Assembly (NCBI RefSeq): GCF_007750855.1 | Contig: NZ_CP036291.1 | Location: 4,650,001 to 4,714,000 of the forward strand | Direction of reading: 5' to 3' | DNA: 64,000 bases | Origin: Pirellulimonas nuda | Lineage (GTDB): Bacteria > Planctomycetota > Planctomycetia > Pirellulales > Lacipirellulaceae | Shown: positions 1 through 64,000 of the stretch, one piece after another | Numbering within the stretch: the first letter of the stretch is position 1 | Layout: every line of letters starts with the position of its first letter | Made by a program: the position numbers and the translations under genes | The notes under the pieces: generated by a model | What the model was told of the DNA's origin: nothing | The model's input: only the letters and a program-made list of their open reading frames with translations | Database searches by the model: none

Positions 1-1444
1 GTTCCGGGTCGTCGATGAGGTTCTCGCCCTCGGCCTCTAGCGGCGATTGTGCCAGGTTGAACAGGGCGGCCGGTCGCCACTGGGTCGCGGGCCGATTGCT
101 TTGGACGATGAGCTTCCAGTCGCCGCGGCGATAGATGACCTCGTGCTGGCTCCCCCCCTGCAGCAGCAGCTCGTCACGGCCCACGAACCCCGCTTGTCCC
201 AGCAGCAGCGGCAGCAGGTTGTACGAGTCTTGCGCCTGCTGCGGACCAAGCGGCGCCCCGACGGCGGCGGCCATGGTGGCGGCCACGTCGTGCACCGCGA
301 CGGGCTCGTCCGACCGGCTGCCGGGCTCGATCTTGCCGGGCCACACGGCAAAGAACGGCACGCGGTGGCCCCCTTCGTAGGGTTGGTTCTTGAACCCACG
401 GTACCCTCCGCTGGAGTCGTGCCCCGCGGCCTGGCCGCGTGCGTCGTTGAGCCCGCCGTTGTCCGAAGAGAAGATTAACAAGGTGTTGTCGAGCACGTCG
501 GAACCGCGCAAGGCGCCGACGATCTTGCCCACCTGCTGGTCGAGGTCGATCAGCATGTCGAGGTGACGGGTCGGCGTTTCTCCGCGGACCTTGCGGCCAT
601 CGAACTGGGCGGGGGGAAGGTGCGGCAGGTGCACGGCCGGGGTCCAGTAGCACAAGAAGAAGGGTTTCTCTTCTGCGGCGCTGTTCTCGATGAACGCGGC
701 GGCTTTGGCGGCGATCATCGGCCCCACGCGGCTTGGGTCCCACCGCGAGTCCCCCATCCCGGGGCCCTTGTCGGAGACGTACGCCGGGTCGCCGGCCGAC
801 TTGGCGCTGAAGTGGATGATCCGCGAGTCGGCGGCAAACGGGCTCCACGCCCCGTTCTCGTAGGCGACGTACAGCGGGCCCTGGATGCCGCACGGCAGCG
901 TGTAGCTGTAGTCGAACCCGGTCGACGGGGGCCCGCCGGCGATCATCTTCGATACGTCGACGCCCAGCGGTTTGTCGCCGCGGTCGGCGCCACGGTAGAT
1001 CCCTTTGCCGTCGGCGCGCCCAAAGTCGCCCCCCAGGTGCCACTTGCCGATGAAGGCCGTCGTCAGCCCAGCGCTCTGGGCGATGCGTCCGAGCGTGGCG
1101 TCTGTGTCAGTGAACGGGGTGGGCCGGAAAGAACCCCACACCCCCCACGGGGCGTTGCTGCGGTAGTTCAGGTTGCCGCTCATGGCGCAGTAGCGTGTCG
1201 GCGAGCAGAGCGCGGTCGACGAGTGCGCGTCGGAGAACCTCATGCCGGCGGCCGCGAGCGAGTCGAGGTTCGGGGTGGGCGCCACCGGCGCCTTTCCGGT
1301 GCGTTGCCGGTGGTAGTAGCCGATGTCCCCCAGGCCGACGTCGTCGGCCATGATGAACACCACGTTCGGCGGGCCGGCCATGACCGTCGGCGCAGCGGCC
1401 AGCAAACAAGCGAGTGCGGCTAGGCAGAGCGAGGGTCGATTCAT
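1..1444 (-). CDS. Sulfatase (arylsulfatase family), C-terminus outside window
   Basis: This is a secreted sulfatase of the alkaline-phosphatase superfamily that hydrolyses sulfate esters, probably on a polysaccharide. The frame opens at an ATG at 1442-1444 with a hydrophobic signal peptide ending near residue 23 (TVMAG). The metal-binding Asp pair follows (MADDVG, residues 32-37). The sulfatase signature CSPTR starts at residue 80, and its Cys would need conversion to formylglycine. A second metal-site region reads SSDNGG. At least 481 codons are present and the frame runs off the left edge. The gene lies next to GH2 and GH16 genes, which points to desulfation of a galactan (inference). The exact substrate subfamily cannot be assigned from the sequence alone. 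Confidence 0.93.
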   Translation of the reverse strand, partial: MNRPSLCLAALACLLAAAPTVMAGPPNVVFIMADDVGLGDIGYYHRQRTGKAPVAPTPNLDSLAAAGMRFSDAHSSTALCSPTRYCAMSGNLNYRSNAPWGVWGSFRPTPFTDTDATLGRIAQSAGLTTAFIGKWHLGGDFGRADGKGIYRGADRGDKPLGVDVSKMIAGGPPSTGFDYSYTLPCGIQGPLYVAYENGAWSPFAADSRIIHFSAKSAGDPAYVSDKGPGMGDSRWDPSRVGPMIAAKAAAFIENSAAEEKPFFLCYWTPAVHLPHLPPAQFDGRKVRGETPTRHLDMLIDLDQQVGKIVGALRGSDVLDNTLLIFSSDNGGLNDARGQAAGHDSSGGYRGFKNQPYEGGHRVPFFAVWPGKIEPGSRSDEPVAVHDVAATMAAAVGAPLGPQQAQDSYNLLPLLLGQAGFVGRDELLLQGGSQHEVIYRRGDWKLIVQSNRPATQWRPAALFNLAQSPLEAEGENLIDDPE

Positions 1445-1558
1445 GGCGGTTGGGTTGGCGTGCGGGCGCCCGATGGATCGGCCGCGACTGGGGCTAGCGG
1501 GTTCCGGCGGGCACGCCCGGTCACGCGCTCCGAGCCGCCGCGATCGGGCCGCGCCCCG

Positions 1559-4054
1559 CTAGGGATCCTTTCCGGCAGCTACCTTCAGGCGAGCCGTGCC
1601 CGGCCGCAGTTGGTCGGACGAAGCGGTGATGAGCAGCGTTCCCTCCTCATCGCCGGCCGGGCCGGCAATCAACAGGCACTGCCCCGAAAACGCCTTGATG
1701 GTCGAGCCCTGAAAGGCCTCGAGCGAAGTCGAGTCGCCGTTGCCGACCGCGACGATCCGCCCGGGCCCTTCCACGGCGAAATTGACGCGATTGTCCGCCA
1801 ACGGGCAGACATTCCCTTCGGCGTCGACGATCCGCACGACCAGGAACGAAAGGTCGTCTGAGCCGGTAAGATTGCTGCGGTCTGCCTCGAGCCGAACCGC
1901 GGCTGGCTCGCCGGCGGTCCGCACCGTGTCGGAAGCTACGAGCTTGCCGTCGCGGTAGGCGTCGACACGAAGCTCGCCCGGCTGGTACGGCACGTCCCAG
2001 CGCAGTCGGTACGGGGAGTCCAGGTCGCCCCCGGGCCAGTTGTAACAATCCACCTTCACGGGGGTGGTGTCCTTGCCCCGAACTTTTCGCCCCAGCGACC
2101 GGCCATTGAGCAGCAGCTCGGCCTCGTCGCAGTTGGTGTAGCAGTAGACAGGGATCGGCTCGGCCGCGGCGGCGTCCCAGTTCCAGTGGGGCGCCAGGTG
2201 GGCCATCGGCGCCGCGGTCCATTGACTCTGATAGAGGTAGTAGCGGTCCTTGGGGAACCCGCATAGATCGACGCAGCCGAAGTAGGAGCTGTGAGAAGGC
2301 CAATCATCATTCCAGTAACCGTTGGTCGAGTTGTCGCGCCCGCCGTACGGGGTCGGCTCGCCGAGGTAGTCGAACCCGGTCCAGACAAACTCGCCAAAGA
2401 CCGACGGGTTCTCTCGCAATTGTTGGAACTCAACATCGGGCGGGTAGGCCCACTTCGGGCCGATCAGGTCGTAGCTAGAGACCTGCTTGGACGGATGCCG
2501 CTGGTACGCCTCGATGGGCAGGTGGTAGACGCCCCGGCTGCTGGTGCAGCTCGACGTCTCCGAGCCGTACAGCACGAAGCCGGGCTCCCGGCGGATCGCT
2601 TCGGGGTAGAACATCGGCTTGTAGTTGAGTCCCACGACGTCGACCTCGTGGGCCAGCTTGTTGTTGAAGCAGCCGGGGTAGTTGTTGAATCCCGCGGTCG
2701 TTAGCCGGCTTGGATCCTCATCATGGCAGATCGAAGTCAGCTCCCGCGCGAGTTTCCAGCCCTCTTTCGAGCCTTGTTCAAGAATCTCGTTGCCGATGCT
2801 CCAGAGGATCACCGAGGGGTGATTCCGGTCGCGGCGGATGAGGTCGCGCAGGTCGCGCTCGTGCCACTCGTCAAAGAACTTGTTGTAGCCGTTGGGCACC
2901 TTGGGCATCCGCCAGCAATCGAACGCCTCGTCGATCACCAGCAGTCCCATCTGGTCGCACAACTCGAGCTGCTCTGGGGACGGCGGGTTGTGCGACGTCC
3001 GGATCGCGTTGACCCCCATCGACTTCATGATCTCGAGCTGCCGCTGGGTGGCGCGGCGGTTGACCGCGGCGCCAAGCGGCCCCAGGTCGTGATGCATGCA
3101 GACGCCGTTGACCCGTACGTTGCGGCCGTTGAGTCGCAGGCCGTACTCGGGGCCAAACTCGACCGTGCGGATGCCGAAGCGGGTCTCCGCCCGATCGATG
3201 GGTTGGTCTTTAGAGCGAAGCTCTGTCACGACCGTGTAGAGGTTCGGCTCGTCGATGTCCCAGCGCGCCGGCGTCGCGACGGCCAGCCGCTGCCTCGCGG
3301 TCTCGGTCTGGCCTGCGCCGATGCGGAGCGGCAGGTCGTGGGTCGCCGCCGGCTTCCCGTCTGGGTCGAGGACCGTCTGGCGAACAATCAGATCGATCGC
3401 CTTGTCGCGGTGGTTGGCCACCCGGGTGGCGACGGCCACAGCGGCCAGGTCGTCGGTCACGCTCGGCGTGGTCACCGAGACCCCCCACTGGGGAACGTGA
3501 ACCGCGGGTCGAACGTTCAGCCAGACGTTGCGGTAGAGGCCCGCGCCCGGGTACCAACGCGACGAAAGGTCTTCGGGCCGCAGCCGGACCGCGATCACGT
3601 TGTCCGACCCGTCGCGCGTCAGCAGGTCGGTGATGTCGAACTCGAATCCGATGTAGCCCATCGGTCGGTTCCCGACAAACCGGCCGTTGACCCAGACGTG
3701 GGCGTCGTACATGGCGCCGTCGAACTCGATCGCCACGCGCTGGCCATCGCCCGTCGGCGGCGTTGGGAACGACTTGCGGTACCACCCGGTCCCATGAAAG
3801 GGGAGCCCCCCCGCTCGGGCGTTGTACTGTTTGTCGAACGGACCCTCGATCGCCCAGTCGTGCGGGAGGGAGAGCTCGCGCCAATCGGCGTCGTTGTAGC
3901 CGATCGCCTCGGCCCCTTCGGCCTCCCCTTTGTGGAAACGCCAATCCGCGTTGAACGACTCGGGCGCCGACGCCGAGGCCATCAATGCAAAAAGCCAAAG
4001 GGCCACTGCGCCGACTGCGCCCATTCCGGTATCTAAGCTCGCCCGCTTGCTCAT
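1559..4054 (-). CDS. Glycoside hydrolase family 2 (beta-galactosidase-like), secreted
   Basis: This 831-residue enzyme of family GH2 probably removes beta-galactosyl or related sugars from oligosaccharides in the periplasm. The start was set at the ATG at 4054 because it gives a clean signal peptide (MSKRASLD, then a hydrophobic stretch ending ASASA). Domain order is: sugar-binding jelly roll (FNADWRFHKGEAEG to about residue 200), Ig-like domain, then a TIM barrel with acid/base Glu423 in LWSIGNE and nucleophile Glu499 in YGSETSS. DUF4982-like (LLLNGRSLG) and GH2 C-terminal Ig-like domains follow. Both catalytic Glu are intact. Substrate specificity within GH2 (galactose, glucuronate or other) is not readable from sequence. 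It shares its strand with the sulfatase, 114 bases upstream of it. Confidence 0.93.
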   Translation of the reverse strand: MSKRASLDTGMGAVGAVALWLFALMASASAPESFNADWRFHKGEAEGAEAIGYNDADWRELSLPHDWAIEGPFDKQYNARAGGLPFHGTGWYRKSFPTPPTGDGQRVAIEFDGAMYDAHVWVNGRFVGNRPMGYIGFEFDITDLLTRDGSDNVIAVRLRPEDLSSRWYPGAGLYRNVWLNVRPAVHVPQWGVSVTTPSVTDDLAAVAVATRVANHRDKAIDLIVRQTVLDPDGKPAATHDLPLRIGAGQTETARQRLAVATPARWDIDEPNLYTVVTELRSKDQPIDRAETRFGIRTVEFGPEYGLRLNGRNVRVNGVCMHHDLGPLGAAVNRRATQRQLEIMKSMGVNAIRTSHNPPSPEQLELCDQMGLLVIDEAFDCWRMPKVPNGYNKFFDEWHERDLRDLIRRDRNHPSVILWSIGNEILEQGSKEGWKLARELTSICHDEDPSRLTTAGFNNYPGCFNNKLAHEVDVVGLNYKPMFYPEAIRREPGFVLYGSETSSCTSSRGVYHLPIEAYQRHPSKQVSSYDLIGPKWAYPPDVEFQQLRENPSVFGEFVWTGFDYLGEPTPYGGRDNSTNGYWNDDWPSHSSYFGCVDLCGFPKDRYYLYQSQWTAAPMAHLAPHWNWDAAAAEPIPVYCYTNCDEAELLLNGRSLGRKVRGKDTTPVKVDCYNWPGGDLDSPYRLRWDVPYQPGELRVDAYRDGKLVASDTVRTAGEPAAVRLEADRSNLTGSDDLSFLVVRIVDAEGNVCPLADNRVNFAVEGPGRIVAVGNGDSTSLEAFQGSTIKAFSGQCLLIAGPAGDEEGTLLITASSDQLRPGTARLKVAAGKDP

Positions 4055-4266
4055 ACGCCAAAGACCTGACAGAAATGAAGAAGACATGGAAGAAAAGTCC
4101 CACGGACTTATTGACAACTCCGATGGGTTGAGTCGATTCTACCTGCGTGGTTGACGGAAAGCGATGCATCGGCGGAGCCGCTTGACTCCCTGAGTCCAAT
4201 CAACCGCTTGGTTTGGCCGATAGCTGCCGGCAATGCGGCCTAGCAACTCCTACTGGCGGAAGCTCC

Positions 4267-5214
4267 GTGATTCGACTTACAAACAGCTCTTGCGCAACGG
4301 TCGCTCGGCTCCTTTGCCTCGCCCTGCTGGCGACCCTCGCGGGCGCCATCGATGCGGCTGCGCCCGATCCGGACGCCAGGCCGGGCGCTCGGGGGCAGGA
4401 GGGCCTGCAGCAGTGGACCCTCAAGGGCCCGCTCGGCGAGACGCCGACTCGCGTCAACCAAACCGCGCCCCTCTCTGATCAGGCCAACACCCAGCGGTGG
4501 CGGCGCGACACGGGCCAGTGGGACGAGTTCGACGGCGAGTCGCTCGCCACCCAGCGTTGGTCGTCCCGCCACCGGAGCTGGCGCGGCAGGCCCCCCGCGT
4601 TGTTCTCCGAAAAAAACGTCGACGTCACCGACGGCATGCTGCGGCTCTGGATGCGGAAGGACGGCGCCAGCCCCGAGGCGGCAGGCGACGGATTCCACAC
4701 CTACACGTCGGCCTCGGTGCAGGCCAAACAACTGTCGCTGTACGGCTACTACGAGGTGCGCGCCAAGCCGATGGCGTCCGCCGGCTCGAGCTCGTTCTGG
4801 TTCGCCGACGGCAACGGAAAGTGGCGCACCGAGATCGACGTGTTCGAGTTGGGTGGACGCGCCCTGAAACACGAGTCTCGCTACAACATGAACCTGCACG
4901 TCTTTCGCACCCCGACAGACCGGTCGCACCGCAACTGGGGAGACCATTGGATTGCGCCGTTCCAGTTCGCCGATGGGTTTCACGTGTTCGGGTTGGATTG
5001 GACGCCCGACCGCATCACCTACTACGTCGACGGCGTGCCGGTGCGGTGGGTCGAGAACGCCTACTGGCGTCAACCGCTCTACCTGATCTTCGACTCCGAG
5101 ACGATGATCGACTGGCTGGGCGAGCCCAAAGAGGAAGACCTGCCGAGCGTATTCCAGATCGACTACGTGCGCGTCTGGAACCGGCCGCAAGAAACCGTGC
5201 GGCCCACGCCGTAG
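4267..5214 (+). CDS. Glycoside hydrolase family 16 (agarase/porphyranase/carrageenase-like)
   Basis: This secreted endo-acting GH16 enzyme has the catalytic signature EIDVFE at residues 189-194 (nucleophile Glu189, Asp191, acid/base Glu194). The sequence continues ELGG, as is usual in the agarase/porphyranase/carrageenase branch. Other family features are DEFDG near the N-terminus, FHVFGLDWTPDRITYYVDG, and a C-terminal QIDYVRVWN strand. I chose the GTG at 4267 because a GGAAG lies just upstream and the protein then begins directly with a signal peptide (ARLLCLALLATLAGAIDAAA). An in-frame ATG at 4213 would add 18 residues. It is divergent from the GH2 gene, so the 213-base gap 4055-4266 probably carries both promoters. 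The neighbouring sulfatase supports a sulfated-galactan substrate (inference). Confidence 0.93.
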   Translation: MIRLTNSSCATVARLLCLALLATLAGAIDAAAPDPDARPGARGQEGLQQWTLKGPLGETPTRVNQTAPLSDQANTQRWRRDTGQWDEFDGESLATQRWSSRHRSWRGRPPALFSEKNVDVTDGMLRLWMRKDGASPEAAGDGFHTYTSASVQAKQLSLYGYYEVRAKPMASAGSSSFWFADGNGKWRTEIDVFELGGRALKHESRYNMNLHVFRTPTDRSHRNWGDHWIAPFQFADGFHVFGLDWTPDRITYYVDGVPVRWVENAYWRQPLYLIFDSETMIDWLGEPKEEDLPSVFQIDYVRVWNRPQETVRPTP

Positions 5215-5318
5215 GCCGAGCGACCCAGGCTTCGCAGTCGCACCGCGCAGAAGCTCTTGCTCAGCATCCTACTCCTGTCTCGCTCGGCTTATCGAATGCG
5301 GTCTCGCGCTGCTAGGGT

Positions 5319-8159
5319 CTAAAACAATTCCAGCGCCGCGTCGATCGCGCCGCCAAGGGGCCCGACGGTCTGCTCGCTGAGCGGCGCCCTCTCCGCGGCG
5401 GCCGCGTACGGGTCACGGAGCTCCTGGTTACCGAGCGTTCGGCGGTCCGACGCCTCTGCCCAAGAACCCTCTAAGAGCAGCAGATCGATCCCCGCCGCGG
5501 CGGGCGTGGCGGCGGCGGCTTGGGGTCGATCGGAGCTGGGTACGGACACGCCCTGCGCCGGCGGGAGGCCCGCGAAGGCGGCCTGGAGTGCGGGCGCCGC
5601 AGCGAACGCCGGAAGCGTCAGGTCGACGTCGGGCCGACGGGCGCCCAGGTTGTCTCGCCAGACCGTGTAGTCCGCCGCGTCCACGCGGCCGTCGCCGTTG
5701 CCATCGGCCGCTTGGGCGCCGACGGCGCCGTACGCGTTCCGCCACACGTCGTAGTCGAGCTGATCGACCAGCCCGCTCCCGTCGTAGTCGCCGGGCAACG
5801 GGTCGAACGCACCCACCAGCCAGCCGAACAGGTTCAGCGTGTACTGCTTGTTGTCGAAGCGGTTGATGCTGGTCCCCGCGCCGTTCAAATTAAAGAACGT
5901 GTTGCGGTCGAAGTGCCCAGCGATCTTGCCCCGGTCCGCCGTGACCGCCACCAACGCGGCGTCGATCGCGCCGTTGGAGGGGCGCGTCGGGCCCTGGTTC
6001 TGCCCGCCAAAGGGGGGCTGGTTGAGCCGGGTGCTGTTCTTCGCCCCCGCGATGATCGTAGCGCTCACCCCTTGGGTGAGCACGCCGACCTCGATGGGCG
6101 TTACCCCCTCGCCGTCGAACTGATCGACCCCCGACAGGATGGGGTGTGTCGGCGCGTCGAAGTCGCCGGCGCCGCGGGTCAGGCTGTAGGTCCCCTGGTC
6201 CTGGTGCATCACCAGCCCGAAGCGGTCGAGGAACTGTTGGTCGGAGTCCGACGCGTCCGCCCAGTCGCTGCCGAAGTTGGCGTCGCTGATGAACAGCGCC
6301 GACCCGCCGCCGCGGATGTAGGCCTCGATCGCGTCGACCGCCGCCGTGCCGTAGACCGCGTTGTTCGAGCCCAGCACGATTGTGTCGAAGCGTGAGAGGT
6401 CCATCCGCTCGAAGTCGATCTGCCGCCCCGCGGTCTGCCCCGTCGCGGGGGCGCCCGCCTCGAGCGACTCGCTGAGCTGCTCGACGACGAAGCCCGCGCC
6501 CTCGAGCGTCTGCCGCAGCTCGCCCCAGCCGTGGTTGCCGCCGTTGGTGGCCAGGTTGTTGATGTCGGCGAGCTGCTCGGTGCGGGCCGCGTCGTTGTTC
6601 GCCTCCAGGAACCCGCCAGAGCGGTCGGCGCCGCGGACGAACAACACCCGCGGGGCGGTCGAGACGTCGGCCACCCAGGTGTCGTCGTGGATGCCGGCGT
6701 CGGAGCCGGTGGTGACAATCAGCCGGTCGCCCACCAGCCCCGCCACGGGCGACTGACGCTTGGCGGGGAGCGCGGTCAGCTCCGACCACACGTCGGTGAA
6801 CGGGTCGTAGCTGAAGACCCGGTCCGACTGTGCGGACTGCTGCGTGACCCCCGCGATCACCACCAGCTTGCCCCCCACGACTACCGTCGACGCCGTGATG
6901 TGGCCCAGCGGGATCGGCAGGTCGGCAAGCTGGGTCCACTGGTCGGTCGACGGGTCGTAGGCCTGCAGGTCGTCCTGGTTGCCGGAGCCTTCGTTCCCCC
7001 CGAGCTGGCCCCCGATCGCGTACACGACGCCGTCGATCGCGGCGCCCGCCATGTGGTTGCGGGGGTTGGGCATGTCGGCCAGCGCCGTCCAGATCGTTGC
7101 GTCGTCGTCCAGGCTGTCGGTGGCGCCCAGGTCGAGCACCCAGTGGTCGGCGCGGTCGACGTAGTCGGTCATCCCCTCGGTCCGCGTGGCGCCCCCGAAG
7201 AAGTGAAGCTGCCGGCCCACCAACGCCGCGCCGCCCCCGCCGCGGTCCCCGGGCAGGCTGGGGCCGGGGGTCCACGTGTCGAGGGCGGTGTCGTAAACCC
7301 ACACCGCATCGGTGCTGCCCCCGGGGTGCGTCCCCTCGAAGCCCCCCAGCACGTACAGCTTGTCGCCGTCGACCGCGTGGGCGCCGTGCGTCAACTCCAC
7401 CGGTGCGTCGGCCACCCGCGTCCACAGGTCGGCCGCCGGGTCGTAGGCGTGCGTCTGGCGGGTGACGTCCAGCCCCGAGTTGAAGAATCCCCCCATCACG
7501 TACAGCCGGTCCCCCACCGCGGCGCCCTGGGCTTCAAACACCGGCAAGGTGGCGTCGGCCGCGGGGGTCCACACCAGGCCGGGGTCGGGCCCGGGGGGGT
7601 CGGCGAAGTCGCCGATCAGCTCCAGCGCGCTGAGCTTGGCGTTGTTCACGCTCGGCGTGAAGTCGAGCCGCAGCGTCCCGTCGGGCCGCGCCGTTACGCC
7701 CAGCTGCTCGATCACCACGCGTTCGGCCGCGGCGCCCTGGTCGCCCGAGGCGACGAACACGTCGTAGTCGTCTAGCGCCGGGGGGCTTGCGCCGTTGATG
7801 GCGACGTCGAACACCCGCGCGTTGGCCCCCTCGAAGTAGATCTCGGCAAAGTGCAGCCGCAGCGTGTAGGCGCCGCCGGCGATCAGCCCCGGGATCGTGT
7901 AGCTAAACGCGCCGCTGCTGCCGCCGTTGCCGGTCCGCTCCGTCTTATAGACGTCCGCCGGCGCCGGGTCGACGGCGCCCGACAGGTCGATGGGGGAGAT
8001 CTGGCTGTTGTTGGGCCCGAACGTGCCGCCGCCGGAGAAGTACTGGTCGGCCAGGTAGTCGCCGATCGCGGGGCCCCCGGCGTTGATCGCCAGCGTAGCA
8101 AGCACACGCCGGGCCTCCAGGGGCTCGAACGCCAGACGACGATGGCAGTAGATCCGCAC
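5319..8159 (-). CDS. Secreted malectin / kelch-repeat / ThuA-like / dockerin protein
   Basis: This 946-residue multidomain exported protein starts at a GTG at 8159, fixed by a strong GAGGAGG site five bases upstream. It begins with the planctomycete export motif RRLAFEPLEARRVLA. A malectin-like carbohydrate-binding domain follows (about residues 20-150, INAGGP, HFAEIYFEG). Kelch propeller repeats come next (about 165-510, with repeated YVMGGF, YVLGGF and YAIGGQ strands). A Rossmann-like domain similar to the ThuA/amidotransferase fold is at about 515-790. A dockerin type I pair ends the domains (DYDGSGLVDQLDYDVWR, then DGNGDGRVDAADYTVWR). The tail lacks an obvious PEP-CTERM. It is likely a carbohydrate-binding surface protein belonging to the polysaccharide locus (inference). 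Confidence 0.88.
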   Translation of the reverse strand: MRIYCHRRLAFEPLEARRVLATLAINAGGPAIGDYLADQYFSGGGTFGPNNSQISPIDLSGAVDPAPADVYKTERTGNGGSSGAFSYTIPGLIAGGAYTLRLHFAEIYFEGANARVFDVAINGASPPALDDYDVFVASGDQGAAAERVVIEQLGVTARPDGTLRLDFTPSVNNAKLSALELIGDFADPPGPDPGLVWTPAADATLPVFEAQGAAVGDRLYVMGGFFNSGLDVTRQTHAYDPAADLWTRVADAPVELTHGAHAVDGDKLYVLGGFEGTHPGGSTDAVWVYDTALDTWTPGPSLPGDRGGGGAALVGRQLHFFGGATRTEGMTDYVDRADHWVLDLGATDSLDDDATIWTALADMPNPRNHMAGAAIDGVVYAIGGQLGGNEGSGNQDDLQAYDPSTDQWTQLADLPIPLGHITASTVVVGGKLVVIAGVTQQSAQSDRVFSYDPFTDVWSELTALPAKRQSPVAGLVGDRLIVTTGSDAGIHDDTWVADVSTAPRVLFVRGADRSGGFLEANNDAARTEQLADINNLATNGGNHGWGELRQTLEGAGFVVEQLSESLEAGAPATGQTAGRQIDFERMDLSRFDTIVLGSNNAVYGTAAVDAIEAYIRGGGSALFISDANFGSDWADASDSDQQFLDRFGLVMHQDQGTYSLTRGAGDFDAPTHPILSGVDQFDGEGVTPIEVGVLTQGVSATIIAGAKNSTRLNQPPFGGQNQGPTRPSNGAIDAALVAVTADRGKIAGHFDRNTFFNLNGAGTSINRFDNKQYTLNLFGWLVGAFDPLPGDYDGSGLVDQLDYDVWRNAYGAVGAQAADGNGDGRVDAADYTVWRDNLGARRPDVDLTLPAFAAAPALQAAFAGLPPAQGVSVPSSDRPQAAAATPAAAGIDLLLLEGSWAEASDRRTLGNQELRDPYAAAAERAPLSEQTVGPLGGAIDAALELF

Positions 8160-8981
8160 GCCCACCTCCTCACGAAAAGTCTTGTTGCCGCCGGCCCTGA
8201 TTGTAGCGCGCAACGTCACCGAGCCAAACCGATCGGCGCCCCGCAGCAAGCCCCCTCGCTGCTCGGGTTCCTGACGTTCGAGTTTTGTCCTTTTGTCCCC
8301 CTCCCACGGCGGGAGAAAATCGGACAAAACCCCGCCGCCGCCACAAAACCAGCGAGATTCACGCGTTTCGGCCCTCGCGCCGGCGGCCGGTTGGACGCCA
8401 GAGGGTCGTATTGGCCCGTTCGGGTGGACAGAAGACCCCATCGATCGGACACCTCCTGGACAAAAAGCACGCAAGACACTTCCGCCGCAACCAAAGCGCG
8501 TACCCCGAGCCATCGGCCGACAGCGACTCACGCCCCGATTTTCTGCGATGGGGTGGCTATTTGCGAGCGAGAACTTGGGCGATTGCTAAGAGGACAAAAC
8601 AGGCCGCCGTCACGCTGGTTGCCGGTTGATCCGCCGGAAGAACGTTCCTCAAGTTCGCACTTCCGGCGATCCAGCCGCGGCGCCCCGGTATTGGCACTCG
8701 CCGACTCGGACCAATCTTGCAAGTCGCGGCCATCTGGTTTATTGGCCCAGTGCTTTTCGGCAATGAGTCTCCCCCAAAGGCCACGCAAGCGCAGCATAGG
8801 GCTTTTCGCGCGCGCAACCGTCGGCGGGCGCTGGCGCGCCGGCGCCCTGAAGCGTTCGTAATTCCGCACTACTCCGACAGCTAGTCCAACTGACGATCAG
8901 TTCGGCTCGAATCGCGGCTCTCGGGATCCGATCCGCGGAACGTCAGGTGATGCCAGAAACTCGAAGAACCTTGCTAAGTGC
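8160..8981. other. 822-base non-coding stretch with repeated GGACAAAA words
   Basis: I see no gene I can support here. The small open frames have no recognisable domain or ribosome binding site. The stretch holds five copies of the 8-mer GGACAAAA or its complement TTTTGTCC, at 8283-8290, 8291-8298, 8322-8329, 8458-8465 and 8592-8599. The strong ribosome binding site of the kelch gene lies at its left end. The right end leads into the mechanosensitive-channel remnant. Confidence 0.6.
8283..8599. promoter_or_regulatory. Cluster of five GGACAAAA/TTTTGTCC octamers, possible operator array
   Basis: Two copies are tandem on the complementary strand (8283-8298). One inverted copy lies 23 bases further on (8322-8329), and single copies lie at 8458-8465 and 8592-8599. 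The array is upstream of the minus-strand kelch/dockerin gene, whose start is at 8159. In a GC-rich genome one such 8-mer on either strand in 300 bases would be rare. The regulator and function are unknown, and the binding-site reading is inference. Confidence 0.4.
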
Positions 8982-9776
8982 ATGCGAAAGCTACGAATTG
9001 TTTGGCTGAGCCTCATTGTTGCGTCCGCGCTGCCGGTCGGGACGGCGGCGGGACAAGATGCCGGGGCGACGACGGTCGAAGCAGAAGGCTCGCCAACGAA
9101 CGTTGTACCCCTCGGGGCCGAATCCGCACCAACGGCTCCGCAACCAATTCGACCGGCCGAGATCACGTCTCAGGCGACGGTGGTTTCGACTAGGCTAGAC
9201 GTGATCGAGAGTGAGCTCCGCCCGAATCCGGAGATCGCCTGAATCGCTATGGATTTCTTCGATGACGGCCAGGCGATGGCCGAACTGCGCGGTGACTTGA
9301 CCGCGCTCGACGCCGACACCGTGACGGCTCTGCGTCTGGAAGATCAAGGGCGCGAGTGGCGACTGATCGCCGAGAAATTCGGCCGATGGGAGCACCTGAT
9401 CGTCAAAGAAGTCAAGAACTGGACACTCTCGGGAACCACCGCCCGCGTCGAGATCTTGGTGGGAACGGCCTATGACAGCAATCCTCGTGAGGTGCTGGAG
9501 ATCCTGCTCCGAACGGCCCGGGAACACGAATTTGTCCTCGAAGAGCCTGAGCCATTCGCGATGATGTTCGGCTTTGGCGAATCGGCTCTCAACTTTCGAA
9601 TGTTTTGCCACACCCATATGGACAAACGCGGGATCGTAACCAGCGATCTACACATCTCCATCCTGGAAGCATTGGGCGAAGCCGGAATTGAGATACCGTT
9701 TCCACAGCGGGACTTGCGTCTGTCATCGATTGACAAGTCTGGCTTCGGAATCGACAGGACCGCCGGCGCCAACTAG
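8982..9776 (+). pseudogene. MscS/KefA-type mechanosensitive channel remnant (stop codon plus internal deletion)
   Basis: The frame starts at ATG 8982 with a signal peptide (LRIVWLSLIVASALPVGTAAG). It is interrupted by an in-frame TGA at 9240-9242 and resumes in the same frame to 9776. Residues before and just after the stop (STRLDVIESELRPNPEIA, stop, then MAELRGDLTALDADTV) resemble the periplasmic coiled-coil region of large KefA-type channels. From about 9410 the sequence jumps to the MscS cytoplasmic domain: EVKNWTLSG, VEILVGTAYDSNPREV, and the C-terminal IPFPQRDL. All pore and membrane helices are missing. The whole frame is about 265 codons, against roughly 800-1100 for a full channel. 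It is best read as a decayed gene with a large internal deletion and one nonsense codon. Confidence 0.75.
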
Positions 9777-9958
9777 GGCGCCTTCAAGTCCTCTTGCGGC
9801 TGATCCGCCTGCCTAGGGTCACTCCGCTTGACACTGCCGGGCGAGTCAGCCGAGGCCAGTCAAAAGCGCCACCCGCCGTACATCAGCGGAGAAGGTCCGT
9901 GACAGAGTACTATGCGGTCACAGGCGGGTGATCCCGCAGACGCTCCCTGCCTTGCTAC

Positions 9959-11521
9959 TCAGGTTTGATAGCCGATGTTGCCGCTTAGCTTGGCGTTTGC
10001 CTTGTTGCGGATCACCCCTTCCTTGCCTAGATGACGGTTGTCTTTGACAACGTTCCCATTCGCGGGCGACCCCTGAATCAGGATACCGTTGCTCTGGGTC
10101 GTGTTGTCCGCCACGATCACGCCCTCACACGGCTGGGCGCCGCTGTTGCGATCGGACACCACATAGATGTCCGCGATATCGCCCGGCGTAGACACTCCGT
10201 TGCCTTGGATCAACAGACCGTCGATGGCGCCGCATTTGTAGATCGACAAGTAACTGTTGACCTTGTTGTTGGTCAGTCGGCTCTCGCGGACGTCGCTGTT
10301 GCAGTGGTCTTCGTGCATCAACCCTTCACCGTCGTTGATGTAGTAGGTGTGGTCGGCGCACCAATTCCTATGAACGCGACAGTCATTGCCATCGACGATC
10401 CAGCCCCAGCCTCGCATCTCGATGGCGCGGTTATCATTCGTTGACGACCCGGACGTCGCGTCCTCCCCTGTTGCCGTGGGCCGCCAGACGTCCTTCTTTA
10501 TGCGGGTCACGTTGTTCGCGCACAGAGTACCGTCCCCAGCAAACCCGATGCAAACGCGACCTGTATTGAAGACGTAGTTATCACGGATCACAATCCCCCT
10601 GCGGAATCCGTAAGGATGCGACTCGGGCGTGCCGTCGTCGCCGCTCCCACCCGCCCCGCCGACGCAATAGTGACCGACATACAGCCCGGGACGATTGTCG
10701 TAGTCGAAGACGACGTCAAAACGATCCGCACCGCCACGATTCGGCTTTAGCAGGAAATCCTTCATGGTAAAGTTGTCGTCGCCATTTTCCGGCAGGCGGT
10801 TGTTCGCTACAAGTAGGTTCTCAGAACCCTTCACGTCTATGGCCGCATGATGCCGAGAGGTGAATCGCTGCCACGCATGCTGCGTGACCCTCCCACTCGG
10901 GATGCGCGGATCAGCCACGGCACAATTCCTCAGCACGCATCCAAAGACAAGACGATTCCCCCCACACCGATGATCTTCCGCCTCCTCGAAGTGGATGTGT
11001 CCGCGGTTGATGTCGATGTTGACGACGCCGCAGTTCGCCGCAGTGGCTGGCGTTTCCAGGTAGATGCCCTTGAAGGCAGAGTCGATCGGGTTCCCTTCCC
11101 CCGTGAAGGACGGCCGGTACTGCGGAAACTCAAGCCGTGTCTCCGGACGGTAGGCCTCGTCGTGAGCGTTGGTTGTCTCGCGTGGCGTGGCGCCACGCAA
11201 CACAACCCCATCCTTAAGGTGGATATGGTTCTCAAAGTGGTAATCACCTGCCGGAAAGTAGATCACTCCACCGCCGGCCTGCGCCACCCGACTTTGAGCT
11301 TCCACAAGCCGCTTGTCCCAATACTTACCGCCCCCCTCCATGCGGGTTACATCAAGTACGCTGCCCCACCTAATCTGCTCGGTCCACGCCAGCCCTAGGC
11401 GTGATGTTGGATTGTTGCTTAGCGACTGAGCCGCAAGCAGCCATTCAGGCAAGAGCAGCGTTGCCGCCGCAGAAGCAGACAACGAAACGAATTCTCGTCG
11501 AGAACATCCCCACTGACGCAT
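9959..11521 (-). CDS. Tat-exported right-handed parallel beta-helix (pectate-lyase-like) protein
   Basis: This 520-residue protein begins with a twin-arginine signal (SRREFVSLSASAAATLLLP), so it should be exported folded by Tat. The body shows the pectin-lyase superfold. It starts with a strand region typical of the fold (GGGVIYFPAGDYHFENHIHLKDGVVLRG), followed by many Asn/Gly-rich helical turns such as NNRLPENGDDNFTMKD, VIRDNYVFNTGRVCIGFAG and IVADNTTQSNGILIQG. Catalytic residues of a specific lyase or hydrolase family cannot be picked out reliably, so the enzyme class is left open. It is transcribed away from the large operon on its right. A polysaccharide-related role fits the neighbouring hydrolases, but this is inference. 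Confidence 0.75.
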   Translation of the reverse strand: MRQWGCSRREFVSLSASAAATLLLPEWLLAAQSLSNNPTSRLGLAWTEQIRWGSVLDVTRMEGGGKYWDKRLVEAQSRVAQAGGGVIYFPAGDYHFENHIHLKDGVVLRGATPRETTNAHDEAYRPETRLEFPQYRPSFTGEGNPIDSAFKGIYLETPATAANCGVVNIDINRGHIHFEEAEDHRCGGNRLVFGCVLRNCAVADPRIPSGRVTQHAWQRFTSRHHAAIDVKGSENLLVANNRLPENGDDNFTMKDFLLKPNRGGADRFDVVFDYDNRPGLYVGHYCVGGAGGSGDDGTPESHPYGFRRGIVIRDNYVFNTGRVCIGFAGDGTLCANNVTRIKKDVWRPTATGEDATSGSSTNDNRAIEMRGWGWIVDGNDCRVHRNWCADHTYYINDGEGLMHEDHCNSDVRESRLTNNKVNSYLSIYKCGAIDGLLIQGNGVSTPGDIADIYVVSDRNSGAQPCEGVIVADNTTQSNGILIQGSPANGNVVKDNRHLGKEGVIRNKANAKLSGNIGYQT

Positions 11522-11811
11522 GGCGCTTGGTTCCTGTGCGTGGACGCGATCTGTGCTCGAGTACGAGGGCCGGAGGGAAACGGAGACAGGAGCATTTTAC
11601 ACCTTCCTTTGCCTCCCGGGAGCGCGTGGAGTGGGCCTCAGGCCGAGTTACGTCACGGCTTGCTCGACCGACGACTTGGAGCCCTAGGGCGAGCCGCGGC
11701 GGGTCGCATCGTGCTCGGCGTTGCTGGCTGGTTGGTGGACATACGGCTTCCGTCTACGTCAGCAACTGGACCTGTCCCCGATTCGCCCAAAACAAGCAGT
11801 GCACGCAGGCC

Positions 11812-14800
11812 TCAAGGCACACGGAGCAGTCGCTTGCCGAGCAGCATCACCCCCAGGTAGACGACCAGGTAGGCCCCCAGCCAGCCGAAGTCCCAGGCTG
11901 GGCCTCCGACGTACGCCAGCGGCGTCCAGAACTTGCGCTGGGTGAGCGGCCGGGGGTGGACGACGCTGAGCGATCGGACCGGGCCCCCCTCGCCGTGGCT
12001 GACCTGGGTGGGGGGTGGTGGGTGGGTGTCGCCGAACACTAGCGGGATGTCGATCGCTGCCGAGGGTTCTGCGGTGCTCAGCCGCGCCACGTGCCGCCCG
12101 GCGGCGTCGGCGGGCACGCGCAGGCGCCAACTGATTGTCTGCGGCGGAACGCCGTTGCGGAGGAAGGCGTTGAGCGAGCCCACTAGGGCCTCGCGTGCGT
12201 GATCGCCGGCGGCTTGCACCTCCCACGGCAGGCCGCTCAGCTCGCTCGCCTGCCACTGGCGGCGGAGGTCTTCTAGCTCGCCCCGGATCGCCGGCAGCGT
12301 GCGCTCGGCGGGGACGCCCGTCTCTAGCGCAAGCGCCTCGGGAACCTCCAGCGTCACGGGGGCGACAAAGTCGCCGTCGATCTCGGCCACGATGCTCACG
12401 CCGCGTCCCGGGTCGGGGTTCCACACCGCCGGGTCGACCCGTTCGGGGAACCACAAGAAGACCAGCATCATCGGGCCGAGCACCCAGGCCAGCGGCGCCA
12501 TCGAGGCCCGCAGCACGCGGCCGCTGACCGGCTTCACCGCGGCCAGCATCGCCGCACGGCGCTGGCTGTCCCGCGGCAGCTTGGCCGCCATCTGGCGCAG
12601 CTTGGCGGCGCGGCGCTTCGCCTCGAAGAGCCTGGCGTTGTCCGTGAAGCGTCGCTGAGCGATCAGCAGGAATAGTGAGAAGGCGCCGCCGACCAGCGCC
12701 ACCGCGCCGACCATGCCGATGCTCCGCACCAGCGGCCAGAGCACAAGATCGATCAGGCGGAATGAAGGGTCTTTGATCCAGGCCGCGGGGAGCAGGTAGA
12801 ACCCAGCGAGGAACAGGCCCCACAGCAGCGCGACCAACAGCGCCCGCTGGTTGGCGTTGGTTTCGCGCGAGCAGACGCGCGGCGGAAGCAGCGCCCGGTC
12901 GATCTCGGCAGAGTCTGCGTCGGGTTCTGCGTTGGGGGTCGCCCCGTCGCCGGCCGCGGCGCGGCAGACGCGGCCCTGGTTGGCGTCGATGCTGATCGTC
13001 TCGCCGTCCGCCAGCAGCTCGGTCGCGGAGTCGAGCACCACGGCGGGCAGGCCGAGCTCGCGGGCGACGATGGCCCCGTGCGACAGCGCGCCCCCGCGTT
13101 CGAGCACCAGCCCCGCGGCGTTTGCGAACAGCGGCGTCCAGGACGGGTCGGTGCTGGGGCAGACCAGGATGTAGCCGGCGCCGAGGTCCGGCGCGTTCTC
13201 CGGCGTGAGGACCACGCGGACCGGGCCGGTGGCGCTGCCGCAGGAGACCGGGTGGGCGGGCCACTGCTGCGTGTCGGGGGAGACCTGCCTGTACCCCAGC
13301 CGGGCGAGGTCGTCTCGCTCGATCACCCGCGGGGTGTACAGGCGCTTGGCGGCCTGACGCTCGGCGCGGCGTTTGGCGATACGGTCTTGCGGCAGGTAGC
13401 CGCCGCGGAGCGCGTCGCCGATCTCCGCGACGCTGAGGTAGAAGACGTCGTCGCCGATGCCCAGCCGGCGGCCGCACTCCAGCGCGGTGTCGCGCAGCAC
13501 GGCGAAGGCGCGCATCAAGTGGTACTTGCCGTCCTCGCGGAAGCGGACGTAGCGTTGCAGCAGGCGGGTGTGGGCTTCGAGCTGCGCGGCGTCGTCGGGC
13601 TTGAGCAGGCGCTTCAACCGCGCCAGCTCGGCCCCCGCCTCTGCGACGCGCGCCTGGTGCTTGGCCGCGGGGTCCGGGCTGTCGCGCAGTTGCTCGGCCA
13701 GCCGCTGCACGTCGCCCGGTCGCTCCCGCCAGCGCGGCGTCGCCAGGTCGAACTCTCCCGGCGCGCGGTGCCCGTGTTCGGCCAGCCAGCCCTCGAGCGG
13801 GCGCGTGCCGAGCGCCGTCTCGCGCAGCGCCGCGTTGGCCAGCGAGGTCTGGTCGGGCAGCGGGCTGACGCTCAGTGTGTGCACCAGCTCGTCGGGGTCC
13901 TCGTCCCAGAAGTTGTCCTCGATAAAGCCGTGCAGCCGGGCGACCGCCAGCGCCTCGATCATGCTCGGCAGGAATGCGTCGGCGCCGAACTCTTGCATCA
14001 CCTTGGCTTCGCGTTCTTCCCACAACGCGATCAACCCCTCGGCGTCGAGGCCGCGCAGGTCGCGGGGGGCTTCTTGCCGCAGCCAAGCGTCGACCGCCGG
14101 CACAAAGACTTCATCGAAGCAGCGGTCGAGCGTCTCGGCCTCTTGCAGCAGCGCGGCCGCCACCTCCCCGCCCAGCCGGCCGGCCCGCGCCTGGGCGCGG
14201 GCCCCGGATCGGGGGAGGGTCGGGGGCTGCTGGGCGGCGTCTGGATTCTCTCGCAGCAACGCCGGGTCGTACGCGAACGGGTAGTCGGCAAAGAACATCT
14301 CGGGCATGCGGGCGCAGTCCATGTAGATGCCCCCGCCGATCCGCTCAAGGAAGCCGTCTTTCTCCACCACGTCCGAGGGGGCGAAGCCGACGCGGCGGTA
14401 CATCCGCCCGAAGCCCCCCTCGCCCGACATGAACCGCTGGACCACGTCCCAACTCAGCGGCGTCGGGTTGACGAGCGTTTCATCTAGGTTGTGGCGCACC
14501 CAGGGGCCGCGTCCGGCGTCGAGCTCGCCACCGAGGCGTTCTACCGTGCGGGCCAGCAGCGTCTGGTAGGCCGCCGCGTCGTCGAGCGTGGTGATGGCGC
14601 GGGACTGCAGCAGGTGGACACGGCCGGCGCCGTCGATGGCCCACTCGATGTCCTGCGGGTGATCGAAGTGCCGGGCGGCCTTGCGGCCCAGTTCCCACAG
14701 CGTGCGGATCGAGGCGAAGCCGAGGCAGGCGCGGCGCCGCAGCGCGTCGGGGGTCTCCTCGGGACCGGCGGCGCCCGAGAGCAAACGCACCCGTTTGTCG

Positions 14801-15414
14801 GCGACGGTGTACTGGAGCACTTCACACGGCTCGGCGGCGACGCGGACGATGTCTGGCTGCACCTCGCCCGAGACGACCGACTCGCCCAGCCCCCACGAGG
14901 CCTCGATGAGCATCTCGCTCGGCGAGCCGGTGCGTGGGTTGGTGGTGAACAGCACGCCGGCCGCCTCGGCGGAAACGAGCTTCTGAACCACCACGGCCAT
15001 GGCCACGCCGGCCGGGTCGATCCCCTGCTCGTGCAGGTAGGCGGCCACGCGCTCGCTGCCGATGCTGGCCCAGCAGCGAACCACCGCGTCGACCACGGCG
15101 TCGGCGGTCGCGAGGTTCAAGAACGTGTCGTATTGACCGGCCATCGAGGCGCCGGCCAGGTCTTCGGCGGTCGCGGAAGAACGGGCCGCCACCAGCGGGC
15201 AGTCGAGCCGGGCGTAGGCGTCGCGGAGCTGGCCGAGGACCTCGTCGCGCCGAGCGTCGCGAGCCAGGTACGCGGCGGTCGTCACCACGAAGCCGTCGGG
15301 CACCGGCAGGCCGGCACGGATCATCGCGGCCAGGTTGACCGCCTTGCCGCCGACGAGCGCCGCGTCGGTCGCCTCGGCGAGTGGGATTACCAACGGCGAC
15401 TCGACCCGCGTCAT
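11812..15414 (-). CDS. PEP-synthase/rifampin-phosphotransferase-like enzyme with membrane C-terminus
   Basis: This 1200-residue protein starts at the ATG at 15414, which overlaps the preceding stop as ATGA, a sign of translational coupling. Residues 1 to about 310 form the PEP-synthase-type ATP-grasp domain (VGGKAVNLAAMIRAGLPVPDG, AARSSATAEDLAGASMAGQYDT, VLFTTNPRTG, IEWAIDG). A long helical linker follows, then the swivelling phosphohistidine domain with catalytic His779 in GGALSHGAIVAREL. No PEP/pyruvate-binding barrel is present. The order ATP-grasp, linker, His domain is that of rifampin phosphotransferases. Unusually, about 400 further residues follow with at least three hydrophobic segments (LLVALLWGLFLAGFYLLPAAW, VGAVALVGGAFSLFLLIAQ, WLGAYLVVYLGVMLLG). 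The substrate is unknown. It probably phosphorylates a small molecule or acceptor at the membrane (inference). Confidence 0.85.
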   Translation of the reverse strand: MTRVESPLVIPLAEATDAALVGGKAVNLAAMIRAGLPVPDGFVVTTAAYLARDARRDEVLGQLRDAYARLDCPLVAARSSATAEDLAGASMAGQYDTFLNLATADAVVDAVVRCWASIGSERVAAYLHEQGIDPAGVAMAVVVQKLVSAEAAGVLFTTNPRTGSPSEMLIEASWGLGESVVSGEVQPDIVRVAAEPCEVLQYTVADKRVRLLSGAAGPEETPDALRRRACLGFASIRTLWELGRKAARHFDHPQDIEWAIDGAGRVHLLQSRAITTLDDAAAYQTLLARTVERLGGELDAGRGPWVRHNLDETLVNPTPLSWDVVQRFMSGEGGFGRMYRRVGFAPSDVVEKDGFLERIGGGIYMDCARMPEMFFADYPFAYDPALLRENPDAAQQPPTLPRSGARAQARAGRLGGEVAAALLQEAETLDRCFDEVFVPAVDAWLRQEAPRDLRGLDAEGLIALWEEREAKVMQEFGADAFLPSMIEALAVARLHGFIEDNFWDEDPDELVHTLSVSPLPDQTSLANAALRETALGTRPLEGWLAEHGHRAPGEFDLATPRWRERPGDVQRLAEQLRDSPDPAAKHQARVAEAGAELARLKRLLKPDDAAQLEAHTRLLQRYVRFREDGKYHLMRAFAVLRDTALECGRRLGIGDDVFYLSVAEIGDALRGGYLPQDRIAKRRAERQAAKRLYTPRVIERDDLARLGYRQVSPDTQQWPAHPVSCGSATGPVRVVLTPENAPDLGAGYILVCPSTDPSWTPLFANAAGLVLERGGALSHGAIVARELGLPAVVLDSATELLADGETISIDANQGRVCRAAAGDGATPNAEPDADSAEIDRALLPPRVCSRETNANQRALLVALLWGLFLAGFYLLPAAWIKDPSFRLIDLVLWPLVRSIGMVGAVALVGGAFSLFLLIAQRRFTDNARLFEAKRRAAKLRQMAAKLPRDSQRRAAMLAAVKPVSGRVLRASMAPLAWVLGPMMLVFLWFPERVDPAVWNPDPGRGVSIVAEIDGDFVAPVTLEVPEALALETGVPAERTLPAIRGELEDLRRQWQASELSGLPWEVQAAGDHAREALVGSLNAFLRNGVPPQTISWRLRVPADAAGRHVARLSTAEPSAAIDIPLVFGDTHPPPPTQVSHGEGGPVRSLSVVHPRPLTQRKFWTPLAYVGGPAWDFGWLGAYLVVYLGVMLLGKRLLRVP

Positions 15415-17117
15415 GGCGAGGCGCCCCCCGCGTAGCCACGTAGCCCGCCGGTCTCGCTGCCGACAAACAGCCGCCCGTGGGCCACCAGCGGCGAGCTGAT
15501 GCTCAGCCCCTGGGCGCCCGGGTTTTCTTCCGAGTTGATGTAGAGCTTCTCGAGCTGCGTGCCGGAGGCCAGATCGAACCGCGCCAGGTAGCCGTCCTGG
15601 CTGACCGCGAACACCTGGCTGTCGGTCACCGCCGGGGCGGCGAGCACCGGCGCCACGCCGCTGATCCGCGAGGCCCACTGCCGTGAGCCGTCTTTCGGGT
15701 CGAGGGCCACGACCTCGCCGTTGGCCACGCCACACACCAGCCGGTCCCCCGCCGCCACGGCCCCGAGCACCGCGTCGGGCAGATCTGCCTGCCACGCTAC
15801 CTTTCCGGTCGCGGCGTCGAGCGCCATGACCACGCCGGCCGGCTTGGGGTCGCGGTACACGAAGTCGCCGTTCCCCCCTCCGGCGATCACCAGGTCGCCC
15901 AGCAGGGTGATGGCGCCGGTGATCGGGTAAGGGGTCGGGGTCCGCCACAGTTGGCGCTCGCCCGCCGCTGCGGCGGGGTCGGTTTTTAGCGCGACGATCG
16001 CGTTGCCGTTGAACCCGCTGCCGATGTACAGCACGCCGTCGCGGACCGCCGGCGAGCTCTCCGGGTCGGCGACGTCGTGCCGCCACAGCTCGCGTCCGTC
16101 GTCGAGGCTCGCGGCGAGCACGAAGCCGGGGTGGCTGAGCGCCTTGTGTGTCGCGGGGTCCTCGATCGCCCCGGCGCCGATATAGACCGTGTCGCCATCA
16201 ATCACGGGCGAGCTCTCGAGGTGCAGCGGCGTTGGCAGCGTCCAGCGAACGCGGCCCGACTGGGTGTCGATGCAGATCAGCGTGCACTCGCTGTCGGGGT
16301 GGAGGCCCTGGCCGATCACCAGGGAGCGGCCGTCTGCGCTGATCGCGGGCGAGCTGAAGAATCCCTTGAACTCTTCGTCCCCGGCCTTGTCCACCGACCA
16401 GAGCTGCTTGCCGGTGGCGGCGTCGAGGCAGAACACCGCGCCGTAGGTATCGGGGGGGTCCAGCAGGCACGAAGCCCCGTAGATGCGGTCGCCGTGCACG
16501 GCCGGGCTGGAGAGGATCATTGCTTCGGTGTCTTCGCTTTCGACGCCCGACTCGTCGATCCACCTCGGGTAGTGCTGCCAGAGCTTCTTCAGCCCGACCG
16601 AGGGCGCCGCGCCGATCACGCCCAGGCGTTGTGGGCCGACGCGGAAGATGAAGGGCGCGGCGCGCGCGGCGGTCGCCTCGGGCGCCACTGGCCGGGGCGG
16701 GTCGGCAGCGGCCGGCTGCGCACCGGCAGGCCCAGTGGCGGTCCGGTCCCGCGCTTCAATGCGGGCCAGGGCCACGGCGGTCCAGTCGACGTACACGGCG
16801 CCCCCGCTGCTTGCCCCTGTGGCGGGAGCGGCCGCGCCTCGGCGGCTGGCGGCTACGTCGGCCGACCCGCCGTGGCTAGGCCAGTAGGCGATGGCGAGCC
16901 CCGCCAGTCCCGCCAGGCAGAACACGGCGACCGGGACCCACGGCTTCTCTCGGCACACACGCAGCAGCTCGCGCGGCTTGAAGAGCAACGCAACAAATGT
17001 GGTAACCGCGGCGAGGATGACGGGGAACAGCGCGGCGCCGGCGTTGACCACAATCGGGACGACTGCGATAGGAACGCCGAGATGGCCGACCCCCTCCAAG
17101 AGGCTAGAATTCATCAT
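15411..17117 (-). CDS. Membrane-anchored PQQ-type beta-propeller protein
   Basis: This is about 568 residues with two N-terminal membrane segments (VPIVVNAGAALFPVILAAVTTFVALL and VPVAVFCLAGLAGLAIAYW). A Pro/Ala-rich linker follows, then a PQQ-type propeller of repeated blades (YGAVFCLDAATGKQLW, LICIDTQSGRVRW, VALDPKDGSRQW, ARFDLASGTQLEKLY), as in BamB-like proteins. The ATG at 17117 was chosen because GAGGT lies nine bases upstream. A GTG at 17132 is an alternative. The gene overlaps its upstream neighbour's end by 14 bases and its own stop overlaps the next start (ATGA). It is probably a scaffold or sensor in the same complex as its neighbours (inference). No dehydrogenase catalytic residues were recognised. 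Confidence 0.85.
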   Translation of the reverse strand: MMNSSLLEGVGHLGVPIAVVPIVVNAGAALFPVILAAVTTFVALLFKPRELLRVCREKPWVPVAVFCLAGLAGLAIAYWPSHGGSADVAASRRGAAAPATGASSGGAVYVDWTAVALARIEARDRTATGPAGAQPAAADPPRPVAPEATAARAAPFIFRVGPQRLGVIGAAPSVGLKKLWQHYPRWIDESGVESEDTEAMILSSPAVHGDRIYGASCLLDPPDTYGAVFCLDAATGKQLWSVDKAGDEEFKGFFSSPAISADGRSLVIGQGLHPDSECTLICIDTQSGRVRWTLPTPLHLESSPVIDGDTVYIGAGAIEDPATHKALSHPGFVLAASLDDGRELWRHDVADPESSPAVRDGVLYIGSGFNGNAIVALKTDPAAAAGERQLWRTPTPYPITGAITLLGDLVIAGGGNGDFVYRDPKPAGVVMALDAATGKVAWQADLPDAVLGAVAAGDRLVCGVANGEVVALDPKDGSRQWASRISGVAPVLAAPAVTDSQVFAVSQDGYLARFDLASGTQLEKLYINSEENPGAQGLSISSPLVAHGRLFVGSETGGLRGYAGGASP

Positions 17118-19146
17118 CGGGACCAACCTCACCGCGATCGACGACCACGACGCTATGGGGTTTTGAATTAAGGTCGACTTCGGCGACGCGCTCCAGGCCG
17201 TCGGCGTAGCGCACCGTCAGCTTGCAGTTACCCGGGCCGGGCTGTCGCACCGCTAGTTCTGCGCGGCTGGGACCGCACGACCCCGCCGAGACGTTGCTAG
17301 TCAGGTCGCGCCGCGCCAGCAGGCGGCCCGAGGCGTCGTGCAGCAGCACGCGGGCGTTGACGATTCCTTTCGACCCAAGCACATGCACGGTAAGCAGCTT
17401 CGTCCCCTCAATGGCCGCGATCTCGGGGACCGGGTGGTCTACCGGCGCCCGCGCGGCCAGCGTGTCGTTGACGATCATCGTCAGGTGACCGAGGGGATTG
17501 CCCACCACGAGGTCGGGCGCGCCGTCGTTGTTCAGGTCGCCGGCGGCGCAGGCCAGGCCCCCCAGCTCGCCGGACGGGCCGTCGAACATGTGCTCGTAGT
17601 GCTTGTGGGTGGCGCCCAGCATGAAGGAGCCGTAGCCGCGGTTCACGATGAAGCGGTTGTGGCCGTTCTCTGCGCTGCTCACGGTGAAGAAATCGACGTA
17701 CCCGTCGCAGTTGAGGTCCTCGGCGACCGTCGCCAGGTGCGCCTGCGACCCCTCGCTGATCTCGTTCCCCCAACGCGTCACGTCGACGGGCACGCCGTCC
17801 TGGTTCGCGACGACGATCCAGCCGTCTTCGAGCGGCACGACCAGGTCCATCCCCCCGGACGAGAAGAGGGGGAGGAAGGCGCCGGCGCCGGTGACGCCGG
17901 CCTTGCCGGTGGCGCTGGAGGTGAACTTGAAGTCGATCTCGTGCGGCACGGGCTCGAACACGCCGCCGGAGTTCTGCACCAGCAGGTACCCGCCGCCGGC
18001 GGCGTAGAACAGGTCCGTGCGCAGGTCGTCGTTCCAATGGCCCGGCGTGACGAACCCGTCGCCCCCGGCGCCGCACTCGGGCCGGTCGAGCCCCATCTCT
18101 GCGGTGGCGTCCTTGAACGCCCCGCCCGCCTCGCCGGGGTTCATGTAGGCGCGGAGCCCGCCCCCGGCGACGCTCGCCACGATGTCTGGGTAGCCGTCGC
18201 CGTTGAGCTCAACGAAAGCGGACGTCTTGAGCGACGGCGCCTGGGGGAAGCCGTCGGGCAGCAGCGAGTCCTGCCGGACGAACGAGAGGCGACTGCCCTT
18301 GAACTGGCCGGTGTACAGCACGTCCCCCAGCAGCAGGTCGGTGAGCGTGTCGCCGTTGATGTCCGCGGCCGCACAGCCGGCCGCGGGCACGCCCGCCAGA
18401 CCGAGCAGCTCTGTGGCGTCGGCGAACTGGCCGTCGTCGCCCTGCAGGAAGGCGCTCACCGAGCCGGCGCACGCCAAGATGTCCAGGTCGCCGTCGCCGT
18501 CGAGGTCGTACGTCGCGACCCCCGTGACCGGCGCGTCGAACTGCTTCATGAGTTGATCGGTGCGGAAGCGGGCGTAGCCTTTGCGGGGGAAGAAGTCGCG
18601 CCCCGCGGCGATGTCCTCCACCAGCGCGGCGAGCTGCCCGCTGGAGCCGTTCCACGTGCCGGCCAGCGTGCTTACCGCGGCGCCGTCCAGGCCGACCGTC
18701 GCCTCACCGCTCTTGTCTAGCGACCAAGCGCCGGGCGAGCTCATCTGTCCGAGGTAGAAGCCGTTGGCGTACAGCATCAGGTCCTTGGGGCCACGACGCC
18801 GACCGGCAAAGGCCACCGCCTTGTCGCCGGCGACGATGTCGCCTTCGTGCATCGCGTCGGCCGCGGCGTCCTTCATCGGGCCGGTGAACGCGAGCGTCAC
18901 CTCCTCTCCTTCGACCAGCCCCCCCTTGAGCGAGCGGCCGATGCGGCACAGGGCCGTGCCGGCGTCGGGGTTGACCTCGAGGATGTCGAGGATGCAAACC
19001 GTGGTGTACCGCGTGTGAAAGAGATCGGCGGGTTGCAGCCCGGCGTTGATGACCGCGCCGGCGGGCGGACACGCCAGCAGCGGCGCCAGCGCCGCGACGG
19101 CGAGCAACAGGGGGCGTATCGAGAGGCGGATCATAGGCTTACTCAT
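17104..19146 (-). CDS. Secreted FG-GAP/VCBS-repeat propeller protein
   Basis: This 680-residue exported protein has a signal peptide (LSIRPLLLAVAALAPLLACPPAGA). An N-terminal region of unknown fold follows. From about residue 205 there are repeated calcium-binding FG-GAP/VCBS blades: YDLDGDGDLDILACAGS, DINGDTLTDLLLGD, ELNGDGYPDIVASV, DLNCDGYVDFFTV, DLNNDGAPDLVVGNP. These build an integrin-alpha-like beta-propeller used for binding. An Ig-like C-terminal tail follows (VRYADGLERVAEVDLNSKP). The 3' end overlaps the start of the PQQ-propeller gene, so the two are very likely co-transcribed. An ATG four codons downstream is an equally possible start. Ligand and role are unknown. Confidence 0.85.
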   Translation of the reverse strand: MSKPMIRLSIRPLLLAVAALAPLLACPPAGAVINAGLQPADLFHTRYTTVCILDILEVNPDAGTALCRIGRSLKGGLVEGEEVTLAFTGPMKDAAADAMHEGDIVAGDKAVAFAGRRRGPKDLMLYANGFYLGQMSSPGAWSLDKSGEATVGLDGAAVSTLAGTWNGSSGQLAALVEDIAAGRDFFPRKGYARFRTDQLMKQFDAPVTGVATYDLDGDGDLDILACAGSVSAFLQGDDGQFADATELLGLAGVPAAGCAAADINGDTLTDLLLGDVLYTGQFKGSRLSFVRQDSLLPDGFPQAPSLKTSAFVELNGDGYPDIVASVAGGGLRAYMNPGEAGGAFKDATAEMGLDRPECGAGGDGFVTPGHWNDDLRTDLFYAAGGGYLLVQNSGGVFEPVPHEIDFKFTSSATGKAGVTGAGAFLPLFSSGGMDLVVPLEDGWIVVANQDGVPVDVTRWGNEISEGSQAHLATVAEDLNCDGYVDFFTVSSAENGHNRFIVNRGYGSFMLGATHKHYEHMFDGPSGELGGLACAAGDLNNDGAPDLVVGNPLGHLTMIVNDTLAARAPVDHPVPEIAAIEGTKLLTVHVLGSKGIVNARVLLHDASGRLLARRDLTSNVSAGSCGPSRAELAVRQPGPGNCKLTVRYADGLERVAEVDLNSKPHSVVVVDRGEVGPDDEF

Positions 19147-19220
19147 AGAGAACTAGCGGCGACGGCGGCGCCGTCTGTGGCCGGCAGCGCCGGCGGGCTT
19201 GAAAACGGGGCCCCTGCTGC

Positions 19221-20828
19221 CTACTGGATCACGTAGGTCGTTGAGTGCGTGGGGCTGAATCCGACGCCGGTCTTGTAGGCCTTCATCGTCAGCTTGGTCG
19301 TCTTGCTGAGGCTGATCGGGCCGTTGTAGATGGGCGAGTCCTTGGTGGGCTCCGTGCCGTCGGTGGTGTACCGGATGCGGGCGCCGGGCACGCGGTTCTC
19401 GATCGTCACCTCGATCGGGTGGTCGAACACCACCGCCACCGGCGTCTTGATGGCGTTCTTGCCCCGTCCCACCAGCTTCACCTCGGTGCTCTCCGGCAGC
19501 GTCTGCAGGTGGAACGGGTCGGACTGCTCTAGGTAGCCCTGCATCGAGGCCATGGCGGTCTCCGTGAGCCCCCACTCCGACTTCTGGTCGCCGCGGCTGT
19601 GGTAGTACGCGTTGGGGTCGACCGCGAGTTCAGAGAACAGCGCGTCCTCCGGCCCCGCGTTGTGCCGGCCGAACGTCACGTTCCGCCACGCCTTGCGGGC
19701 GTCTGGGTCGGCCATGCTGATCCCGCCGTCGCAGACGTAGTCGAAATGCACGCCGTCGAGCTGCACGTCGCCCGCTAGCTGCATCGCGATGCCGTGCTTG
19801 TCGCGGGCCGGCAGGTCGGGCTCGCCGACCAGCCCCCCGGTCCCGTCCCGAAAACCCTCGACCGCGGCGGTGGCCTGCACCACCAGCCGCGCCTTGGCGG
19901 GGTCCGAGGAGTAGACGCGCATCATCGACCCAACGGCCATGTACAGGCCGGTGTGGCCCGGCTTCTGGTTGTCGCCGTAGCCCAGCAACAGGAAGGCGTC
20001 GCCCGTGAGCGGACGCTCGGGCGAACCGGCCTGGATGACGCCGTTGCGGTAGACGTTGACGTTGTAGACGTCCTTGTTGTTCTCCGGGGCAAACGGGGCG
20101 ACCCGCCCCCCGGTCTGGATCTCTAGGATGCCGCCGTCGTAGATCTCTAGAGCGCCCTTGTTGGTCACCCCGCTGAAGCGGAAGTCGCCGCTGACGATCA
20201 TCTTGCCGTGCTGCAGCATCACCTCGTCGCTGACCCCCAGGTTGCCCAAGAACTCGACCGACGCGGTGCCGTACTTGCACACCTGGAACTTGTGCGAGAT
20301 CTGCGCCCGGCTCTGCTGTGCTTCTGGGAGCCGCCGCGACGGGTGCTGGAACGCCTGCCCGTTTTCGGGCGTGGGGAACTCGCTCCCTTGGACGCGGAAG
20401 TAGGTGTGCTTGCCACCCACCACCGAGACAAAGCGGACCATCCCCTCGGGCAGGACGTCGCAGTTGCCCCAGATCTCGACCTCGTTGCGGTGCCCGCCCG
20501 TGAGCCGCGCGTTCTTGTGAATCGTTACGTGCCGGACCTGATTGTTGCGGCCCCCGGCTACGGAGTACCGCGCCCCGGCGGCGGGCAGGATGATGTCTGT
20601 CTCGCTGTCGGGCGGGTCCTTGGCGGCCCGCCCGTCCTGCGTCCAGTTGGCCGCGTCGCCGATTTCGCCGCTTTGGCCGGGGTGCGCCCAGGTCAGCACG
20701 CGGCCCGCGGGCCACGATTGGGTTTCATAGGCCGGGGCGGCCGCGAACACGCCGGGCGCACAGGCGTACGCCAACGCGAACAACAGCAGCGACTTGCGGA
20801 TTATCACGATGGACCAACCGTGCTTCAT
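19221..20828 (-). CDS. Secreted repeat protein with CHB_HEX-like C-terminal domain
   Basis: This 535-residue protein starts at the ATG at 20828, which gives a signal peptide (SLLLFALAYACAPGVFAAAP). The central part is rich in short beta-strand motifs with Gly turns and resembles G8/beta-helix architectures (TWAHPGQSGEIGDAANWTQDG, VRHVTIHKNARLTGGHRNEVEIWG, GALEIYDGGILEIQTGG). The last 65 residues match the chitobiase/hexosaminidase C-terminal-type Ig-like fold (VPGARIRYTTDGTEPTKDSP, ending HSTTYVIQ). It lies 74 bases upstream of the FG-GAP gene in the same direction and after the sigma/FecR pair. Its function is unknown. A carbohydrate-binding or surface role is inferred from the fold only. 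Confidence 0.72.
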   Translation of the reverse strand: MKHGWSIVIIRKSLLLFALAYACAPGVFAAAPAYETQSWPAGRVLTWAHPGQSGEIGDAANWTQDGRAAKDPPDSETDIILPAAGARYSVAGGRNNQVRHVTIHKNARLTGGHRNEVEIWGNCDVLPEGMVRFVSVVGGKHTYFRVQGSEFPTPENGQAFQHPSRRLPEAQQSRAQISHKFQVCKYGTASVEFLGNLGVSDEVMLQHGKMIVSGDFRFSGVTNKGALEIYDGGILEIQTGGRVAPFAPENNKDVYNVNVYRNGVIQAGSPERPLTGDAFLLLGYGDNQKPGHTGLYMAVGSMMRVYSSDPAKARLVVQATAAVEGFRDGTGGLVGEPDLPARDKHGIAMQLAGDVQLDGVHFDYVCDGGISMADPDARKAWRNVTFGRHNAGPEDALFSELAVDPNAYYHSRGDQKSEWGLTETAMASMQGYLEQSDPFHLQTLPESTEVKLVGRGKNAIKTPVAVVFDHPIEVTIENRVPGARIRYTTDGTEPTKDSPIYNGPISLSKTTKLTMKAYKTGVGFSPTHSTTYVIQ

Positions 20829-21079
20829 GGGAACATCAGGGTGAAGAGGACAGAGTGGGACAAGCAGAAGAGTGGGCCCGGTTCGGGCCAGCGGGCGTTC
20901 GAGCATACGTCATCGTCATTCGGCCAACAACCTCGTCGCATCTATCGGATCCGCGGCGCCTGGAGATGGGTTCGCGCCACGCGTTGTGCTGAACAATCGG
21001 GGGTGATAACCCGGCACGTCGGCAGGCGGCGGACAACGCCCCACGGTGCGCGGCCAGCGCCGGCCGAGGCGCCGCGGGC

Positions 21080-22432
21080 CTACGGCGCTATGGTCAGGAT
21101 CAACTCCGGGGGTGACTTGCTGTCTCGCGAGCCGAACCAGATGTCGTCCTCGCCCGACTTGTCCAGCGTCATGATCAGGGTCAGCGGGCCGGGGCCGCGG
21201 ACGGCGTCGGTCACGTCCACCGACACCACCTGCCCACCGCCGACCACGCCGCGGTGCTGCGCGACTTCCCTGACCTTCTCCGGCGCGGCGTCTCCAAACA
21301 GCGATGTTTCTCGCCAGTCGCTGTGGTCGCCGACAAAAAACCGCAGCGTGCCGCTCCCCGAGTCGACGATCTGCGTCAGACGCAGCTTGGCGGAGCGGAC
21401 GTCTGAGACGTCCGGGATGTCGAACATGATGTACGCCACGCGACGCCCCCCCTCGACCTTCAGGGCGAACGTCTGCGGGGCCGGCGCGCCGTGATCGATC
21501 GTCACGTCGTGGATCGGCAGCAGCTTCCGCACCTCGAGCGCCGGTGACGATAGGTCTTGCACCGCCAGGTCGTCGGTAGTGGCCATCTGCTGCGAGCCGA
21601 CGCTCACCTCGGCCTGATCGCTGCTCCGCGTGAGCTTGACGCTCCCTTCGTACACCTTCACCTCGGTTTGGCCCGCCGCTGCGTCGGAGTGGTCTGTCGC
21701 GACCAGCGAGAACACGGTCCCCATCACCGCAACGGTCGACTGCCCGGTGAGCACCTCGAACGGGGGCATCCCGTCGCGACGCGGCGCGATCTCGAAGAAC
21801 GCCTCGCCCCGCAGCAGCCCCAGCCGCGGCGAATCGGAGTCGAGGCTGACCAGCGACCCCGGCTCCATCGATACGATCGAGCCATCCGACAATCGCAGCA
21901 TCGCCTTGGTTTGTGCGTCGCAGGTCACCCGGTCCCCCACCCGCAGCGGAAAGCCGGAGTCCGCCCGGTAGTGCTGCTCTCCCCGCTGCACCCCGAGCTC
22001 GCTGCCGCCGGAAACGCTCATGCAGACCCCCATCTGGGGCGCGTCGCGGGGGCCGCCGCGATAGATCGAGTAGCCGAGGGTGAGGGTCCCGATAAGCAGC
22101 GTGGCCGCGAGCGCCAGTGTCCGCGGGCGCCAATAGGAACGCCCGAGGGCGTCGGGCGCCCGCGTGCCCGCGAGCGAACGCAGCTCGACCTGCTCGGTCA
22201 GGCCCTCGCGCAGCAGGATGTCTAACCGCGCCGCCTGCTGGAACCGCTGCCGAGCGGCGTCGGAAGCGCTCACCGCCGCGTGGAGGTCCGCCACCAGGGG
22301 CTCGGACCTGTCGCCGTCTAGGTAGCGTTGCAGCAGCTCGTCGAACCGCTCTTCGAACCGCTCGTCGGCGCTTGGACCGCCGTTGCCTGGCCCTTCGTTG
22401 TTTGGCCCTTCGTTATTCGAGTTGGCGTTCAT
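21080..22432 (-). CDS. FecR-type anti-sigma/sensor protein fused to a DNRLRE-like domain
   Basis: This 450-residue inner-membrane regulator starts at the ATG at 22432, which shares one base with the sigma factor's TGA stop (TGATG). The cytoplasmic N-terminus (FDELLQRYLDGDRSEPLVADLHAAV) is the planctomycete FecR-type anti-sigma part. A single membrane helix follows (LALAATLLIGTLTLGYSIY), then a FecR domain (RADSGFPLRVGDRVTCDAQTKAMLRLSDGS, FEVLTGQSTVAVMGTVFSLV). The C-terminal 150 residues look like a DNRLRE domain: VAYIMFDIPDVSDVRSAKLRL, LRFFVGDHSDW, VSVDVTDAVRGPGPLTLIM. This domain family is usually found on extracellular carbohydrate-related proteins, so the regulator may sense a surface ligand (inference). 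Confidence 0.85.
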   Translation of the reverse strand: MNANSNNEGPNNEGPGNGGPSADERFEERFDELLQRYLDGDRSEPLVADLHAAVSASDAARQRFQQAARLDILLREGLTEQVELRSLAGTRAPDALGRSYWRPRTLALAATLLIGTLTLGYSIYRGGPRDAPQMGVCMSVSGGSELGVQRGEQHYRADSGFPLRVGDRVTCDAQTKAMLRLSDGSIVSMEPGSLVSLDSDSPRLGLLRGEAFFEIAPRRDGMPPFEVLTGQSTVAVMGTVFSLVATDHSDAAAGQTEVKVYEGSVKLTRSSDQAEVSVGSQQMATTDDLAVQDLSSPALEVRKLLPIHDVTIDHGAPAPQTFALKVEGGRRVAYIMFDIPDVSDVRSAKLRLTQIVDSGSGTLRFFVGDHSDWRETSLFGDAAPEKVREVAQHRGVVGGGQVVSVDVTDAVRGPGPLTLIMTLDKSGEDDIWFGSRDSKSPPELILTIAP

Positions 22433-23004
22433 CACGCGGTCGCCTCCGGGATTGCGTGGGCGACCTTCGACTCGATGCACTCGCGCAACTTCGAGCGGAG
22501 CCGCGCCAGCGTGGTGCGGAGCGAACCGACGCGGACAGCAGCCGACTCCGCCAAGGCCTGCCCCTTGAGGTTGTGGCCGTACCGCAGCAGCAGCAGTTTT
22601 TGCATCCGATCGGGCAGCCTTTGCACACAGCCCCGCAGGGCGACCCGTTCCCGCCGCCAGACGTCTTCTTCCCCTTCGGCGACGATCATGGCCAGCTCGG
22701 CGATCAGTTCGCTCAGCCCGCTCGAGGGCATCTTGGCCTGCCGCCGCCAGTGCTCGAGGACGACGTTCCGGGCGACCCCGCAGGCCCAGGGGACAAAGCT
22801 CCGGGTCGGATCGTACCGCTGCTCGCTCTTGAGGATCTCGAGGACCGCCTCCTGGAAGAGGTCTTCCGCGGCCTCAAAGTCTCCCACCATCGACACGATC
22901 ACGGCCAGGATCCGAGACCGGTTCTCGCTGATGGTCAGCAGCGCCGCGATGGAGCGATCATCCATCTTTTCCGCCGGGGGAGCAGGGAAGCCGGTTCTAG
23001 CCAT
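22432..23004 (-). CDS. ECF-type RNA polymerase sigma factor
   Basis: This 190-residue sigma-70 family protein contains region 2 (ILAVIVSMVGDFEAAEDLFQEAVLEIL, then FVPWACGVARNVVLEHWRR) and region 4 (VQRLPDRMQKLLLLRYGHNLKGQALAESAAVRVGSLRTTLARLRSKLRECI). It belongs to the planctomycete/verrucomicrobial ECF groups that are paired with FecR-like partners. The ATG at 23004 gives a normal N-terminus. ATG 22968 is an alternative start. Its stop overlaps the FecR start, so the two are translated together. It probably directs transcription of the genes downstream on this strand, and possibly other loci (inference). Confidence 0.92.
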   Translation of the reverse strand: MARTGFPAPPAEKMDDRSIAALLTISENRSRILAVIVSMVGDFEAAEDLFQEAVLEILKSEQRYDPTRSFVPWACGVARNVVLEHWRRQAKMPSSGLSELIAELAMIVAEGEEDVWRRERVALRGCVQRLPDRMQKLLLLRYGHNLKGQALAESAAVRVGSLRTTLARLRSKLRECIESKVAHAIPEATA

Positions 23005-23216
23005 GATTGTAATTGGCCGAGGGTCGTAAAACGTGCACACCCCAGCGCCCATTTTGTGCGTCGCACAGGCAGAATAGGCTAATCTACCGCCGGATCGGGC
23101 CCGCTGCACGCCGCCGGCGGAACCGCGCAGCAGCCAAGGGGGCGGGGGGCGCCGCGCCCCCTCAACCCGCCACCGCCAACTTTGCAGCCCCTGTGACCTC
23201 CCCCCAAAGACGTGCG

Positions 23217-24335
23217 ATGCGCCAGCTGTGTTACCCTGCTTGGATTGCCCTCTCGCTGGCCGTAGGGCCGGCGCCCCTTGCCGCAGAGTCGCGTATGCCC
23301 GGCGATAGGCTCACCGATGAACAAGTCGCTCGGTTCGCGCAGCTCGCGCTGGACGGCATCCCGCGCGAGTTCCCCAACAAGCCCTCGAACGTGATGACCG
23401 GCCCCGAGTCGGTGCTCGCCCCGCGGCAGATGCACCCGGTCTTCTTCGGGAGCTTTGATTGGCACTCCTCGGTGCACGGCCACTGGATGCTGGTGCGGCT
23501 AGCAAAAGAGTACCCCGATTCGCCCGTTGTGGCGCAGGCCCGCGCGTTGCTCGACCGGCAGTTTACCGAGGAGGGGCTGGCGGCCGAGGCGGCCTACTTC
23601 GCCGACCCCGCCAACAAGGGCTTCGAACGGATGTACGGCTGGGCCTGGACGCTGCGCCTCGCGGCAGAGCTGCGCACCTGGGACGACCCCGACGCACGGC
23701 GCTGGGCCGCGCACCTGCTGCCGCTGGAACAGCAGATCGTCGCGCTCACCAAAGACTACCTGCCGCGGCTGACCTACCCCATCCGCACCGGCGTCCACCC
23801 CGACACCGCGTTTGCGCTGGGGCAAACCTTGGACTACGCCCGCGCGGTCGACGACGCGGCGCTCGAGGCCCAAGTGGTCGACTACTGCCGCCAGAAGTAC
23901 CTTGCCGACCGCGACTACCCCGCCCGCTACGAGCCGTCCGGGGAAGACTTCTTTTCCGCGGGTTGGAACGAGGCAGACCTGATGCGACGCGTCCTTCCCG
24001 CCGACGAGTTCGCGGCCTGGCTCACGCGTTTCTTCCCGCACCTCACGGCCGGCGCCCCCCCGGAGCAAAGCGCCCTGGCGCCTGCTGTGGTGTCGGACGT
24101 GACCGACCCGCGGATCGTCCACCTCGCCGGGCTGAACCTGTCGCGCGGCTGGACGCAGAACGGCGTGCTGGCTGCCCTGCCGGCAGACGACCCACGCCGG
24201 CCGCTGCTGCAGAAATCGGTAGCGGCGCACACGCGGGCCGGGCTCGACTACGTCTTCAGCGGCCACTACGAGGGGGAGCACTGGCTCGCCACCTTCGCGG
24301 TCTACCTGCTCACCGAGACAGGGGCGCCGCGGTGA
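23217..24335 (+). CDS. DUF2891 family protein, exported
   Basis: This 372-residue protein starts at the ATG at 23217 with a signal peptide (LCYPAWIALSLAVGPAPLAAES). The body is the DUF2891 fold, an all-helical domain probably related to alpha/alpha toroids. It is recognised from FFGSFDWHSSVHGHWMLVRL, FERMYGWAWTLRLAAEL, SGEDFFSAGWNEADLMRRVL, LAGLNLSRGW and the final YEGEHWLATFAVYLLT. No catalytic activity is established for the family as far as I know. Its stop overlaps the GTG start of the Nramp-like gene by four bases (GTGA), so both are in one operon. The 212-base gap to the divergent sigma-factor gene should carry both promoters. Confidence 0.9.
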   Translation: MRQLCYPAWIALSLAVGPAPLAAESRMPGDRLTDEQVARFAQLALDGIPREFPNKPSNVMTGPESVLAPRQMHPVFFGSFDWHSSVHGHWMLVRLAKEYPDSPVVAQARALLDRQFTEEGLAAEAAYFADPANKGFERMYGWAWTLRLAAELRTWDDPDARRWAAHLLPLEQQIVALTKDYLPRLTYPIRTGVHPDTAFALGQTLDYARAVDDAALEAQVVDYCRQKYLADRDYPARYEPSGEDFFSAGWNEADLMRRVLPADEFAAWLTRFFPHLTAGAPPEQSALAPAVVSDVTDPRIVHLAGLNLSRGWTQNGVLAALPADDPRRPLLQKSVAAHTRAGLDYVFSGHYEGEHWLATFAVYLLTETGAPR

Positions 24336-25579
24336 CCCGATCGGGCGAAGACGCGCCGAGGTCGCGGTGGCGGTTCGGGCCGGGGCTGCTGGTGACGGCC
24401 GCGTTTATCGGCCCGGGCACCGTCGCCACGGCGAGCCGCGCCGGCGGTGAGTTCGGCTTTGCGCTGCTGTGGGGCGTCGTGTTTGCGGTCGTGGCGACCG
24501 TCGTGCTGCAAGAAATGGCGGCCCGGCTCGGCCTGGTCGCTCGGCTGGGGCTCGCCGAGGCGATCGGCGACTCGCTCCGCTCGCCCTGGGCCCGTCGGGC
24601 CGCGCTGACACTCGTCGTCGGCGCGGTGGTGCCGGGGAATACCGCCTACCAGACCGGCAACCTGATCGGCAGCGGCGTGGGGGTGAGCCTGCTGACCGGC
24701 CTGCCCGCAGACCGCGTCGCCGCGGCGCTCGGCCTGGGGATCGCCGTGCTGCTGGCGTGCGGCGCGACCGGTCGCTTGGTGAAGCACGCGCTGATCGCGC
24801 TGGTGCTGGCGATGAGCGCCGCGCTCGTCGCCACCGCGGTGGCGTCCCGCCCCGACCCCTCGGAGGTCGTCCGCGGGTTGCTCTGGCCCACGCTCCCCAG
24901 CGGTTCGTTGATGACGGTGCTCGCCCTGATCGGCACCACGGTGGTTCCCTACAACCTGTTCCTGCACGCCACGGCGGTGCAGGACCGCTGGCCCGCGGTC
25001 GGGCGTGTGGCGGACGATCTCCGCTCGGCGCGGCTCGACACCGCGGTCTCTATCACGCTCGGGGGGGTGGTGACCATGGCGATCGTCGTCACCGCGGCGG
25101 CCGCCGCCGGCGCCAGCGGGGGGACGCCGTCGGCGCCGCACGAGCTGGCCGAACAGTTGCGTCCGCTGCTCGGGCCCGCCGGCCAGACGCTCTTCGCCGC
25201 GGGGCTGGCCGCCGCGGGTCTCACGAGCGCCATCACCGCCCCGCTGGCCGCCGGCTACGCGGCGGCCGGGGCGTTGGTCCGCTCGGGAGACGCCATCCAA
25301 TCTGCGCGGGTCGCCCGGGGCACGGCGGCCGCGGTGGCCGGCGTCGGCGCGGCGATGGCCTACTTCCTGGGGAAGAGCCCCAGCCAAACGATCGTCGCCG
25401 CCCAGGCCGCCAACGGGCTGCTGCTGCCGCTGGTGGCGGTCTTCTTGTTGTGGGTTATGAACCGCCGCGCGCTGCTGGGCGACTACTGCAACGGGTGGCG
25501 GCTGAACCTGGCGGGCGCGATCGTCGTGCTGGTCGCCATCGGCTTGGGGGTGAAGAGTTTGCTGGGGCTCGTTGCTTGA
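24332..25579 (+). CDS. Nramp-family divalent metal transporter, divergent binding motifs
   Basis: This 415-residue integral membrane protein has about eleven helices and belongs to the Nramp (SLC11) family. The start is the GTG at 24332, overlapping the DUF2891 stop. The first helix reads GPGTVATASRAGGEFG, so the canonical metal-binding DPGN motif is GPGT (residues 27-30). The sixth helix reads VPYNLFLHATAVQ, so the canonical MPHN is VPYN (residues 205-208). The Asp and Met that coordinate Mn/Fe in standard Nramps are therefore absent. It could be an Nramp-related carrier for another ion. It is convergent with a P1B ATPase gene 57 bases away, which suggests shared ion homeostasis (inference). 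Confidence 0.88.
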   Translation: MTRSGEDAPRSRWRFGPGLLVTAAFIGPGTVATASRAGGEFGFALLWGVVFAVVATVVLQEMAARLGLVARLGLAEAIGDSLRSPWARRAALTLVVGAVVPGNTAYQTGNLIGSGVGVSLLTGLPADRVAAALGLGIAVLLACGATGRLVKHALIALVLAMSAALVATAVASRPDPSEVVRGLLWPTLPSGSLMTVLALIGTTVVPYNLFLHATAVQDRWPAVGRVADDLRSARLDTAVSITLGGVVTMAIVVTAAAAAGASGGTPSAPHELAEQLRPLLGPAGQTLFAAGLAAAGLTSAITAPLAAGYAAAGALVRSGDAIQSARVARGTAAAVAGVGAAMAYFLGKSPSQTIVAAQAANGLLLPLVAVFLLWVMNRRALLGDYCNGWRLNLAGAIVVLVAIGLGVKSLLGLVA

Positions 25580-25636
25580 TTCCGCCTCGCCGCCGCATAG
25601 CGTTGAACGCCACCGCGTTTCCGCCACCGCGCTCCG

Positions 25637-27523
25637 TTACTCTCCCGCTCCGCCGGGAGCGAAATCGGTAAGCTCCCTGGGGCCGATCGCGGCACGCAGC
25701 GCATTGAACACCGCCAGCACGTCGATCACTTCTTGGCTCACCGCGCCCGCCACGGGCGACAAGAGGCCGGCGCTGGCCAGCGCCATCCCGAACATGCTGA
25801 GCACCATCCCCCCCACCGCGCTCTGCAGCACGATGCCGCGCATCCGCTTGCTGATGTGCATGAACTCGTCCACCTTCTCCAGCGAGCTGTCCATCACCAC
25901 CACGCCGGCCGACTCGGTGGTGATGTCGCTGTTCTGGCCGATGGCGACGCCGACCGTGGCGGACATTAGCGCGGGGGCGTCGTTGATGCCGTCGCCCACG
26001 TACAGGGTCCGCGCGAGCGCCGTCTCGGCGCGGACGATCTCGACCTTCTCTTCCGGCGACTTCTCGGCGTAAACCTCCGAGATGCCGATCTGATCGGCGA
26101 GGTAGCGCACCTCCGACTCGCGGTCGCCCGAGACAATCAGCAAGCGGTTGAAGCCGTGCCGCGGGCTGAGGTGCTCGATGAACGACACCCCCTCGGCACG
26201 CGGCTCGTCGCGGAACCGGAACAGGGCCGCGTAGCGGTTGTCGATGACGACAAAACACTCCAGCCCGCCGGCGTGGGGTGGGGCGTGCTCCCTGCCCGGC
26301 ACGGAGGAATCGGCCAGCGCCCCGCGGCTGGTGATCAGCACCGTGTGCCCGGCGACCGTGCCGCGGACGCCCTGGCCCGGCGGCTCGCTGATCTGGGTGG
26401 CGTCTTGCAGCCCAACGCCGGCCTTGGCCGCGGCGTCGAGCACGGCGGTCGCCAGCGGGTGCTTGGAGTAGCGTTCTAGGCTGGCGGCCAGCCCCAGCGC
26501 CTGCCGGGCGTCGATGCCCGGGGCGACCACCTGCTCCGTCAATCGCGGCCGGCCGTAGGTGAGCGTCCCCGTCTTGTCGAAGATTGCAGTGCGGCACGTA
26601 GCGATCGTCTCGAGCACCACCGGGTCTTTGACGATGATGCCGCGGCGGGCGCACAGGGAGATGGCGCCGATGATGGCGACCGGGATCGCGATCAGCAGCG
26701 GGCACGGGGTGGCGACCACCAGCACGGCCAAGAAGCGGCTCGACTCGCCGCTGGCCAGCCAGGCCGCGATCGCGATCAGCACCGCTAGGGGCGTGTAGTA
26801 GGCACCCAGCGTGTCGCCGATTCGGCGCATCCGGGGGCGGTTCTGCTCCGCCGCCCGCATCACGCGCATGATCTCTGCGTAGCGGGAGTCGGAGGCCGGA
26901 CGGGTGGCGCGGATCGTCAGTGCCGATTCTCCATTGATTGCGCCGGAGATCACTCGCGAGCCGGGCGTCTTCGACATCCTGAACGGCTCGCCGGTGAGGA
27001 ACGACTCGTCCATCACGCCGCGCCCCTCGGTGACCAGCCCGTCTACCGGGCAGATGTCGTGCGGGAACACCACCAGCTCGTCGCCGGGGGCGACCTCGCT
27101 GAGCGGAACGTCGACGATCTGCCCCTCTTGCCGCCGGTGGCCGATCGAAGGCATCCGCTGGGCCAGCGCCCGGAGCACGCTCGAGGCGCTGCGCACCGCG
27201 TAGCCCTCTAGGGCCTCGCCCCCGGAGAGCATGAGCACCACGATGGCGCCGGCCAGGTACTCGCCCAGCAGCGCGGCGGTGACGATGGAGATGCCCGCCA
27301 GCAGGTCGGCGCCGAACTCGCGCCGCACGACGTCGTTCAGCAGCCCGTAGACAAGCGGAACGCCCCCGAAGACCAGCACCACCCACAGCGGGACCTGGTC
27401 AACCGGGTGCGGGCTGTGCGTGGCGAAACGGAGGACCAGGTGCGTAGCGATCCCGGCCATCGCCACGCCGGCGATGACGATCATCTGCCGTTTCGCCCAA
27501 AACTGACGGAGCTTCAACGGCAC
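25637..27523 (-). CDS. P1B-type heavy-metal-transporting ATPase (TPCP variant, no N-terminal metal domain)
   Basis: This 628-residue P-type ATPase has the phosphorylation motif DKTGT at Asp316, the actuator motif TGEP, the P1B-specific HP locus (SKHPLATAV), the hinge GDGINDAPAL, and the ion-pathway motif TPCPLLIAIP in place of CPC/SPC. There is no CxxC heavy-metal-associated domain. The protein starts with a short basic segment (PLKLRQFWAKRQ) and goes straight into membrane helices. The C-terminal helix reads SQEVIDVLAVFNALR. It should pump a transition metal out of the cytoplasm, but the ion cannot be deduced. It begins 24 bases after the upstream lipoprotein gene ends, so it is probably the second gene of that operon. 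Confidence 0.92.
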   Translation of the reverse strand: MPLKLRQFWAKRQMIVIAGVAMAGIATHLVLRFATHSPHPVDQVPLWVVLVFGGVPLVYGLLNDVVRREFGADLLAGISIVTAALLGEYLAGAIVVLMLSGGEALEGYAVRSASSVLRALAQRMPSIGHRRQEGQIVDVPLSEVAPGDELVVFPHDICPVDGLVTEGRGVMDESFLTGEPFRMSKTPGSRVISGAINGESALTIRATRPASDSRYAEIMRVMRAAEQNRPRMRRIGDTLGAYYTPLAVLIAIAAWLASGESSRFLAVLVVATPCPLLIAIPVAIIGAISLCARRGIIVKDPVVLETIATCRTAIFDKTGTLTYGRPRLTEQVVAPGIDARQALGLAASLERYSKHPLATAVLDAAAKAGVGLQDATQISEPPGQGVRGTVAGHTVLITSRGALADSSVPGREHAPPHAGGLECFVVIDNRYAALFRFRDEPRAEGVSFIEHLSPRHGFNRLLIVSGDRESEVRYLADQIGISEVYAEKSPEEKVEIVRAETALARTLYVGDGINDAPALMSATVGVAIGQNSDITTESAGVVVMDSSLEKVDEFMHISKRMRGIVLQSAVGGMVLSMFGMALASAGLLSPVAGAVSQEVIDVLAVFNALRAAIGPRELTDFAPGGAGE

Positions 27524-27547
27524 GCCCTCACGGGGTTTGATCGGGCG

Positions 27548-28663
27548 CTACTGGGCGACGTGCTCCAGCACCGCGTAGCAGCCGGGGTTCCAGCCGTAGC
27601 ACAGCACGAACAGCTTGCCGTCGACCACCACGCCCGCCGCGTTGTGGATGTGTTGGAAAAGCTCGAGCCCCAGGTCCTCTTTCGGCTTGAGGACCGACGC
27701 CACCTTGTCTCCGCGGACGATGTTCACCACCCCCGGGGCGCCCCCTCCCCCGACCAGGCAGCCGACCACCATCAGCCGCTCGCCGTTGAAGTCGACCAGG
27801 TCGACGTCGCACGGGTTGGCGCCCACCATGTCGATGCCGGACACAAACTCTCCCTGCTGCGTGAGCTTCTGCACCCACTGCCGCTCGCGGTCGGCGATCA
27901 TCAACGTGTCGTCCTGCGGGTCGAGCGTCACGCCGTGGTTGGTGGAGAACTTCCCCTCCTGCTGACCCGGGCCGCTCACGGCGCCCCCGAAGTAGCGGTC
28001 GCCGTAGGCGGCCGCCGCCAGGTCGGCGGTCAGATCGGCGGTCAGCACGAACTTGCCCGACCCGTAGCCGTCGCAGATGTACAGCACGCCGTCCGAGCCC
28101 AAGGCGGTGTCGGTCGGTTTGTAGGCGTTCTTAGGCGCCCCCTTCTCATTCTTGGCCGTGTAGTGGTCGTTCACCTCTGGGCGGCCCAGCGTGGCGACTT
28201 CGGCGCCGTTGAGCTTAACGATGTGCACGCGACCGCCGTTGGGGTCGGGCAGCACCAGGCGGCCCCCGTCGGCGTCGATGTACGTCGTGTTGTGCAGCGC
28301 GCCGCCGGCCAGCCGGGGGGCGTCTGTCACCAGCGTCTTGTCGCGTAGGTCGGCCGAGATCCGCACCAAGCCGGTCCCTTCGAGGCCGAAGTAAATCTCG
28401 CCCGTCGGGGTCTTGGCGAAGCCGCCGTGGGCCTTGGCGATCCCTTTGCCAATCTCGTCGGGCAGCTTGCTCAGGTCGGCCCGGTAGCGGAACCGGAGGT
28501 CGCCAGTACCCGTCACCGCGTCGGGGGCGGCGGTCGTGACCTGGAGGGTCGGCTGGTTTGCAGCGGGCACGTGCGTGTGTCCTTCGTGAGCAGAACATGC
28601 AGCGACGATCCAGCACGGCGCCAGCACCATCGCAACGCTCCGCCGCTTGGTTGAGTCGGTCAC
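27548..28663 (-). CDS. Putative lipoprotein beta-propeller with HEGH motif
   Basis: This 371-residue exported protein has a short signal and a possible lipobox (WIVAAC, Cys near residue 23). The Cys is followed by SAHEGHTHV, which could bind metal. The body is a propeller of NHL/6-bladed type: GGFAKTPTGEIYFGLEG, TTYIDADGGRLVLPDPNGG, DTALGSDGVLYICDGYGSGK, GVTLDPQDDTLMIADRER, QHIHNAAGVVVDGKLFVLCYGWNPG. It sits upstream of the P1B ATPase with a 24-base gap. A periplasmic role in metal handling is possible but rests only on the His motif and gene order. Confidence 0.75.
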   Translation of the reverse strand: MTDSTKRRSVAMVLAPCWIVAACSAHEGHTHVPAANQPTLQVTTAAPDAVTGTGDLRFRYRADLSKLPDEIGKGIAKAHGGFAKTPTGEIYFGLEGTGLVRISADLRDKTLVTDAPRLAGGALHNTTYIDADGGRLVLPDPNGGRVHIVKLNGAEVATLGRPEVNDHYTAKNEKGAPKNAYKPTDTALGSDGVLYICDGYGSGKFVLTADLTADLAAAAYGDRYFGGAVSGPGQQEGKFSTNHGVTLDPQDDTLMIADRERQWVQKLTQQGEFVSGIDMVGANPCDVDLVDFNGERLMVVGCLVGGGGAPGVVNIVRGDKVASVLKPKEDLGLELFQHIHNAAGVVVDGKLFVLCYGWNPGCYAVLEHVAQ

Positions 28664-28757
28664 TTGAAGCCTTGTTTCTATCGGGCCGTATTCTTAGGAA
28701 ACCCTCTTCCGACGAAGCGCCGTCGGCGTGGGAATCGCCGGAGGTCGCGTGTCCGGC

Positions 28758-29249
28758 TCAGCCCGGCGTCTCGCCGGCGCCCGCGCGTAGCCACCGCCGA
28801 AAAACGTAGCGCGGCTCGTCCCGCTGCTCGACCAGCCTCCAACCGGTGCGGTCGAACTCGGGAAAATACGCGTCTCCGGCGAACGCCCCCTTGATCGTAG
28901 ACAAGCGGAGCTCGTCCGCCAGCGGCAAGCACTGAGCGTACACCCCGGCGCCCCCGCCGCAGAACACCGGCTTAGTGTAGCCGCAGGCCGCGGTCAGTGC
29001 CGAGGGGAGGTCGCGCTGCACCTCGGCCCCCTCGACCGAGCCCGCCGTCCGGCTCAACACCACCACGTGCGCCGCGGGCAGGTCGGGGCCGAAGATCTCC
29101 CACGAGCGCCGCCCCATAAGCAGCGTCTGGCCGCGGATGGCGTCGAGAAACGTCTCGTACTCTTCCGGCACGTCCCAGGGCATCCCGTCGCCGGCGCCCA
29201 GCACCCGCGTGTCGCTCATGGCGGCGATGATGATCAGCGGCGAACGCAA
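28758..29249 (-). CDS. folA: Dihydrofolate reductase, TTG start
   Basis: This 163-residue enzyme reduces dihydrofolate to tetrahydrofolate with NADPH. The start is the TTG at 29249, six bases after a GGGGAGG site. This gives the expected N-terminus (PLIIIAAMSDTRVLGAGDGMPW). Motifs are MPWDVPEEYETF (the acid before the helix is Glu, where E. coli has Asp27), LLMGRRSWEIFG, VVLSRT, FCGGGAGVYAQCLPLADELRLSTI, and the final YVFRRWLR. Length is normal for chromosomal DHFR. No thymidylate synthase gene is adjacent. The open frame extends a further 90 codons upstream, but that part has no DHFR similarity. Confidence 0.9.
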   Translation of the reverse strand: MRSPLIIIAAMSDTRVLGAGDGMPWDVPEEYETFLDAIRGQTLLMGRRSWEIFGPDLPAAHVVVLSRTAGSVEGAEVQRDLPSALTAACGYTKPVFCGGGAGVYAQCLPLADELRLSTIKGAFAGDAYFPEFDRTGWRLVEQRDEPRYVFRRWLRAGAGETPG

Positions 29250-29719
29250 GACGGGCCTCCCCTGCCAGATTCTTGAGACGGGACCGGCACGGCGACGGGC
29301 GCCTGAACCCGCCACGCGGCGACTCCATGCATCGGAGCAGAAGCACGCGTGCGAGGCTATCCCGCTGGGTCGCGACGAAAACTTGTGCACGCTTCTTCCC
29401 AATCCGCCAATAGCCCTGCAATACGCCGCCTTGAAAACGGCCGTCATGAAAGATGTCGGCTTCAAACTGCAAAAACAATCTGCAACAAACTGCCTACAAA
29501 GCACAAAAAAACGTTGCAAACGGTCGCTTCGATCTGATACAACAACAAAAGGTTCCGAAGAAAAGTATTACTTTTCCGAAATGGTTTCCGCTCTTTTCCG
29601 TCTGCAGTATTTCCCGGTTGTTCCTTTTCTACTCGTCGCCGACGCCCTAGCGGCCACGCGTGTCCGCAGCGCTGTGTGCTTGACTCATCCAAGCGGCCAA
29701 CTCATCTAGAGGAGATCCG
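29250..29719. other. 470-base intergenic region with AT-rich leader and inverted repeat
   Basis: No gene is supported here. From about 29410 the composition becomes clearly richer in A and T than the neighbouring DNA, which is typical of a promoter region. It contains a perfect 8-base inverted repeat GAAAAGTA-T-TACTTTTC at 29560-29576, flanked by direct repeats TTCCGAA at 29553-29559 and 29574-29580. A promoter-like pair TTGCAA (29514-29519) and GATACA (29536-29541) is spaced 16 bases. Confidence 0.6.
29553..29580. promoter_or_regulatory. Inverted repeat GAAAAGTA/TACTTTTC with TTCCGAA direct repeats, possible operator
   Basis: The dyad has two perfect 8-base arms around a single T and lies about 145 bases upstream of the first DUF1559 gene, just after a promoter-like pair. 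The flanking TTCCGAA repeats are spaced 21 bases, about two helical turns. This is the size expected of a dimeric regulator site. No known consensus was recognised. Confidence 0.4.
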
Positions 29720-30601
29720 ATGACGGTTCGAAGCGATCGTCGGCATGCGTTTACGCTTGTCGAGCTGCTGGTAGTGATTGCGATTATCGGCATCTTGGTG
29801 GCGATGTTGCTCCCCGCGGTACAGTCGGCCCGCGAAGCGGCCCGCCGGATGAGCTGCAGCAACAACCTCAAGCAGCTCGCGCTGGCGGTGCAGTTGTACG
29901 AGCAAAACGCCGGGACGTTCCCCAGGGCGCGGACCCACAACGCCAACACCGGCGTCACCTGGGCGGTAGAGATCATGCCGTACATCGAAGAGCAACCGGC
30001 GTACGACGCGTGGGACAAGGCTAAGTTCAACTTCCGCAACGCCCCGGCCCAGCTCCGCGAGCAGCACATCGACGCCTACTACTGCCCGTCGCGCCGCCAG
30101 CCGATGCTGGCGACCGGCGAGCAGAACGTGGGGGGCAACACCAACTCTGTACCAGGCGCCTGCGGCGACTACGGAGTCAACGGCGGCTCGAACATCCAGA
30201 GCAACTACTACAGCAACAACAACGGTCCGTTCCTGCCGCGCCCCAACATCAACAACCCGCAGACCCTGAAGACCTACAAGACGCTTACCGACGGCACCAA
30301 CGTAACGATCCTGTTCGGCGAGAAGCACGTGCCGGAATCAGACCTGGGCCGGGCCTACTACGATCGGTCGATCTACGACCCCAAAGATACCGAGACCATC
30401 GCGCGCCCCGCGGGGCCGAGGTACCTGCTGGCGAAATCGATCGACGAAAGGTTTTTTGAACAGTTTGGGTCTGCCCACCCGGCGGTCGTACAGTTTTGCT
30501 TCGCTGACGGCCACGTGAGCGCGTTAGAGACCGACATCGATGGCACGACGCTGCGCTACCTAGCAGAGATCGCCGACGAGCAGATCATCCAGTTCGAATA
30601 A
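29720..30601 (+). CDS. DUF1559 pseudopilin-like protein (module 1)
   Basis: This 293-residue planctomycete DUF1559 (SBP_bac_10-type) protein has a type IV prepilin N-terminus: RRHAFTLVELLVVIAIIGI, with the expected Glu at position 5 after the processing site. The helix continues AMLLPAVQSAREAARRMSCSNNLKQL. The C-terminus has the family signature AHPAVVQFCFADGHVSAL. A strong AGAGGAGAT site precedes the ATG. These proteins are thought to be exported and assembled by a type II/IV-like pseudopilus, but no function is established. It heads a cluster with a lipoprotein 27 bases downstream and a dockerin/PEP-CTERM protein after that. The same three parts recur at 46.8-50.9 kb. Confidence 0.93.
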   Translation: MTVRSDRRHAFTLVELLVVIAIIGILVAMLLPAVQSAREAARRMSCSNNLKQLALAVQLYEQNAGTFPRARTHNANTGVTWAVEIMPYIEEQPAYDAWDKAKFNFRNAPAQLREQHIDAYYCPSRRQPMLATGEQNVGGNTNSVPGACGDYGVNGGSNIQSNYYSNNNGPFLPRPNINNPQTLKTYKTLTDGTNVTILFGEKHVPESDLGRAYYDRSIYDPKDTETIARPAGPRYLLAKSIDERFFEQFGSAHPAVVQFCFADGHVSALETDIDGTTLRYLAEIADEQIIQFE

Positions 30602-30628
30602 GATTCAACGCTGAGATAGGGGAATCGT

Positions 30629-31063
30629 ATGCAAAGCCGGCCAAGCGTCCGGGTGATTTGCGCAAGTATCGCTTTGTTGATTGGGTTGGTCGGTTGCGGG
30701 GACGGCTTGGACCTTCAGCCGGTGCGCGGCAAGGTTACGTACGACGACGGTTCGCCGTTGCCCGATGGCGCCGTTGTATGTGAACTGGTCGATCAGATGC
30801 CCCGTCGTAGCGGAAACGCCTTCATCCGTCCCGATGGGACCTTCGAGTTCGGCACCCGCAAACCAGGGGACGGGCTGGTTGTGGGCAAATACCGGGCATT
30901 GGTGCGTCCCCCTGCGTTCCCGGAGTCAGAAACCGCGAAGAAGAATGCTTTTCTTGATCAGATCTATACCGACTGGGACACTTCCGGGCTGGAGTTCACC
31001 GTAGAGCGCGGCAAGAACGAAGTCGAGTTCACGGTCAGCCGACCGAAGAAGAAAAAAAAGTGA
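30629..31063 (+). CDS. Small lipoprotein with carboxypeptidase-regulatory-like fold (module 1)
   Basis: This 144-residue protein has a lipoprotein signal (ASIALLIGLVGC, lipobox LVGC). A transthyretin/carboxypeptidase-regulatory-like beta domain follows: VRGKVTYDDGSPLPDGAVVCEL, then IRPDGTFEFGTRKPGDGLVVGKYRALV. The C-terminus is a run of lysines. It is 27 bases after the DUF1559 gene, the usual planctomycete pairing. It is probably a lipid-anchored partner of the pseudopilin-like protein (inference). Confidence 0.85.
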   Translation: MQSRPSVRVICASIALLIGLVGCGDGLDLQPVRGKVTYDDGSPLPDGAVVCELVDQMPRRSGNAFIRPDGTFEFGTRKPGDGLVVGKYRALVRPPAFPESETAKKNAFLDQIYTDWDTSGLEFTVERGKNEVEFTVSRPKKKKK

Positions 31064-31263
31064 TCGTCGCAAACGTGTCGCCGTAGTCCCAACCACAGGA
31101 GCTAAACACAGGAGTCCGACGCCCCCAACAATCTACCGAACCGTCGCTACCCTTCGGTCGATGACGCCTCTTCTCTTGTGCGCCCCGCTCGCGCTGCGCC
31201 ACTGTGGCTCGCTAGGCCGTGCGGATGCGCGCTTTCGATCCTACTTCTTTGGGAGAACTTGTG

Positions 31264-32985
31264 ATGCCTGCCTCTTTCCTACGAGCCCCTTCGTTGCCCC
31301 GCGGCCGGACGCTGCTAGCGGCCGCTGCCCTGCTCTGCCTCGCCTCGGGCGGCGCCCACGCTCAGATCGTCGCCTTTTCTGAACCGTTCGACAGCGCCGA
31401 CAGCACGGCGACCCAGTTGGAAGGGAGGTTCATCCAGAATACGGGCGCGATGTGGAGCGTGATCCCCGGCTTCCAGCCCGGTCTGCCGACACTCGCCTTT
31501 TGGGAAACCGGCGACCTGATGTTCGACGGCGTAACGCCGTTCCCCAACAAGCGGGCCACCTTCTTCGTCGAGAGCCAGACCGGGGATCGGAACGGCAACC
31601 CTAATTTTCCGGAGGTTCCCGAAACAACTACGTTCCTAACGGACGACGGCTTTACGATGCTCGACGCCTCGGTGAACTGGCTGACGGGCACCGACGGGAC
31701 TACGCCGCTGAACATTCAATTCGCTGTTGAAGGAGGCGCGGGCGGCGTCCCGCTGCGGACGTTTGACCAGGCGATGCTCAACCATATGACGGCAAACGGC
31801 CACACGGTCACGGTCACCGATGCCGACACGCCCTACGATGGCACGTCCAACCTGCTGTTTGTCGCCGCGTACAACGGCGCTCCAATTGCGGACAACGGGG
31901 GTTATAGGGACGCCAACGTGCCGATGCTGTCTGGTATGTTCCACAGGTCGCAAACCTTTGGTTTCGCGTCCCAACGTGGCGAAAACACGAACAATACCAT
32001 CAACATCGACATCGTCCCGGGCATGGAAGGTCACCCGCTGGCCGCCGGCTTCAGCGGTGAGGTGACCGTGATCGATCCCGACGCCCAGCGTCAGCGGTTA
32101 ACGCGAATTACTCGCCCCAACCAGACGTTGGCGGCCTCAACGAAAGTTGTCGCTACGACACAACGTGTCAACTTCGGGATCCCGGTCGATCCGGTGACGA
32201 TGGAGCCGACCGACTTCACCGGTTTTGAAGGGGCTGGATACCTTCGCGGCGGCACCGTGGGCGACGTGCTCGGAGGCCCTGGACCCCGCGTCTACGCCCC
32301 CGCCACTACCTTCGACACTTCGGCCCTGGAGAACCCACGCTTGACGATCGACTTAGGCGCCACCATCGGGGAGGATTTTGCTGGGCCGTTTGAGAACAAG
32401 ATCGACGCCGACCTCGCCGGCGTCCCTTTCGATTACCTGCGGATCTTGATCGATAGCGACGACGACCAAGTCTTCGAGACGCTGGCCGAGTTCCTTCCCA
32501 AATCGAACATCGGCGACATCGACTTTAACCGCATGGCGCTAGCAATCGACGTCAATGCAGAGATCTACTCCACCGTCCTGGGCTTGGAGCTGCAGTCGTT
32601 TGAGTTCGCTTTGCCGTCGGCCGCCAACCTGGCGTTACGGATCGAGGTCGTGAACAACGGCGGCGTCGAGTTAGTCGCCATCGACAACTTGAAGATCATC
32701 GGCGACGGCGACCCCGGCGGCGTGGTCGGCGACTACAACGGCGACGGCATGGTTGACGCCGCCGACTACACCGTCTGGCGCGACAACCTGGGCCAGCCCG
32801 CCTCGGCGCTCGGCGCCGGCCGCGACCCACTGGTCACCGACCTGAATGTCGTGCAGGCCGACTTCGCCTCTTGGAAGAACGCCTTCGGCGGCCCGGCGGT
32901 CGGCTCGACCGGCGTCCCCGAGCCCTCCGCGTTGGCGCTGCTGGCGCTGGCGGCCGTGGCCGGCGTCGCCTGCCGGCGGAAGTAG
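31264..32985 (+). CDS. Secreted dockerin type I / PEP-CTERM protein (module 1)
   Basis: This 573-residue exported protein was started at the ATG at 31264, which follows GGGAGAA and opens a signal peptide (GRTLLAAAALLCLASGGAHAQ). The large central region has no domain I can name. Near the C-terminus are dockerin-type calcium repeats (GDYNGDGMVDAADYTVWRDN, then DLNVVQADFASWKNAFGG). A PEP-CTERM sorting tail ends the protein (VPEPSALALLALAAVAGVACRRK), implying processing by an exosortase-like enzyme that is not in this window. The gene is separated by 200 bases from the lipoprotein gene and followed by a strong terminator. Confidence 0.85.
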   Translation: MPASFLRAPSLPRGRTLLAAAALLCLASGGAHAQIVAFSEPFDSADSTATQLEGRFIQNTGAMWSVIPGFQPGLPTLAFWETGDLMFDGVTPFPNKRATFFVESQTGDRNGNPNFPEVPETTTFLTDDGFTMLDASVNWLTGTDGTTPLNIQFAVEGGAGGVPLRTFDQAMLNHMTANGHTVTVTDADTPYDGTSNLLFVAAYNGAPIADNGGYRDANVPMLSGMFHRSQTFGFASQRGENTNNTINIDIVPGMEGHPLAAGFSGEVTVIDPDAQRQRLTRITRPNQTLAASTKVVATTQRVNFGIPVDPVTMEPTDFTGFEGAGYLRGGTVGDVLGGPGPRVYAPATTFDTSALENPRLTIDLGATIGEDFAGPFENKIDADLAGVPFDYLRILIDSDDDQVFETLAEFLPKSNIGDIDFNRMALAIDVNAEIYSTVLGLELQSFEFALPSAANLALRIEVVNNGGVELVAIDNLKIIGDGDPGGVVGDYNGDGMVDAADYTVWRDNLGQPASALGAGRDPLVTDLNVVQADFASWKNAFGGPAVGSTGVPEPSALALLALAAVAGVACRRK

Positions 32986-33008
32986 GCACAAAAGCATTGC
33001 TACCGCGA

Positions 33009-33042
33009 GCCCGCCGGCGCAGGTGCGTCGGCGGGCTTTTTT
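33009..33042 (+). terminator. Rho-independent terminator after module 1
   Basis: An 8-base GC stem (GCCCGCCG pairing with CGGCGGGC) with a 12-base loop is followed directly by six T residues. It lies 24 bases after the dockerin/PEP-CTERM stop. Confidence 0.85.
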
Positions 33043-33104
33043 CGTGCCCATGCCGCGTCCGCCGGCGCGGCCGCCGGGCGGCGTGGCGGCCCGGGCCGCC
33101 GGGT

Positions 33105-33119
33105 CTGTCAGATTGGCAG
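33105..33119. promoter_or_regulatory. Inverted repeat CTGTCAGATTGGCAG, candidate upstream activator site
   Basis: This imperfect dyad (CTGTCAG facing TTGGCAG, five of seven bases symmetric) is centred about 95 bases upstream of the -24 element at 33206. That is where enhancer-binding proteins of sigma-54 promoters usually bind. The activator role is inference. Confidence 0.45.
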
Positions 33120-33205
33120 CATTTCTCCGGCCCCGCCGCGGGCGGCGCCTCGTCACTGGCCGCAAGTCCCTGTAAGATCACGGCTTGCAGACCGTCGGGC
33201 GGGGC

Positions 33206-33221
33206 TGGCACAAGGATTGCT
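33206..33221 (+). promoter_or_regulatory. Sigma-54 promoter upstream of groEL1
   Basis: TGGCACAAGGATTGCT matches the sigma-54 consensus TGGCAC-N5-TTGCT exactly, with GG at -24 and GC at -12. It ends about 125 bases before the groEL1 start. I saw no CIRCE element (TTAGCACTC dyad) in this upstream region, so the cluster appears not to be under HrcA. Sigma-54 control of the chaperones is inferred from the promoter match. Confidence 0.65.
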
Positions 33222-33345
33222 CACTGCCCCGGCACGCCAAGTTCGGCTGCCATCCGATGCACGACGAACCGACGCCGCCCCGGCAGGCGTTCGGGAACAC
33301 CAAATCTCTCGCAGACATTCCGCAACCCCTTAACGAGGTTACCAC

Positions 33346-35058
<1,713 letters not shown>

Positions 35059-35065
35059 CAGAGAA

Positions 35066-35159
35066 GCGGTCAGCTATCAGCTTTCAGCGGTCAGCTTTTC
35101 GCAAGCGGGCCCCAGAAAGCCTTGTAAAGCTGACTGCTGATCGCTGAAAGCTGAAAGCC
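35066..35159. repeat. Intergenic inverted repeat, family A copy 1 (CAGCTTTCAGCGGTCAGC words)
   Basis: The left arm carries GGTCAGCTATCAGCTTTCAG and the right arm carries the complementary words CTGATCGCTGAAAGCTGAAA, forming a long hairpin with internal short repeats of AGCTGA and CAGC. It starts eight bases after the groEL1 stop. Related copies are at 37310-37387 and 60259-60343. Confidence 0.85.
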
Positions 35160-35200
35160 AACGTCGCTTAGGCGACTTTCAAACTCAAAGGAAACTATCA

Positions 35201-35500
35201 ATGGCCAAACTCAACCTGCGTCCGCTGGACGACCGTGTCATCGTTCACCCGCTTGATGCCGAAGAAGTCACCGCCGGCGGCATCGTGCTGCCGGACGCCG
35301 CCCGGGAGAAGCCGCAGCGCGGCAAGGTGGTGTCGGTCGGCCCCGGCAAGCTGCTCGATTCGGGCGCGCGTGGCGAGCTGTCGGTCGCCAAGGGCGACGA
35401 AGTGATCTACGGCAAGTACGGCGGCTCCGAGGTAGAGATCGACGGCCAGGAGTACAAGATCCTTCGCGAGAGCGACATTCTCGCGAAAGTCGTCAGCTAA
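35201..35500 (+). CDS. groES: Co-chaperonin GroES
   Basis: This 99-residue lid protein of the chaperonin shows the GroES fold: [27 protein letters not shown] (mobile loop region), [33 protein letters not shown], and the final [13 protein letters not shown]. Length is normal. It lies between two groEL genes. It is separated from groEL1 by a family A hairpin and from groEL2 by a family B hairpin, which could tune relative expression (inference). Confidence 0.97.
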
Positions 35501-35595
35501 AGGATGAGTGATGAATGATGAGTGATGAATAGCCCGCAAATTCGCGCGCCGTTCTCGCCTTTATTCATCATTCATCACTCATAATTCATCAATCA
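35501..35595. repeat. Intergenic inverted repeat, family B copy 1 (GATGAATGATGAG words)
   Basis: The left arm (35501-35530) is built of TGATGAATGATGAGTGATGA words and begins directly after the groES stop codon. The right arm (35560-35595) carries the complementary TTCATCATTCATCACTCAT. The loop is about 30 bases. The element ends a few bases before the groEL2 ribosome binding site. A second copy is at 58402-58488 in front of flgL. Confidence 0.85.
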
Positions 35596-35613
35596 GCGAA
35601 CAGGAGCCTTCAC

Positions 35614-37233
<1,620 letters not shown>

Positions 37234-37259
37234 CCGAGACTCGTTTTACCGATCGACCG

Positions 37260-37300
37260 CCGGGCCACACCGCCGCAATGCGGGTGGCCCGGCTTTGTTT
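37260..37300 (+). terminator. Terminator after groEL2
   Basis: A perfect 9-base stem (CCGGGCCAC pairing with GTGGCCCGG) with a 15-base loop is followed by CTTTGTTT. It lies 26 bases after the groEL2 stop, so dnaJ and grpE may have their own promoter or depend on read-through. Confidence 0.75.
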
Positions 37301-37309
37301 CACAAAGGG

Positions 37310-37387
37310 CTTTCAGCGGTCAGCTATCAGCTTTCAGCTCAAGGGCCGCCAAGAAAGCTGACCGCTGATCGCTGAAAGCTGACAGCT
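37310..37387. repeat. Intergenic inverted repeat, family A copy 2
   Basis: The left words CTTTCAGCGGTCAGCTATCA pair with right words CTGACCGCTGATCGCTGAAA. The same words occur in the copies at 35066-35159 and 60259-60343. The element ends ten bases before the dnaJ start. Confidence 0.85.
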
Positions 37388-37397
37388 CCTTAGACGC

Positions 37398-38534
37398 ATG
37401 CCAACCCAACGCGACTACTACGAAGTCCTCGGCGTCGAGCGCAACGCGAGCGAAGCAGAGATCGCGTCTGCGTACCGCAAGATGGCGGTGCTGCACCACC
37501 CGGACAAGAACCCGGGGGACGAGGGCGCCATCACGCTGTTCAAGCAGGCGGCCGAGGCGTTCGAGGTGCTCAACGACCCCGAGAAGCGCAGCCGCTACGA
37601 CCGCTTCGGCCACGCCGGGGTGAACGGGTCGGGGCACGCCGGCCACGGGTTCGGGAACGTTGAGGACATCTTCTCTGCGTTCGGCGACATCTTTGGCGAC
37701 CTGTTCGGCGGCGGCGGGCGGCGTGTCCGCGCCGGTCGCGACGTGCGGAGCGACGTCACCCTCACGCTGCACGAGGCGGCGCTGGGCGTCACCAAGCGGG
37801 TCGAGTTCGAGCGGCACGAGACGTGCGCCACCTGCGCCGGCAGCGGCGCCGCCAAGGGGAGCAGCCGCCAGACCTGCGGCTACTGCAAGGGGCACGGCCG
37901 CGTGATCCAGTCGGCGGGCATCGTCCGCATGCAGGCGGTCTGCCCCAAGTGCCGCGGCGCCGGCTCGACCATCGACTCCCCCTGCCGCGACTGCCGCGGC
38001 AAGGGGTCGCGTCTGAAGAAGGTGGTGACCGAGGTCGAGATCCCGGCCGGCGTCGACGACGGCACCCGGGTCCGCATCGTCGGCGAGGGGGAACCGAGCC
38101 CCGACGGCGGCCCACGCGGCGACTGCTACTGCTTTATCGCCGTGCTCGCCCACCCGCTGTTCGAGCGTGAGGGGCAGCACCTGGTGTGCCGGATCCCCAT
38201 CACCTACACGCAGGCGGCCCTGGGCTGCGAGTTGGAGGTGCCCACCCTGCAGGGCAAGGGGGAGATCACCATCCCGCCCGGCACGCCGTCGGGCGAGGTG
38301 TTCCGCATGGCCGGCAAGGGGGTCGCCGACCCACGCCGCAGGGGCTTGGGAGACCTGCTGGTTCAGGTCATCATCGAGGTCCCCAAGAAGCTCACCGGCG
38401 AAGAAGAAACCCTGCTGCGGAAGCTGGCCAAGCTAGAGCACAAGAACGTGGCGCCCGAGCGGAAGAGCTTCTTCCAGAGCCTGAAGGAGTACTTCACCCC
38501 GGATGAGCATGTCGGGGCAGAAGCAGACGAATAG
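37398..38534 (+). CDS. dnaJ: Co-chaperone DnaJ
   Basis: This 378-residue Hsp40 stimulates DnaK ATPase. The J domain carries HPD at residues 34-36. A short Gly/Phe region follows (FGHAGVNGSGHAGHGFGN, then GDLFGGGG). Four zinc-finger repeats of CxxCxGxG type are present (CATCAGSG, CGYCKGHG, CPKCRGAG, CRDCRGKG), and C-terminal substrate-binding domains complete the protein (GKGVADPRRRGLGDLLVQV). It is a type I DnaJ. dnaK is not in this window. The stop codon is followed immediately by a family C hairpin and then grpE. Confidence 0.97.
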   Translation: MPTQRDYYEVLGVERNASEAEIASAYRKMAVLHHPDKNPGDEGAITLFKQAAEAFEVLNDPEKRSRYDRFGHAGVNGSGHAGHGFGNVEDIFSAFGDIFGDLFGGGGRRVRAGRDVRSDVTLTLHEAALGVTKRVEFERHETCATCAGSGAAKGSSRQTCGYCKGHGRVIQSAGIVRMQAVCPKCRGAGSTIDSPCRDCRGKGSRLKKVVTEVEIPAGVDDGTRVRIVGEGEPSPDGGPRGDCYCFIAVLAHPLFEREGQHLVCRIPITYTQAALGCELEVPTLQGKGEITIPPGTPSGEVFRMAGKGVADPRRRGLGDLLVQVIIEVPKKLTGEEETLLRKLAKLEHKNVAPERKSFFQSLKEYFTPDEHVGAEADE

Positions 38535-38625
38535 GACGCGGATCTGCCCGGATGAAACGGATTTTCGCAGATCCAGTTTTGCTTTCATCCGCGTGAATCC
38601 GCTTTATCCGCGAAGATCCGTGTTC
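38535..38625. repeat. Intergenic inverted repeat, family C copy 1 (GCGGATC / CGTGAATCCGC words)
   Basis: It begins at the base after the dnaJ stop. Left words ACGCGGATCTGC and GGATGAAACGGATTTTCGC face right words CATCCGCGTGAATCCG and CGAAGATCCGTGTTCC in a long imperfect hairpin. The words CGCGTGAATC and TTATCCGCG recur in the element at 40509-40670. Confidence 0.8.
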
Positions 38626-38649
38626 CATTCTTTGACTTAGAACAAAACT

Positions 38650-39222
38650 ATGGCCAAGCAATCGACCCCAGACGATGAACCCGTCGACGGCCCAGGCGTT
38701 GAGGCCTACACCGGCCCGGAGGCCGAGCCGGTGATCTTTGACCCGGCCGAACCCGAAGGCCTTGAGGCGGACCTGGCCGCGGAGAAGGACCGCAACCTGC
38801 GGCTGCAGGCCGAGCTGCAGAACGTGCTGAGCCGCAAGTCGCGTGAGGTGGCCGAAGAACGCAAGTACGGCGCGCTCCCGCTGATGCGCGACGTGCTGCC
38901 GGTGCTGGACAACATGGACCGCGCGATCCAGGCGGTCGAGAAGAAGGACGGCGAGCTCACGCCCGAAGGGGCGAGCCTGCTGGAAGGGTTCCGGCTGGTG
39001 AAGCAGCAGCTTGTCACCGTGCTTGCCCAGCACGGCTGCGAGCCGATCCCGGCCGAAGGCGAGGCGTTCAACCCCGAGCTGCACGCTGCGATCCTGCAGC
39101 AGCCCTCCGCGGAGCACCCCGCGGGCGTGGTGATGATGCAGACCGAGGCCGGCTACCAGTTGGCCGGACGCGTGGTGCGGCCCTCGCAGGTGATCGTGTC
39201 GTCGGGCCCCGCGCAAGCTTAA
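38650..39222 (+). CDS. grpE: Nucleotide exchange factor GrpE
   Basis: This 190-residue GrpE releases ADP from DnaK. It has an acidic N-terminal segment and a long helix (LAAEKDRNLRLQAELQNVLSRKSREV). The GrpE core follows (PLMRDVLPVLDNMDRAIQAVE, LLEGFRLVKQQLVTVLAQHGCEPI, AEGEAFNPELHAAI), and the protein ends in the beta-wing (YQLAGRVVRPSQVIVSSG). It is the last gene of the chaperone cluster and is followed by a GC-rich hairpin. Confidence 0.96.
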   Translation: MAKQSTPDDEPVDGPGVEAYTGPEAEPVIFDPAEPEGLEADLAAEKDRNLRLQAELQNVLSRKSREVAEERKYGALPLMRDVLPVLDNMDRAIQAVEKKDGELTPEGASLLEGFRLVKQQLVTVLAQHGCEPIPAEGEAFNPELHAAILQQPSAEHPAGVVMMQTEAGYQLAGRVVRPSQVIVSSGPAQA

Positions 39223-39223
39223 A

Positions 39224-39262
39224 CCGGGCGCGTGAGGGGCGCCGACGCCCCAGCTCACCCGG
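39224..39262 (+). terminator. GC-rich hairpin after grpE, terminator-like
   Basis: An imperfect stem (CCGGG and GTGAG facing CTCAC and CCGG, with GGCG facing CGCC inside) starts two bases after the grpE stop and is followed by TTACTTCT. The T tail is weak, so termination is only possible. Confidence 0.45.
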
Positions 39263-39283
39263 TTACTTCTGCAGAGAAGCCTT

Positions 39284-40000
39284 GTGCCACCTACCCCACA
39301 ACTCGACCACGGCGCCCCGTCCTTCTGGTCTTGGAGGCTAGGCGCTACGGTTGCGGGCGGTGGGATCTGCGGCGTGGTGCTGAGCATCGTCACCACGCTG
39401 CTCGCGGAGCTCGGCGTGGCGCCGTTGGGGCTCACGTCGCTGGCGCTCGGCGCCGTGATCGGCCTGGCCGCGGCCGGCACGGCGTGGCTGTACTTGTACG
39501 GCAGCCGAGCCGGGCTCGTGTTCGCCGCCGCCGGGGTCGGCGGGTTCTCTGCGGCCATGCAGCACGCCTGGGCCTACTTTGTGTACGTGCAGCGGTGGCG
39601 GCTCAACCGGATCGAGAACCCGCAGGTCGCCCTGTTCCGCCCCGACGACCGCCCGCTCGACTTCTCCGACTACTTGTGGTCCGACGCGACCCCCGCCAAC
39701 CTGATTTGGTGGACGGAGGACGTGCTGCTGGCGGCGCTCGCGGCCGGCTGTGTGGCGTGGCTGATCCGCCGCAACTGGGCCTACTGCGCCGATTGCCTGG
39801 GCTGGTACACGCTGAGGTGGCGCGGCCCGATGGGCGCCCCCGACGCCCCCGAAGCCGCCCGAGGACTCGAAGACGCGCCCGCAGACGCCAGGGTGACCGT
39901 GCAGTCGTGCACGCAGCAGTGCGGCCCGTGGCGCGTTGAGTTACGATGGGACGAGAACGGCAAACAGCGCGTCCAGCGGCGCTGGGTCAAGCAGGATTGA
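39284..40000 (+). CDS. Membrane protein of unknown function
   Basis: This 238-residue protein starts at a GTG at 39284. Three to four hydrophobic segments are visible: WRLGATVAGGGICGVVLSIV, LALGAVIGLAAAGTAWLYLY, AGLVFAAAGVGGFSAAMQ, VLLAALAAGCVAWLI. The cytoplasmic tail has two CxxC-like positions (WAYCADCLGWY) and a basic end (RRWVKQD). I do not recognise a family. It follows grpE by 62 bases and may be read from the same transcript or its own promoter. Confidence 0.7.
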   Translation: MPPTPQLDHGAPSFWSWRLGATVAGGGICGVVLSIVTTLLAELGVAPLGLTSLALGAVIGLAAAGTAWLYLYGSRAGLVFAAAGVGGFSAAMQHAWAYFVYVQRWRLNRIENPQVALFRPDDRPLDFSDYLWSDATPANLIWWTEDVLLAALAAGCVAWLIRRNWAYCADCLGWYTLRWRGPMGAPDAPEAARGLEDAPADARVTVQSCTQQCGPWRVELRWDENGKQRVQRRWVKQD

Positions 40001-40027
40001 GACCAGGGCTTGCGCCGCTAGACCGGG

Positions 40028-40054
40028 GCCGGGGGCGGGGACGCCCCGGCTCGC
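40028..40054. repeat. Family G word, single arm (CGGGGGCGGGGACGCCCCGG)
   Basis: 27 bases here are identical to the right arm of the large inverted repeat at 43664-43754. The sequence is itself partly palindromic (GGGGACGCCCC), so it can form a small hairpin between the membrane-protein gene and acpS. Confidence 0.75.
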
Positions 40055-40113
40055 ACGCTTTGCTCGCCCCTCACCCCTCGACTCTCACCCCTAACCCCTA
40101 ATCCCCGCCCTGC

Positions 40114-40512
40114 ATGGCGATCCTCGGCGTTGGCGCCAATATCATCGAATGCCTGCGGATCGCTCAGATGATCGAGCGGCACGGCGAGCTGTTCATCACG
40201 CGGGTCTACACCGACCACGAGATCGAGTACTGCAGCGCCCGCAAGGCGGCCACCCAGCACTACGCGGGGCGCTGGGCCGCTAAAGAGGCGGTCCTCAAGG
40301 CGCTGGGCACGGGGCAGCTCCCCGGCATCCGCTGGCGCGACATCGAGGTCCGCAGCGGCAAGAACGACGCCGCGCCCCCCACCGTGCGGCTACGCGGCGG
40401 CGCCAAGGAGCTGTTCGAGAGGTCGGGCGCCCAGAAGATCCACCTCACCCTCAGCCACTGCCGCAGCCACGCCGTGGCGTACGCGGTGGCCGAGGGGCGA
40501 TCGGTCGATTAA
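40114..40512 (+). CDS. acpS: Holo-[acyl-carrier-protein] synthase AcpS, Asp9-to-Asn variant
   Basis: This 132-residue protein has AcpS architecture. The enzyme transfers phosphopantetheine from CoA to acyl carrier protein. Recognisable parts are GVGANIIECLRIAQMIERHG, TRVYTDHEIEYC, HYAGRWAAKEAVLKALGTG (Glu58 of the metal site) and the final LTLSHCRSHAVAYAVAE. The usual N-terminal metal-binding Asp (GTDIVE in E. coli) is Asn9 here (GANIIE, codon AAT). Activity could be retained with altered metal binding. The gene ends at 40512, with its stop inside the outer arm of a large inverted repeat. Confidence 0.92.
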   Translation: MAILGVGANIIECLRIAQMIERHGELFITRVYTDHEIEYCSARKAATQHYAGRWAAKEAVLKALGTGQLPGIRWRDIEVRSGKNDAAPPTVRLRGGAKELFERSGAQKIHLTLSHCRSHAVAYAVAEGRSVD

Positions 40513-40670
40513 CCACGGAGCCACCCAGAGCACTGAGACGGAAGGAGAATAGAAACCGCCGATAAGCGCAGATGAACGCAGATCTGAAAATCGCTATATC
40601 GGCGTTTATCCGCGTGAATCTGCGGTTCCTCTTCGTTGCGTCTCAATACGCTCTGTGACTCAGTGGTTAA
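40509..40670. repeat. Stop-to-stop nested inverted repeat between convergent acpS and lysS (families D and C)
   Basis: The outermost arms are TTAACCAC (40509-40516) and GTGGTTAA (40663-40670). They contain the acpS stop TAA at 40510-40512 and the complement of the lysS stop at 40667-40669. Next inward, CACTGAGACG-type words face CGTCTCAATACGCTCTG. The inner part repeats family C words (CGCAGATGAACGCAGATCTG facing TTATCCGCGTGAATCTGCG). The whole gap is one long hairpin and could act as a terminator in both directions. Confidence 0.85.
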
Positions 40671-42298
40671 CCCTTCTCCGGCCGCAGCAGCGGGAACAGG
40701 ATCACGTCGCGGATGGTCTGCGAGTTCGTGAGCAGCATCACCAGCCGGTCGATGCCGATCCCCAGTCCGCCGGCCGGGGGCATGCCGTTGCGCAGCGCGC
40801 GGATGAAGTCGTCGTCCATGCGGGCCATCGAGTCTTCTTCGGCCATGCCCGAGAGCTGGCTCTTGAAGAGCTGTTCTTGCAGGTCGGGGTCGTTCAGCTC
40901 CGTGTAGGCGTTGGCGACCTCCATCCCCTTGATGAACAGCTCGAACCGCTCGGCGACCGCGGGGTCGGACACCTTGCGCTTGGTCAGCGGGCAGATGCTG
41001 GCCGGGTAGTCGGTGACGAAGATCGGACCCACCAGGGCGTCTTCGACCTTCTCCTCGAAGACGGCGTTCTTGATCACGTCCGGGTGCTTCCCCCCCGTGT
41101 CGATCCCGAGCGACTTCGCCAGCTTCGCGACGCCCGCCTCGTCCGCAGGATCGACCCCCGTATGCTCCAAGAACAGCTCGTTGTAGGTGCGCCGTTCAAA
41201 CGGCGGCGTAAAATCAATCGTCTCCTCCCCCCAAGGCAGCACGTAGCTGATCTCGTCCGCTGCACCGCCCTGCGCGTCCCCCAGCCCCCAGCCCCCGCGG
41301 CTCTGCCGCGCCACCCCCAGCCCCCCGGCACCCAGCACGCCGATCGCTTCGCAGATGATCCCCTCCGTCAAATCCATCATCGAGCCGTAATCGCCGTAGG
41401 CCTGGTAGACCTCCAGCATCGTGAACTCGGGGTTGTGCTTCGGCGAGATCCCCTCGTTGCGGTAGACGCGCCCCAGCTCGAACACCCGCTCGATGCCGCC
41501 CACCAGCAGCCGCTTGAGGTGCAGCTCGAGCGCGATGCGCAAGAACAGGTCGATGTCCAGCGCGTTGTGGTGCGTGGTGAAAGGCCGGGCCGCGGCGCCC
41601 CCGGCGATGGCGTGCAGCGTGGGGCCCTCGACCTCAACAAAGCCGCGCTGCGCCAGCGAGTCGCGCACGCTTCGTACGATGCGGCTGCGGTTCAGGAACC
41701 GCTCGGTCACGCCGTCGTTGTACGCCATGTCGACGTACCGCTGCCGCTGACGCACCTCGGGGTCGGTGAGGCCGTGGTGCTTCTCGGGGGGGGACTCCAG
41801 CGCCTTGGTGAGGAAGGTGATGCTCTCGGCGAAGATCGACAGCTCGCCGGTGTTGGTGCGGCCCAGCATGCCGTCGACGCCGATCAGGTCTCCCAGGTCG
41901 AGCTGCTCGACGACGGGCCAGCTATCGCCCACCTGCTTCTGGCCCACCATCAACTGGATGCGGCCGGTCATGTCTACCAGGTCGATAAAGATCAGCTTGC
42001 CCGCCGAACGGAGCAGCCGCACCCGGCCCGCGGCGCGGACCTTGGGCCCGACCACTTCTCCCTTGCCCTGGTCCGCCTTCCACTGGCGGAAGTTGAAGTC
42101 TTCTGGCTGGGCGGCGAAATCGGGCAGCGGGACCTCGCTGCCGTCCTCCAGGCGGTAGACGATTTCCTCGCTGCGGTCGCGGAGGGCGCCGGTGAGCGTG
42201 TGGTCGTCGAAACGCTGGCCCCAGGGGTCAACGCCCAGCGCGGTGAGGGCCTCAAGCTTCTGCCGTCGGGCGGCCAGCGGGTCGGTCAGGTCGGACAT
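40667..42298 (-). CDS. lysS: Lysyl-tRNA synthetase, class II, with in-frame low-complexity insertion
   Basis: This 543-residue enzyme charges tRNA-Lys. The N-terminal OB-fold anticodon domain ([21 protein letters not shown]) precedes the class II core: motif 2 [20 protein letters not shown], and motif 3 [13 protein letters not shown] with the final LFPLLRPE. At about residues 320-350 there is an extra stretch of roughly 25 residues ([19 protein letters not shown], then AQGGAADE) before the normal [18 protein letters not shown]. It is encoded by GC-rich DNA containing the palindrome CGCGGCAGAGCCGCG (41296-41310). The frame is kept, so the enzyme is probably functional. A hairpin lies in the leader (42313-42410). 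Confidence 0.95.
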
Positions 42299-42312
42299 AG
42301 ATTCATCGTCAG

Positions 42313-42410
42313 GGGTGCCATGCCCACGCTAGCGTGGGCATGCGACTTCAGGGAAACAGCCGGCACTCGCAGCGGCCGGCACGCCCACGCTGGGCGTGGG
42401 CATGGCACCC
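42313..42410. repeat. Intergenic inverted repeat, family F (GGGTGCCATGCCCACGC)
   Basis: Perfect 17-base outer arms (42313-42329 and 42394-42410) enclose a second, inner palindrome (CCCACGCTAGCGTGGG) and a CCGG-rich middle. It lies 15 bases upstream of the lysS start, between lysS and the divergent gene at 42521, so it would be part of one or both 5' leaders. Confidence 0.85.
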
Positions 42411-42520
42411 AGAAGGTGACCGCTGAGGGCCGTCTGGTCAACGGAGGTCGAAATTGACCCAGGGCGCCCAGCTTCCTACGATTCGACCTGCCGGTCACGC
42501 CCCCCCCTCCTTGCTGGAAT

Positions 42521-43288
42521 GTGGTCTTGAAGCTCTGGCTGCGTCGTATCGCGATCGCGTTGGGCCTGTTGCTACTGGTCGTCGGCGGGGCGCTGGTCTA
42601 CCTGCACCGTCTAGCGACCGCCGAAGTAGCCGAATACCAGGCCGTTTTGCAGGCCGACCCCGCGGCGCTCGAAGAAGGCCGCAAAGAGCTCGAGAGCCAG
42701 TCCTTTGCAACGTTTAGCGACGCCCAGAACCCCAGCGCCTGGGCGCTTGCCGTGACCCCCGACCAGGTGAACGGCTGGTTGGCCGTCCGTGCAGAAGATT
42801 TTGCCCCGGACCTAAAGAAGGCAGGGGTCCTCGACCCACGGGTGCTGTTTGACCCGGAAGTGGTGTCGGTTGTGTTCCGGCTACAGACCGAGGCGCTCGA
42901 CAGCGTGGTCACCGTCCGGCTGCAACCGGTGATCACCACGGAGAAAGAGATCGGCATTATCCTGGTCGGCGCCAGCGCGGGCCAATTGCCGCTGCCGACG
43001 TCGCAGATCGTCGAGAGGCTTAAGCAAGCGACGGCGGGCCTCGACCTGCCGCTCAAGTGGCGGCAAGACGCCGGGCGTCCGATGCTGCTGGTCGACTTCG
43101 AGCAGATCGTTTCGTCCGGCCATGTTCATCGAGAGATCGACGCGATTGTCGTGACGCCGGAGTTCCTGCGCGTCAGCGGCGAAACATTGGTAGGCCTCCC
43201 GGGCGAAGTTCCCAAGGACTGGCCGGCCCCCGACGAGACGCAAGAACCGGCGCCGACGGGCGAGGGTGATCACCCTCCGAGCGAGTGA
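42521..43288 (+). CDS. Membrane-anchored protein of unknown function
   Basis: This 255-residue protein has a GTG start at 42521. One N-terminal helix (IAIALGLLLLVVGGALVYL) is followed by a soluble domain (WALAVTPDQVNGWLAVRAEDFAPDL, VVTVRLQPVITTEKEIGIILVGASAGQLPLP). The tail is Pro/Glu-rich. I recognise no catalytic motif. It probably sits in the inner membrane with the domain outside. It overlaps the end of the convergent LigD-phosphoesterase-like gene by 19 bases. Confidence 0.75.
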   Translation: MVLKLWLRRIAIALGLLLLVVGGALVYLHRLATAEVAEYQAVLQADPAALEEGRKELESQSFATFSDAQNPSAWALAVTPDQVNGWLAVRAEDFAPDLKKAGVLDPRVLFDPEVVSVVFRLQTEALDSVVTVRLQPVITTEKEIGIILVGASAGQLPLPTSQIVERLKQATAGLDLPLKWRQDAGRPMLLVDFEQIVSSGHVHREIDAIVVTPEFLRVSGETLVGLPGEVPKDWPAPDETQEPAPTGEGDHPPSE

Positions 43289-43647
43289 GTGGCTGGGCTG
43301 TGCGCGAGCGTCCAGCGGTCATCGTCTGCTAACGTCAGCGTCAGCTCGCCCGCCAGGTCGCCCGAGAGCAATCGCACGCACGCTTCTTGGGCGCTGTACT
43401 TGCTCCAGACCAGCTCGCCTTGCGCCACGCGCGACACCTCGCCGCGATCGCCGCTGACGGGGCCTTCGTAATCCAGGTACGCCACCCGGTGATCGGCGAG
43501 CCGCGTTGCCGCAACGGCTTCTTCGGGTGCAGGGAGTTCCAGCAGCGACCAAGTGACCAGCACGCCGTCGCGCTCCAGCATCAGGTCCCAGTGCGGGCCG
43601 TCGCGGTAGTCGGGGGGGCAATTGTGGCGGAGCAGGACGTAACGCAT
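43270..43647 (-). CDS. LigD 3'-phosphoesterase-like single-domain protein
   Basis: This 125-residue protein matches the phosphoesterase (PE) domain of DNA ligase D, which trims 3' ends in bacterial end-joining. Aligned positions are His8 (LLRHNCPP), His19 and Asp21 (GPHWDLMLE), and a later His (LADHRVAYLDYEGPVSGDRG). The C-terminal part is ELVWSKYSAQEACVRLLSGDLAG. The Arg normally following the HxD motif (HYDLRLE in LigD) is Met23 here, so a canonical active site is incomplete. No ligase, polymerase or Ku gene is nearby. It may be a stand-alone nuclease-like protein of unknown substrate. Confidence 0.8.
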   Translation of the reverse strand: MRYVLLRHNCPPDYRDGPHWDLMLERDGVLVTWSLLELPAPEEAVAATRLADHRVAYLDYEGPVSGDRGEVSRVAQGELVWSKYSAQEACVRLLSGDLAGELTLTLADDDRWTLAHSPATHSLGG

Positions 43648-43663
43648 CGCGTCAGCCTACCCC

Positions 43664-43754
43664 AAGCGAGCCGGGGCGTCCCCGCCCCCGGCGTGGTGGA
43701 AAAGTCGCGACATCTATCCAGACGCGCCGGGGGCGGGGACGCCCCGGCTCGCTT
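43664..43754. repeat. Perfect 30-base inverted repeat, family G
   Basis: The left arm 43664-43693 and right arm 43725-43754 are exact complements over 30 bases (core CCGGGGCGTCCCCGCCCC), with a 31-base loop. It sits between the start of the LigD-PE-like gene and the end of the DUF11 lipoprotein gene, with the right arm ending five bases before that gene's stop. 27 bases of the right arm recur at 40028-40054. Confidence 0.9.
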
Positions 43755-43758
43755 GCGT

Positions 43759-46083
43759 TTAACGCGGGCTGATCTGCAGCGGCGCCCCTTCGATCGTCAC
43801 GGGGGTCGGCTGCGCTTGGGTGGCGATTTGCGCCCGCACCGCCGCCGGGCCCGCGGCCGCAGCTTGCACCGGGATGGTGATCGTCAGTTGCTCGCCCGCC
43901 GCCATCGAGGCGATCGGGGCGAACTGGATCCACGGGGGGTTGGGCGAGGGGGCGGTCGGCGACTTGATCCCCGCAAGGTTTGGCTGCAAGCCCGCCGGCA
44001 TCTCTACCCGCACGCTCACGCCAGTCTGCGGCGTCGGGCCGTTGGTGAGGTAGACGTACACAATGGAGTTCTGCCCCACCTGCGTCCGCCCGCCGGTGAA
44101 GTCGATCTCTACCCCGATCGGCGAGTTGGCCGGCCCGCCGGCGCCGTCGGCGGGCGACACCCGCCCCGGCGGCAGCACCTCGATCACCCACGGCATCGAC
44201 TTCTCCGGCGTACGGTCGGCCCGTGCCGAGAGGATGATCTGCGCCTGCGGGTTCGGCTGGTCGCACACCCCTACCATCGCGAACTCCTGCTTCTCTCCCG
44301 GCTCGAGCCGCGACAAGATCCAGCGGAACGTGCCGTCCGATAGCTGTGTGCTGCCGGCCTGCGCGCTGGTGGGCCGCAGCGCCGGGTCGTACCGCAGCTC
44401 GACCACTAGGTTCTCGACCGCTACCTGGCCGACGTTCTCGACCACCGACTTGTACTCAAACTCCTGACCCACCTCGGCGCGGGCGGTGCCGACGGCGTTG
44501 ATCCGCAGCTCGGCCTGCACCTCGGTGGCGTCGACACAGAGCCGCTCATAGGCTTCACTGGCGCCGTCGGCCGTCACGGTCACCTCGTTGCAGTGCCGCC
44601 CCGGGCCGGTCACCTCAAACGGCAGCCGCACCCGCTCGCTCTCGCCCGGCTTGAGGTCGGGCATCTGGTTGTACTCCAGCTTGCGCGAGCCGTTCTGGTC
44701 GATCGGGCTGGTAAGCCCCGCGTCGAAGCGGTCGCGGACGGTGATGTTCTTGGCGACGCCGTCGCCGCGGTTGCGGACAGTGATCTCTACCTCGAACGAG
44801 TCTCCCACCCGCAACGACCCCGGCGTGTTCTGCTTGAGGGTCACTTCCAGCTCGGGGCGGCCCGTGTCGCTGGGGATCTGGACGGGGGGGCCCGTGGGCG
44901 CCGGCACGACATACTCGGGCGGGAGCGACGGCGCGGGCTCCGTCGGCGACGGTGGCACGGGCTGCGACGGCGTTGTGCCCGGCAGCGGGCTCGGCGTCAC
45001 CACCACGGGGGGGCCCATCGGGCCGCTGCCGCTCCAGGTGACCGCCGTGGCGCCGCTGGCGACCTCGACGCGCGGGCTGGCCGCAACGCCCGCCTGCTCG
45101 GGGCGGACGATGGTGACGCGGATGTTGGACGTGCCGCCGCCGGGGTTCACGGGGGCGACCTCCATGCTGGCGCGGCCGCGGTTGTCGGTGGTCGCTTCGG
45201 CCACCGCGCCCGCTTGGTAGCCGAGCCGGGCGGCGCCGTCCTGAGACTCGTAGCGCACGATCCAACCGGCGATGGGGGCGCCGTCGCTCTGGCGGGTGAC
45301 GGTGGTCACCAGCGTAGCGGGCTGGCCCGCGGCCGCGCTCACGGGGCCGGGGAACTGCCACTGGGCGTCGACCCAGTACACGATGGCGGTGGCCCGTCGG
45401 CTGGGCCAACCATCCACGGCCGGCGCGAACGCAGTGACGTAGCTGGTCCCTTCCGCGGGGCTGGTGAGGGTGACCCACGCGTCGCCACGGCGGACCTGCA
45501 GGTCGTCGCTGGGGTCGTCGGTGCCGCGCCGCAGGCAGGTGTGGAACGGCGACGTGTAGCCCACCACGTACTGGTTGTCGATTTTCTTCGGCACGCTCCA
45601 CGGCAGGCGGGCGAAGTCGCGTTCCCCCTGCTCGCCCACCGTGACAAACTCGCCGCTCCCCTGCTGGCCCAGCATCCACTCGATGCGGCGGTTGGCCTTA
45701 AGGTAGTTGTCGTCGCCACAGATGCCGGCCCGCAGCACCACCTCGGTCCCCACGGGGGCCAGCAGCCGCTCGGGGGTCATGACGACGCGTTCGCCGGGGG
45801 GCTGGGCTACCGGCCCGGCCGCGGCCGCCGGCGTCGCGGGGCCAAACATCAGGTCGCCGAGCCCGTCGCTGGCGTTGGAGTACACCGGGGGCGCCACGAC
45901 GTTGCCGGCGGGGGCGCCCCCCTGTCCGTACGCGGGGGCGACCGGGGCGGGGGAAGCAGAAGACTGCGGGAACACCAGCAGCCGGTCGCCGGACGGGTCG
46001 ATCCGCGGCAGCCCCGCGCAGCCCAGCGCCATGACCGCGACCAGCGCGGCGAGGGGCTTCAGGGCTCGCAACAGTTTCCGCAC
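43759..46083 (-). CDS. DUF11/CARDB-repeat lipoprotein
   Basis: This 774-residue exported protein starts at a GTG at 46083, which gives a lipoprotein signal (PLAALVAVMALGC). Repeated Ig-like domains of DUF11/CARDB type follow. Examples are VGDSFEVEITVRNRGDGVAKNITVRDRFD, VGQEFEYKSVVENVGQVAVENLVVEL, and VGQNSIVYVYLTNGPTPQTGVSVRVEMPAG. A Pro-rich linker (PSPLPGTTPSQPVPPSPTEP) separates an N-terminal Ig-like part from the repeats. It is probably an outer surface structural or adhesive protein. Similar proteins are common in planctomycetes, with no defined function. Confidence 0.85.
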   Translation of the reverse strand: MRKLLRALKPLAALVAVMALGCAGLPRIDPSGDRLLVFPQSSASPAPVAPAYGQGGAPAGNVVAPPVYSNASDGLGDLMFGPATPAAAAGPVAQPPGERVVMTPERLLAPVGTEVVLRAGICGDDNYLKANRRIEWMLGQQGSGEFVTVGEQGERDFARLPWSVPKKIDNQYVVGYTSPFHTCLRRGTDDPSDDLQVRRGDAWVTLTSPAEGTSYVTAFAPAVDGWPSRRATAIVYWVDAQWQFPGPVSAAAGQPATLVTTVTRQSDGAPIAGWIVRYESQDGAARLGYQAGAVAEATTDNRGRASMEVAPVNPGGGTSNIRVTIVRPEQAGVAASPRVEVASGATAVTWSGSGPMGPPVVVTPSPLPGTTPSQPVPPSPTEPAPSLPPEYVVPAPTGPPVQIPSDTGRPELEVTLKQNTPGSLRVGDSFEVEITVRNRGDGVAKNITVRDRFDAGLTSPIDQNGSRKLEYNQMPDLKPGESERVRLPFEVTGPGRHCNEVTVTADGASEAYERLCVDATEVQAELRINAVGTARAEVGQEFEYKSVVENVGQVAVENLVVELRYDPALRPTSAQAGSTQLSDGTFRWILSRLEPGEKQEFAMVGVCDQPNPQAQIILSARADRTPEKSMPWVIEVLPPGRVSPADGAGGPANSPIGVEIDFTGGRTQVGQNSIVYVYLTNGPTPQTGVSVRVEMPAGLQPNLAGIKSPTAPSPNPPWIQFAPIASMAAGEQLTITIPVQAAAAGPAAVRAQIATQAQPTPVTIEGAPLQISPR

Positions 46084-46319
46084 GGGTGTCCGCCGTCCTT
46101 GTCGTTCGCGGTCTCCGCAGGGGCTGCACGGGTGCGCAGCGGCCCGGCTCGGAGACCAAGGCTGCGAAACTCTACCGCCTAGAACGGTCGCATGATGCGA
46201 AAACACCGCAGGTCGTGGTGACTTTTGGCAACGTGCAGCGCCGTCTGCGCAGGGTGTAACGGTTGTAAGCAAACTCGGGTGCGTCGGGCCCCCAAGAATG
46301 CGTCATGCAAGCGCCCGCG

Positions 46320-46538
46320 TCAGTAGTGCGGCGGCTTCTCGTGCGGCAGGGTCTGCCCGGCGTCGACGCGTTCTGCGAGCCGGCCCGCGAGCGTCCGCAG
46401 CGCTTCGAGCTCGCGCCTGAGCCGATCGATCTCGCCCCCCTGCTCGACGACCGCGGAGTTGAGCTGGTCGAGCAACTGCTGCTGATGGGCGAGTAGTTCC
46501 TCGAGCCGCGTGAGCTGGTCGCGCTGTTCACCTTGCAT
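46320..46538 (-). CDS. slyX: SlyX-family coiled-coil protein
   Basis: This small protein, 72 residues from the ATG at 46538, is almost entirely coiled coil: LTRLEELLAHQQQLLDQLNS, then VVEQGGEIDRLRRELEALRTL. It ends with the SlyX signature tail HEKPPHY. A GGAAC lies seven bases upstream of this ATG. An in-frame ATG at 46604 would add 22 residues with no SlyX similarity. The biochemical role of SlyX is not established. Confidence 0.85.
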   Translation of the reverse strand: MQGEQRDQLTRLEELLAHQQQLLDQLNSAVVEQGGEIDRLRRELEALRTLAGRLAERVDAGQTLPHEKPPHY

Positions 46539-46791
46539 CGTTGTTCCAGCGGTTTGGGGCGGCAGGGCCGGCGGCCCGCCGCTGTGTTGATCGTCATCGC
46601 GCACGCGCCGGAGGCGCCGCGATCGCGCGCAGTCCGGCGGCCTGCCGTATCGCGCTACAAACTTAACTCTAGATTCATCGACCGTTCACCTACGCCTACA
46701 TCTCCGCTGATACAACATCGCCCAACGACCGAGGCCGGTCGCCGCGCACGATGCCGCGGGTCGGCAATTTATCCCTACTGAGGAGGCGATT

Positions 46792-49338
46792 GTGAAGGTA
46801 ATGTTGGCGCGGATTGTGATGGTCGCGGCCGCTGCGGCCGCGGTGCGGGTCGAAGCGATTGAGCACGCGCAGGTGTCGATCGACGCGTTCGGCGCCGCGA
46901 CCAAGACCGGCGGGACCGCCGGGTTCTTCCTCGACCCCGGCGCCGTGGTCGGCGAGACGCCGATCCGCATCGGCGCCAGCGCCGCGGACGACGCGGCGGG
47001 GGGCGTGCTCATCTCTTCGGTCGCCGAGCGGGGCCGTCCCGACGCCACGCACGTCACCGGCGTGCAGTTCGCTACGGCGGGCACGGTCAGCGACGACGAC
47101 CCCCTCTCCCTCAACACGCGCAACGTTTCTGGCGGCCTTTCGATCGTCACCACACGGGCCGGCGCCGCGGGCGATCTGCTCGATCCTCCGTCGCCCATGC
47201 CCAATGCGGGGCAGCCATTCGGCGCAAGCTTCGGCGCCGGCTATTTTTCCTTCAGCGAGGGCTGGATCGGCGGCACGCTCTCCAGCTCTACCGTCAACCC
47301 CAACGGCACGTTCGGCGCCCTCGACACGTTGACCGGCTCGGCCGGCGTGACGGTGGACGTCGACGCCTTCGGCGTTGGCTACCACCGCGTGAACATCCCG
47401 GGCGTTTCCGACCCGTTCCAGCAGGGGATGCTGGTGACCAGCGCGGCCTCGAACGTCGGCCGGTTCACCAATGTCCAGCCCGCGCCCGACCGCAACGGCT
47501 ACATCGTCTCCACAGTCGATAACGACGGCTACTTCGAATTCGACCCGGGCTCCGATCCAGACATCGTGAACGAGGGAGACGGCGTCGCCACCCCGTTCTC
47601 GTTCGCCTTCATCCCCGCCGGGCAGACCGGCCTGACCGCCGCCACCATCAACCCCAGCTTCACCCAGAGCCTGGGCGACGTCCGCGGCTACTCCCTGTTC
47701 GAGACCGGCGCCGGCTACAACCTCACGACCGTCGGCACGGGCGAGTACCGCCTCACCGTGAACGGCGGCTCCCCGTCGCAGGGGACGCTGCTGATGAACG
47801 GCGTGCCGCTCGCCTTCCCGGGCGACAACGCCCTCACCTACCAGGCCGACGGCGACGGCTGGCTGATCCTGACCGAAGACATCGAGGCCGACTTCCTCAC
47901 GGGTAACGGCACCACCCTGAACGAGCTGGACGGCCTCGGCCAGGGCCACGACCTGGCGACCCCCTACTTCAGCTTCGCCTACCTGCCGAACGAGGGCGCC
48001 GCGACCGCCGCGGCGGCCATCCCCTCGGCCGACAGCTTCACGCGGCTCAACAAGAGCAGCATCACGGCCTGGAACGCGGTGGTGACCGCGCAGAACAACG
48101 ACAACAACGTCGGCGACGTGCTGCTGACGGTCACCGAGCAGACCCCGGGCGCCGGCGTCGTGGGGCTGGGCAACCAGAAGGGAGACAACAGCTACGCCGC
48201 CTACGGCCAGCCGCTCGGCACCGAAGACGGCATCATGTTCGCCACCATCAGCGAGGGCCTGCGGGACAACTCCAGCGTCGGCGGCTTTAACGAGTTTGGC
48301 GAGGTCGGCACCAACGTGTTCAGCGGCTACTGGGCCGTGATCACCGCCACCGCCGACGGCAGCCCCCAGGGCGAGCACAACGTCAACCACGCCGTGGCGT
48401 TCTTCGGCCGCGACTCTGGCTTCCGCATGGAGGCCGCCGTCGACATCCCGAATGTCTCGGGCGTCGACCTCGACCAAGAGAACACCGTCGTCTCGTTCAG
48501 CGGCGTGAACTCCCTGACCGACGGCGTGCTGATCGCTACCCCCTACGGCAACGACGACAACTACCTGGTCGCCGAGCCCCAGGCCGACGGGGCTGGCTGG
48601 AAGGTGCTCGAGTTCGACAACAGCACCACCGATGGCGCCGGCTCTGAGCCCGACAACTTCAGCTACGTCTACCTCCCCTACGAGTCGGAGAACCTGATCG
48701 CCGGCCTGGTTAAGCTCGATGGCTCCTTGGCCTCGTCGACCGCGGGCGCCGGCGTTGAGTGGACCCTGACCCGCGAGGAGGACGGCTTTAGCCTGCCGCA
48801 GTACCGGTTGTCGATCGCCGGCAAGACCACCGCCGACGGCATGCTGCTGCTGACCAGCACCGGCCGGTTTGCGGCCGAGGCCAACCTCGACAACTCGATG
48901 ATCTACGAGACCGACCCTACGACGGGCGATTTCTTGATCCGCGGCCTCGACCACATCGCCAACGGCGACACGGGCTTTGTGAACTATGAGGAGGCGGGCT
49001 TCATGTTCGCCTACATCGATTACGCGGCCCCGCCCATCGCGCCGCTCCCCGACGAACTGACCGGCGACTACAACGGCGACGGCTTTGTTGACGCCGCCGA
49101 CTACACCGTGTGGCGCGACAGCGTGGGCACGAGCAACGTGCTGCCCGGCGACCTGGTCGGCGGTGTGATCGGAAACGACCAGTACCAGCAGTGGAAGGAC
49201 AACTTCGGCGCGTCGCTGGCCCAAGGCGCAGCGGCAAGCCAGGCCGCGGTGCCCGAGCCCGCCTCGCTGCTGGGCATGTCTGCCGCACTGGCCGCCGTGG
49301 GCGTGCTGAGCCGGCGCCGCCGCCCGCTGGTGGGCTGA
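46792..49338 (+). CDS. Secreted dockerin type I / PEP-CTERM protein (module 2)
   Basis: This 848-residue exported protein starts at a GTG at 46792 after GAGGAGG. A short signal follows (MLARIVMVAAAAAAVRVEA). The body consists of several similar segments built around strands such as FSFAFIPAGQTGLTAATI, YFSFAYLPNEGAATAAAAI and FSYVYLPYESENLIAGLV, suggesting internal duplication of one domain. The C-terminus has a dockerin-type pair (GDYNGDGFVDAADYTVWRD, then NDQYQQWKDNFG) and a PEP-CTERM tail (VPEPASLLGMSAALAAVGVLSRRRR). A terminator follows, then the DUF1559 and lipoprotein genes of the same module. Confidence 0.85.
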   Translation: MKVMLARIVMVAAAAAAVRVEAIEHAQVSIDAFGAATKTGGTAGFFLDPGAVVGETPIRIGASAADDAAGGVLISSVAERGRPDATHVTGVQFATAGTVSDDDPLSLNTRNVSGGLSIVTTRAGAAGDLLDPPSPMPNAGQPFGASFGAGYFSFSEGWIGGTLSSSTVNPNGTFGALDTLTGSAGVTVDVDAFGVGYHRVNIPGVSDPFQQGMLVTSAASNVGRFTNVQPAPDRNGYIVSTVDNDGYFEFDPGSDPDIVNEGDGVATPFSFAFIPAGQTGLTAATINPSFTQSLGDVRGYSLFETGAGYNLTTVGTGEYRLTVNGGSPSQGTLLMNGVPLAFPGDNALTYQADGDGWLILTEDIEADFLTGNGTTLNELDGLGQGHDLATPYFSFAYLPNEGAATAAAAIPSADSFTRLNKSSITAWNAVVTAQNNDNNVGDVLLTVTEQTPGAGVVGLGNQKGDNSYAAYGQPLGTEDGIMFATISEGLRDNSSVGGFNEFGEVGTNVFSGYWAVITATADGSPQGEHNVNHAVAFFGRDSGFRMEAAVDIPNVSGVDLDQENTVVSFSGVNSLTDGVLIATPYGNDDNYLVAEPQADGAGWKVLEFDNSTTDGAGSEPDNFSYVYLPYESENLIAGLVKLDGSLASSTAGAGVEWTLTREEDGFSLPQYRLSIAGKTTADGMLLLTSTGRFAAEANLDNSMIYETDPTTGDFLIRGLDHIANGDTGFVNYEEAGFMFAYIDYAAPPIAPLPDELTGDYNGDGFVDAADYTVWRDSVGTSNVLPGDLVGGVIGNDQYQQWKDNFGASLAQGAAASQAAVPEPASLLGMSAALAAVGVLSRRRRPLVG

Positions 49339-49356
49339 TCTTTGTGTGATTCGCCA

Positions 49357-49391
49357 CGAGGCCGCCCCCGGTTCGGGGCGGCCTCGTTTCT
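49357..49391 (+). terminator. Terminator within module 2
   Basis: A perfect 12-base stem (CGAGGCCGCCCC pairing with GGGGCGGCCTCG) with a 6-base loop is followed by TTTCTT, 18 bases after the dockerin/PEP-CTERM stop. It probably reduces transcription into the DUF1559 gene downstream. Confidence 0.75.
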
Positions 49392-49437
49392 TGGGGCCGC
49401 CACGCAGGCGCCCGTTCACTTTCATCAGGAGAAGGTC

Positions 49438-50427
49438 GTGGAAAGGACAACGCGTAGGGATCGGTTGAGCGGCTTCACGCTGGTGGAGCTGCTGGTAGTG
49501 ATCGCCATCATCGGCATCCTGGTGGCGATGCTGCTGCCGGCGGTGCAGAGCGCCCGCGAGGCCGCCCGCAAGATGCAGTGCACGTCGCAGATGAAGCAGT
49601 TGGGGCTGGCGACGCTGAACTACGAAACGGCGAAGAAGTCGTTCCCCTGGGCCAGCTACGTCGGCCCGCCGCTCAGCGGGACCAACCCCAACCAGACGGT
49701 CAAGCACGGCACCCTGCCGTTCTTGCTGCCGTACCTGGAAGAGGCGTCGCTGGCGGATCAGTACGACTACGACCAGAGCTACAGCTACAACTCGGGGGGG
49801 CGCAACCCCGGTCAGGAGGCCGGCAACTACCTGCTGGCCTTCCGCACGCCGCTGCCGTTCTTCCATTGCCCGACCACGCCGGGCCGTCAGCCCGAGGACC
49901 CGCAAACGGACTACGCCGTCTCGCAGCGCATCGCGGCGGACTCCGAGCATTGGCCAACGACGACGGCCACGGCAATCCGGGACCTGCTCCGCAATAAAAC
50001 GATCATCGAACGCAGCTCGTGGGAAAGCGTGCTGGCCAAGCGGCGGACGACCCAAGGGGGATCGGTGGTCTACAAGCCGTCGCGCATCCGAGACACCACC
50101 GACGGCCTCTCCAAGACCTTCATGTGGTTCGAGATCGCCGGGCGTCAAACGATCTACGGAGAAGACCACGCGCCAACCGGCGGTACCGGCACCCACGGAT
50201 CGAGCTGGGCGGCCGACGACAACGAGTTCTGGGTGCACGAACGCTGCGGGAGCAAGATCTTCAACTGCAACAACGGGGAAGAGATCTACAGCTTCCACGT
50301 CGGCGGCGCGGTGTTTGGCCTCGGCGACGGTTCGGTGCAGTTTGTCTCCAACGACGTCTCGACCAACGTGTTTGTCTCCTACCACACGCGGGACGAAGGG
50401 GATCTGGTCGAGGGCGAGATCTTCTAA
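49438..50427 (+). CDS. DUF1559 pseudopilin-like protein (module 2)
   Basis: This 329-residue DUF1559 protein starts at the GTG at 49438 after AGGAGAAGG. The prepilin-type N-terminus SGFTLVELLVVIAIIGI is nearly identical to module 1, followed by AMLLPAVQSAREAARKMQCTSQMKQL. The C-terminal signature reads SFHVGGAVFGLGDGSVQFVSNDV. The middle region differs strongly from the module 1 protein, so the pair are paralogues and not recent copies. It lies 99 bases after the dockerin/PEP-CTERM gene and 66 bases before the lipoprotein gene. Confidence 0.93.
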   Translation: MERTTRRDRLSGFTLVELLVVIAIIGILVAMLLPAVQSAREAARKMQCTSQMKQLGLATLNYETAKKSFPWASYVGPPLSGTNPNQTVKHGTLPFLLPYLEEASLADQYDYDQSYSYNSGGRNPGQEAGNYLLAFRTPLPFFHCPTTPGRQPEDPQTDYAVSQRIAADSEHWPTTTATAIRDLLRNKTIIERSSWESVLAKRRTTQGGSVVYKPSRIRDTTDGLSKTFMWFEIAGRQTIYGEDHAPTGGTGTHGSSWAADDNEFWVHERCGSKIFNCNNGEEIYSFHVGGAVFGLGDGSVQFVSNDVSTNVFVSYHTRDEGDLVEGEIF

Positions 50428-50493
50428 CCCCGGCGCCCGTGCGGTCCGTTCCCCCCTGCCCCGCCCTGTCCTTCCATAGGAAACACCCCGACT

Positions 50494-50937
50494 GTGAACG
50501 CTTCCCGTCTATTGGCTGCTGCGCTGCTGGCTTCGGCCTGCTCGCAGGGCTGCTCGAAACCGACCCCCGACGGCCGCCTGCCGGTCTTCCCGACCAGCGG
50601 CAAAGTCACCCGCGCCGGGGCGCCGGTCGCGGGGGCCCGCGTGACGCTGTACGGCGCCACAGAGACCTTGCAGGGCCCCAGCGCCCCGATCCCGACCGCC
50701 ACGACCGACGCCGACGGCGCCTTTGAGCTGCGTTCCTACGACCCGAACGACGGCGCCCCGGCCGGCGACTTTCTGGTGGCCATCACGCTCCCCGAGCAGC
50801 CGCCCGAGGGCGACCTCCCCGAGGAGTACGTCGCCAAAGACCTGCTGCGGGGCAAGTACGACAACCCCGATAGGTCGGGCCTGAAGGCCGCCGTCCCCGA
50901 AGGAGGAGGCGAACTGCCGACCTTCGACCTGAAGTAG
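50494..50937 (+). CDS. Small lipoprotein with carboxypeptidase-regulatory-like fold (module 2)
   Basis: This 147-residue protein has a GTG start at 50494 and a signal with lipobox-like Cys positions (LLAAALLASACSQGC). The beta domain reads TSGKVTRAGAPVAGARVTLYG, then TDADGAFELRSYDPNDGAPAGDFLVAI, as in the module 1 lipoprotein. It is placed directly after DUF1559, the same pairing as in module 1. Function is unknown. Confidence 0.83.
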   Translation: MNASRLLAAALLASACSQGCSKPTPDGRLPVFPTSGKVTRAGAPVAGARVTLYGATETLQGPSAPIPTATTDADGAFELRSYDPNDGAPAGDFLVAITLPEQPPEGDLPEEYVAKDLLRGKYDNPDRSGLKAAVPEGGGELPTFDLK

Positions 50938-51363
50938 GCGCCGCGCCATTGGCCTCCTGCCGGCGGCCAAAGAAAGCCGTAGCGAACAGACCACGCCGTC
51001 CGAAAGGATGTTGCGTGGTTTTTCTTTGCGCTGAGCGGGCCCAAGACGAAGGCCCACGCATAACTCGCGTGCCGCCGATCTGCCATTCGTCTTGTTCGCG
51101 TGATTCGTGGGCGTTTGATCGTCTGTGCGGCGCCGGCCTGGGTTCCCGCGGCAGTGGGTCCGTTCGCAGGGAGCGCCGTGTCCGCGGGCCGTCCGACATT
51201 CATCCGCACTGACCCTACCAAACAAAACGGCGCCGACCTGGATACTCCAGGCCGGCGCCGCGGTGGGCGTCTCATTCTACAGGGGCGGCGGGGTTGTGTC
51301 CGATCCTCGGCCCCCAGGGAACCCCTGGTCGGCCGCACAAGACTGACACAACCGACAGCCGCG
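50938..51363. other. 426-base intergenic region with convergent terminator
   Basis: No gene is supported here. The left part contains word-like sequence of the kind seen in the other intergenic repeats (TTCGCGTGATTCGTGGGCG at 51096-51114, with GGCCCACGCA earlier). The right part carries a terminator hairpin for the minus-strand gene. Confidence 0.6.
51218..51259 (-). terminator. Terminator of the metallophosphoesterase gene
   Basis: Read on the minus strand, GGCGCCGGCCTGG pairs with CCAGGTCGGCGCC (one mismatch, 5-base loop) and is followed by GTTTTGTTTGG. It lies about 105 bases after the stop at 51364. Confidence 0.75.
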
Positions 51364-53412
51364 TTACTTGCCGACGGGAACCAACTGCGACGCTGCCCCC
51401 ATCAGCCCCTTGGCTGCCGAGGCGCTGTGGTCGAGCGTGAACGGCCCGACGCGTTTGTCGAGGTGCAGCAGCAGCACGGTGGATTCCTCCGGCGCCAGGC
51501 GACGCTGCGGGGCAAACTCGCCGTCGTACACCGCCTTGCTGGACAGACGCACCTCGTCGACCATGCCAGAGAACGGCCGCGAGGGCTGACCGGAGCCGTC
51601 TGGGTCGGCCCCGATAACGAGCGGCAGCTTGTTGGTCTTGCGGCTGCCGGAGGCGGGCTTCGAGTCGATCAGCTTGCCGTCGACGTAGATCGCTACCTGC
51701 TTGCCATCGAACACGCCCGCGACGTGGCTCCACTTCTTGGTGCTCAGCTTCTGGTTCGACACCGCGGAGACATACTTGCCGTTGAGGTGGATGTCGAACT
51801 TGGGCGCCCCTTCATCGGAGAAGATGGCGAACTCCGAGCCCTGGGTCTTGGCGATCACGCCGCGGAAGTTAGACAACTCGTTGGGCTTGAGCCACGCCTC
51901 GAGGGTCATCGGGCCGTCCGGCAGGCGCACTTCGGCGCTGGGGACAAGGACCGCCGAGGCCTCGCCGTCAACGGCCAAGCCGCGGCCCTCGTCGTGCTTG
52001 AAGTAGTCGGCCGGCACCTGGCCCGGCTGCAGGCCGAGCGGCGCGACGACGTCGGGGAGCCGCACGCGGGCCGACTCGCCCAGGTACTCCAGCTCCAGGC
52101 GGACGCCGGGGAGCGAGGCGTCCATCATCTCGCCGGGCCCGTCGGCGGCCCGCAGGACGCGGAAATCAAGGTCTTTCTGCCCTCCCGCCGCCAGGGCGAA
52201 GTGCTGGTGGTCCAGCGTCGAACGCCACGGCGAGGGGGCGTCTAGCGACGCGGTGCAAAGCACTTCGCGCGGCGAGGGGTTCTTCACCCGCAGCATCACC
52301 GAGCCCGCGGCCGAGCCGTCCGATTCCAGCACCAACTCCGGCCCCGTGCGGACGGGGCGGATGGTGCGGGCCAACTCGATCCCTTTCAGGAACTCTGGGG
52401 TGAACTCGCGTGGGTCCATCACCGCGCCCACCGGCAGCGCCGAGACGCTGATGCGGTCCTTGCGGACCGTCACCAGGTTGAGGTGGTGCAGGTAGCCGGC
52501 GCCGGGGATATCGGCCGACAGGTGGCCCCCCGTGGTGGCCAGCGTGTAGTAGGCGATGCCGTCGGTGCCGTCGCCCAGCTTGGGGCCGTCGTACCGCATG
52601 TGGTGGATGTGCCCGGCGAACACGGCCGACACGTTGCCCGCGGCGGTGAGCTTGTCGTGCACCACGCGCCAGTTGTCGCCGTAGTTGCCGCCGGTCCAGC
52701 GCGGGTGGTGGAGGAACACAAACACGTGGTCGGCGCCCTTGAGCTCCGCCAGCGCCTTGTCGAGGAACGCCAGTTGCTCCTCGCTCATCTGCTGCAGCCG
52801 CGGCTGGCCGAAGTCCTTCTCGTTGCTCACCGGGTCGCCCTCGTCCGAATAGAGGACGATGAAACCCGCATTCTTGTGCTGGAACGCGTACCACAGCGGG
52901 CCGAAGTGCTTCTCGTAGTCGGAGTCGTGCTGCCCCTGCGGCGCGGGGCCCTCGCCCCGCCAGTAGACGTCGTGGTTGCCCGCCACGGGGAACCACTTCA
53001 TCCGCAGGCCGTTCATGATCCCCTTGAACTCCCGCATCTGCCGCATCCATTCGGGGGTGTCGTTGTAGCCCTGGATGAGGTCGCCGACGGTCATCACCAG
53101 GTCGGGGTCGAGCAGGTTGGAATCAACCACAGCCTGCCGCAGCACCTTGAGACCCGCCGGCACGCCGCCGGTGCGGTCGCCGTACACGACAAAGTGGAAG
53201 ACGCCGTCTTCCTTGGCGGGGGGGAGCACCCTAGCGCCCTCGCGCGTGGTGATCATCGCCTGCGGAGCGGCCGCGTCGTGCTCGTGACTCGCGGCGTCGT
53301 GGCTCGCGGCGTCGTGATCGGCGTGCTCGTGGCCTTCGTGGGCGAGGACGGCGCCGGCCATCGATACCCCTAACAGGGCCAACCAACTATGCCTGCTGCT
53401 GTAACGCTTCAT
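51364..53412 (-). CDS. Secreted metallophosphoesterase with LamG-like domain and His-rich N-terminus
   Basis: This 682-residue exported protein starts at the ATG at 53412. The signal peptide is followed by a striking His/Asp segment (AHEGHEHADHDAASHDAASH). The calcineurin-like phosphoesterase domain has all its metal motifs: VYGDRTGG, MTVGDLIQGYND, PVAGNHDVYW, FLHHPRW and FAGHIHHMRYDG. Later, a concanavalin/LamG-type domain binds sugars or proteins (MTLEAWLKPNELSNFRGVIAK, WSHVAGVFDGKQVAIYVDGKLID, FSGMVDEVRLSSKAVYDGEF). It is probably a periplasmic or surface phosphatase. The His segment may help to load metal (inference). Confidence 0.9.
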   Translation of the reverse strand: MKRYSSRHSWLALLGVSMAGAVLAHEGHEHADHDAASHDAASHEHDAAAPQAMITTREGARVLPPAKEDGVFHFVVYGDRTGGVPAGLKVLRQAVVDSNLLDPDLVMTVGDLIQGYNDTPEWMRQMREFKGIMNGLRMKWFPVAGNHDVYWRGEGPAPQGQHDSDYEKHFGPLWYAFQHKNAGFIVLYSDEGDPVSNEKDFGQPRLQQMSEEQLAFLDKALAELKGADHVFVFLHHPRWTGGNYGDNWRVVHDKLTAAGNVSAVFAGHIHHMRYDGPKLGDGTDGIAYYTLATTGGHLSADIPGAGYLHHLNLVTVRKDRISVSALPVGAVMDPREFTPEFLKGIELARTIRPVRTGPELVLESDGSAAGSVMLRVKNPSPREVLCTASLDAPSPWRSTLDHQHFALAAGGQKDLDFRVLRAADGPGEMMDASLPGVRLELEYLGESARVRLPDVVAPLGLQPGQVPADYFKHDEGRGLAVDGEASAVLVPSAEVRLPDGPMTLEAWLKPNELSNFRGVIAKTQGSEFAIFSDEGAPKFDIHLNGKYVSAVSNQKLSTKKWSHVAGVFDGKQVAIYVDGKLIDSKPASGSRKTNKLPLVIGADPDGSGQPSRPFSGMVDEVRLSSKAVYDGEFAPQRRLAPEESTVLLLHLDKRVGPFTLDHSASAAKGLMGAASQLVPVGK

Positions 53413-53889
53413 GAAAACTCCCGATTGGTGGTAGAGGGCCGTCCGGCGCGCGCCGGCGGGGTCCCGGTGTGAACGGAGCATCGTACGAGAACGCGGCGCC
53501 GCCTGGGTTCAGATTCGGTTAAATCAGCGACGCCGGCGACCCCCACGGCGGGTTTCCGAACGCCGCCCGTTGGTCCTCCGGACGGGCGTACGGCCCGAAC
53601 ACTTATCGCCTCGCCGCGTTGCGTTTTCTCTACACCCGCCGGCCCGCAGCACCGGCACTCCGACCCGATGCAGCGGCTTGTTTCGTACGCAACGGCGGCG
53701 AGCGGCACGGTCGGTCCGACCATTGGCACGTGCGTTGCTTTCCTGCGTGGGGTCGCGTCCGGCCCCCCTGACGCGGCCAGGCCTTCGCGACGCCCCGCAG
53801 CGCTATCTTACTCGGCGTGGGGGGGCGTCGCCCGTTCGCCGCTGCTGCTTTTCTTCGCCACCCTCGAACACCGCACCCAGGCACGACTC
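53413..53889. other. 477-base intergenic region between divergent genes
   Basis: I see no gene, hairpin or recognisable regulatory site here beyond the expected promoters of the two divergent genes on either side. Confidence 0.6.
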
Positions 53890-54690
53890 ATGCAAACACC
53901 CTCGGCCCCCTTCCAATCCATCCTGGCCGGCGCGCTCGTCGCGTTGCTCGGCGCCGCCCCTTCGGCCTGGGCGGTCACCATGACCAACGTCGATGTCGAC
54001 GTCTTTGATGCGTCGGGCCCCGAGTTCATCGCCGGAGACGGCATCCCGATCAACGGCTTCGTGCAAGACAGCGTGCCGGGGATGGGCAACACCGTGTCGG
54101 TAGCGGTCAAGGCCCGCGACCGCGACACCGGTCAACCCAACGCGATCGTCGGCAACCGCTACTACGTCGACGCGGGGCTGTCGACGGTGGTCACGCCCGG
54201 CGTGTCGAACCTGGCTTTCGACTACCAGTTCGATCCGGGCGCCAGCGGGCTGACCAACTACCTGCTCGAACTGAGCCTCGACTTCGACCCGGCGGCCGGC
54301 ATCGCCGACTTTGTGAACTTCTTGCTGCCGGTGTTCGACGCAGACGGCACGCCCGACGCCCTGGTCGATAGCTGGCAAGAGACGGACGGGTTCTTCTTGA
54401 ACCCCGGCCCCGGCGCGTGGAGCGACGACAGCGTGGGGTACGTGGTGAGCAACTCGACCCGCATGGACTTCGGCTTCTTCTCGCTGCCGCCGTTCAGCAA
54501 GATGTACGACCCCAACGCCGTGGGAGAGTACGAGATCCGCCTGCGTGTGTACGACATCACCGGCGCCACCCAGTTGGCCAGCGCCAACGCGTTTGCCGTG
54601 GTTGGCGTCCCCGAGCCGAGTTCGCTCGCCCTGACCGGGCTGCTGGGCATGGCGTGCGTCGCAACCTGGCGCCGCCGTCGCAACCGCTAG
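53890..54690 (+). CDS. PEP-CTERM secreted protein of unknown function
   Basis: This 266-residue exported protein starts at the ATG at 53890 with a signal peptide (SILAGALVALLGAAPSAWA). The body is a single beta-rich domain (VSNLAFDYQFDPGASGLTNYLLELSLDFD, YEIRLRVYDITGATQLASANAF). It ends in a PEP-CTERM tail (VPEPSSLALTGLLGMACVATWRRRR). There is no dockerin. It is followed by a strong terminator shared with the convergent gluQ gene. Confidence 0.85.
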   Translation: MQTPSAPFQSILAGALVALLGAAPSAWAVTMTNVDVDVFDASGPEFIAGDGIPINGFVQDSVPGMGNTVSVAVKARDRDTGQPNAIVGNRYYVDAGLSTVVTPGVSNLAFDYQFDPGASGLTNYLLELSLDFDPAAGIADFVNFLLPVFDADGTPDALVDSWQETDGFFLNPGPGAWSDDSVGYVVSNSTRMDFGFFSLPPFSKMYDPNAVGEYEIRLRVYDITGATQLASANAFAVVGVPEPSSLALTGLLGMACVATWRRRRNR

Positions 54691-54713
54691 CCCAGCCGCG
54701 GCGAGGCAGACAT

Positions 54714-54754
54714 GGCGATGGGGCCGGCAACGGCTGGCCCCATCGCCTTTTTTT
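54714..54754. terminator. Strong terminator between PEP-CTERM gene and gluQ
   Basis: A perfect 12-base stem (GGCGATGGGGCC pairing with GGCCCCATCGCC) with a 10-base loop is followed by seven T residues on the plus strand. gluQ ends 11 bases further on, so the hairpin may serve both genes. Confidence 0.88.
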
Positions 54755-54764
54755 GCGTGGCGCC

Positions 54765-55709
54765 TTAGCTGCCCGCGTCGGCGGCCTTCAGCCACGCGTC
54801 GTGCTCTTCTTGGAACACCACCCGCTCCGGCGGCAGCCGGGCGATGTCGAAGCGCTGGGCGAACTGGGCCGCCGAGAGCCGCGGCTGCTTCGGCAGCCCG
54901 CTCCACGACGCGACGAGCGCCACGATCCGCTCGGGCGGCACGCCGAGGCCGCGGTAGTAGCCCACACGCGTGTCGCCGTGCCGCTTGGCGAGGCGCCGCC
55001 CGTCGGGCCCCACCACCAGCGGCAGGTGCCAATGCGCCGGTTCCGGCGCCAGCCCCAGCAGGCCGCGGAGCAGGCTCTGACGCGGCGTTGAGCTCAGCAG
55101 GTCGACGCCGCGGACGATGCGGTCGACCCCTTGGCGGGCGTCGTCGACCGCGACCGCGAGCTGGTAGCTGGGGACCCCCGCCTTGGTGGCTACCAGGAAG
55201 TCGCCCACCGTGCGGTGGGGATTCTCGCTCACCCTGCCGACGCAGCCGTCGTCGAAAACTTCGGTCCGGTCCTCGGTCCGCACACGCCACGCCACCCGCG
55301 GGTCGGCCACGAACTCCAGCGGCGTCGGCCCCGCGGGGCGGCAGGCCCCCGAGTAGCGTAGCTCGGCGTCCCCCTCGTTGGGCGCCGAGGCGGCGAGCAC
55401 CTCTGAGCGCGTGCAGCGGCACGGGTAGATGGCGCCCTGGGCGGCCAGCCGCGTCAGCGCCGCGTGGTAGGGCGCCGGGTCGCGGGACTGGTAGCTGGGG
55501 CCCTCGTCCCAGTCCATCCCTAGCCAGCGGAGCGTGTCGATCGCGTCGGCCGCGGCGTCCGCCTTGATGCGCGGCCCGTCGAGGTCTTCGATCCGCAGCA
55601 GCACGCGCCACCCCTGCTGCCGGGCCATCGCCCAGTTCACCAAGAAGGTCCGCGCGTTGCCCAGGTGCAGGGCGCCGGTGGGCGAAGGGGCGAGGCGGGT
55701 AATCGGCAC
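54765..55709 (-). CDS. gluQ: Glutamyl-Q tRNA(Asp) synthetase
   Basis: This 314-residue truncated GluRS-like enzyme attaches glutamate to queuosine in the anticodon of tRNA-Asp. It has the class I HIGH-type motif HLGNART, the KMSKS-type LAKRHGD, and RLAPSPTGALHLG at the N-terminus. Zinc ligands are CRCTRSEV and YSGAC. There is no anticodon-binding domain, as expected for GluQ. The start codon is GTG at 55709. It is monocistronic here, with a repeat-filled gap upstream. Confidence 0.95.
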   Translation of the reverse strand: MPITRLAPSPTGALHLGNARTFLVNWAMARQQGWRVLLRIEDLDGPRIKADAAADAIDTLRWLGMDWDEGPSYQSRDPAPYHAALTRLAAQGAIYPCRCTRSEVLAASAPNEGDAELRYSGACRPAGPTPLEFVADPRVAWRVRTEDRTEVFDDGCVGRVSENPHRTVGDFLVATKAGVPSYQLAVAVDDARQGVDRIVRGVDLLSSTPRQSLLRGLLGLAPEPAHWHLPLVVGPDGRRLAKRHGDTRVGYYRGLGVPPERIVALVASWSGLPKQPRLSAAQFAQRFDIARLPPERVVFQEEHDAWLKAADAGS

Positions 55710-55735
55710 GGCGGGTTTCAGGAGCTGAGCGAAGA

Positions 55736-56067
55736 CTATCTCGCAGAGGCGCAGAGACGCGGAGAAAATGGTCCTGTCAGGATCGGATCAAGAACCATTT
55801 CATCAATTACCAAGCCCATCAAGAGGCCGCGACGACAGAATGACCGGATAACAGGATTGGCAGGATCGACCAGTTTCTGAATCGATGAACGATAGACATT
55901 GGCACGAGGTGCGTCACTCCGAGGTTTCATCCTGCGTATCCGGCCAATCCTGTCATCTGGTCCAAAGTCTTCCGCTACCTCCGTCACTACTTCCAAGCTG
56001 CCGGATCCGTCTTCGAGCGGTTCCTAATGGCTCTTCCTCTGCGTCTCTGCGCCTCTGCGAGAGCTAG
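55736..56067. repeat. Large nested inverted repeat upstream of gluQ and at the flgL stop (families D and E)
   Basis: Outer arms are perfect over 22 bases (55739-55760 and 56041-56062, core GCAGAGGCGCAGAGACGC). The right arm runs up to the flgL stop codon at 56064-56066. Inside, ACAGGATTGGCAGGAT (55851-55866) faces ATCCTGCGTATCCGGCCAAT and AATCCTGT (55946-55953), a second word family. Nothing in this 354-base gap looks coding. Confidence 0.85.
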
Positions 56068-58376
56068 ATGAAGTTCAGGATCGACAACTGCAACAGGCTC
56101 GCCGAGGTTTGTAGCGACGCCTGCAGCGCGAACTGTTTGGCCTGGAAGTCGGACACCGCTTGGGCGAAGTCGACGTCGATCTCGATCGACAGCGCCGCGC
56201 GGAGCTGGATGTCTTCCTCGCCGAGCCGCGTCCCCACCGAGTCTAGGTTCTGCAGCCGGGCGCCCGCCTCGGCGCGGGCGAAGGTCACCCGGGTCAGGTC
56301 GTCGTCCAGACGCTCAACGGCCGCCGAGACGGCCGGCGCGTTGTCGTCCTTCTGCAACGCCTCGCGCAGCCGGTAGAGGGTGTTGAAGACGCTGTCGACC
56401 TCGACGCTGGCCCGGTCCTCGCCCTTGAGGCTCGCGGCGCCGGGCAAGGCTGAAGTGACGCTCGCCTCGGTCTGGCCCGTGGCGATCAGCCCCAGGTCGA
56501 TGGCCGCTTGGCTGCCGCTGACCGACCGCACCGTGAGCGTCACCGGAGGGGTCAGCGTGCTGGAGTCGACCAGCTCGATCCCGCCGCCAACGGCCGCGAG
56601 CCGCGCCGTCACCGCGCCGCCGGTAGCCGTGTTGATGGCGTCGAGCGCGTCCTGCACGGTCAGCGCGGCCGACAGGTCGACGGTGAAGGCGGTCGTCGTG
56701 GCGCCGTCGGAGAGCTCGATCTCGAGGTCGTCTCCCGCGCGTGTCGTGACGCCGACGCCGCGGTTGAGCTCGGCGAGCTTGACCCCTTCGTGGAAGGTCT
56801 GGATGCCGAGCTGGCCGGCGGTCTGGCCCCCGTTCTCGCCGATCGTTAGGTTTGCGCCGCTGCGGCGGGTGCGGACGTCGATCCCCGTGCCTTCGGCGTT
56901 GATCGCGGCGGCCAGCCCCGTCTCGGGGCGGTTCAGCAGGTTCAGCAGGTCCTCGACCGTCTCGGCCGTCGACGTGTCGACCGTGAAGGGCGCCCCGCCG
57001 TTGGCGATCACCAGGCCCGACGCCTTATCGAACGGCGCGCCGCTGCCGCTTGTGTCGGTGGCCCCGGCGTACGTGCCGACCACCGCCACGCCCGAGCCGG
57101 CCGTTCCGGCGGTCGCTGCGTCGCGTGGGTCGGGCGCCGCCACGAAGGTCCCCTCGGCGTTGATCGCCGCGGCGAGGCTCGCGGCCGAGGTCGCCCCGGG
57201 CTGGATCTGAACGGTGAGCGTGTTGGTCGAGGCGTTGTACGAGGCCGACTCGGCGCCGACGGTCCCCGTGCCAACGATCTCGACCGTCAGATTGTTGAAA
57301 TCGGCGCCGCTCGAGGCGGCGCGGATCGTGAGGTCGTTGCGGACCCCCGGAAGCTGCAGCCGGCCCTGGGCCTTGGAGCCCAGCAGGTCGTCTAGACGCG
57401 TCGTGTTGCGCAGCAGCGGGTCGAGGTCGCCCCCGACCACCTGCCCCGAGGGGATCGGCGAGAGCAGCCCGAGCTGCTCGGCGGCGCGGCCCCCCGCGGC
57501 TTCGTTGATCGCCACGGCGCCGTCGCCGGCGGTGACGCGGAACCCGCCCCCCGCGACCTCAACCACCAGGGCGGCCCCCGTCGGCGCCCCGGTCTCGATG
57601 AGCCGCGCCACGTCGGCCAGCGTGTGCGCTTTGCTGAGGTCGATCACGGCCCGCTGCGTCGCGCCCCCGACCGATGGGTTGTAGACGATCTCGATCGAGC
57701 CGTCGGGGCTGATCCCGGCGCCCCCGTTGATGTCAACGATCCGCGTCTGAGGGGTGACCCGCGGCTCCAGGTCGGACGTGCCACGCACCGCCTCGGAGAG
57801 GCCGCCGAAGACCTCGTTTCCGGGCAGCCCCACGCCGAACAGCAGGTCGGTGTCGACACGGCTGCGGAGCGTCGACTCGTTCCCGTGGTACTCCACGTAC
57901 TGAGCGGCCGCCTCGTAGGGCTTGTCGAGCGAACGGGTCCCCGAGAAGAGGAACTGCTCCAGGTGTTTGCTGGAGCCGATCTCGAGCAGCGTGAACAGGG
58001 CCTGATCGATCTGGGCGATCACCGCGTCGCGGTCGTCCTGCGAAGAATCGGTGCCGACCACGCCCAGCGTCGCCGCGCGCAGGTCGTTCAGCACGTTGGA
58101 GACCTCGGTGAGCGAGCTGCTGGCCTTGGTGAGGCCCTGTTCGGCGCTCCGCAGGTTGGTCTGGAGCTGCGTCTTGCGCTCGATCGTGCGTTGTAGGTTG
58201 ATCGCCCGTAACGCGGAGGGGGCGTCGTCGCTGGGCGAGAAGAGCCGCCGCCCGGTGCTGAGCTGGTTCTGAAGCCGGAACAGGTCGGTCTGGTTCCCCT
58301 GCACGTTCGCGCGTAGCCGCTCGCGGACCAAGTAGTCGCTGACGCGGGTCGTCGGGATGGGGAGGATGATAGCCAG
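56064..58376 (-). CDS. flgL: Flagellar hook-filament junction protein FlgL, enlarged, unusual start
   Basis: This FlgL has about 770 residues, far longer than the usual 300 or so. The conserved N-terminus is encoded upstream of the first standard start codon (TTG 58331): PIPTTRVSDYLV precedes RERLRANVQGNQTDLFRLQNQLSTGRR. The frame is open upstream to a TGA near 58410, with no ATG, GTG or TTG, so CTG at 58376 (or an ATC codon) is the best candidate. The C-terminal D0 helix is normal (DFAQAVSDFQAKQFALQASLQ, then ILNFI). The large middle insertion has flagellin-hook-IN-like repeats (TLADVARLIETGA, TVQDALDAINTATGG). It is last in the flagellar operon. Confidence 0.88.
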   Translation of the reverse strand: MAIILPIPTTRVSDYLVRERLRANVQGNQTDLFRLQNQLSTGRRLFSPSDDAPSALRAINLQRTIERKTQLQTNLRSAEQGLTKASSSLTEVSNVLNDLRAATLGVVGTDSSQDDRDAVIAQIDQALFTLLEIGSSKHLEQFLFSGTRSLDKPYEAAAQYVEYHGNESTLRSRVDTDLLFGVGLPGNEVFGGLSEAVRGTSDLEPRVTPQTRIVDINGGAGISPDGSIEIVYNPSVGGATQRAVIDLSKAHTLADVARLIETGAPTGAALVVEVAGGGFRVTAGDGAVAINEAAGGRAAEQLGLLSPIPSGQVVGGDLDPLLRNTTRLDDLLGSKAQGRLQLPGVRNDLTIRAASSGADFNNLTVEIVGTGTVGAESASYNASTNTLTVQIQPGATSAASLAAAINAEGTFVAAPDPRDAATAGTAGSGVAVVGTYAGATDTSGSGAPFDKASGLVIANGGAPFTVDTSTAETVEDLLNLLNRPETGLAAAINAEGTGIDVRTRRSGANLTIGENGGQTAGQLGIQTFHEGVKLAELNRGVGVTTRAGDDLEIELSDGATTTAFTVDLSAALTVQDALDAINTATGGAVTARLAAVGGGIELVDSSTLTPPVTLTVRSVSGSQAAIDLGLIATGQTEASVTSALPGAASLKGEDRASVEVDSVFNTLYRLREALQKDDNAPAVSAAVERLDDDLTRVTFARAEAGARLQNLDSVGTRLGEEDIQLRAALSIEIDVDFAQAVSDFQAKQFALQASLQTSASLLQLSILNFI

Positions 58377-58401
58377 GGGACGCGGTGGGGGTTGGGGGTG
58401 T

Positions 58402-58488
58402 CATCAATGATGAATGATGAGTGATGAGTGATGAATCCGGTTAAATCCGAACTGTCATTTATCACTCATCATTCATCACTTATCACTC
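58402..58488. repeat. Intergenic inverted repeat, family B copy 2, in front of flgL
   Basis: The left words TGATGAATGATGAGTGATGA (58408-58437) face the right words TCACTCATCATTCATCACTT (58457-58488), with about 20 bases of loop. The element fills the gap between the flgK stop (58493) and the beginning of the flgL frame, 26 bases from the candidate CTG start. The first copy is at 35501-35595. Confidence 0.85.
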
Positions 58489-58492
58489 CGCT

Positions 58493-60196
58493 CTACAGGC
58501 TCACCAGGATGTCCATCAGCTCGGAGATGGTTTGGATGAACCGCGCCGACGCCTGGTAGGTGCGTTGCAGCGAGAGCATCTTGATGGCTTCTTCGTCGAG
58601 GTTGACGCCGCTGAGGGCTTGTTGCTGCCCCTCCAGGGCGGCCTCGAACTGCGTGAAGCCATCGGCGACGCTCTGCGAAAGGGTGGCGCCGGTGGCGACG
58701 GTGTTGATCAGTTGGTCGTACTGGCTGGCGAGGCTCGCGCCCCCTTGGGCCTCGAGCCGCAGGTCGAGGAAGGCGCCCAGGCGCAGTGCGTTTTCGCTGT
58801 CGCCGTCGATCCCCCCCAGGCTCGCGGCGAACTTCCCGGCGTTCTTCACGCCGCGCAGCTCCGAGTTGAGCGCGATGTTCCGCGCCCCGTCGCCCGCAAA
58901 GAACGTGTTCAATCCCAACGCCGCCAACGCGCCGCTGGTGTCGCCGCTGAAGGCGAACTCGGCGTCCTTCGAGTCGGCCTTGATGGACAAGCGCCCGCCG
59001 GTGGTCACTTCGGCGCTGACGCCATCGACCGCGTTGATGGCCGCGGCCAGCGAGGTCAGCGAGGTGTCGCCGTCGAGGCCGTTCAGGTCGACCTGGATCG
59101 TGTGGGTCGTGTCGAGCCCGGTGTTCTTGTTCCGCACCACCAGGTCGAACGAGCCGTTCTCGGGCGTGAACGAGAGCCCGGCCGCGTCGAGCGGCGCGGC
59201 CGCGTCCAGCACCCCCGTGGCGCTCGTCAGTTGGTCGAAGCCGGCGAGGCCCTGCCCCTGGGAGTGGAGCTTGTTGAACTCGAAGATGAGCGAGCGGGCC
59301 ATCTCGTCGAGCCCCTCCTCGAAGCCGCCGATGATCTCGTCGCGGGCCGAGTAGAGCCCCGCCAGCTCCCCGGCGCCGGCCCGCACTTCCGACTTGTTGT
59401 CGACGAAGCGGACCGTGGTGATCCGCTGTCCGCCGACCGACGCGGTGTCCGCGAACACCTCGCGGCGCTGCGACTCGAAGACCAATTGCTCGCCCCCCAG
59501 CGACACGTTCACGGCGCCGCTCGGTTGGGGGTCGACACGCACGCCGACGATCTCGGAGAGCCTCTGGAGGGCGGCGTCGCGCTGCGACCGCAGCCCGCCC
59601 GCCTGGCTGCCGCCGGCGCCCCCCCCCTCGATGGTGGTGATGCGTAGGTTGAGCTGCTGGACCTGCTCGGCGAGGCTGTTGATCTCGTCGACCGACGCGA
59701 CCACGCGTGAGTCGCGTTCCCCCTTCAGGTCCGAGGCGCGCGAGGCGACACGGGCGACTTCCCGCGCCAGCGACTCCCCTTTCCCGATCACTAGGTTGCG
59801 CAGCGAAAGGTTGGCCGGCTCGCCGGCGAGCTGGTCGATGCTGTTGAAGAAGCTGGTGAACGCGGTGCTGAGGTCGGAGTCGGAGAGCTCGCCCAGCAGC
59901 GTCTCGAGGTCGCGGTACGCGGCGGTCTCGATGTTGGCGCCGGCGCGGTCCCCCGCGGCGTCGCGGAGCCGGTCGGTGACGAAGCGGTCGGCCTTCTGGA
60001 CGATCGCCTCGACCTCAACGCCGAGCCCGATGGTGAGGTTGCCGATGCGCTGGACCGGCGCGGGGGCGTAGACCGCCTCTTCGCGGATGAACCCCTCGGT
60101 GTTGGCGTTGGCGATGTTGTTGCCAACCACCTGCAGCCCGATCTGCATCGCGCGGAGCGTATTACCGGCGAGTTGGAGGGAGCCGAAGAGGGACAT
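58493..60196 (-). CDS. flgK: Flagellar hook-associated protein FlgK
   Basis: This 567-residue protein forms the first hook-filament junction. The N-terminal D0/D1 signature is present (SLQLAGNTLRAMQIGLQVVGNNIANANTEGF). The C-terminal helix VNLDEEAIKMLSLQRTYQAS and the end (FIQTISELMDILVSL) are typical. The middle contains LSEIVGVRVDPQPSGAVNVSLGGEQLVFES. Length is normal. It lies between flgN and flgL, separated from each by an inverted-repeat element. Confidence 0.96.
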   Translation of the reverse strand: MSLFGSLQLAGNTLRAMQIGLQVVGNNIANANTEGFIREEAVYAPAPVQRIGNLTIGLGVEVEAIVQKADRFVTDRLRDAAGDRAGANIETAAYRDLETLLGELSDSDLSTAFTSFFNSIDQLAGEPANLSLRNLVIGKGESLAREVARVASRASDLKGERDSRVVASVDEINSLAEQVQQLNLRITTIEGGGAGGSQAGGLRSQRDAALQRLSEIVGVRVDPQPSGAVNVSLGGEQLVFESQRREVFADTASVGGQRITTVRFVDNKSEVRAGAGELAGLYSARDEIIGGFEEGLDEMARSLIFEFNKLHSQGQGLAGFDQLTSATGVLDAAAPLDAAGLSFTPENGSFDLVVRNKNTGLDTTHTIQVDLNGLDGDTSLTSLAAAINAVDGVSAEVTTGGRLSIKADSKDAEFAFSGDTSGALAALGLNTFFAGDGARNIALNSELRGVKNAGKFAASLGGIDGDSENALRLGAFLDLRLEAQGGASLASQYDQLINTVATGATLSQSVADGFTQFEAALEGQQQALSGVNLDEEAIKMLSLQRTYQASARFIQTISELMDILVSL

Positions 60197-60258
60197 GCAA
60201 TGAGGGACTTTTTCGAGTGACGTGTTTTAGGATGACTGAACGGTCAGCGACACTTGGC

Positions 60259-60343
60259 TCTCAGCTTTCAGCGGTCAGCCTCCGGCTAAGACGCGCGCCG
60301 CTCGTTAGAACTGAAAGCTGATCGCTGACCGCTGATAGCTGAC
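60259..60343. repeat. Intergenic inverted repeat, family A copy 3
   Basis: Left words CTCAGCTTTCAGCGGTCAGC (60260-60279) and right words CTGAAAGCTGATCGCTGACC (60311-60330), GCTGATAGCTGAC face each other across a CCGG/GCGC-rich loop. The same words occur in the chaperone cluster at 35066-35159 and 37310-37387. Here they separate flgN and flgK. Confidence 0.85.
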
Positions 60344-60355
60344 CTCCTCACTTCA

Positions 60356-60853
60356 TCACACCGCGCGGTCCATCAGGGCCCCGCTGGTTGCGGACAACGG
60401 TTCCTTCCTTCCATAAGTCGGCCGTGGTTTGCCTCCGGTAGCAACAATCTCTAACAGCTGGGACAGGTGTAGCAGCGTCCGCTGTGCTAGCACCCAGTTG
60501 GTGAGGCTCTGGTGCTGCAGCAGCCGCGCCTGGCTGCGGGCCGCGTCGACCGACTTTTTCAGCCCCCGGCGGGGCGGATCGGGCAGCGCGCCGGCGACCG
60601 CCTTCAGGCTCTCGGCCGGCAGCCCGCGCTGCTCGGCCTGTGCTAGCAACGCTTCGCGGCGCGCCTGGATCGCGGTCAGGCGCTCGATGAGCGCCTGCTC
60701 GGCCGGCTGGAGGGCCTTGATCTGGCCCACGTCTTGGCTCACCAGCCGCTGGCACTTGTCACGCAGGACGCCGAGCATCTCGGTCTGCACGGCCGACAGG
60801 TCGGCCAGCAGCAGCGCGATGCCCTCTTCGAGCGGCGGCGAGGCTTCGTTCAT
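60356..60853 (-). CDS. flgN: Flagellar chaperone FlgN-like protein
   Basis: This 165-residue, mostly helical protein starts at the ATG at 60853. Its position directly before flgK, its length and its helical pattern (ALLLADLSAVQTEMLGVLRDKCQRLV, ALIERLTAIQARREALLAQ, LLQHQSLTNWVLAQRTLLHL) fit FlgN, the export chaperone for FlgK and FlgL. Sequence conservation in this family is low, so the call depends partly on gene order. Confidence 0.8.
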   Translation of the reverse strand: MNEASPPLEEGIALLLADLSAVQTEMLGVLRDKCQRLVSQDVGQIKALQPAEQALIERLTAIQARREALLAQAEQRGLPAESLKAVAGALPDPPRRGLKKSVDAARSQARLLQHQSLTNWVLAQRTLLHLSQLLEIVATGGKPRPTYGRKEPLSATSGALMDRAV

Positions 60854-60988
60854 GGAGTCGATCTCAAGTGGGTCCGCGTAGGCCGGAACAAGCCCACGCA
60901 AGCGGGCGCCGTTCCGGCAGGCCCGGGGAAAGCGGTTGGTGCTCGAACGCGCCTGCTTCGGCGCGCCGGGACGTAGTTTCGGACGACG

Positions 60989-61369
60989 CTACCAGCGGCG
61001 GAGCGTGCCAAGCGCAGCGAGCGGCGCCAGGCCTTTGGGGGCGTGCTGCTCGGCCCGCTCCAGCGTCTGCGCGTGCTGCGGGAACTGCTGCTTGAACATC
61101 TTGTCGGCCAGCGAGTCGCCCGCGCCGTTGCCGTCGCTCTCGGAGAGCTTCTCGGCGAGCACCTGGTCGAGCTGGCCGCGGAACACCTCTTCGCCGCGCC
61201 CGCCGTCGAAGTAGGCGGGCTTCCCGACGGTCTTTCGCATCGAGGAGAGCATCTGGGCGAACATGGTCTGCCCCACGAACTTGCCGAACGCGTCGCGGAC
61301 TTCTTCTGCCGCCTCGACCTGCTGGGCGGAGGGGGCCGGCATCGCGCTAATCGAGGGGAGGGTGTTCAT
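60989..61369 (-). CDS. flgJ: Rod-binding protein FlgJ, N-terminal domain only
   Basis: This 126-residue protein starts at the ATG at 61369. It has the rod-binding domain: AAEEVRDAFGKFVGQTMFAQMLSSMRKT, KPAYFDGGRGEEVFRGQLDQ, DKMFKQQFPQ. The muramidase domain found in enterobacterial FlgJ is absent, as in many non-proteobacterial flagella, so a separate hydrolase must open the peptidoglycan. It follows flgI by 64 bases. Confidence 0.9.
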   Translation of the reverse strand: MNTLPSISAMPAPSAQQVEAAEEVRDAFGKFVGQTMFAQMLSSMRKTVGKPAYFDGGRGEEVFRGQLDQVLAEKLSESDGNGAGDSLADKMFKQQFPQHAQTLERAEQHAPKGLAPLAALGTLRRW

Positions 61370-61433
61370 GGCTGATGGCGGTCGGGGATGGATAGTCGTT
61401 TGATTCGGACGCCGGCGGGGCCTGCCCCGCGGA

Positions 61434-62609
61434 CTACTCAACAATCAGCTTGGCGTGCAGCTTGCCGTTGCGGTCGATGCCGCGGATGATCTCGATCACG
61501 TCGTCGGCCGGCACCTTGAGGGCGGTCAGCGCCTCGAGCAGGCGGTCGAGCTTGGTGCTGTTGAACTGCCCGGGGTCGACGCGGGCGAACTCGGCCGTGC
61601 CGACCGCTTCGATCACCAGGTTGCGGTGGGTGATCACGACGGCGCCGATCTCGACGTCGCCGCTGATGACGATGCTGCCCGATCGCGGGTTCACCACCAC
61701 GCGGGCCTCGGGCTCGACGATGTCGATGGTCATCTCCAGGATCTCCGCCACAAACGCCACGGGGTACGTGGAGTAGTGCTGCGGCACGCGGACCACCACG
61801 TTGGCGGCGTTGACCGCGCGGGCCAGCTTGCCCGCCTCCTCGTCCTGCAACAAAACCTGGCGAGTCTGGGGCTGCTGCCCTTGGGCCTGCTGCTCGCCCT
61901 GACGCGAGAACTGGTCGCCGTAGTCGTAGTTAATCCGTTCGGCGATGGCGCTGGCCACGGCGAAATCGGCGTGGTTGCGGTCGATCACCAGCGTGATCAT
62001 GCCGTCCTTGACGAACGGGGTGAACACGTCCTGCTCCATCTGGCAGCCGTTGCTGACGCGGGCCACCATCGGCTGGTCGGGGTCGTCGACGGTGAGCTGC
62101 CCCTGGCACAGGGCGTAGATCTGGCGGTCCTGCGAGTTGGGGCCCGTGAGCGCCGCGTAGGCCAGCCGGCCGCCGACCAGGCTCTTGCCGTTGATGCCGG
62201 CGACGAAGCAGTCGAGCTGGTCGCCGCGCCGGGCGCCGGTGGCGGGCACCGTGGCGGTGACCCAGGCGACCGAGACGTTCTTCACCTTCTTGAGGTCTTC
62301 CAGGGCTTCCTCGTCCAGCCGGCCCGTCAGGCTCACCCGGCTGCCGAGCGACTCCATCGCTTGGGCCAGGTGACGCATGGTCTGCGCGTCGCCCGACTCG
62401 CCGGTGCCGCTGAGGCCGACGATCAGCCCGATCCCCTTGAGCACGTTCTCTTCCTGCCCCTTCACCCGGCAGATGTTGCGGAGCTGCGCCCGGCTAGCGG
62501 CAAATGCTTGGTCCGCGAAAAAAGTGGGAACCGCCAAGCACGCCAAGCACGCCAAGACGCGCCAAGGCGGACTGCGGAAGCTGCTCGTGATCGACGGTGA
62601 AGCGAACAT
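61434..62609 (-). CDS. flgI: Flagellar P-ring protein FlgI
   Basis: This 391-residue periplasmic protein forms the P ring in the peptidoglycan layer. It has a signal peptide (WRVLACLACLAVPTFFADQAFA). Family motifs follow: IGLIVGLSGTGES, VKNVSVAWVTATVPATGARRGDQLD, VVVNPRSGSIVISGDVEIGAVVITH, and LLEALTALKVPADDVIEIIRGID. It lies between flgH and flgJ, as expected for this operon. Confidence 0.97.
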   Translation of the reverse strand: MFASPSITSSFRSPPWRVLACLACLAVPTFFADQAFAASRAQLRNICRVKGQEENVLKGIGLIVGLSGTGESGDAQTMRHLAQAMESLGSRVSLTGRLDEEALEDLKKVKNVSVAWVTATVPATGARRGDQLDCFVAGINGKSLVGGRLAYAALTGPNSQDRQIYALCQGQLTVDDPDQPMVARVSNGCQMEQDVFTPFVKDGMITLVIDRNHADFAVASAIAERINYDYGDQFSRQGEQQAQGQQPQTRQVLLQDEEAGKLARAVNAANVVVRVPQHYSTYPVAFVAEILEMTIDIVEPEARVVVNPRSGSIVISGDVEIGAVVITHRNLVIEAVGTAEFARVDPGQFNSTKLDRLLEALTALKVPADDVIEIIRGIDRNGKLHAKLIVE

Positions 62610-62678
62610 GACTCTCTTGCGGCAAAAGTGCGGGTGCTTAATTTTCCTAACGACGAATACCTAACGCCTAACACCCTC

Positions 62679-63359
62679 CTAGAACGGCTTGTACTTGCCG
62701 TACCACCAGGCGAGCCAGCCGGGGGCGTAGCCGTTGCGGACCTGTCCCAGCTCTCGCTTGTAGATCTTGAGGTCGGCGATCTTGTCGCTCAGCACGGTGC
62801 GGTCGGCGTTGATGAACTGCCGAGAGACCACGCCGGAGAGCGACTGCTCCCACACCTCGTCGTTGTTGCGGATCTGCCGGTGGGCCTCGATCACCAGGTT
62901 GCCGTTGGGCTGGATGTCGACCACCTTCGCGGCGATCCTCAACGTCAGCGAGTCGCGCACCTCGAGGTCGCTCTGCGCGCGGTACTGGCTGTTGAGCTGA
63001 CCGGCGATCTCGGGGTCTTGCCGCACGCTGTCCAGGCCGGTGATGCTGTTGCCGTCGAACGCCAGCCACTCCGCCAACACGGCGTTAAAGTTGGCCGTCT
63101 TGCGGTTCTGCGTCTGCCCCTCGCTGAGCATGCTGGTGCGGTAGTCCACCAGCACGGTGATGATGTCTTCCCGCATCAGCTCGCGGGCCTGCGCCTCGGG
63201 GGGGAGCGGCTGGTAGAGGATCGAGCTGTTCTCGATCGTGAACTGGCCGGTCGGCAGCGACGGGGGCGCCTGCCACAGGCTCCCTTCCTGACCGCGGGCG
63301 ACGCCCACGGCCAGCAGCATTGCGGCGGCGACGATCGTGTTGAGCGCGGGCTTGTTCAT
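62679..63359 (-). CDS. flgH: Flagellar L-ring protein FlgH, without lipobox
   Basis: This 226-residue protein forms the L ring in the outer membrane. The core motifs are present: SSILYQPLPPEAQARELMREDIITVLVDYRTS, ADVFxx-type region replaced by LRIAAKVVDIQPNGNLVIEAHRQI, and VVSRQFINADRTVLSDKIADLKI. The N-terminus is a plain signal peptide (NTIVAAAMLLAVGVARGQE) with no Cys, whereas most FlgH proteins are lipoproteins. The start ATG at 63359 overlaps the flgA stop (ATGA), so the two are translationally coupled. Confidence 0.95.
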   Translation of the reverse strand: MNKPALNTIVAAAMLLAVGVARGQEGSLWQAPPSLPTGQFTIENSSILYQPLPPEAQARELMREDIITVLVDYRTSMLSEGQTQNRKTANFNAVLAEWLAFDGNSITGLDSVRQDPEIAGQLNSQYRAQSDLEVRDSLTLRIAAKVVDIQPNGNLVIEAHRQIRNNDEVWEQSLSGVVSRQFINADRTVLSDKIADLKIYKRELGQVRNGYAPGWLAWWYGKYKPF

Positions 63360-64000
63360 CGGACGGGGCTCCCGAGGGGACTGTAAGCTTGGCGGGACGC
63401 GCCGGAATCGCCGAGCGCGCCCACGGCCAGCTCGCCGCGGGCGACCACCCGCGCCGCCAGCCGGCCGCGCTTGTCGACTTGTTCTACTTCGATCATCTCG
63501 CCCAGCCGGCCGTCGGTGCGGGCGGTCCCCTGCATGCGGACGCGGATGCCGCCGCTGCCGGCCAGCACCGTCACCAGCTCGCCGCGTTGGACGAGGATCG
63601 GTTGGTCGAGGTCGCTGAGGGTCAGCGGCTGAGCGTCGCGGATCGCACGGGCGGTCTCCCGGCCGACCGCCATGTCCGGCGCCTCGATCGCGCCGGCGGG
63701 GGCGGCGCTGGCCGCTACGCGCTGGAGCCGCAGGTCGCCGGGCGCCAGCCGCACGCCGCGCGGCAGGCTCTGCGTGGCGACCACCACGGTGCGAGACGGC
63801 TCCAACTCGGCCGTGACGCTCATGCGTGCTTCGCCCTGACCGGTCTGAAACAACAGCTCAAACCGCCGCCACCCAACCGCCGGCTCTTCGAGCGGCCGGA
63901 TGGAGATCGTGCCCTGGGCGAGCGCCAGCACCTCGGTCTGCGCCTGCGAGATGTCCACTTTGCTGACGATCAGCTTGTCGGACGCTTCGTGGCGGACGCG
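63356..64000 (-). CDS. flgA: Flagellar P-ring assembly chaperone FlgA, N-terminus outside window
   Basis: At least 214 residues of FlgA are present, and the frame stays open to the window edge. The SAF domain is clear: TVVVATQSLPRGVRLAPGDLRLQRV, DMAVGRETARAIRDAQPLTLSDL, VQRGELVTVLAGSGGIRVRMQGTARTDGRLGEMIEV. FlgA helps FlgI assemble into the P ring. The stop overlaps the flgH start by four bases. The order flgA-flgH-flgI-flgJ matches other flagellar operons. Confidence 0.95.
   Translation of the reverse strand, partial: RVRHEASDKLIVSKVDISQAQTEVLALAQGTISIRPLEEPAVGWRRFELLFQTGQGEARMSVTAELEPSRTVVVATQSLPRGVRLAPGDLRLQRVAASAAPAGAIEAPDMAVGRETARAIRDAQPLTLSDLDQPILVQRGELVTVLAGSGGIRVRMQGTARTDGRLGEMIEVEQVDKRGRLAARVVARGELAVGALGDSGASRQAYSPLGSPVR

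Follow-up and report, generated by a model that had tools for sequence, protein, structure and literature searches.

What might a planctomycete do with a run of genes that places an ECF sigma factor, exported proteins, a propeller and a kinase-like enzyme one after another? This question is raised by positions 11812-23004, on the minus strand, of a 64,000-nucleotide stretch of Pirellulimonas nuda DNA, hereafter called the window. In the initial annotation, the genes were considered to form one unit encoding a surface-signal-controlled phosphorylation system. The reading developed here, to which we give a probability of about one half, is that a membrane-bound dikinase acts together with a propeller on a substrate handled across the membrane, the nature of the substrate and the direction being guesses.

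A six-gene run on the minus strand

The six open reading frames are all present on one strand and encode, in order, the sigma factor, a FecR protein, a CHB protein, an FG-GAP protein, a PQQ propeller and the enzyme (Table 1). Pfam and NCBIfam matches on all six bore out the genes and family names first proposed. The overlaps noted at that stage were also found: TGATG at the sigma/FecR junction, where one base is common to the sigma stop codon and the FecR ATG, 14 nt between FG-GAP and PQQ, and ATGA between PQQ and the enzyme. FecR and CHB are separated by a gap of 251 nt, in which inspection revealed neither a terminator-like site nor a sigma-70-like site. The start of the sigma gene had been placed at 23004 and probably lies 13 codons later, at the ATG at 22965, because the homologues in Aporhodopirellula (G434) and in a Verrucomicrobiota genome (G673) begin with MDxS there and because a start at 23004 would stand 8 nt from a promoter-like motif.

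A comparison of gene order had been proposed together with the annotation. When it was run, all six genes were found in the same order in G673 (locus L083), with sigma and FecR in front and overlapping junctions, and the last four, CHB-FGGAP-PQQ-enzyme, were found in order at L039, L040, L081 and L082. The arrangement is therefore more than a chance one, and conserved order in other genomes supports the view that the genes form one unit. The run is real, and it is partly conserved across two bacterial phyla. In the tree, the loci carrying CHB-FGGAP-PQQ-enzyme, that of the window included, form one clade with a support of 1.0; the six-gene form is thus plausibly ancestral in this clade, from which sigma and FecR would later have been lost or moved.

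Table 1. Position of the genes, domains and motif within the window
Feature	Position	Strand	Remarks
ECF sigma factor (Rhodopirellula/Verrucomicrobium type)	22432..22965	(-)	sigma-70 r2/r4, Pfam/NCBIfam; probable start
FecR-type transmembrane sigma regulator (putative) with C-terminal CBM96/DNRLRE carbohydrate-binding domain	21080..22432	(-)	Pfam FecR 49.9 bits, CBM96 45.4 bits
CHB protein, exported, CHB_HEX/Fn3-like tail (CHB_HEX_C_1)	19221..20828	(-)	Pfam
FG-GAP propeller protein, exported	17104..19146	(-)	Pfam; conserved neighbour of CHB
PQQ/BamB-type propeller, membrane-anchored	15411..17117	(-)	Pfam PQQ_2 126 bits; N-terminal TM hairpin (two TM segments)
RPH-type dikinase fused to EMC3/DUF106-like membrane domain (predicted)	11812..15414	(-)	1200 aa
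ATP-grasp (PPDK_N) domain of the enzyme	14569..15375	(-)	aa 14-282; K24, R78, E257, Q270, R272
Swivel phosphohistidine domain of the enzyme	12973..13176	(-)	aa 747-814; His779 at 13078-13080; Pfam PEP-utilizers 77 bits
Oxa1-superfamily DUF106/EMC3-like domain of the enzyme (predicted)	11812..12852	(-)	aa 855-1200 (345-residue tail)
Segments of the tail, up to TM2			linker TM 858-876; TM1 about 901-919; cytosolic charged hairpin; TM2 971-989
Segments of the tail, after TM2			Ig-like extracytoplasmic insert about aa 998-1130; TM3 1179-1197
Promoter-like motif TGTGCACGTTTT-N13-AATT upstream of the sigma gene	23012..23039	(-)	recurs in G434, G673

The dikinase and its membrane tail

As judged from alignments, the enzyme is an ATP dikinase of the rifampin phosphotransferase (RPH) type with all catalytic residues intact. 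Among solved structures, those of Listeria rifampin phosphotransferase (5fbs/5hv1, E 8e-119) match it best, followed by PEP synthases. The five ATP-grasp residues listed in Table 1 align, in the same order, to K22, R117, E297, Q309 and R311 of LmRPH (5fbs), and H779, within the motif GGxLSHGA, aligns to RPH H825. Positions 482-816 of profile A1 align with RPH 480-863, a stretch that takes in the latter half of the middle domain and the swivel domain. All six residues are invariant in the full-length fused members (17/17). The kinase-like enzyme of the initial annotation, described as ATP-grasp/phosphohistidine, hence shows the complete catalytic residue set of an ATP-His dikinase; what had been left unidentified is its C-terminal third, a multi-pass membrane domain.

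Two narrower assignments were rejected. Against the model of rifampin phosphotransferase proper (NF041857) the enzyme scored 353 bits for an equivalog cut-off of 999, making it by this test a homologue only, and against PEP synthase (TIGR01418) it scored 285.6 bits for an equivalog cut-off of 739.75, with a Leu replacing the regulatory Thr. This Thr is missing in RPH-type enzymes too (PMC12167813). With scores so far below the equivalog cut-offs, homology predicts no substrate.

The enzyme resembles RPH and the two-component dikinases HpeHI, CreHI and PpsAB in its ATP-grasp, middle and swivel-His domains, in its catalytic residues and in the lack of the regulatory Thr (PMC12167813). It differs from them by the fusion to a 345-residue Oxa1-type membrane domain and by the obligate linkage to a propeller gene. 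To our knowledge, the known RPH-type dikinases have not been described as membrane proteins. Similarity to the PEP-dependent phosphotransferase system is found in the Enzyme I-type phosphohistidine swivel (2hwg, E 1e-4) and in a possible coupling of phosphorylation to transport, but here the predicted donor is ATP rather than PEP, and neither HPr nor EII domains were seen in the cluster.

Plain Pfam searches leave the tail of the window's enzyme blank, with no match to EMC3_TMCO1 (PF01956), and the Pfam family of bacterial YidC (60KD_IMP, PF02096) gave no match at E values up to 10. A profile of five tails, when compared with the PDB, retrieved the archaeal YidC-like DUF106 protein MJ0480 (5c8j) with an E value of 2.3e-7, the next match being at 0.09; MJ0480 was the sole membrane protein found there. 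Two fused relatives matched EMC3_TMCO1 weakly, with 13.9 and 14.2 bits (E 0.04-0.05) for a cut-off of 27.1, and the split homologues of the tail from four genomes (G344, G059, G121 and G319) exceeded this cut-off. By profile, the tail is thus predicted to be a DUF106/EMC3-type domain of the Oxa1 superfamily, for which the structural match is supportive, not decisive. The AlphaFold model of the tail alone (pLDDT 77) displays the helices of a three-TM core with a cytosolic charged hairpin; the model of the full-length enzyme (pLDDT 55.6) was too poor for use. Foldseek returned no match to the tail model below E 0.001. After realignment of the Foldseek candidates by VIA, Bacillus halodurans YidC (3wo6) was superimposed on model residues 19-341 with a Z score of 6.3, not strong alone, and an rmsd of 4.6 over 144 aligned residues. 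Most of the other realigned structures match the Ig-like insert (model residues 143-275).

The tail shares with archaeal DUF106 (MJ0480), EMC3 and TMCO1 the succession of TM1, charged cytosolic hairpin, TM2 and TM3, and a C-terminal GW-L-YL pattern. It departs from them by the Ig-like insert between TM2 and TM3, the linker TM, the kinase fusion and the bacterial host. By fold, the tail would share its superfamily with bacterial YidC, but it lacks the Pfam signature of YidC and a separate, standard YidC is encoded elsewhere in the genome (G000:C1:4249949). Four TM segments are predicted in each of the 18 fused proteins, as compared to three in each of the six complete split proteins; the extra linker TM may answer the topological need that arises when the enzyme is cytosolic and the membrane domain joined to it is N-out.

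Fused and split loci

In a scan of GTDB genomes, full-length relatives of the enzyme turned up four times, in Aporhodopirellula (76% identity), a Pontiellaceae bacterium (53%) and two Phycisphaerae (45%). With profile searches, the fused form was found in 6 of 392 Planctomycetota genomes (the window's own included; G186 has two copies) and in 8 of 388 genomes of the phylum to which the Pontiellaceae bacterium belongs. We read 18 fused loci altogether, from Planctomycetota and Verrucomicrobiota. Among 42 genomes of the window's own family, none had a full-length relative, so the cluster is sporadic in that family. In the plasmid collection, only partial RPH-like matches were detected, none covering 80% of the query.

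Wherever the contig of a fused locus reaches the upstream gene, a PQQ propeller gene directly precedes that of the enzyme (17/17), mostly with ATGA or short overlaps. At eight further Planctomycetota loci, dikinase and EMC3-like protein are encoded by separate adjacent genes, and again the propeller is directly upstream in all five that could be checked. All four Planctomycetota genomes that exceed the EMC3_TMCO1 cut-off, in the sample of 392, carry the EMC3-like gene immediately behind a dikinase gene of this type. In a set of 14 control genomes, matches to this family came only from archaea. In the tree, the split clade lies outside the fused clade and the two forms are separate. The fusion at one locus, L152, looks like a separate event.

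These loci bear on the role of the membrane domain. It could be a mere anchor or oligomerisation platform, with the enzyme acting as a tethered small-molecule or lipid kinase and the neighbours co-regulated but separate. Simple tethering would explain the fusion, and the intact RPH-type catalytic core agrees with it. However, fused and split forms alike preserve the membrane domain with its periplasmic insert, as well as the hairpin of the propeller. Moreover, locus L088 has retained the propeller, middle and membrane parts though the ATP-grasp and His domains are missing. We therefore consider a mere anchor unlikely. At L088 itself, phosphotransfer may be dispensable.

The pairing of a PQQ-like propeller on the lumenal or periplasmic side with an EMC3-type domain is also that of the ER membrane complex, and three of five propellers from the module give some match to Pfam Beta-prop_EMC1_N (best E 3.8e-6). 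The module could on this basis be a bacterial counterpart of the complex core by descent, with the propeller as EMC1 and the membrane domain as EMC3. EMC1 was not among the 60 PDB matches listed, and ordinary propellers of the same genome, used as controls, score equally well or better against EMC1_N (1.8e-8). The match is therefore unspecific, kinship of the propeller with EMC1 was set aside, and common descent of the two assemblies appears highly improbable.

Homologues of CHB and FG-GAP accompany 10-11 of the 18 fused loci: ten have both, and L057 has FG-GAP alone at a contig end. In ten further loci or fragments, a CHB homologue forms a pair with FG-GAP, the CHB tail being missing in the distant ones. 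Because several loci have neither protein beside the module, CHB and FG-GAP are not essential parts of it.

Predicted function and control of the module

The domains, intact catalytic residues, conserved linkage and two forms, fused and split, delineate a core that would be a three-part membrane unit made of a PQQ propeller, an RPH-type dikinase and an EMC3/DUF106-type domain, complex formation and topology being inferred. In the mechanism that we propose, the membrane-anchored propeller would face the periplasm. The cytosolic dikinase would pass phosphate from ATP to His779 on the swinging domain and from there to a substrate held by the middle domain. The EMC3/DUF106-type domain, with its Ig-like periplasmic insert, would set this phosphotransfer at the membrane's inner face, and the substrate would be delivered from outside with the aid of the propeller and of the exported CHB and FG-GAP proteins. 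In the lineage of the window, dikinase and membrane domain make up a single polypeptide, and in this clade the ECF sigma factor and the CBM-bearing FecR protein would set the expression of the module.

A more specific version, which we regard as tentative and on the doubtful side, would make the module a new membrane translocator: the EMC3/DUF106-type groove, together with the periplasmic propeller, would pass a lipid-linked or saccharide substrate to the dikinase, and phosphorylation of this substrate on the cytosolic side would amount to an ATP-driven group translocation by way of an Oxa1-superfamily domain.

Alternatively, the EMC3-like domain might truly function as an insertase or chaperone, for membrane proteins or for exported ones, regulated or powered by dikinase and propeller and serving, for instance, the biogenesis of CHB and FG-GAP. 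Oxa1-superfamily proteins do insert membrane proteins (PMC8675477, PMC8887752), the adjoining propeller gene is BamB-like, and three CHB-FG-GAP pairs surround one core at L059. Yet the N-termini of CHB and FG-GAP bear hydrophobic signal segments of the ordinary kind, several loci are without these two proteins, and the genome has its own standard YidC. In addition, RPH-type dikinases work on small molecules (PMC12167813). Overall, we hold an insertase to be rather unlikely and retain a dikinase acting with the propeller on a substrate.

Each domain belongs to a known superfamily. Their combination, dikinase with EMC3/DUF106, fused or linked, is not described in the openly accessible papers searched, and the function given here for it is a prediction from sequence. 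YidC, EMC3, GET1, TMCO1 and archaeal DUF106 are known protein insertases; the occurrence in bacteria of an archaeal/EMC3-type member, tied by fusion or obligate linkage to an ATP-driven phosphotransferase and a propeller, points to the superfamily having also been put to use in substrate chemistry or in transport. That fused and split forms exist in two phyla makes the idea tractable to test.

We then consider how the module may be controlled. The sigma protein scored 122 bits against Sig-70_gvs1 (TIGR02989; curated cut-off 124.55 bits). Its homologues are 72% identical in G434 and 52% in G673, the next paralogues reaching at most 35%. The FecR protein combines a FecR domain, one TM segment and a gene overlap with sigma, as FecR-type anti-sigma proteins do, making it a putative anti-sigma regulator of this sigma factor. 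As in FecI/FecR surface signalling, an ECF sigma factor and a FecR-domain membrane regulator are encoded by overlapping genes behind an autoregulatory-looking motif. In contrast to that system, the six-gene cluster has no TonB receptor, FecR carries a CBM96 and the target would be a propeller-kinase module.

The motif was spotted by eye in side-by-side upstream regions and then tested genome-wide. In the form TGTGCACGNTT-N14/15-AATW, it precedes the sigma gene in the window's genome (G000), G434 and G673, and also CHB in G673. An automated search for 5-mer/4-mer promoter pairs found none common to more than two of six regions, no more than in shuffled sequences. G673 contains exactly two matches, before sigma and before CHB, and G000 three; the reversed pattern gave none in either genome. 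Since about one match per genome is expected by chance (0.8 for 6.6 Mb with uniform bases), the evidence lies in the position of the motif. In G000, the matches are at sigma, at a DUF5060 gene that has a pectate lyase as its neighbour (L153) and at position 29384 of the window, the last not clearly ahead of any gene. The DUF5060 homologues of G000 and G434 (69% identical) both carry the motif, with one mismatch in G434, and in G434 this gene is directly upstream of CHB-FGGAP-PQQ-enzyme. The motif is thus a candidate promoter, and the sites bearing it support common control of the module in this clade. The CHB gene of the window has no copy within one mismatch; there, control by sigma rests on read-through over the 251-nt gap.

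The common control first proposed accordingly finds support in a motif that ties sigma to the module in one clade. At other loci, LacI-type regulators are found close to the module: at L059 and L086 (Pfam) and at L058 (by close sequence similarity). The sensor did not stand as a general part, sigma and FecR being beside the module in only 2 of the 18 fused loci. FecR homologues adjoin sigma in L083 and L091, Aporhodopirellula has its sigma-FecR pair (sigma 72% identical) on another contig than the module, and no close sigma homologue was found in four other module-bearing genomes searched. Phosphorylation signalling under a sigma/FecR sensor, although consistent with the six-gene order in the window and in G673 and with the promoter-like motif, is very unlikely: the pair is not beside the module in 16 of 18 loci, the cluster contains neither a receiver nor a protein substrate, and FecR/CBM96 as a regulator of expression is simpler.

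For a membrane-bound dikinase working with its propeller, use of a plant- or algal-type polysaccharide is the likely setting, given the ECF sigma factor and CBM96-bearing FecR in this clade and the motif before the DUF5060 gene next to a pectate lyase. CBM96 is described as an alginate-binding module (PMC9971899). Neighbours at various loci include pectate-lyase-like proteins, pectic acid lyase (Pec_lyase), sulfatases and calcineurin-like phosphoesterases. These are suggestive only, since Planctomycetes are rich in pectate-lyase-like, sulfatase and similar genes. Many planctomycetal ECF sigma factors are uncharacterised, and for one of them the promoter-like motif provides a concrete regulon hypothesis.

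Genes flanking the run and motif copies

The pectate-lyase-like gene, whose product matches below the Pfam cut-off, lies 290 nt downstream of the enzyme gene on the same strand. The DUF2891 gene is divergent from the sigma gene and is followed by an NRAMP-like transporter ORF (assigned by eye). The third match of the promoter-like motif in the whole G000 (P. nuda) genome, which may be a chance occurrence, lies where an antisense DHFR-like ORF is located; a DUF1559-type gene begins about 310 nt further on. At L153 (DUF5060 gene) and L091 (FecR homologue adjoining a sigma gene), two copies of TGTGCACG face each other, about 45 nt apart, and might form an operator, beyond a mere promoter element.

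Coordinates of the features discussed
Feature	Location	Strand
Pectate-lyase-like protein	window 9959-11521	-
DUF2891 protein	window 23217-24335	+
Motif, third match	window 29384-29411	+
Facing TGTGCACG pairs	L153 1518-1572; L091 2117-2172	
Phosphoesterase	L042 14770-16809; L086 15610-17637; L087 3947-5959	
Propeller-enzyme locus	L059 (G216) 1-20000	
Propeller and 821-aa enzyme relative	L088 (G441) 2736-6934	
Dikinase-EMC3-like protein	L152 (G322) 2-2938	

Module variants and associated genes

In L059, three CHB-FG-GAP pairs surround a single propeller-enzyme pair, together with two LacI-type regulators. The enzyme relative of L088, encoded after the propeller gene, lacks the ATP-grasp and His domains and retains the middle and EMC3-like parts. 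The single-protein dikinase-EMC3-like form of L152, undetected by the fused-tail profile, apparently arose by a fusion event separate from the main fused form.

A calcineurin-like phosphoesterase of about 675 aa, a possible counterpart to the kinase, is encoded close to the module in three distant loci, in L087 immediately upstream of the propeller.
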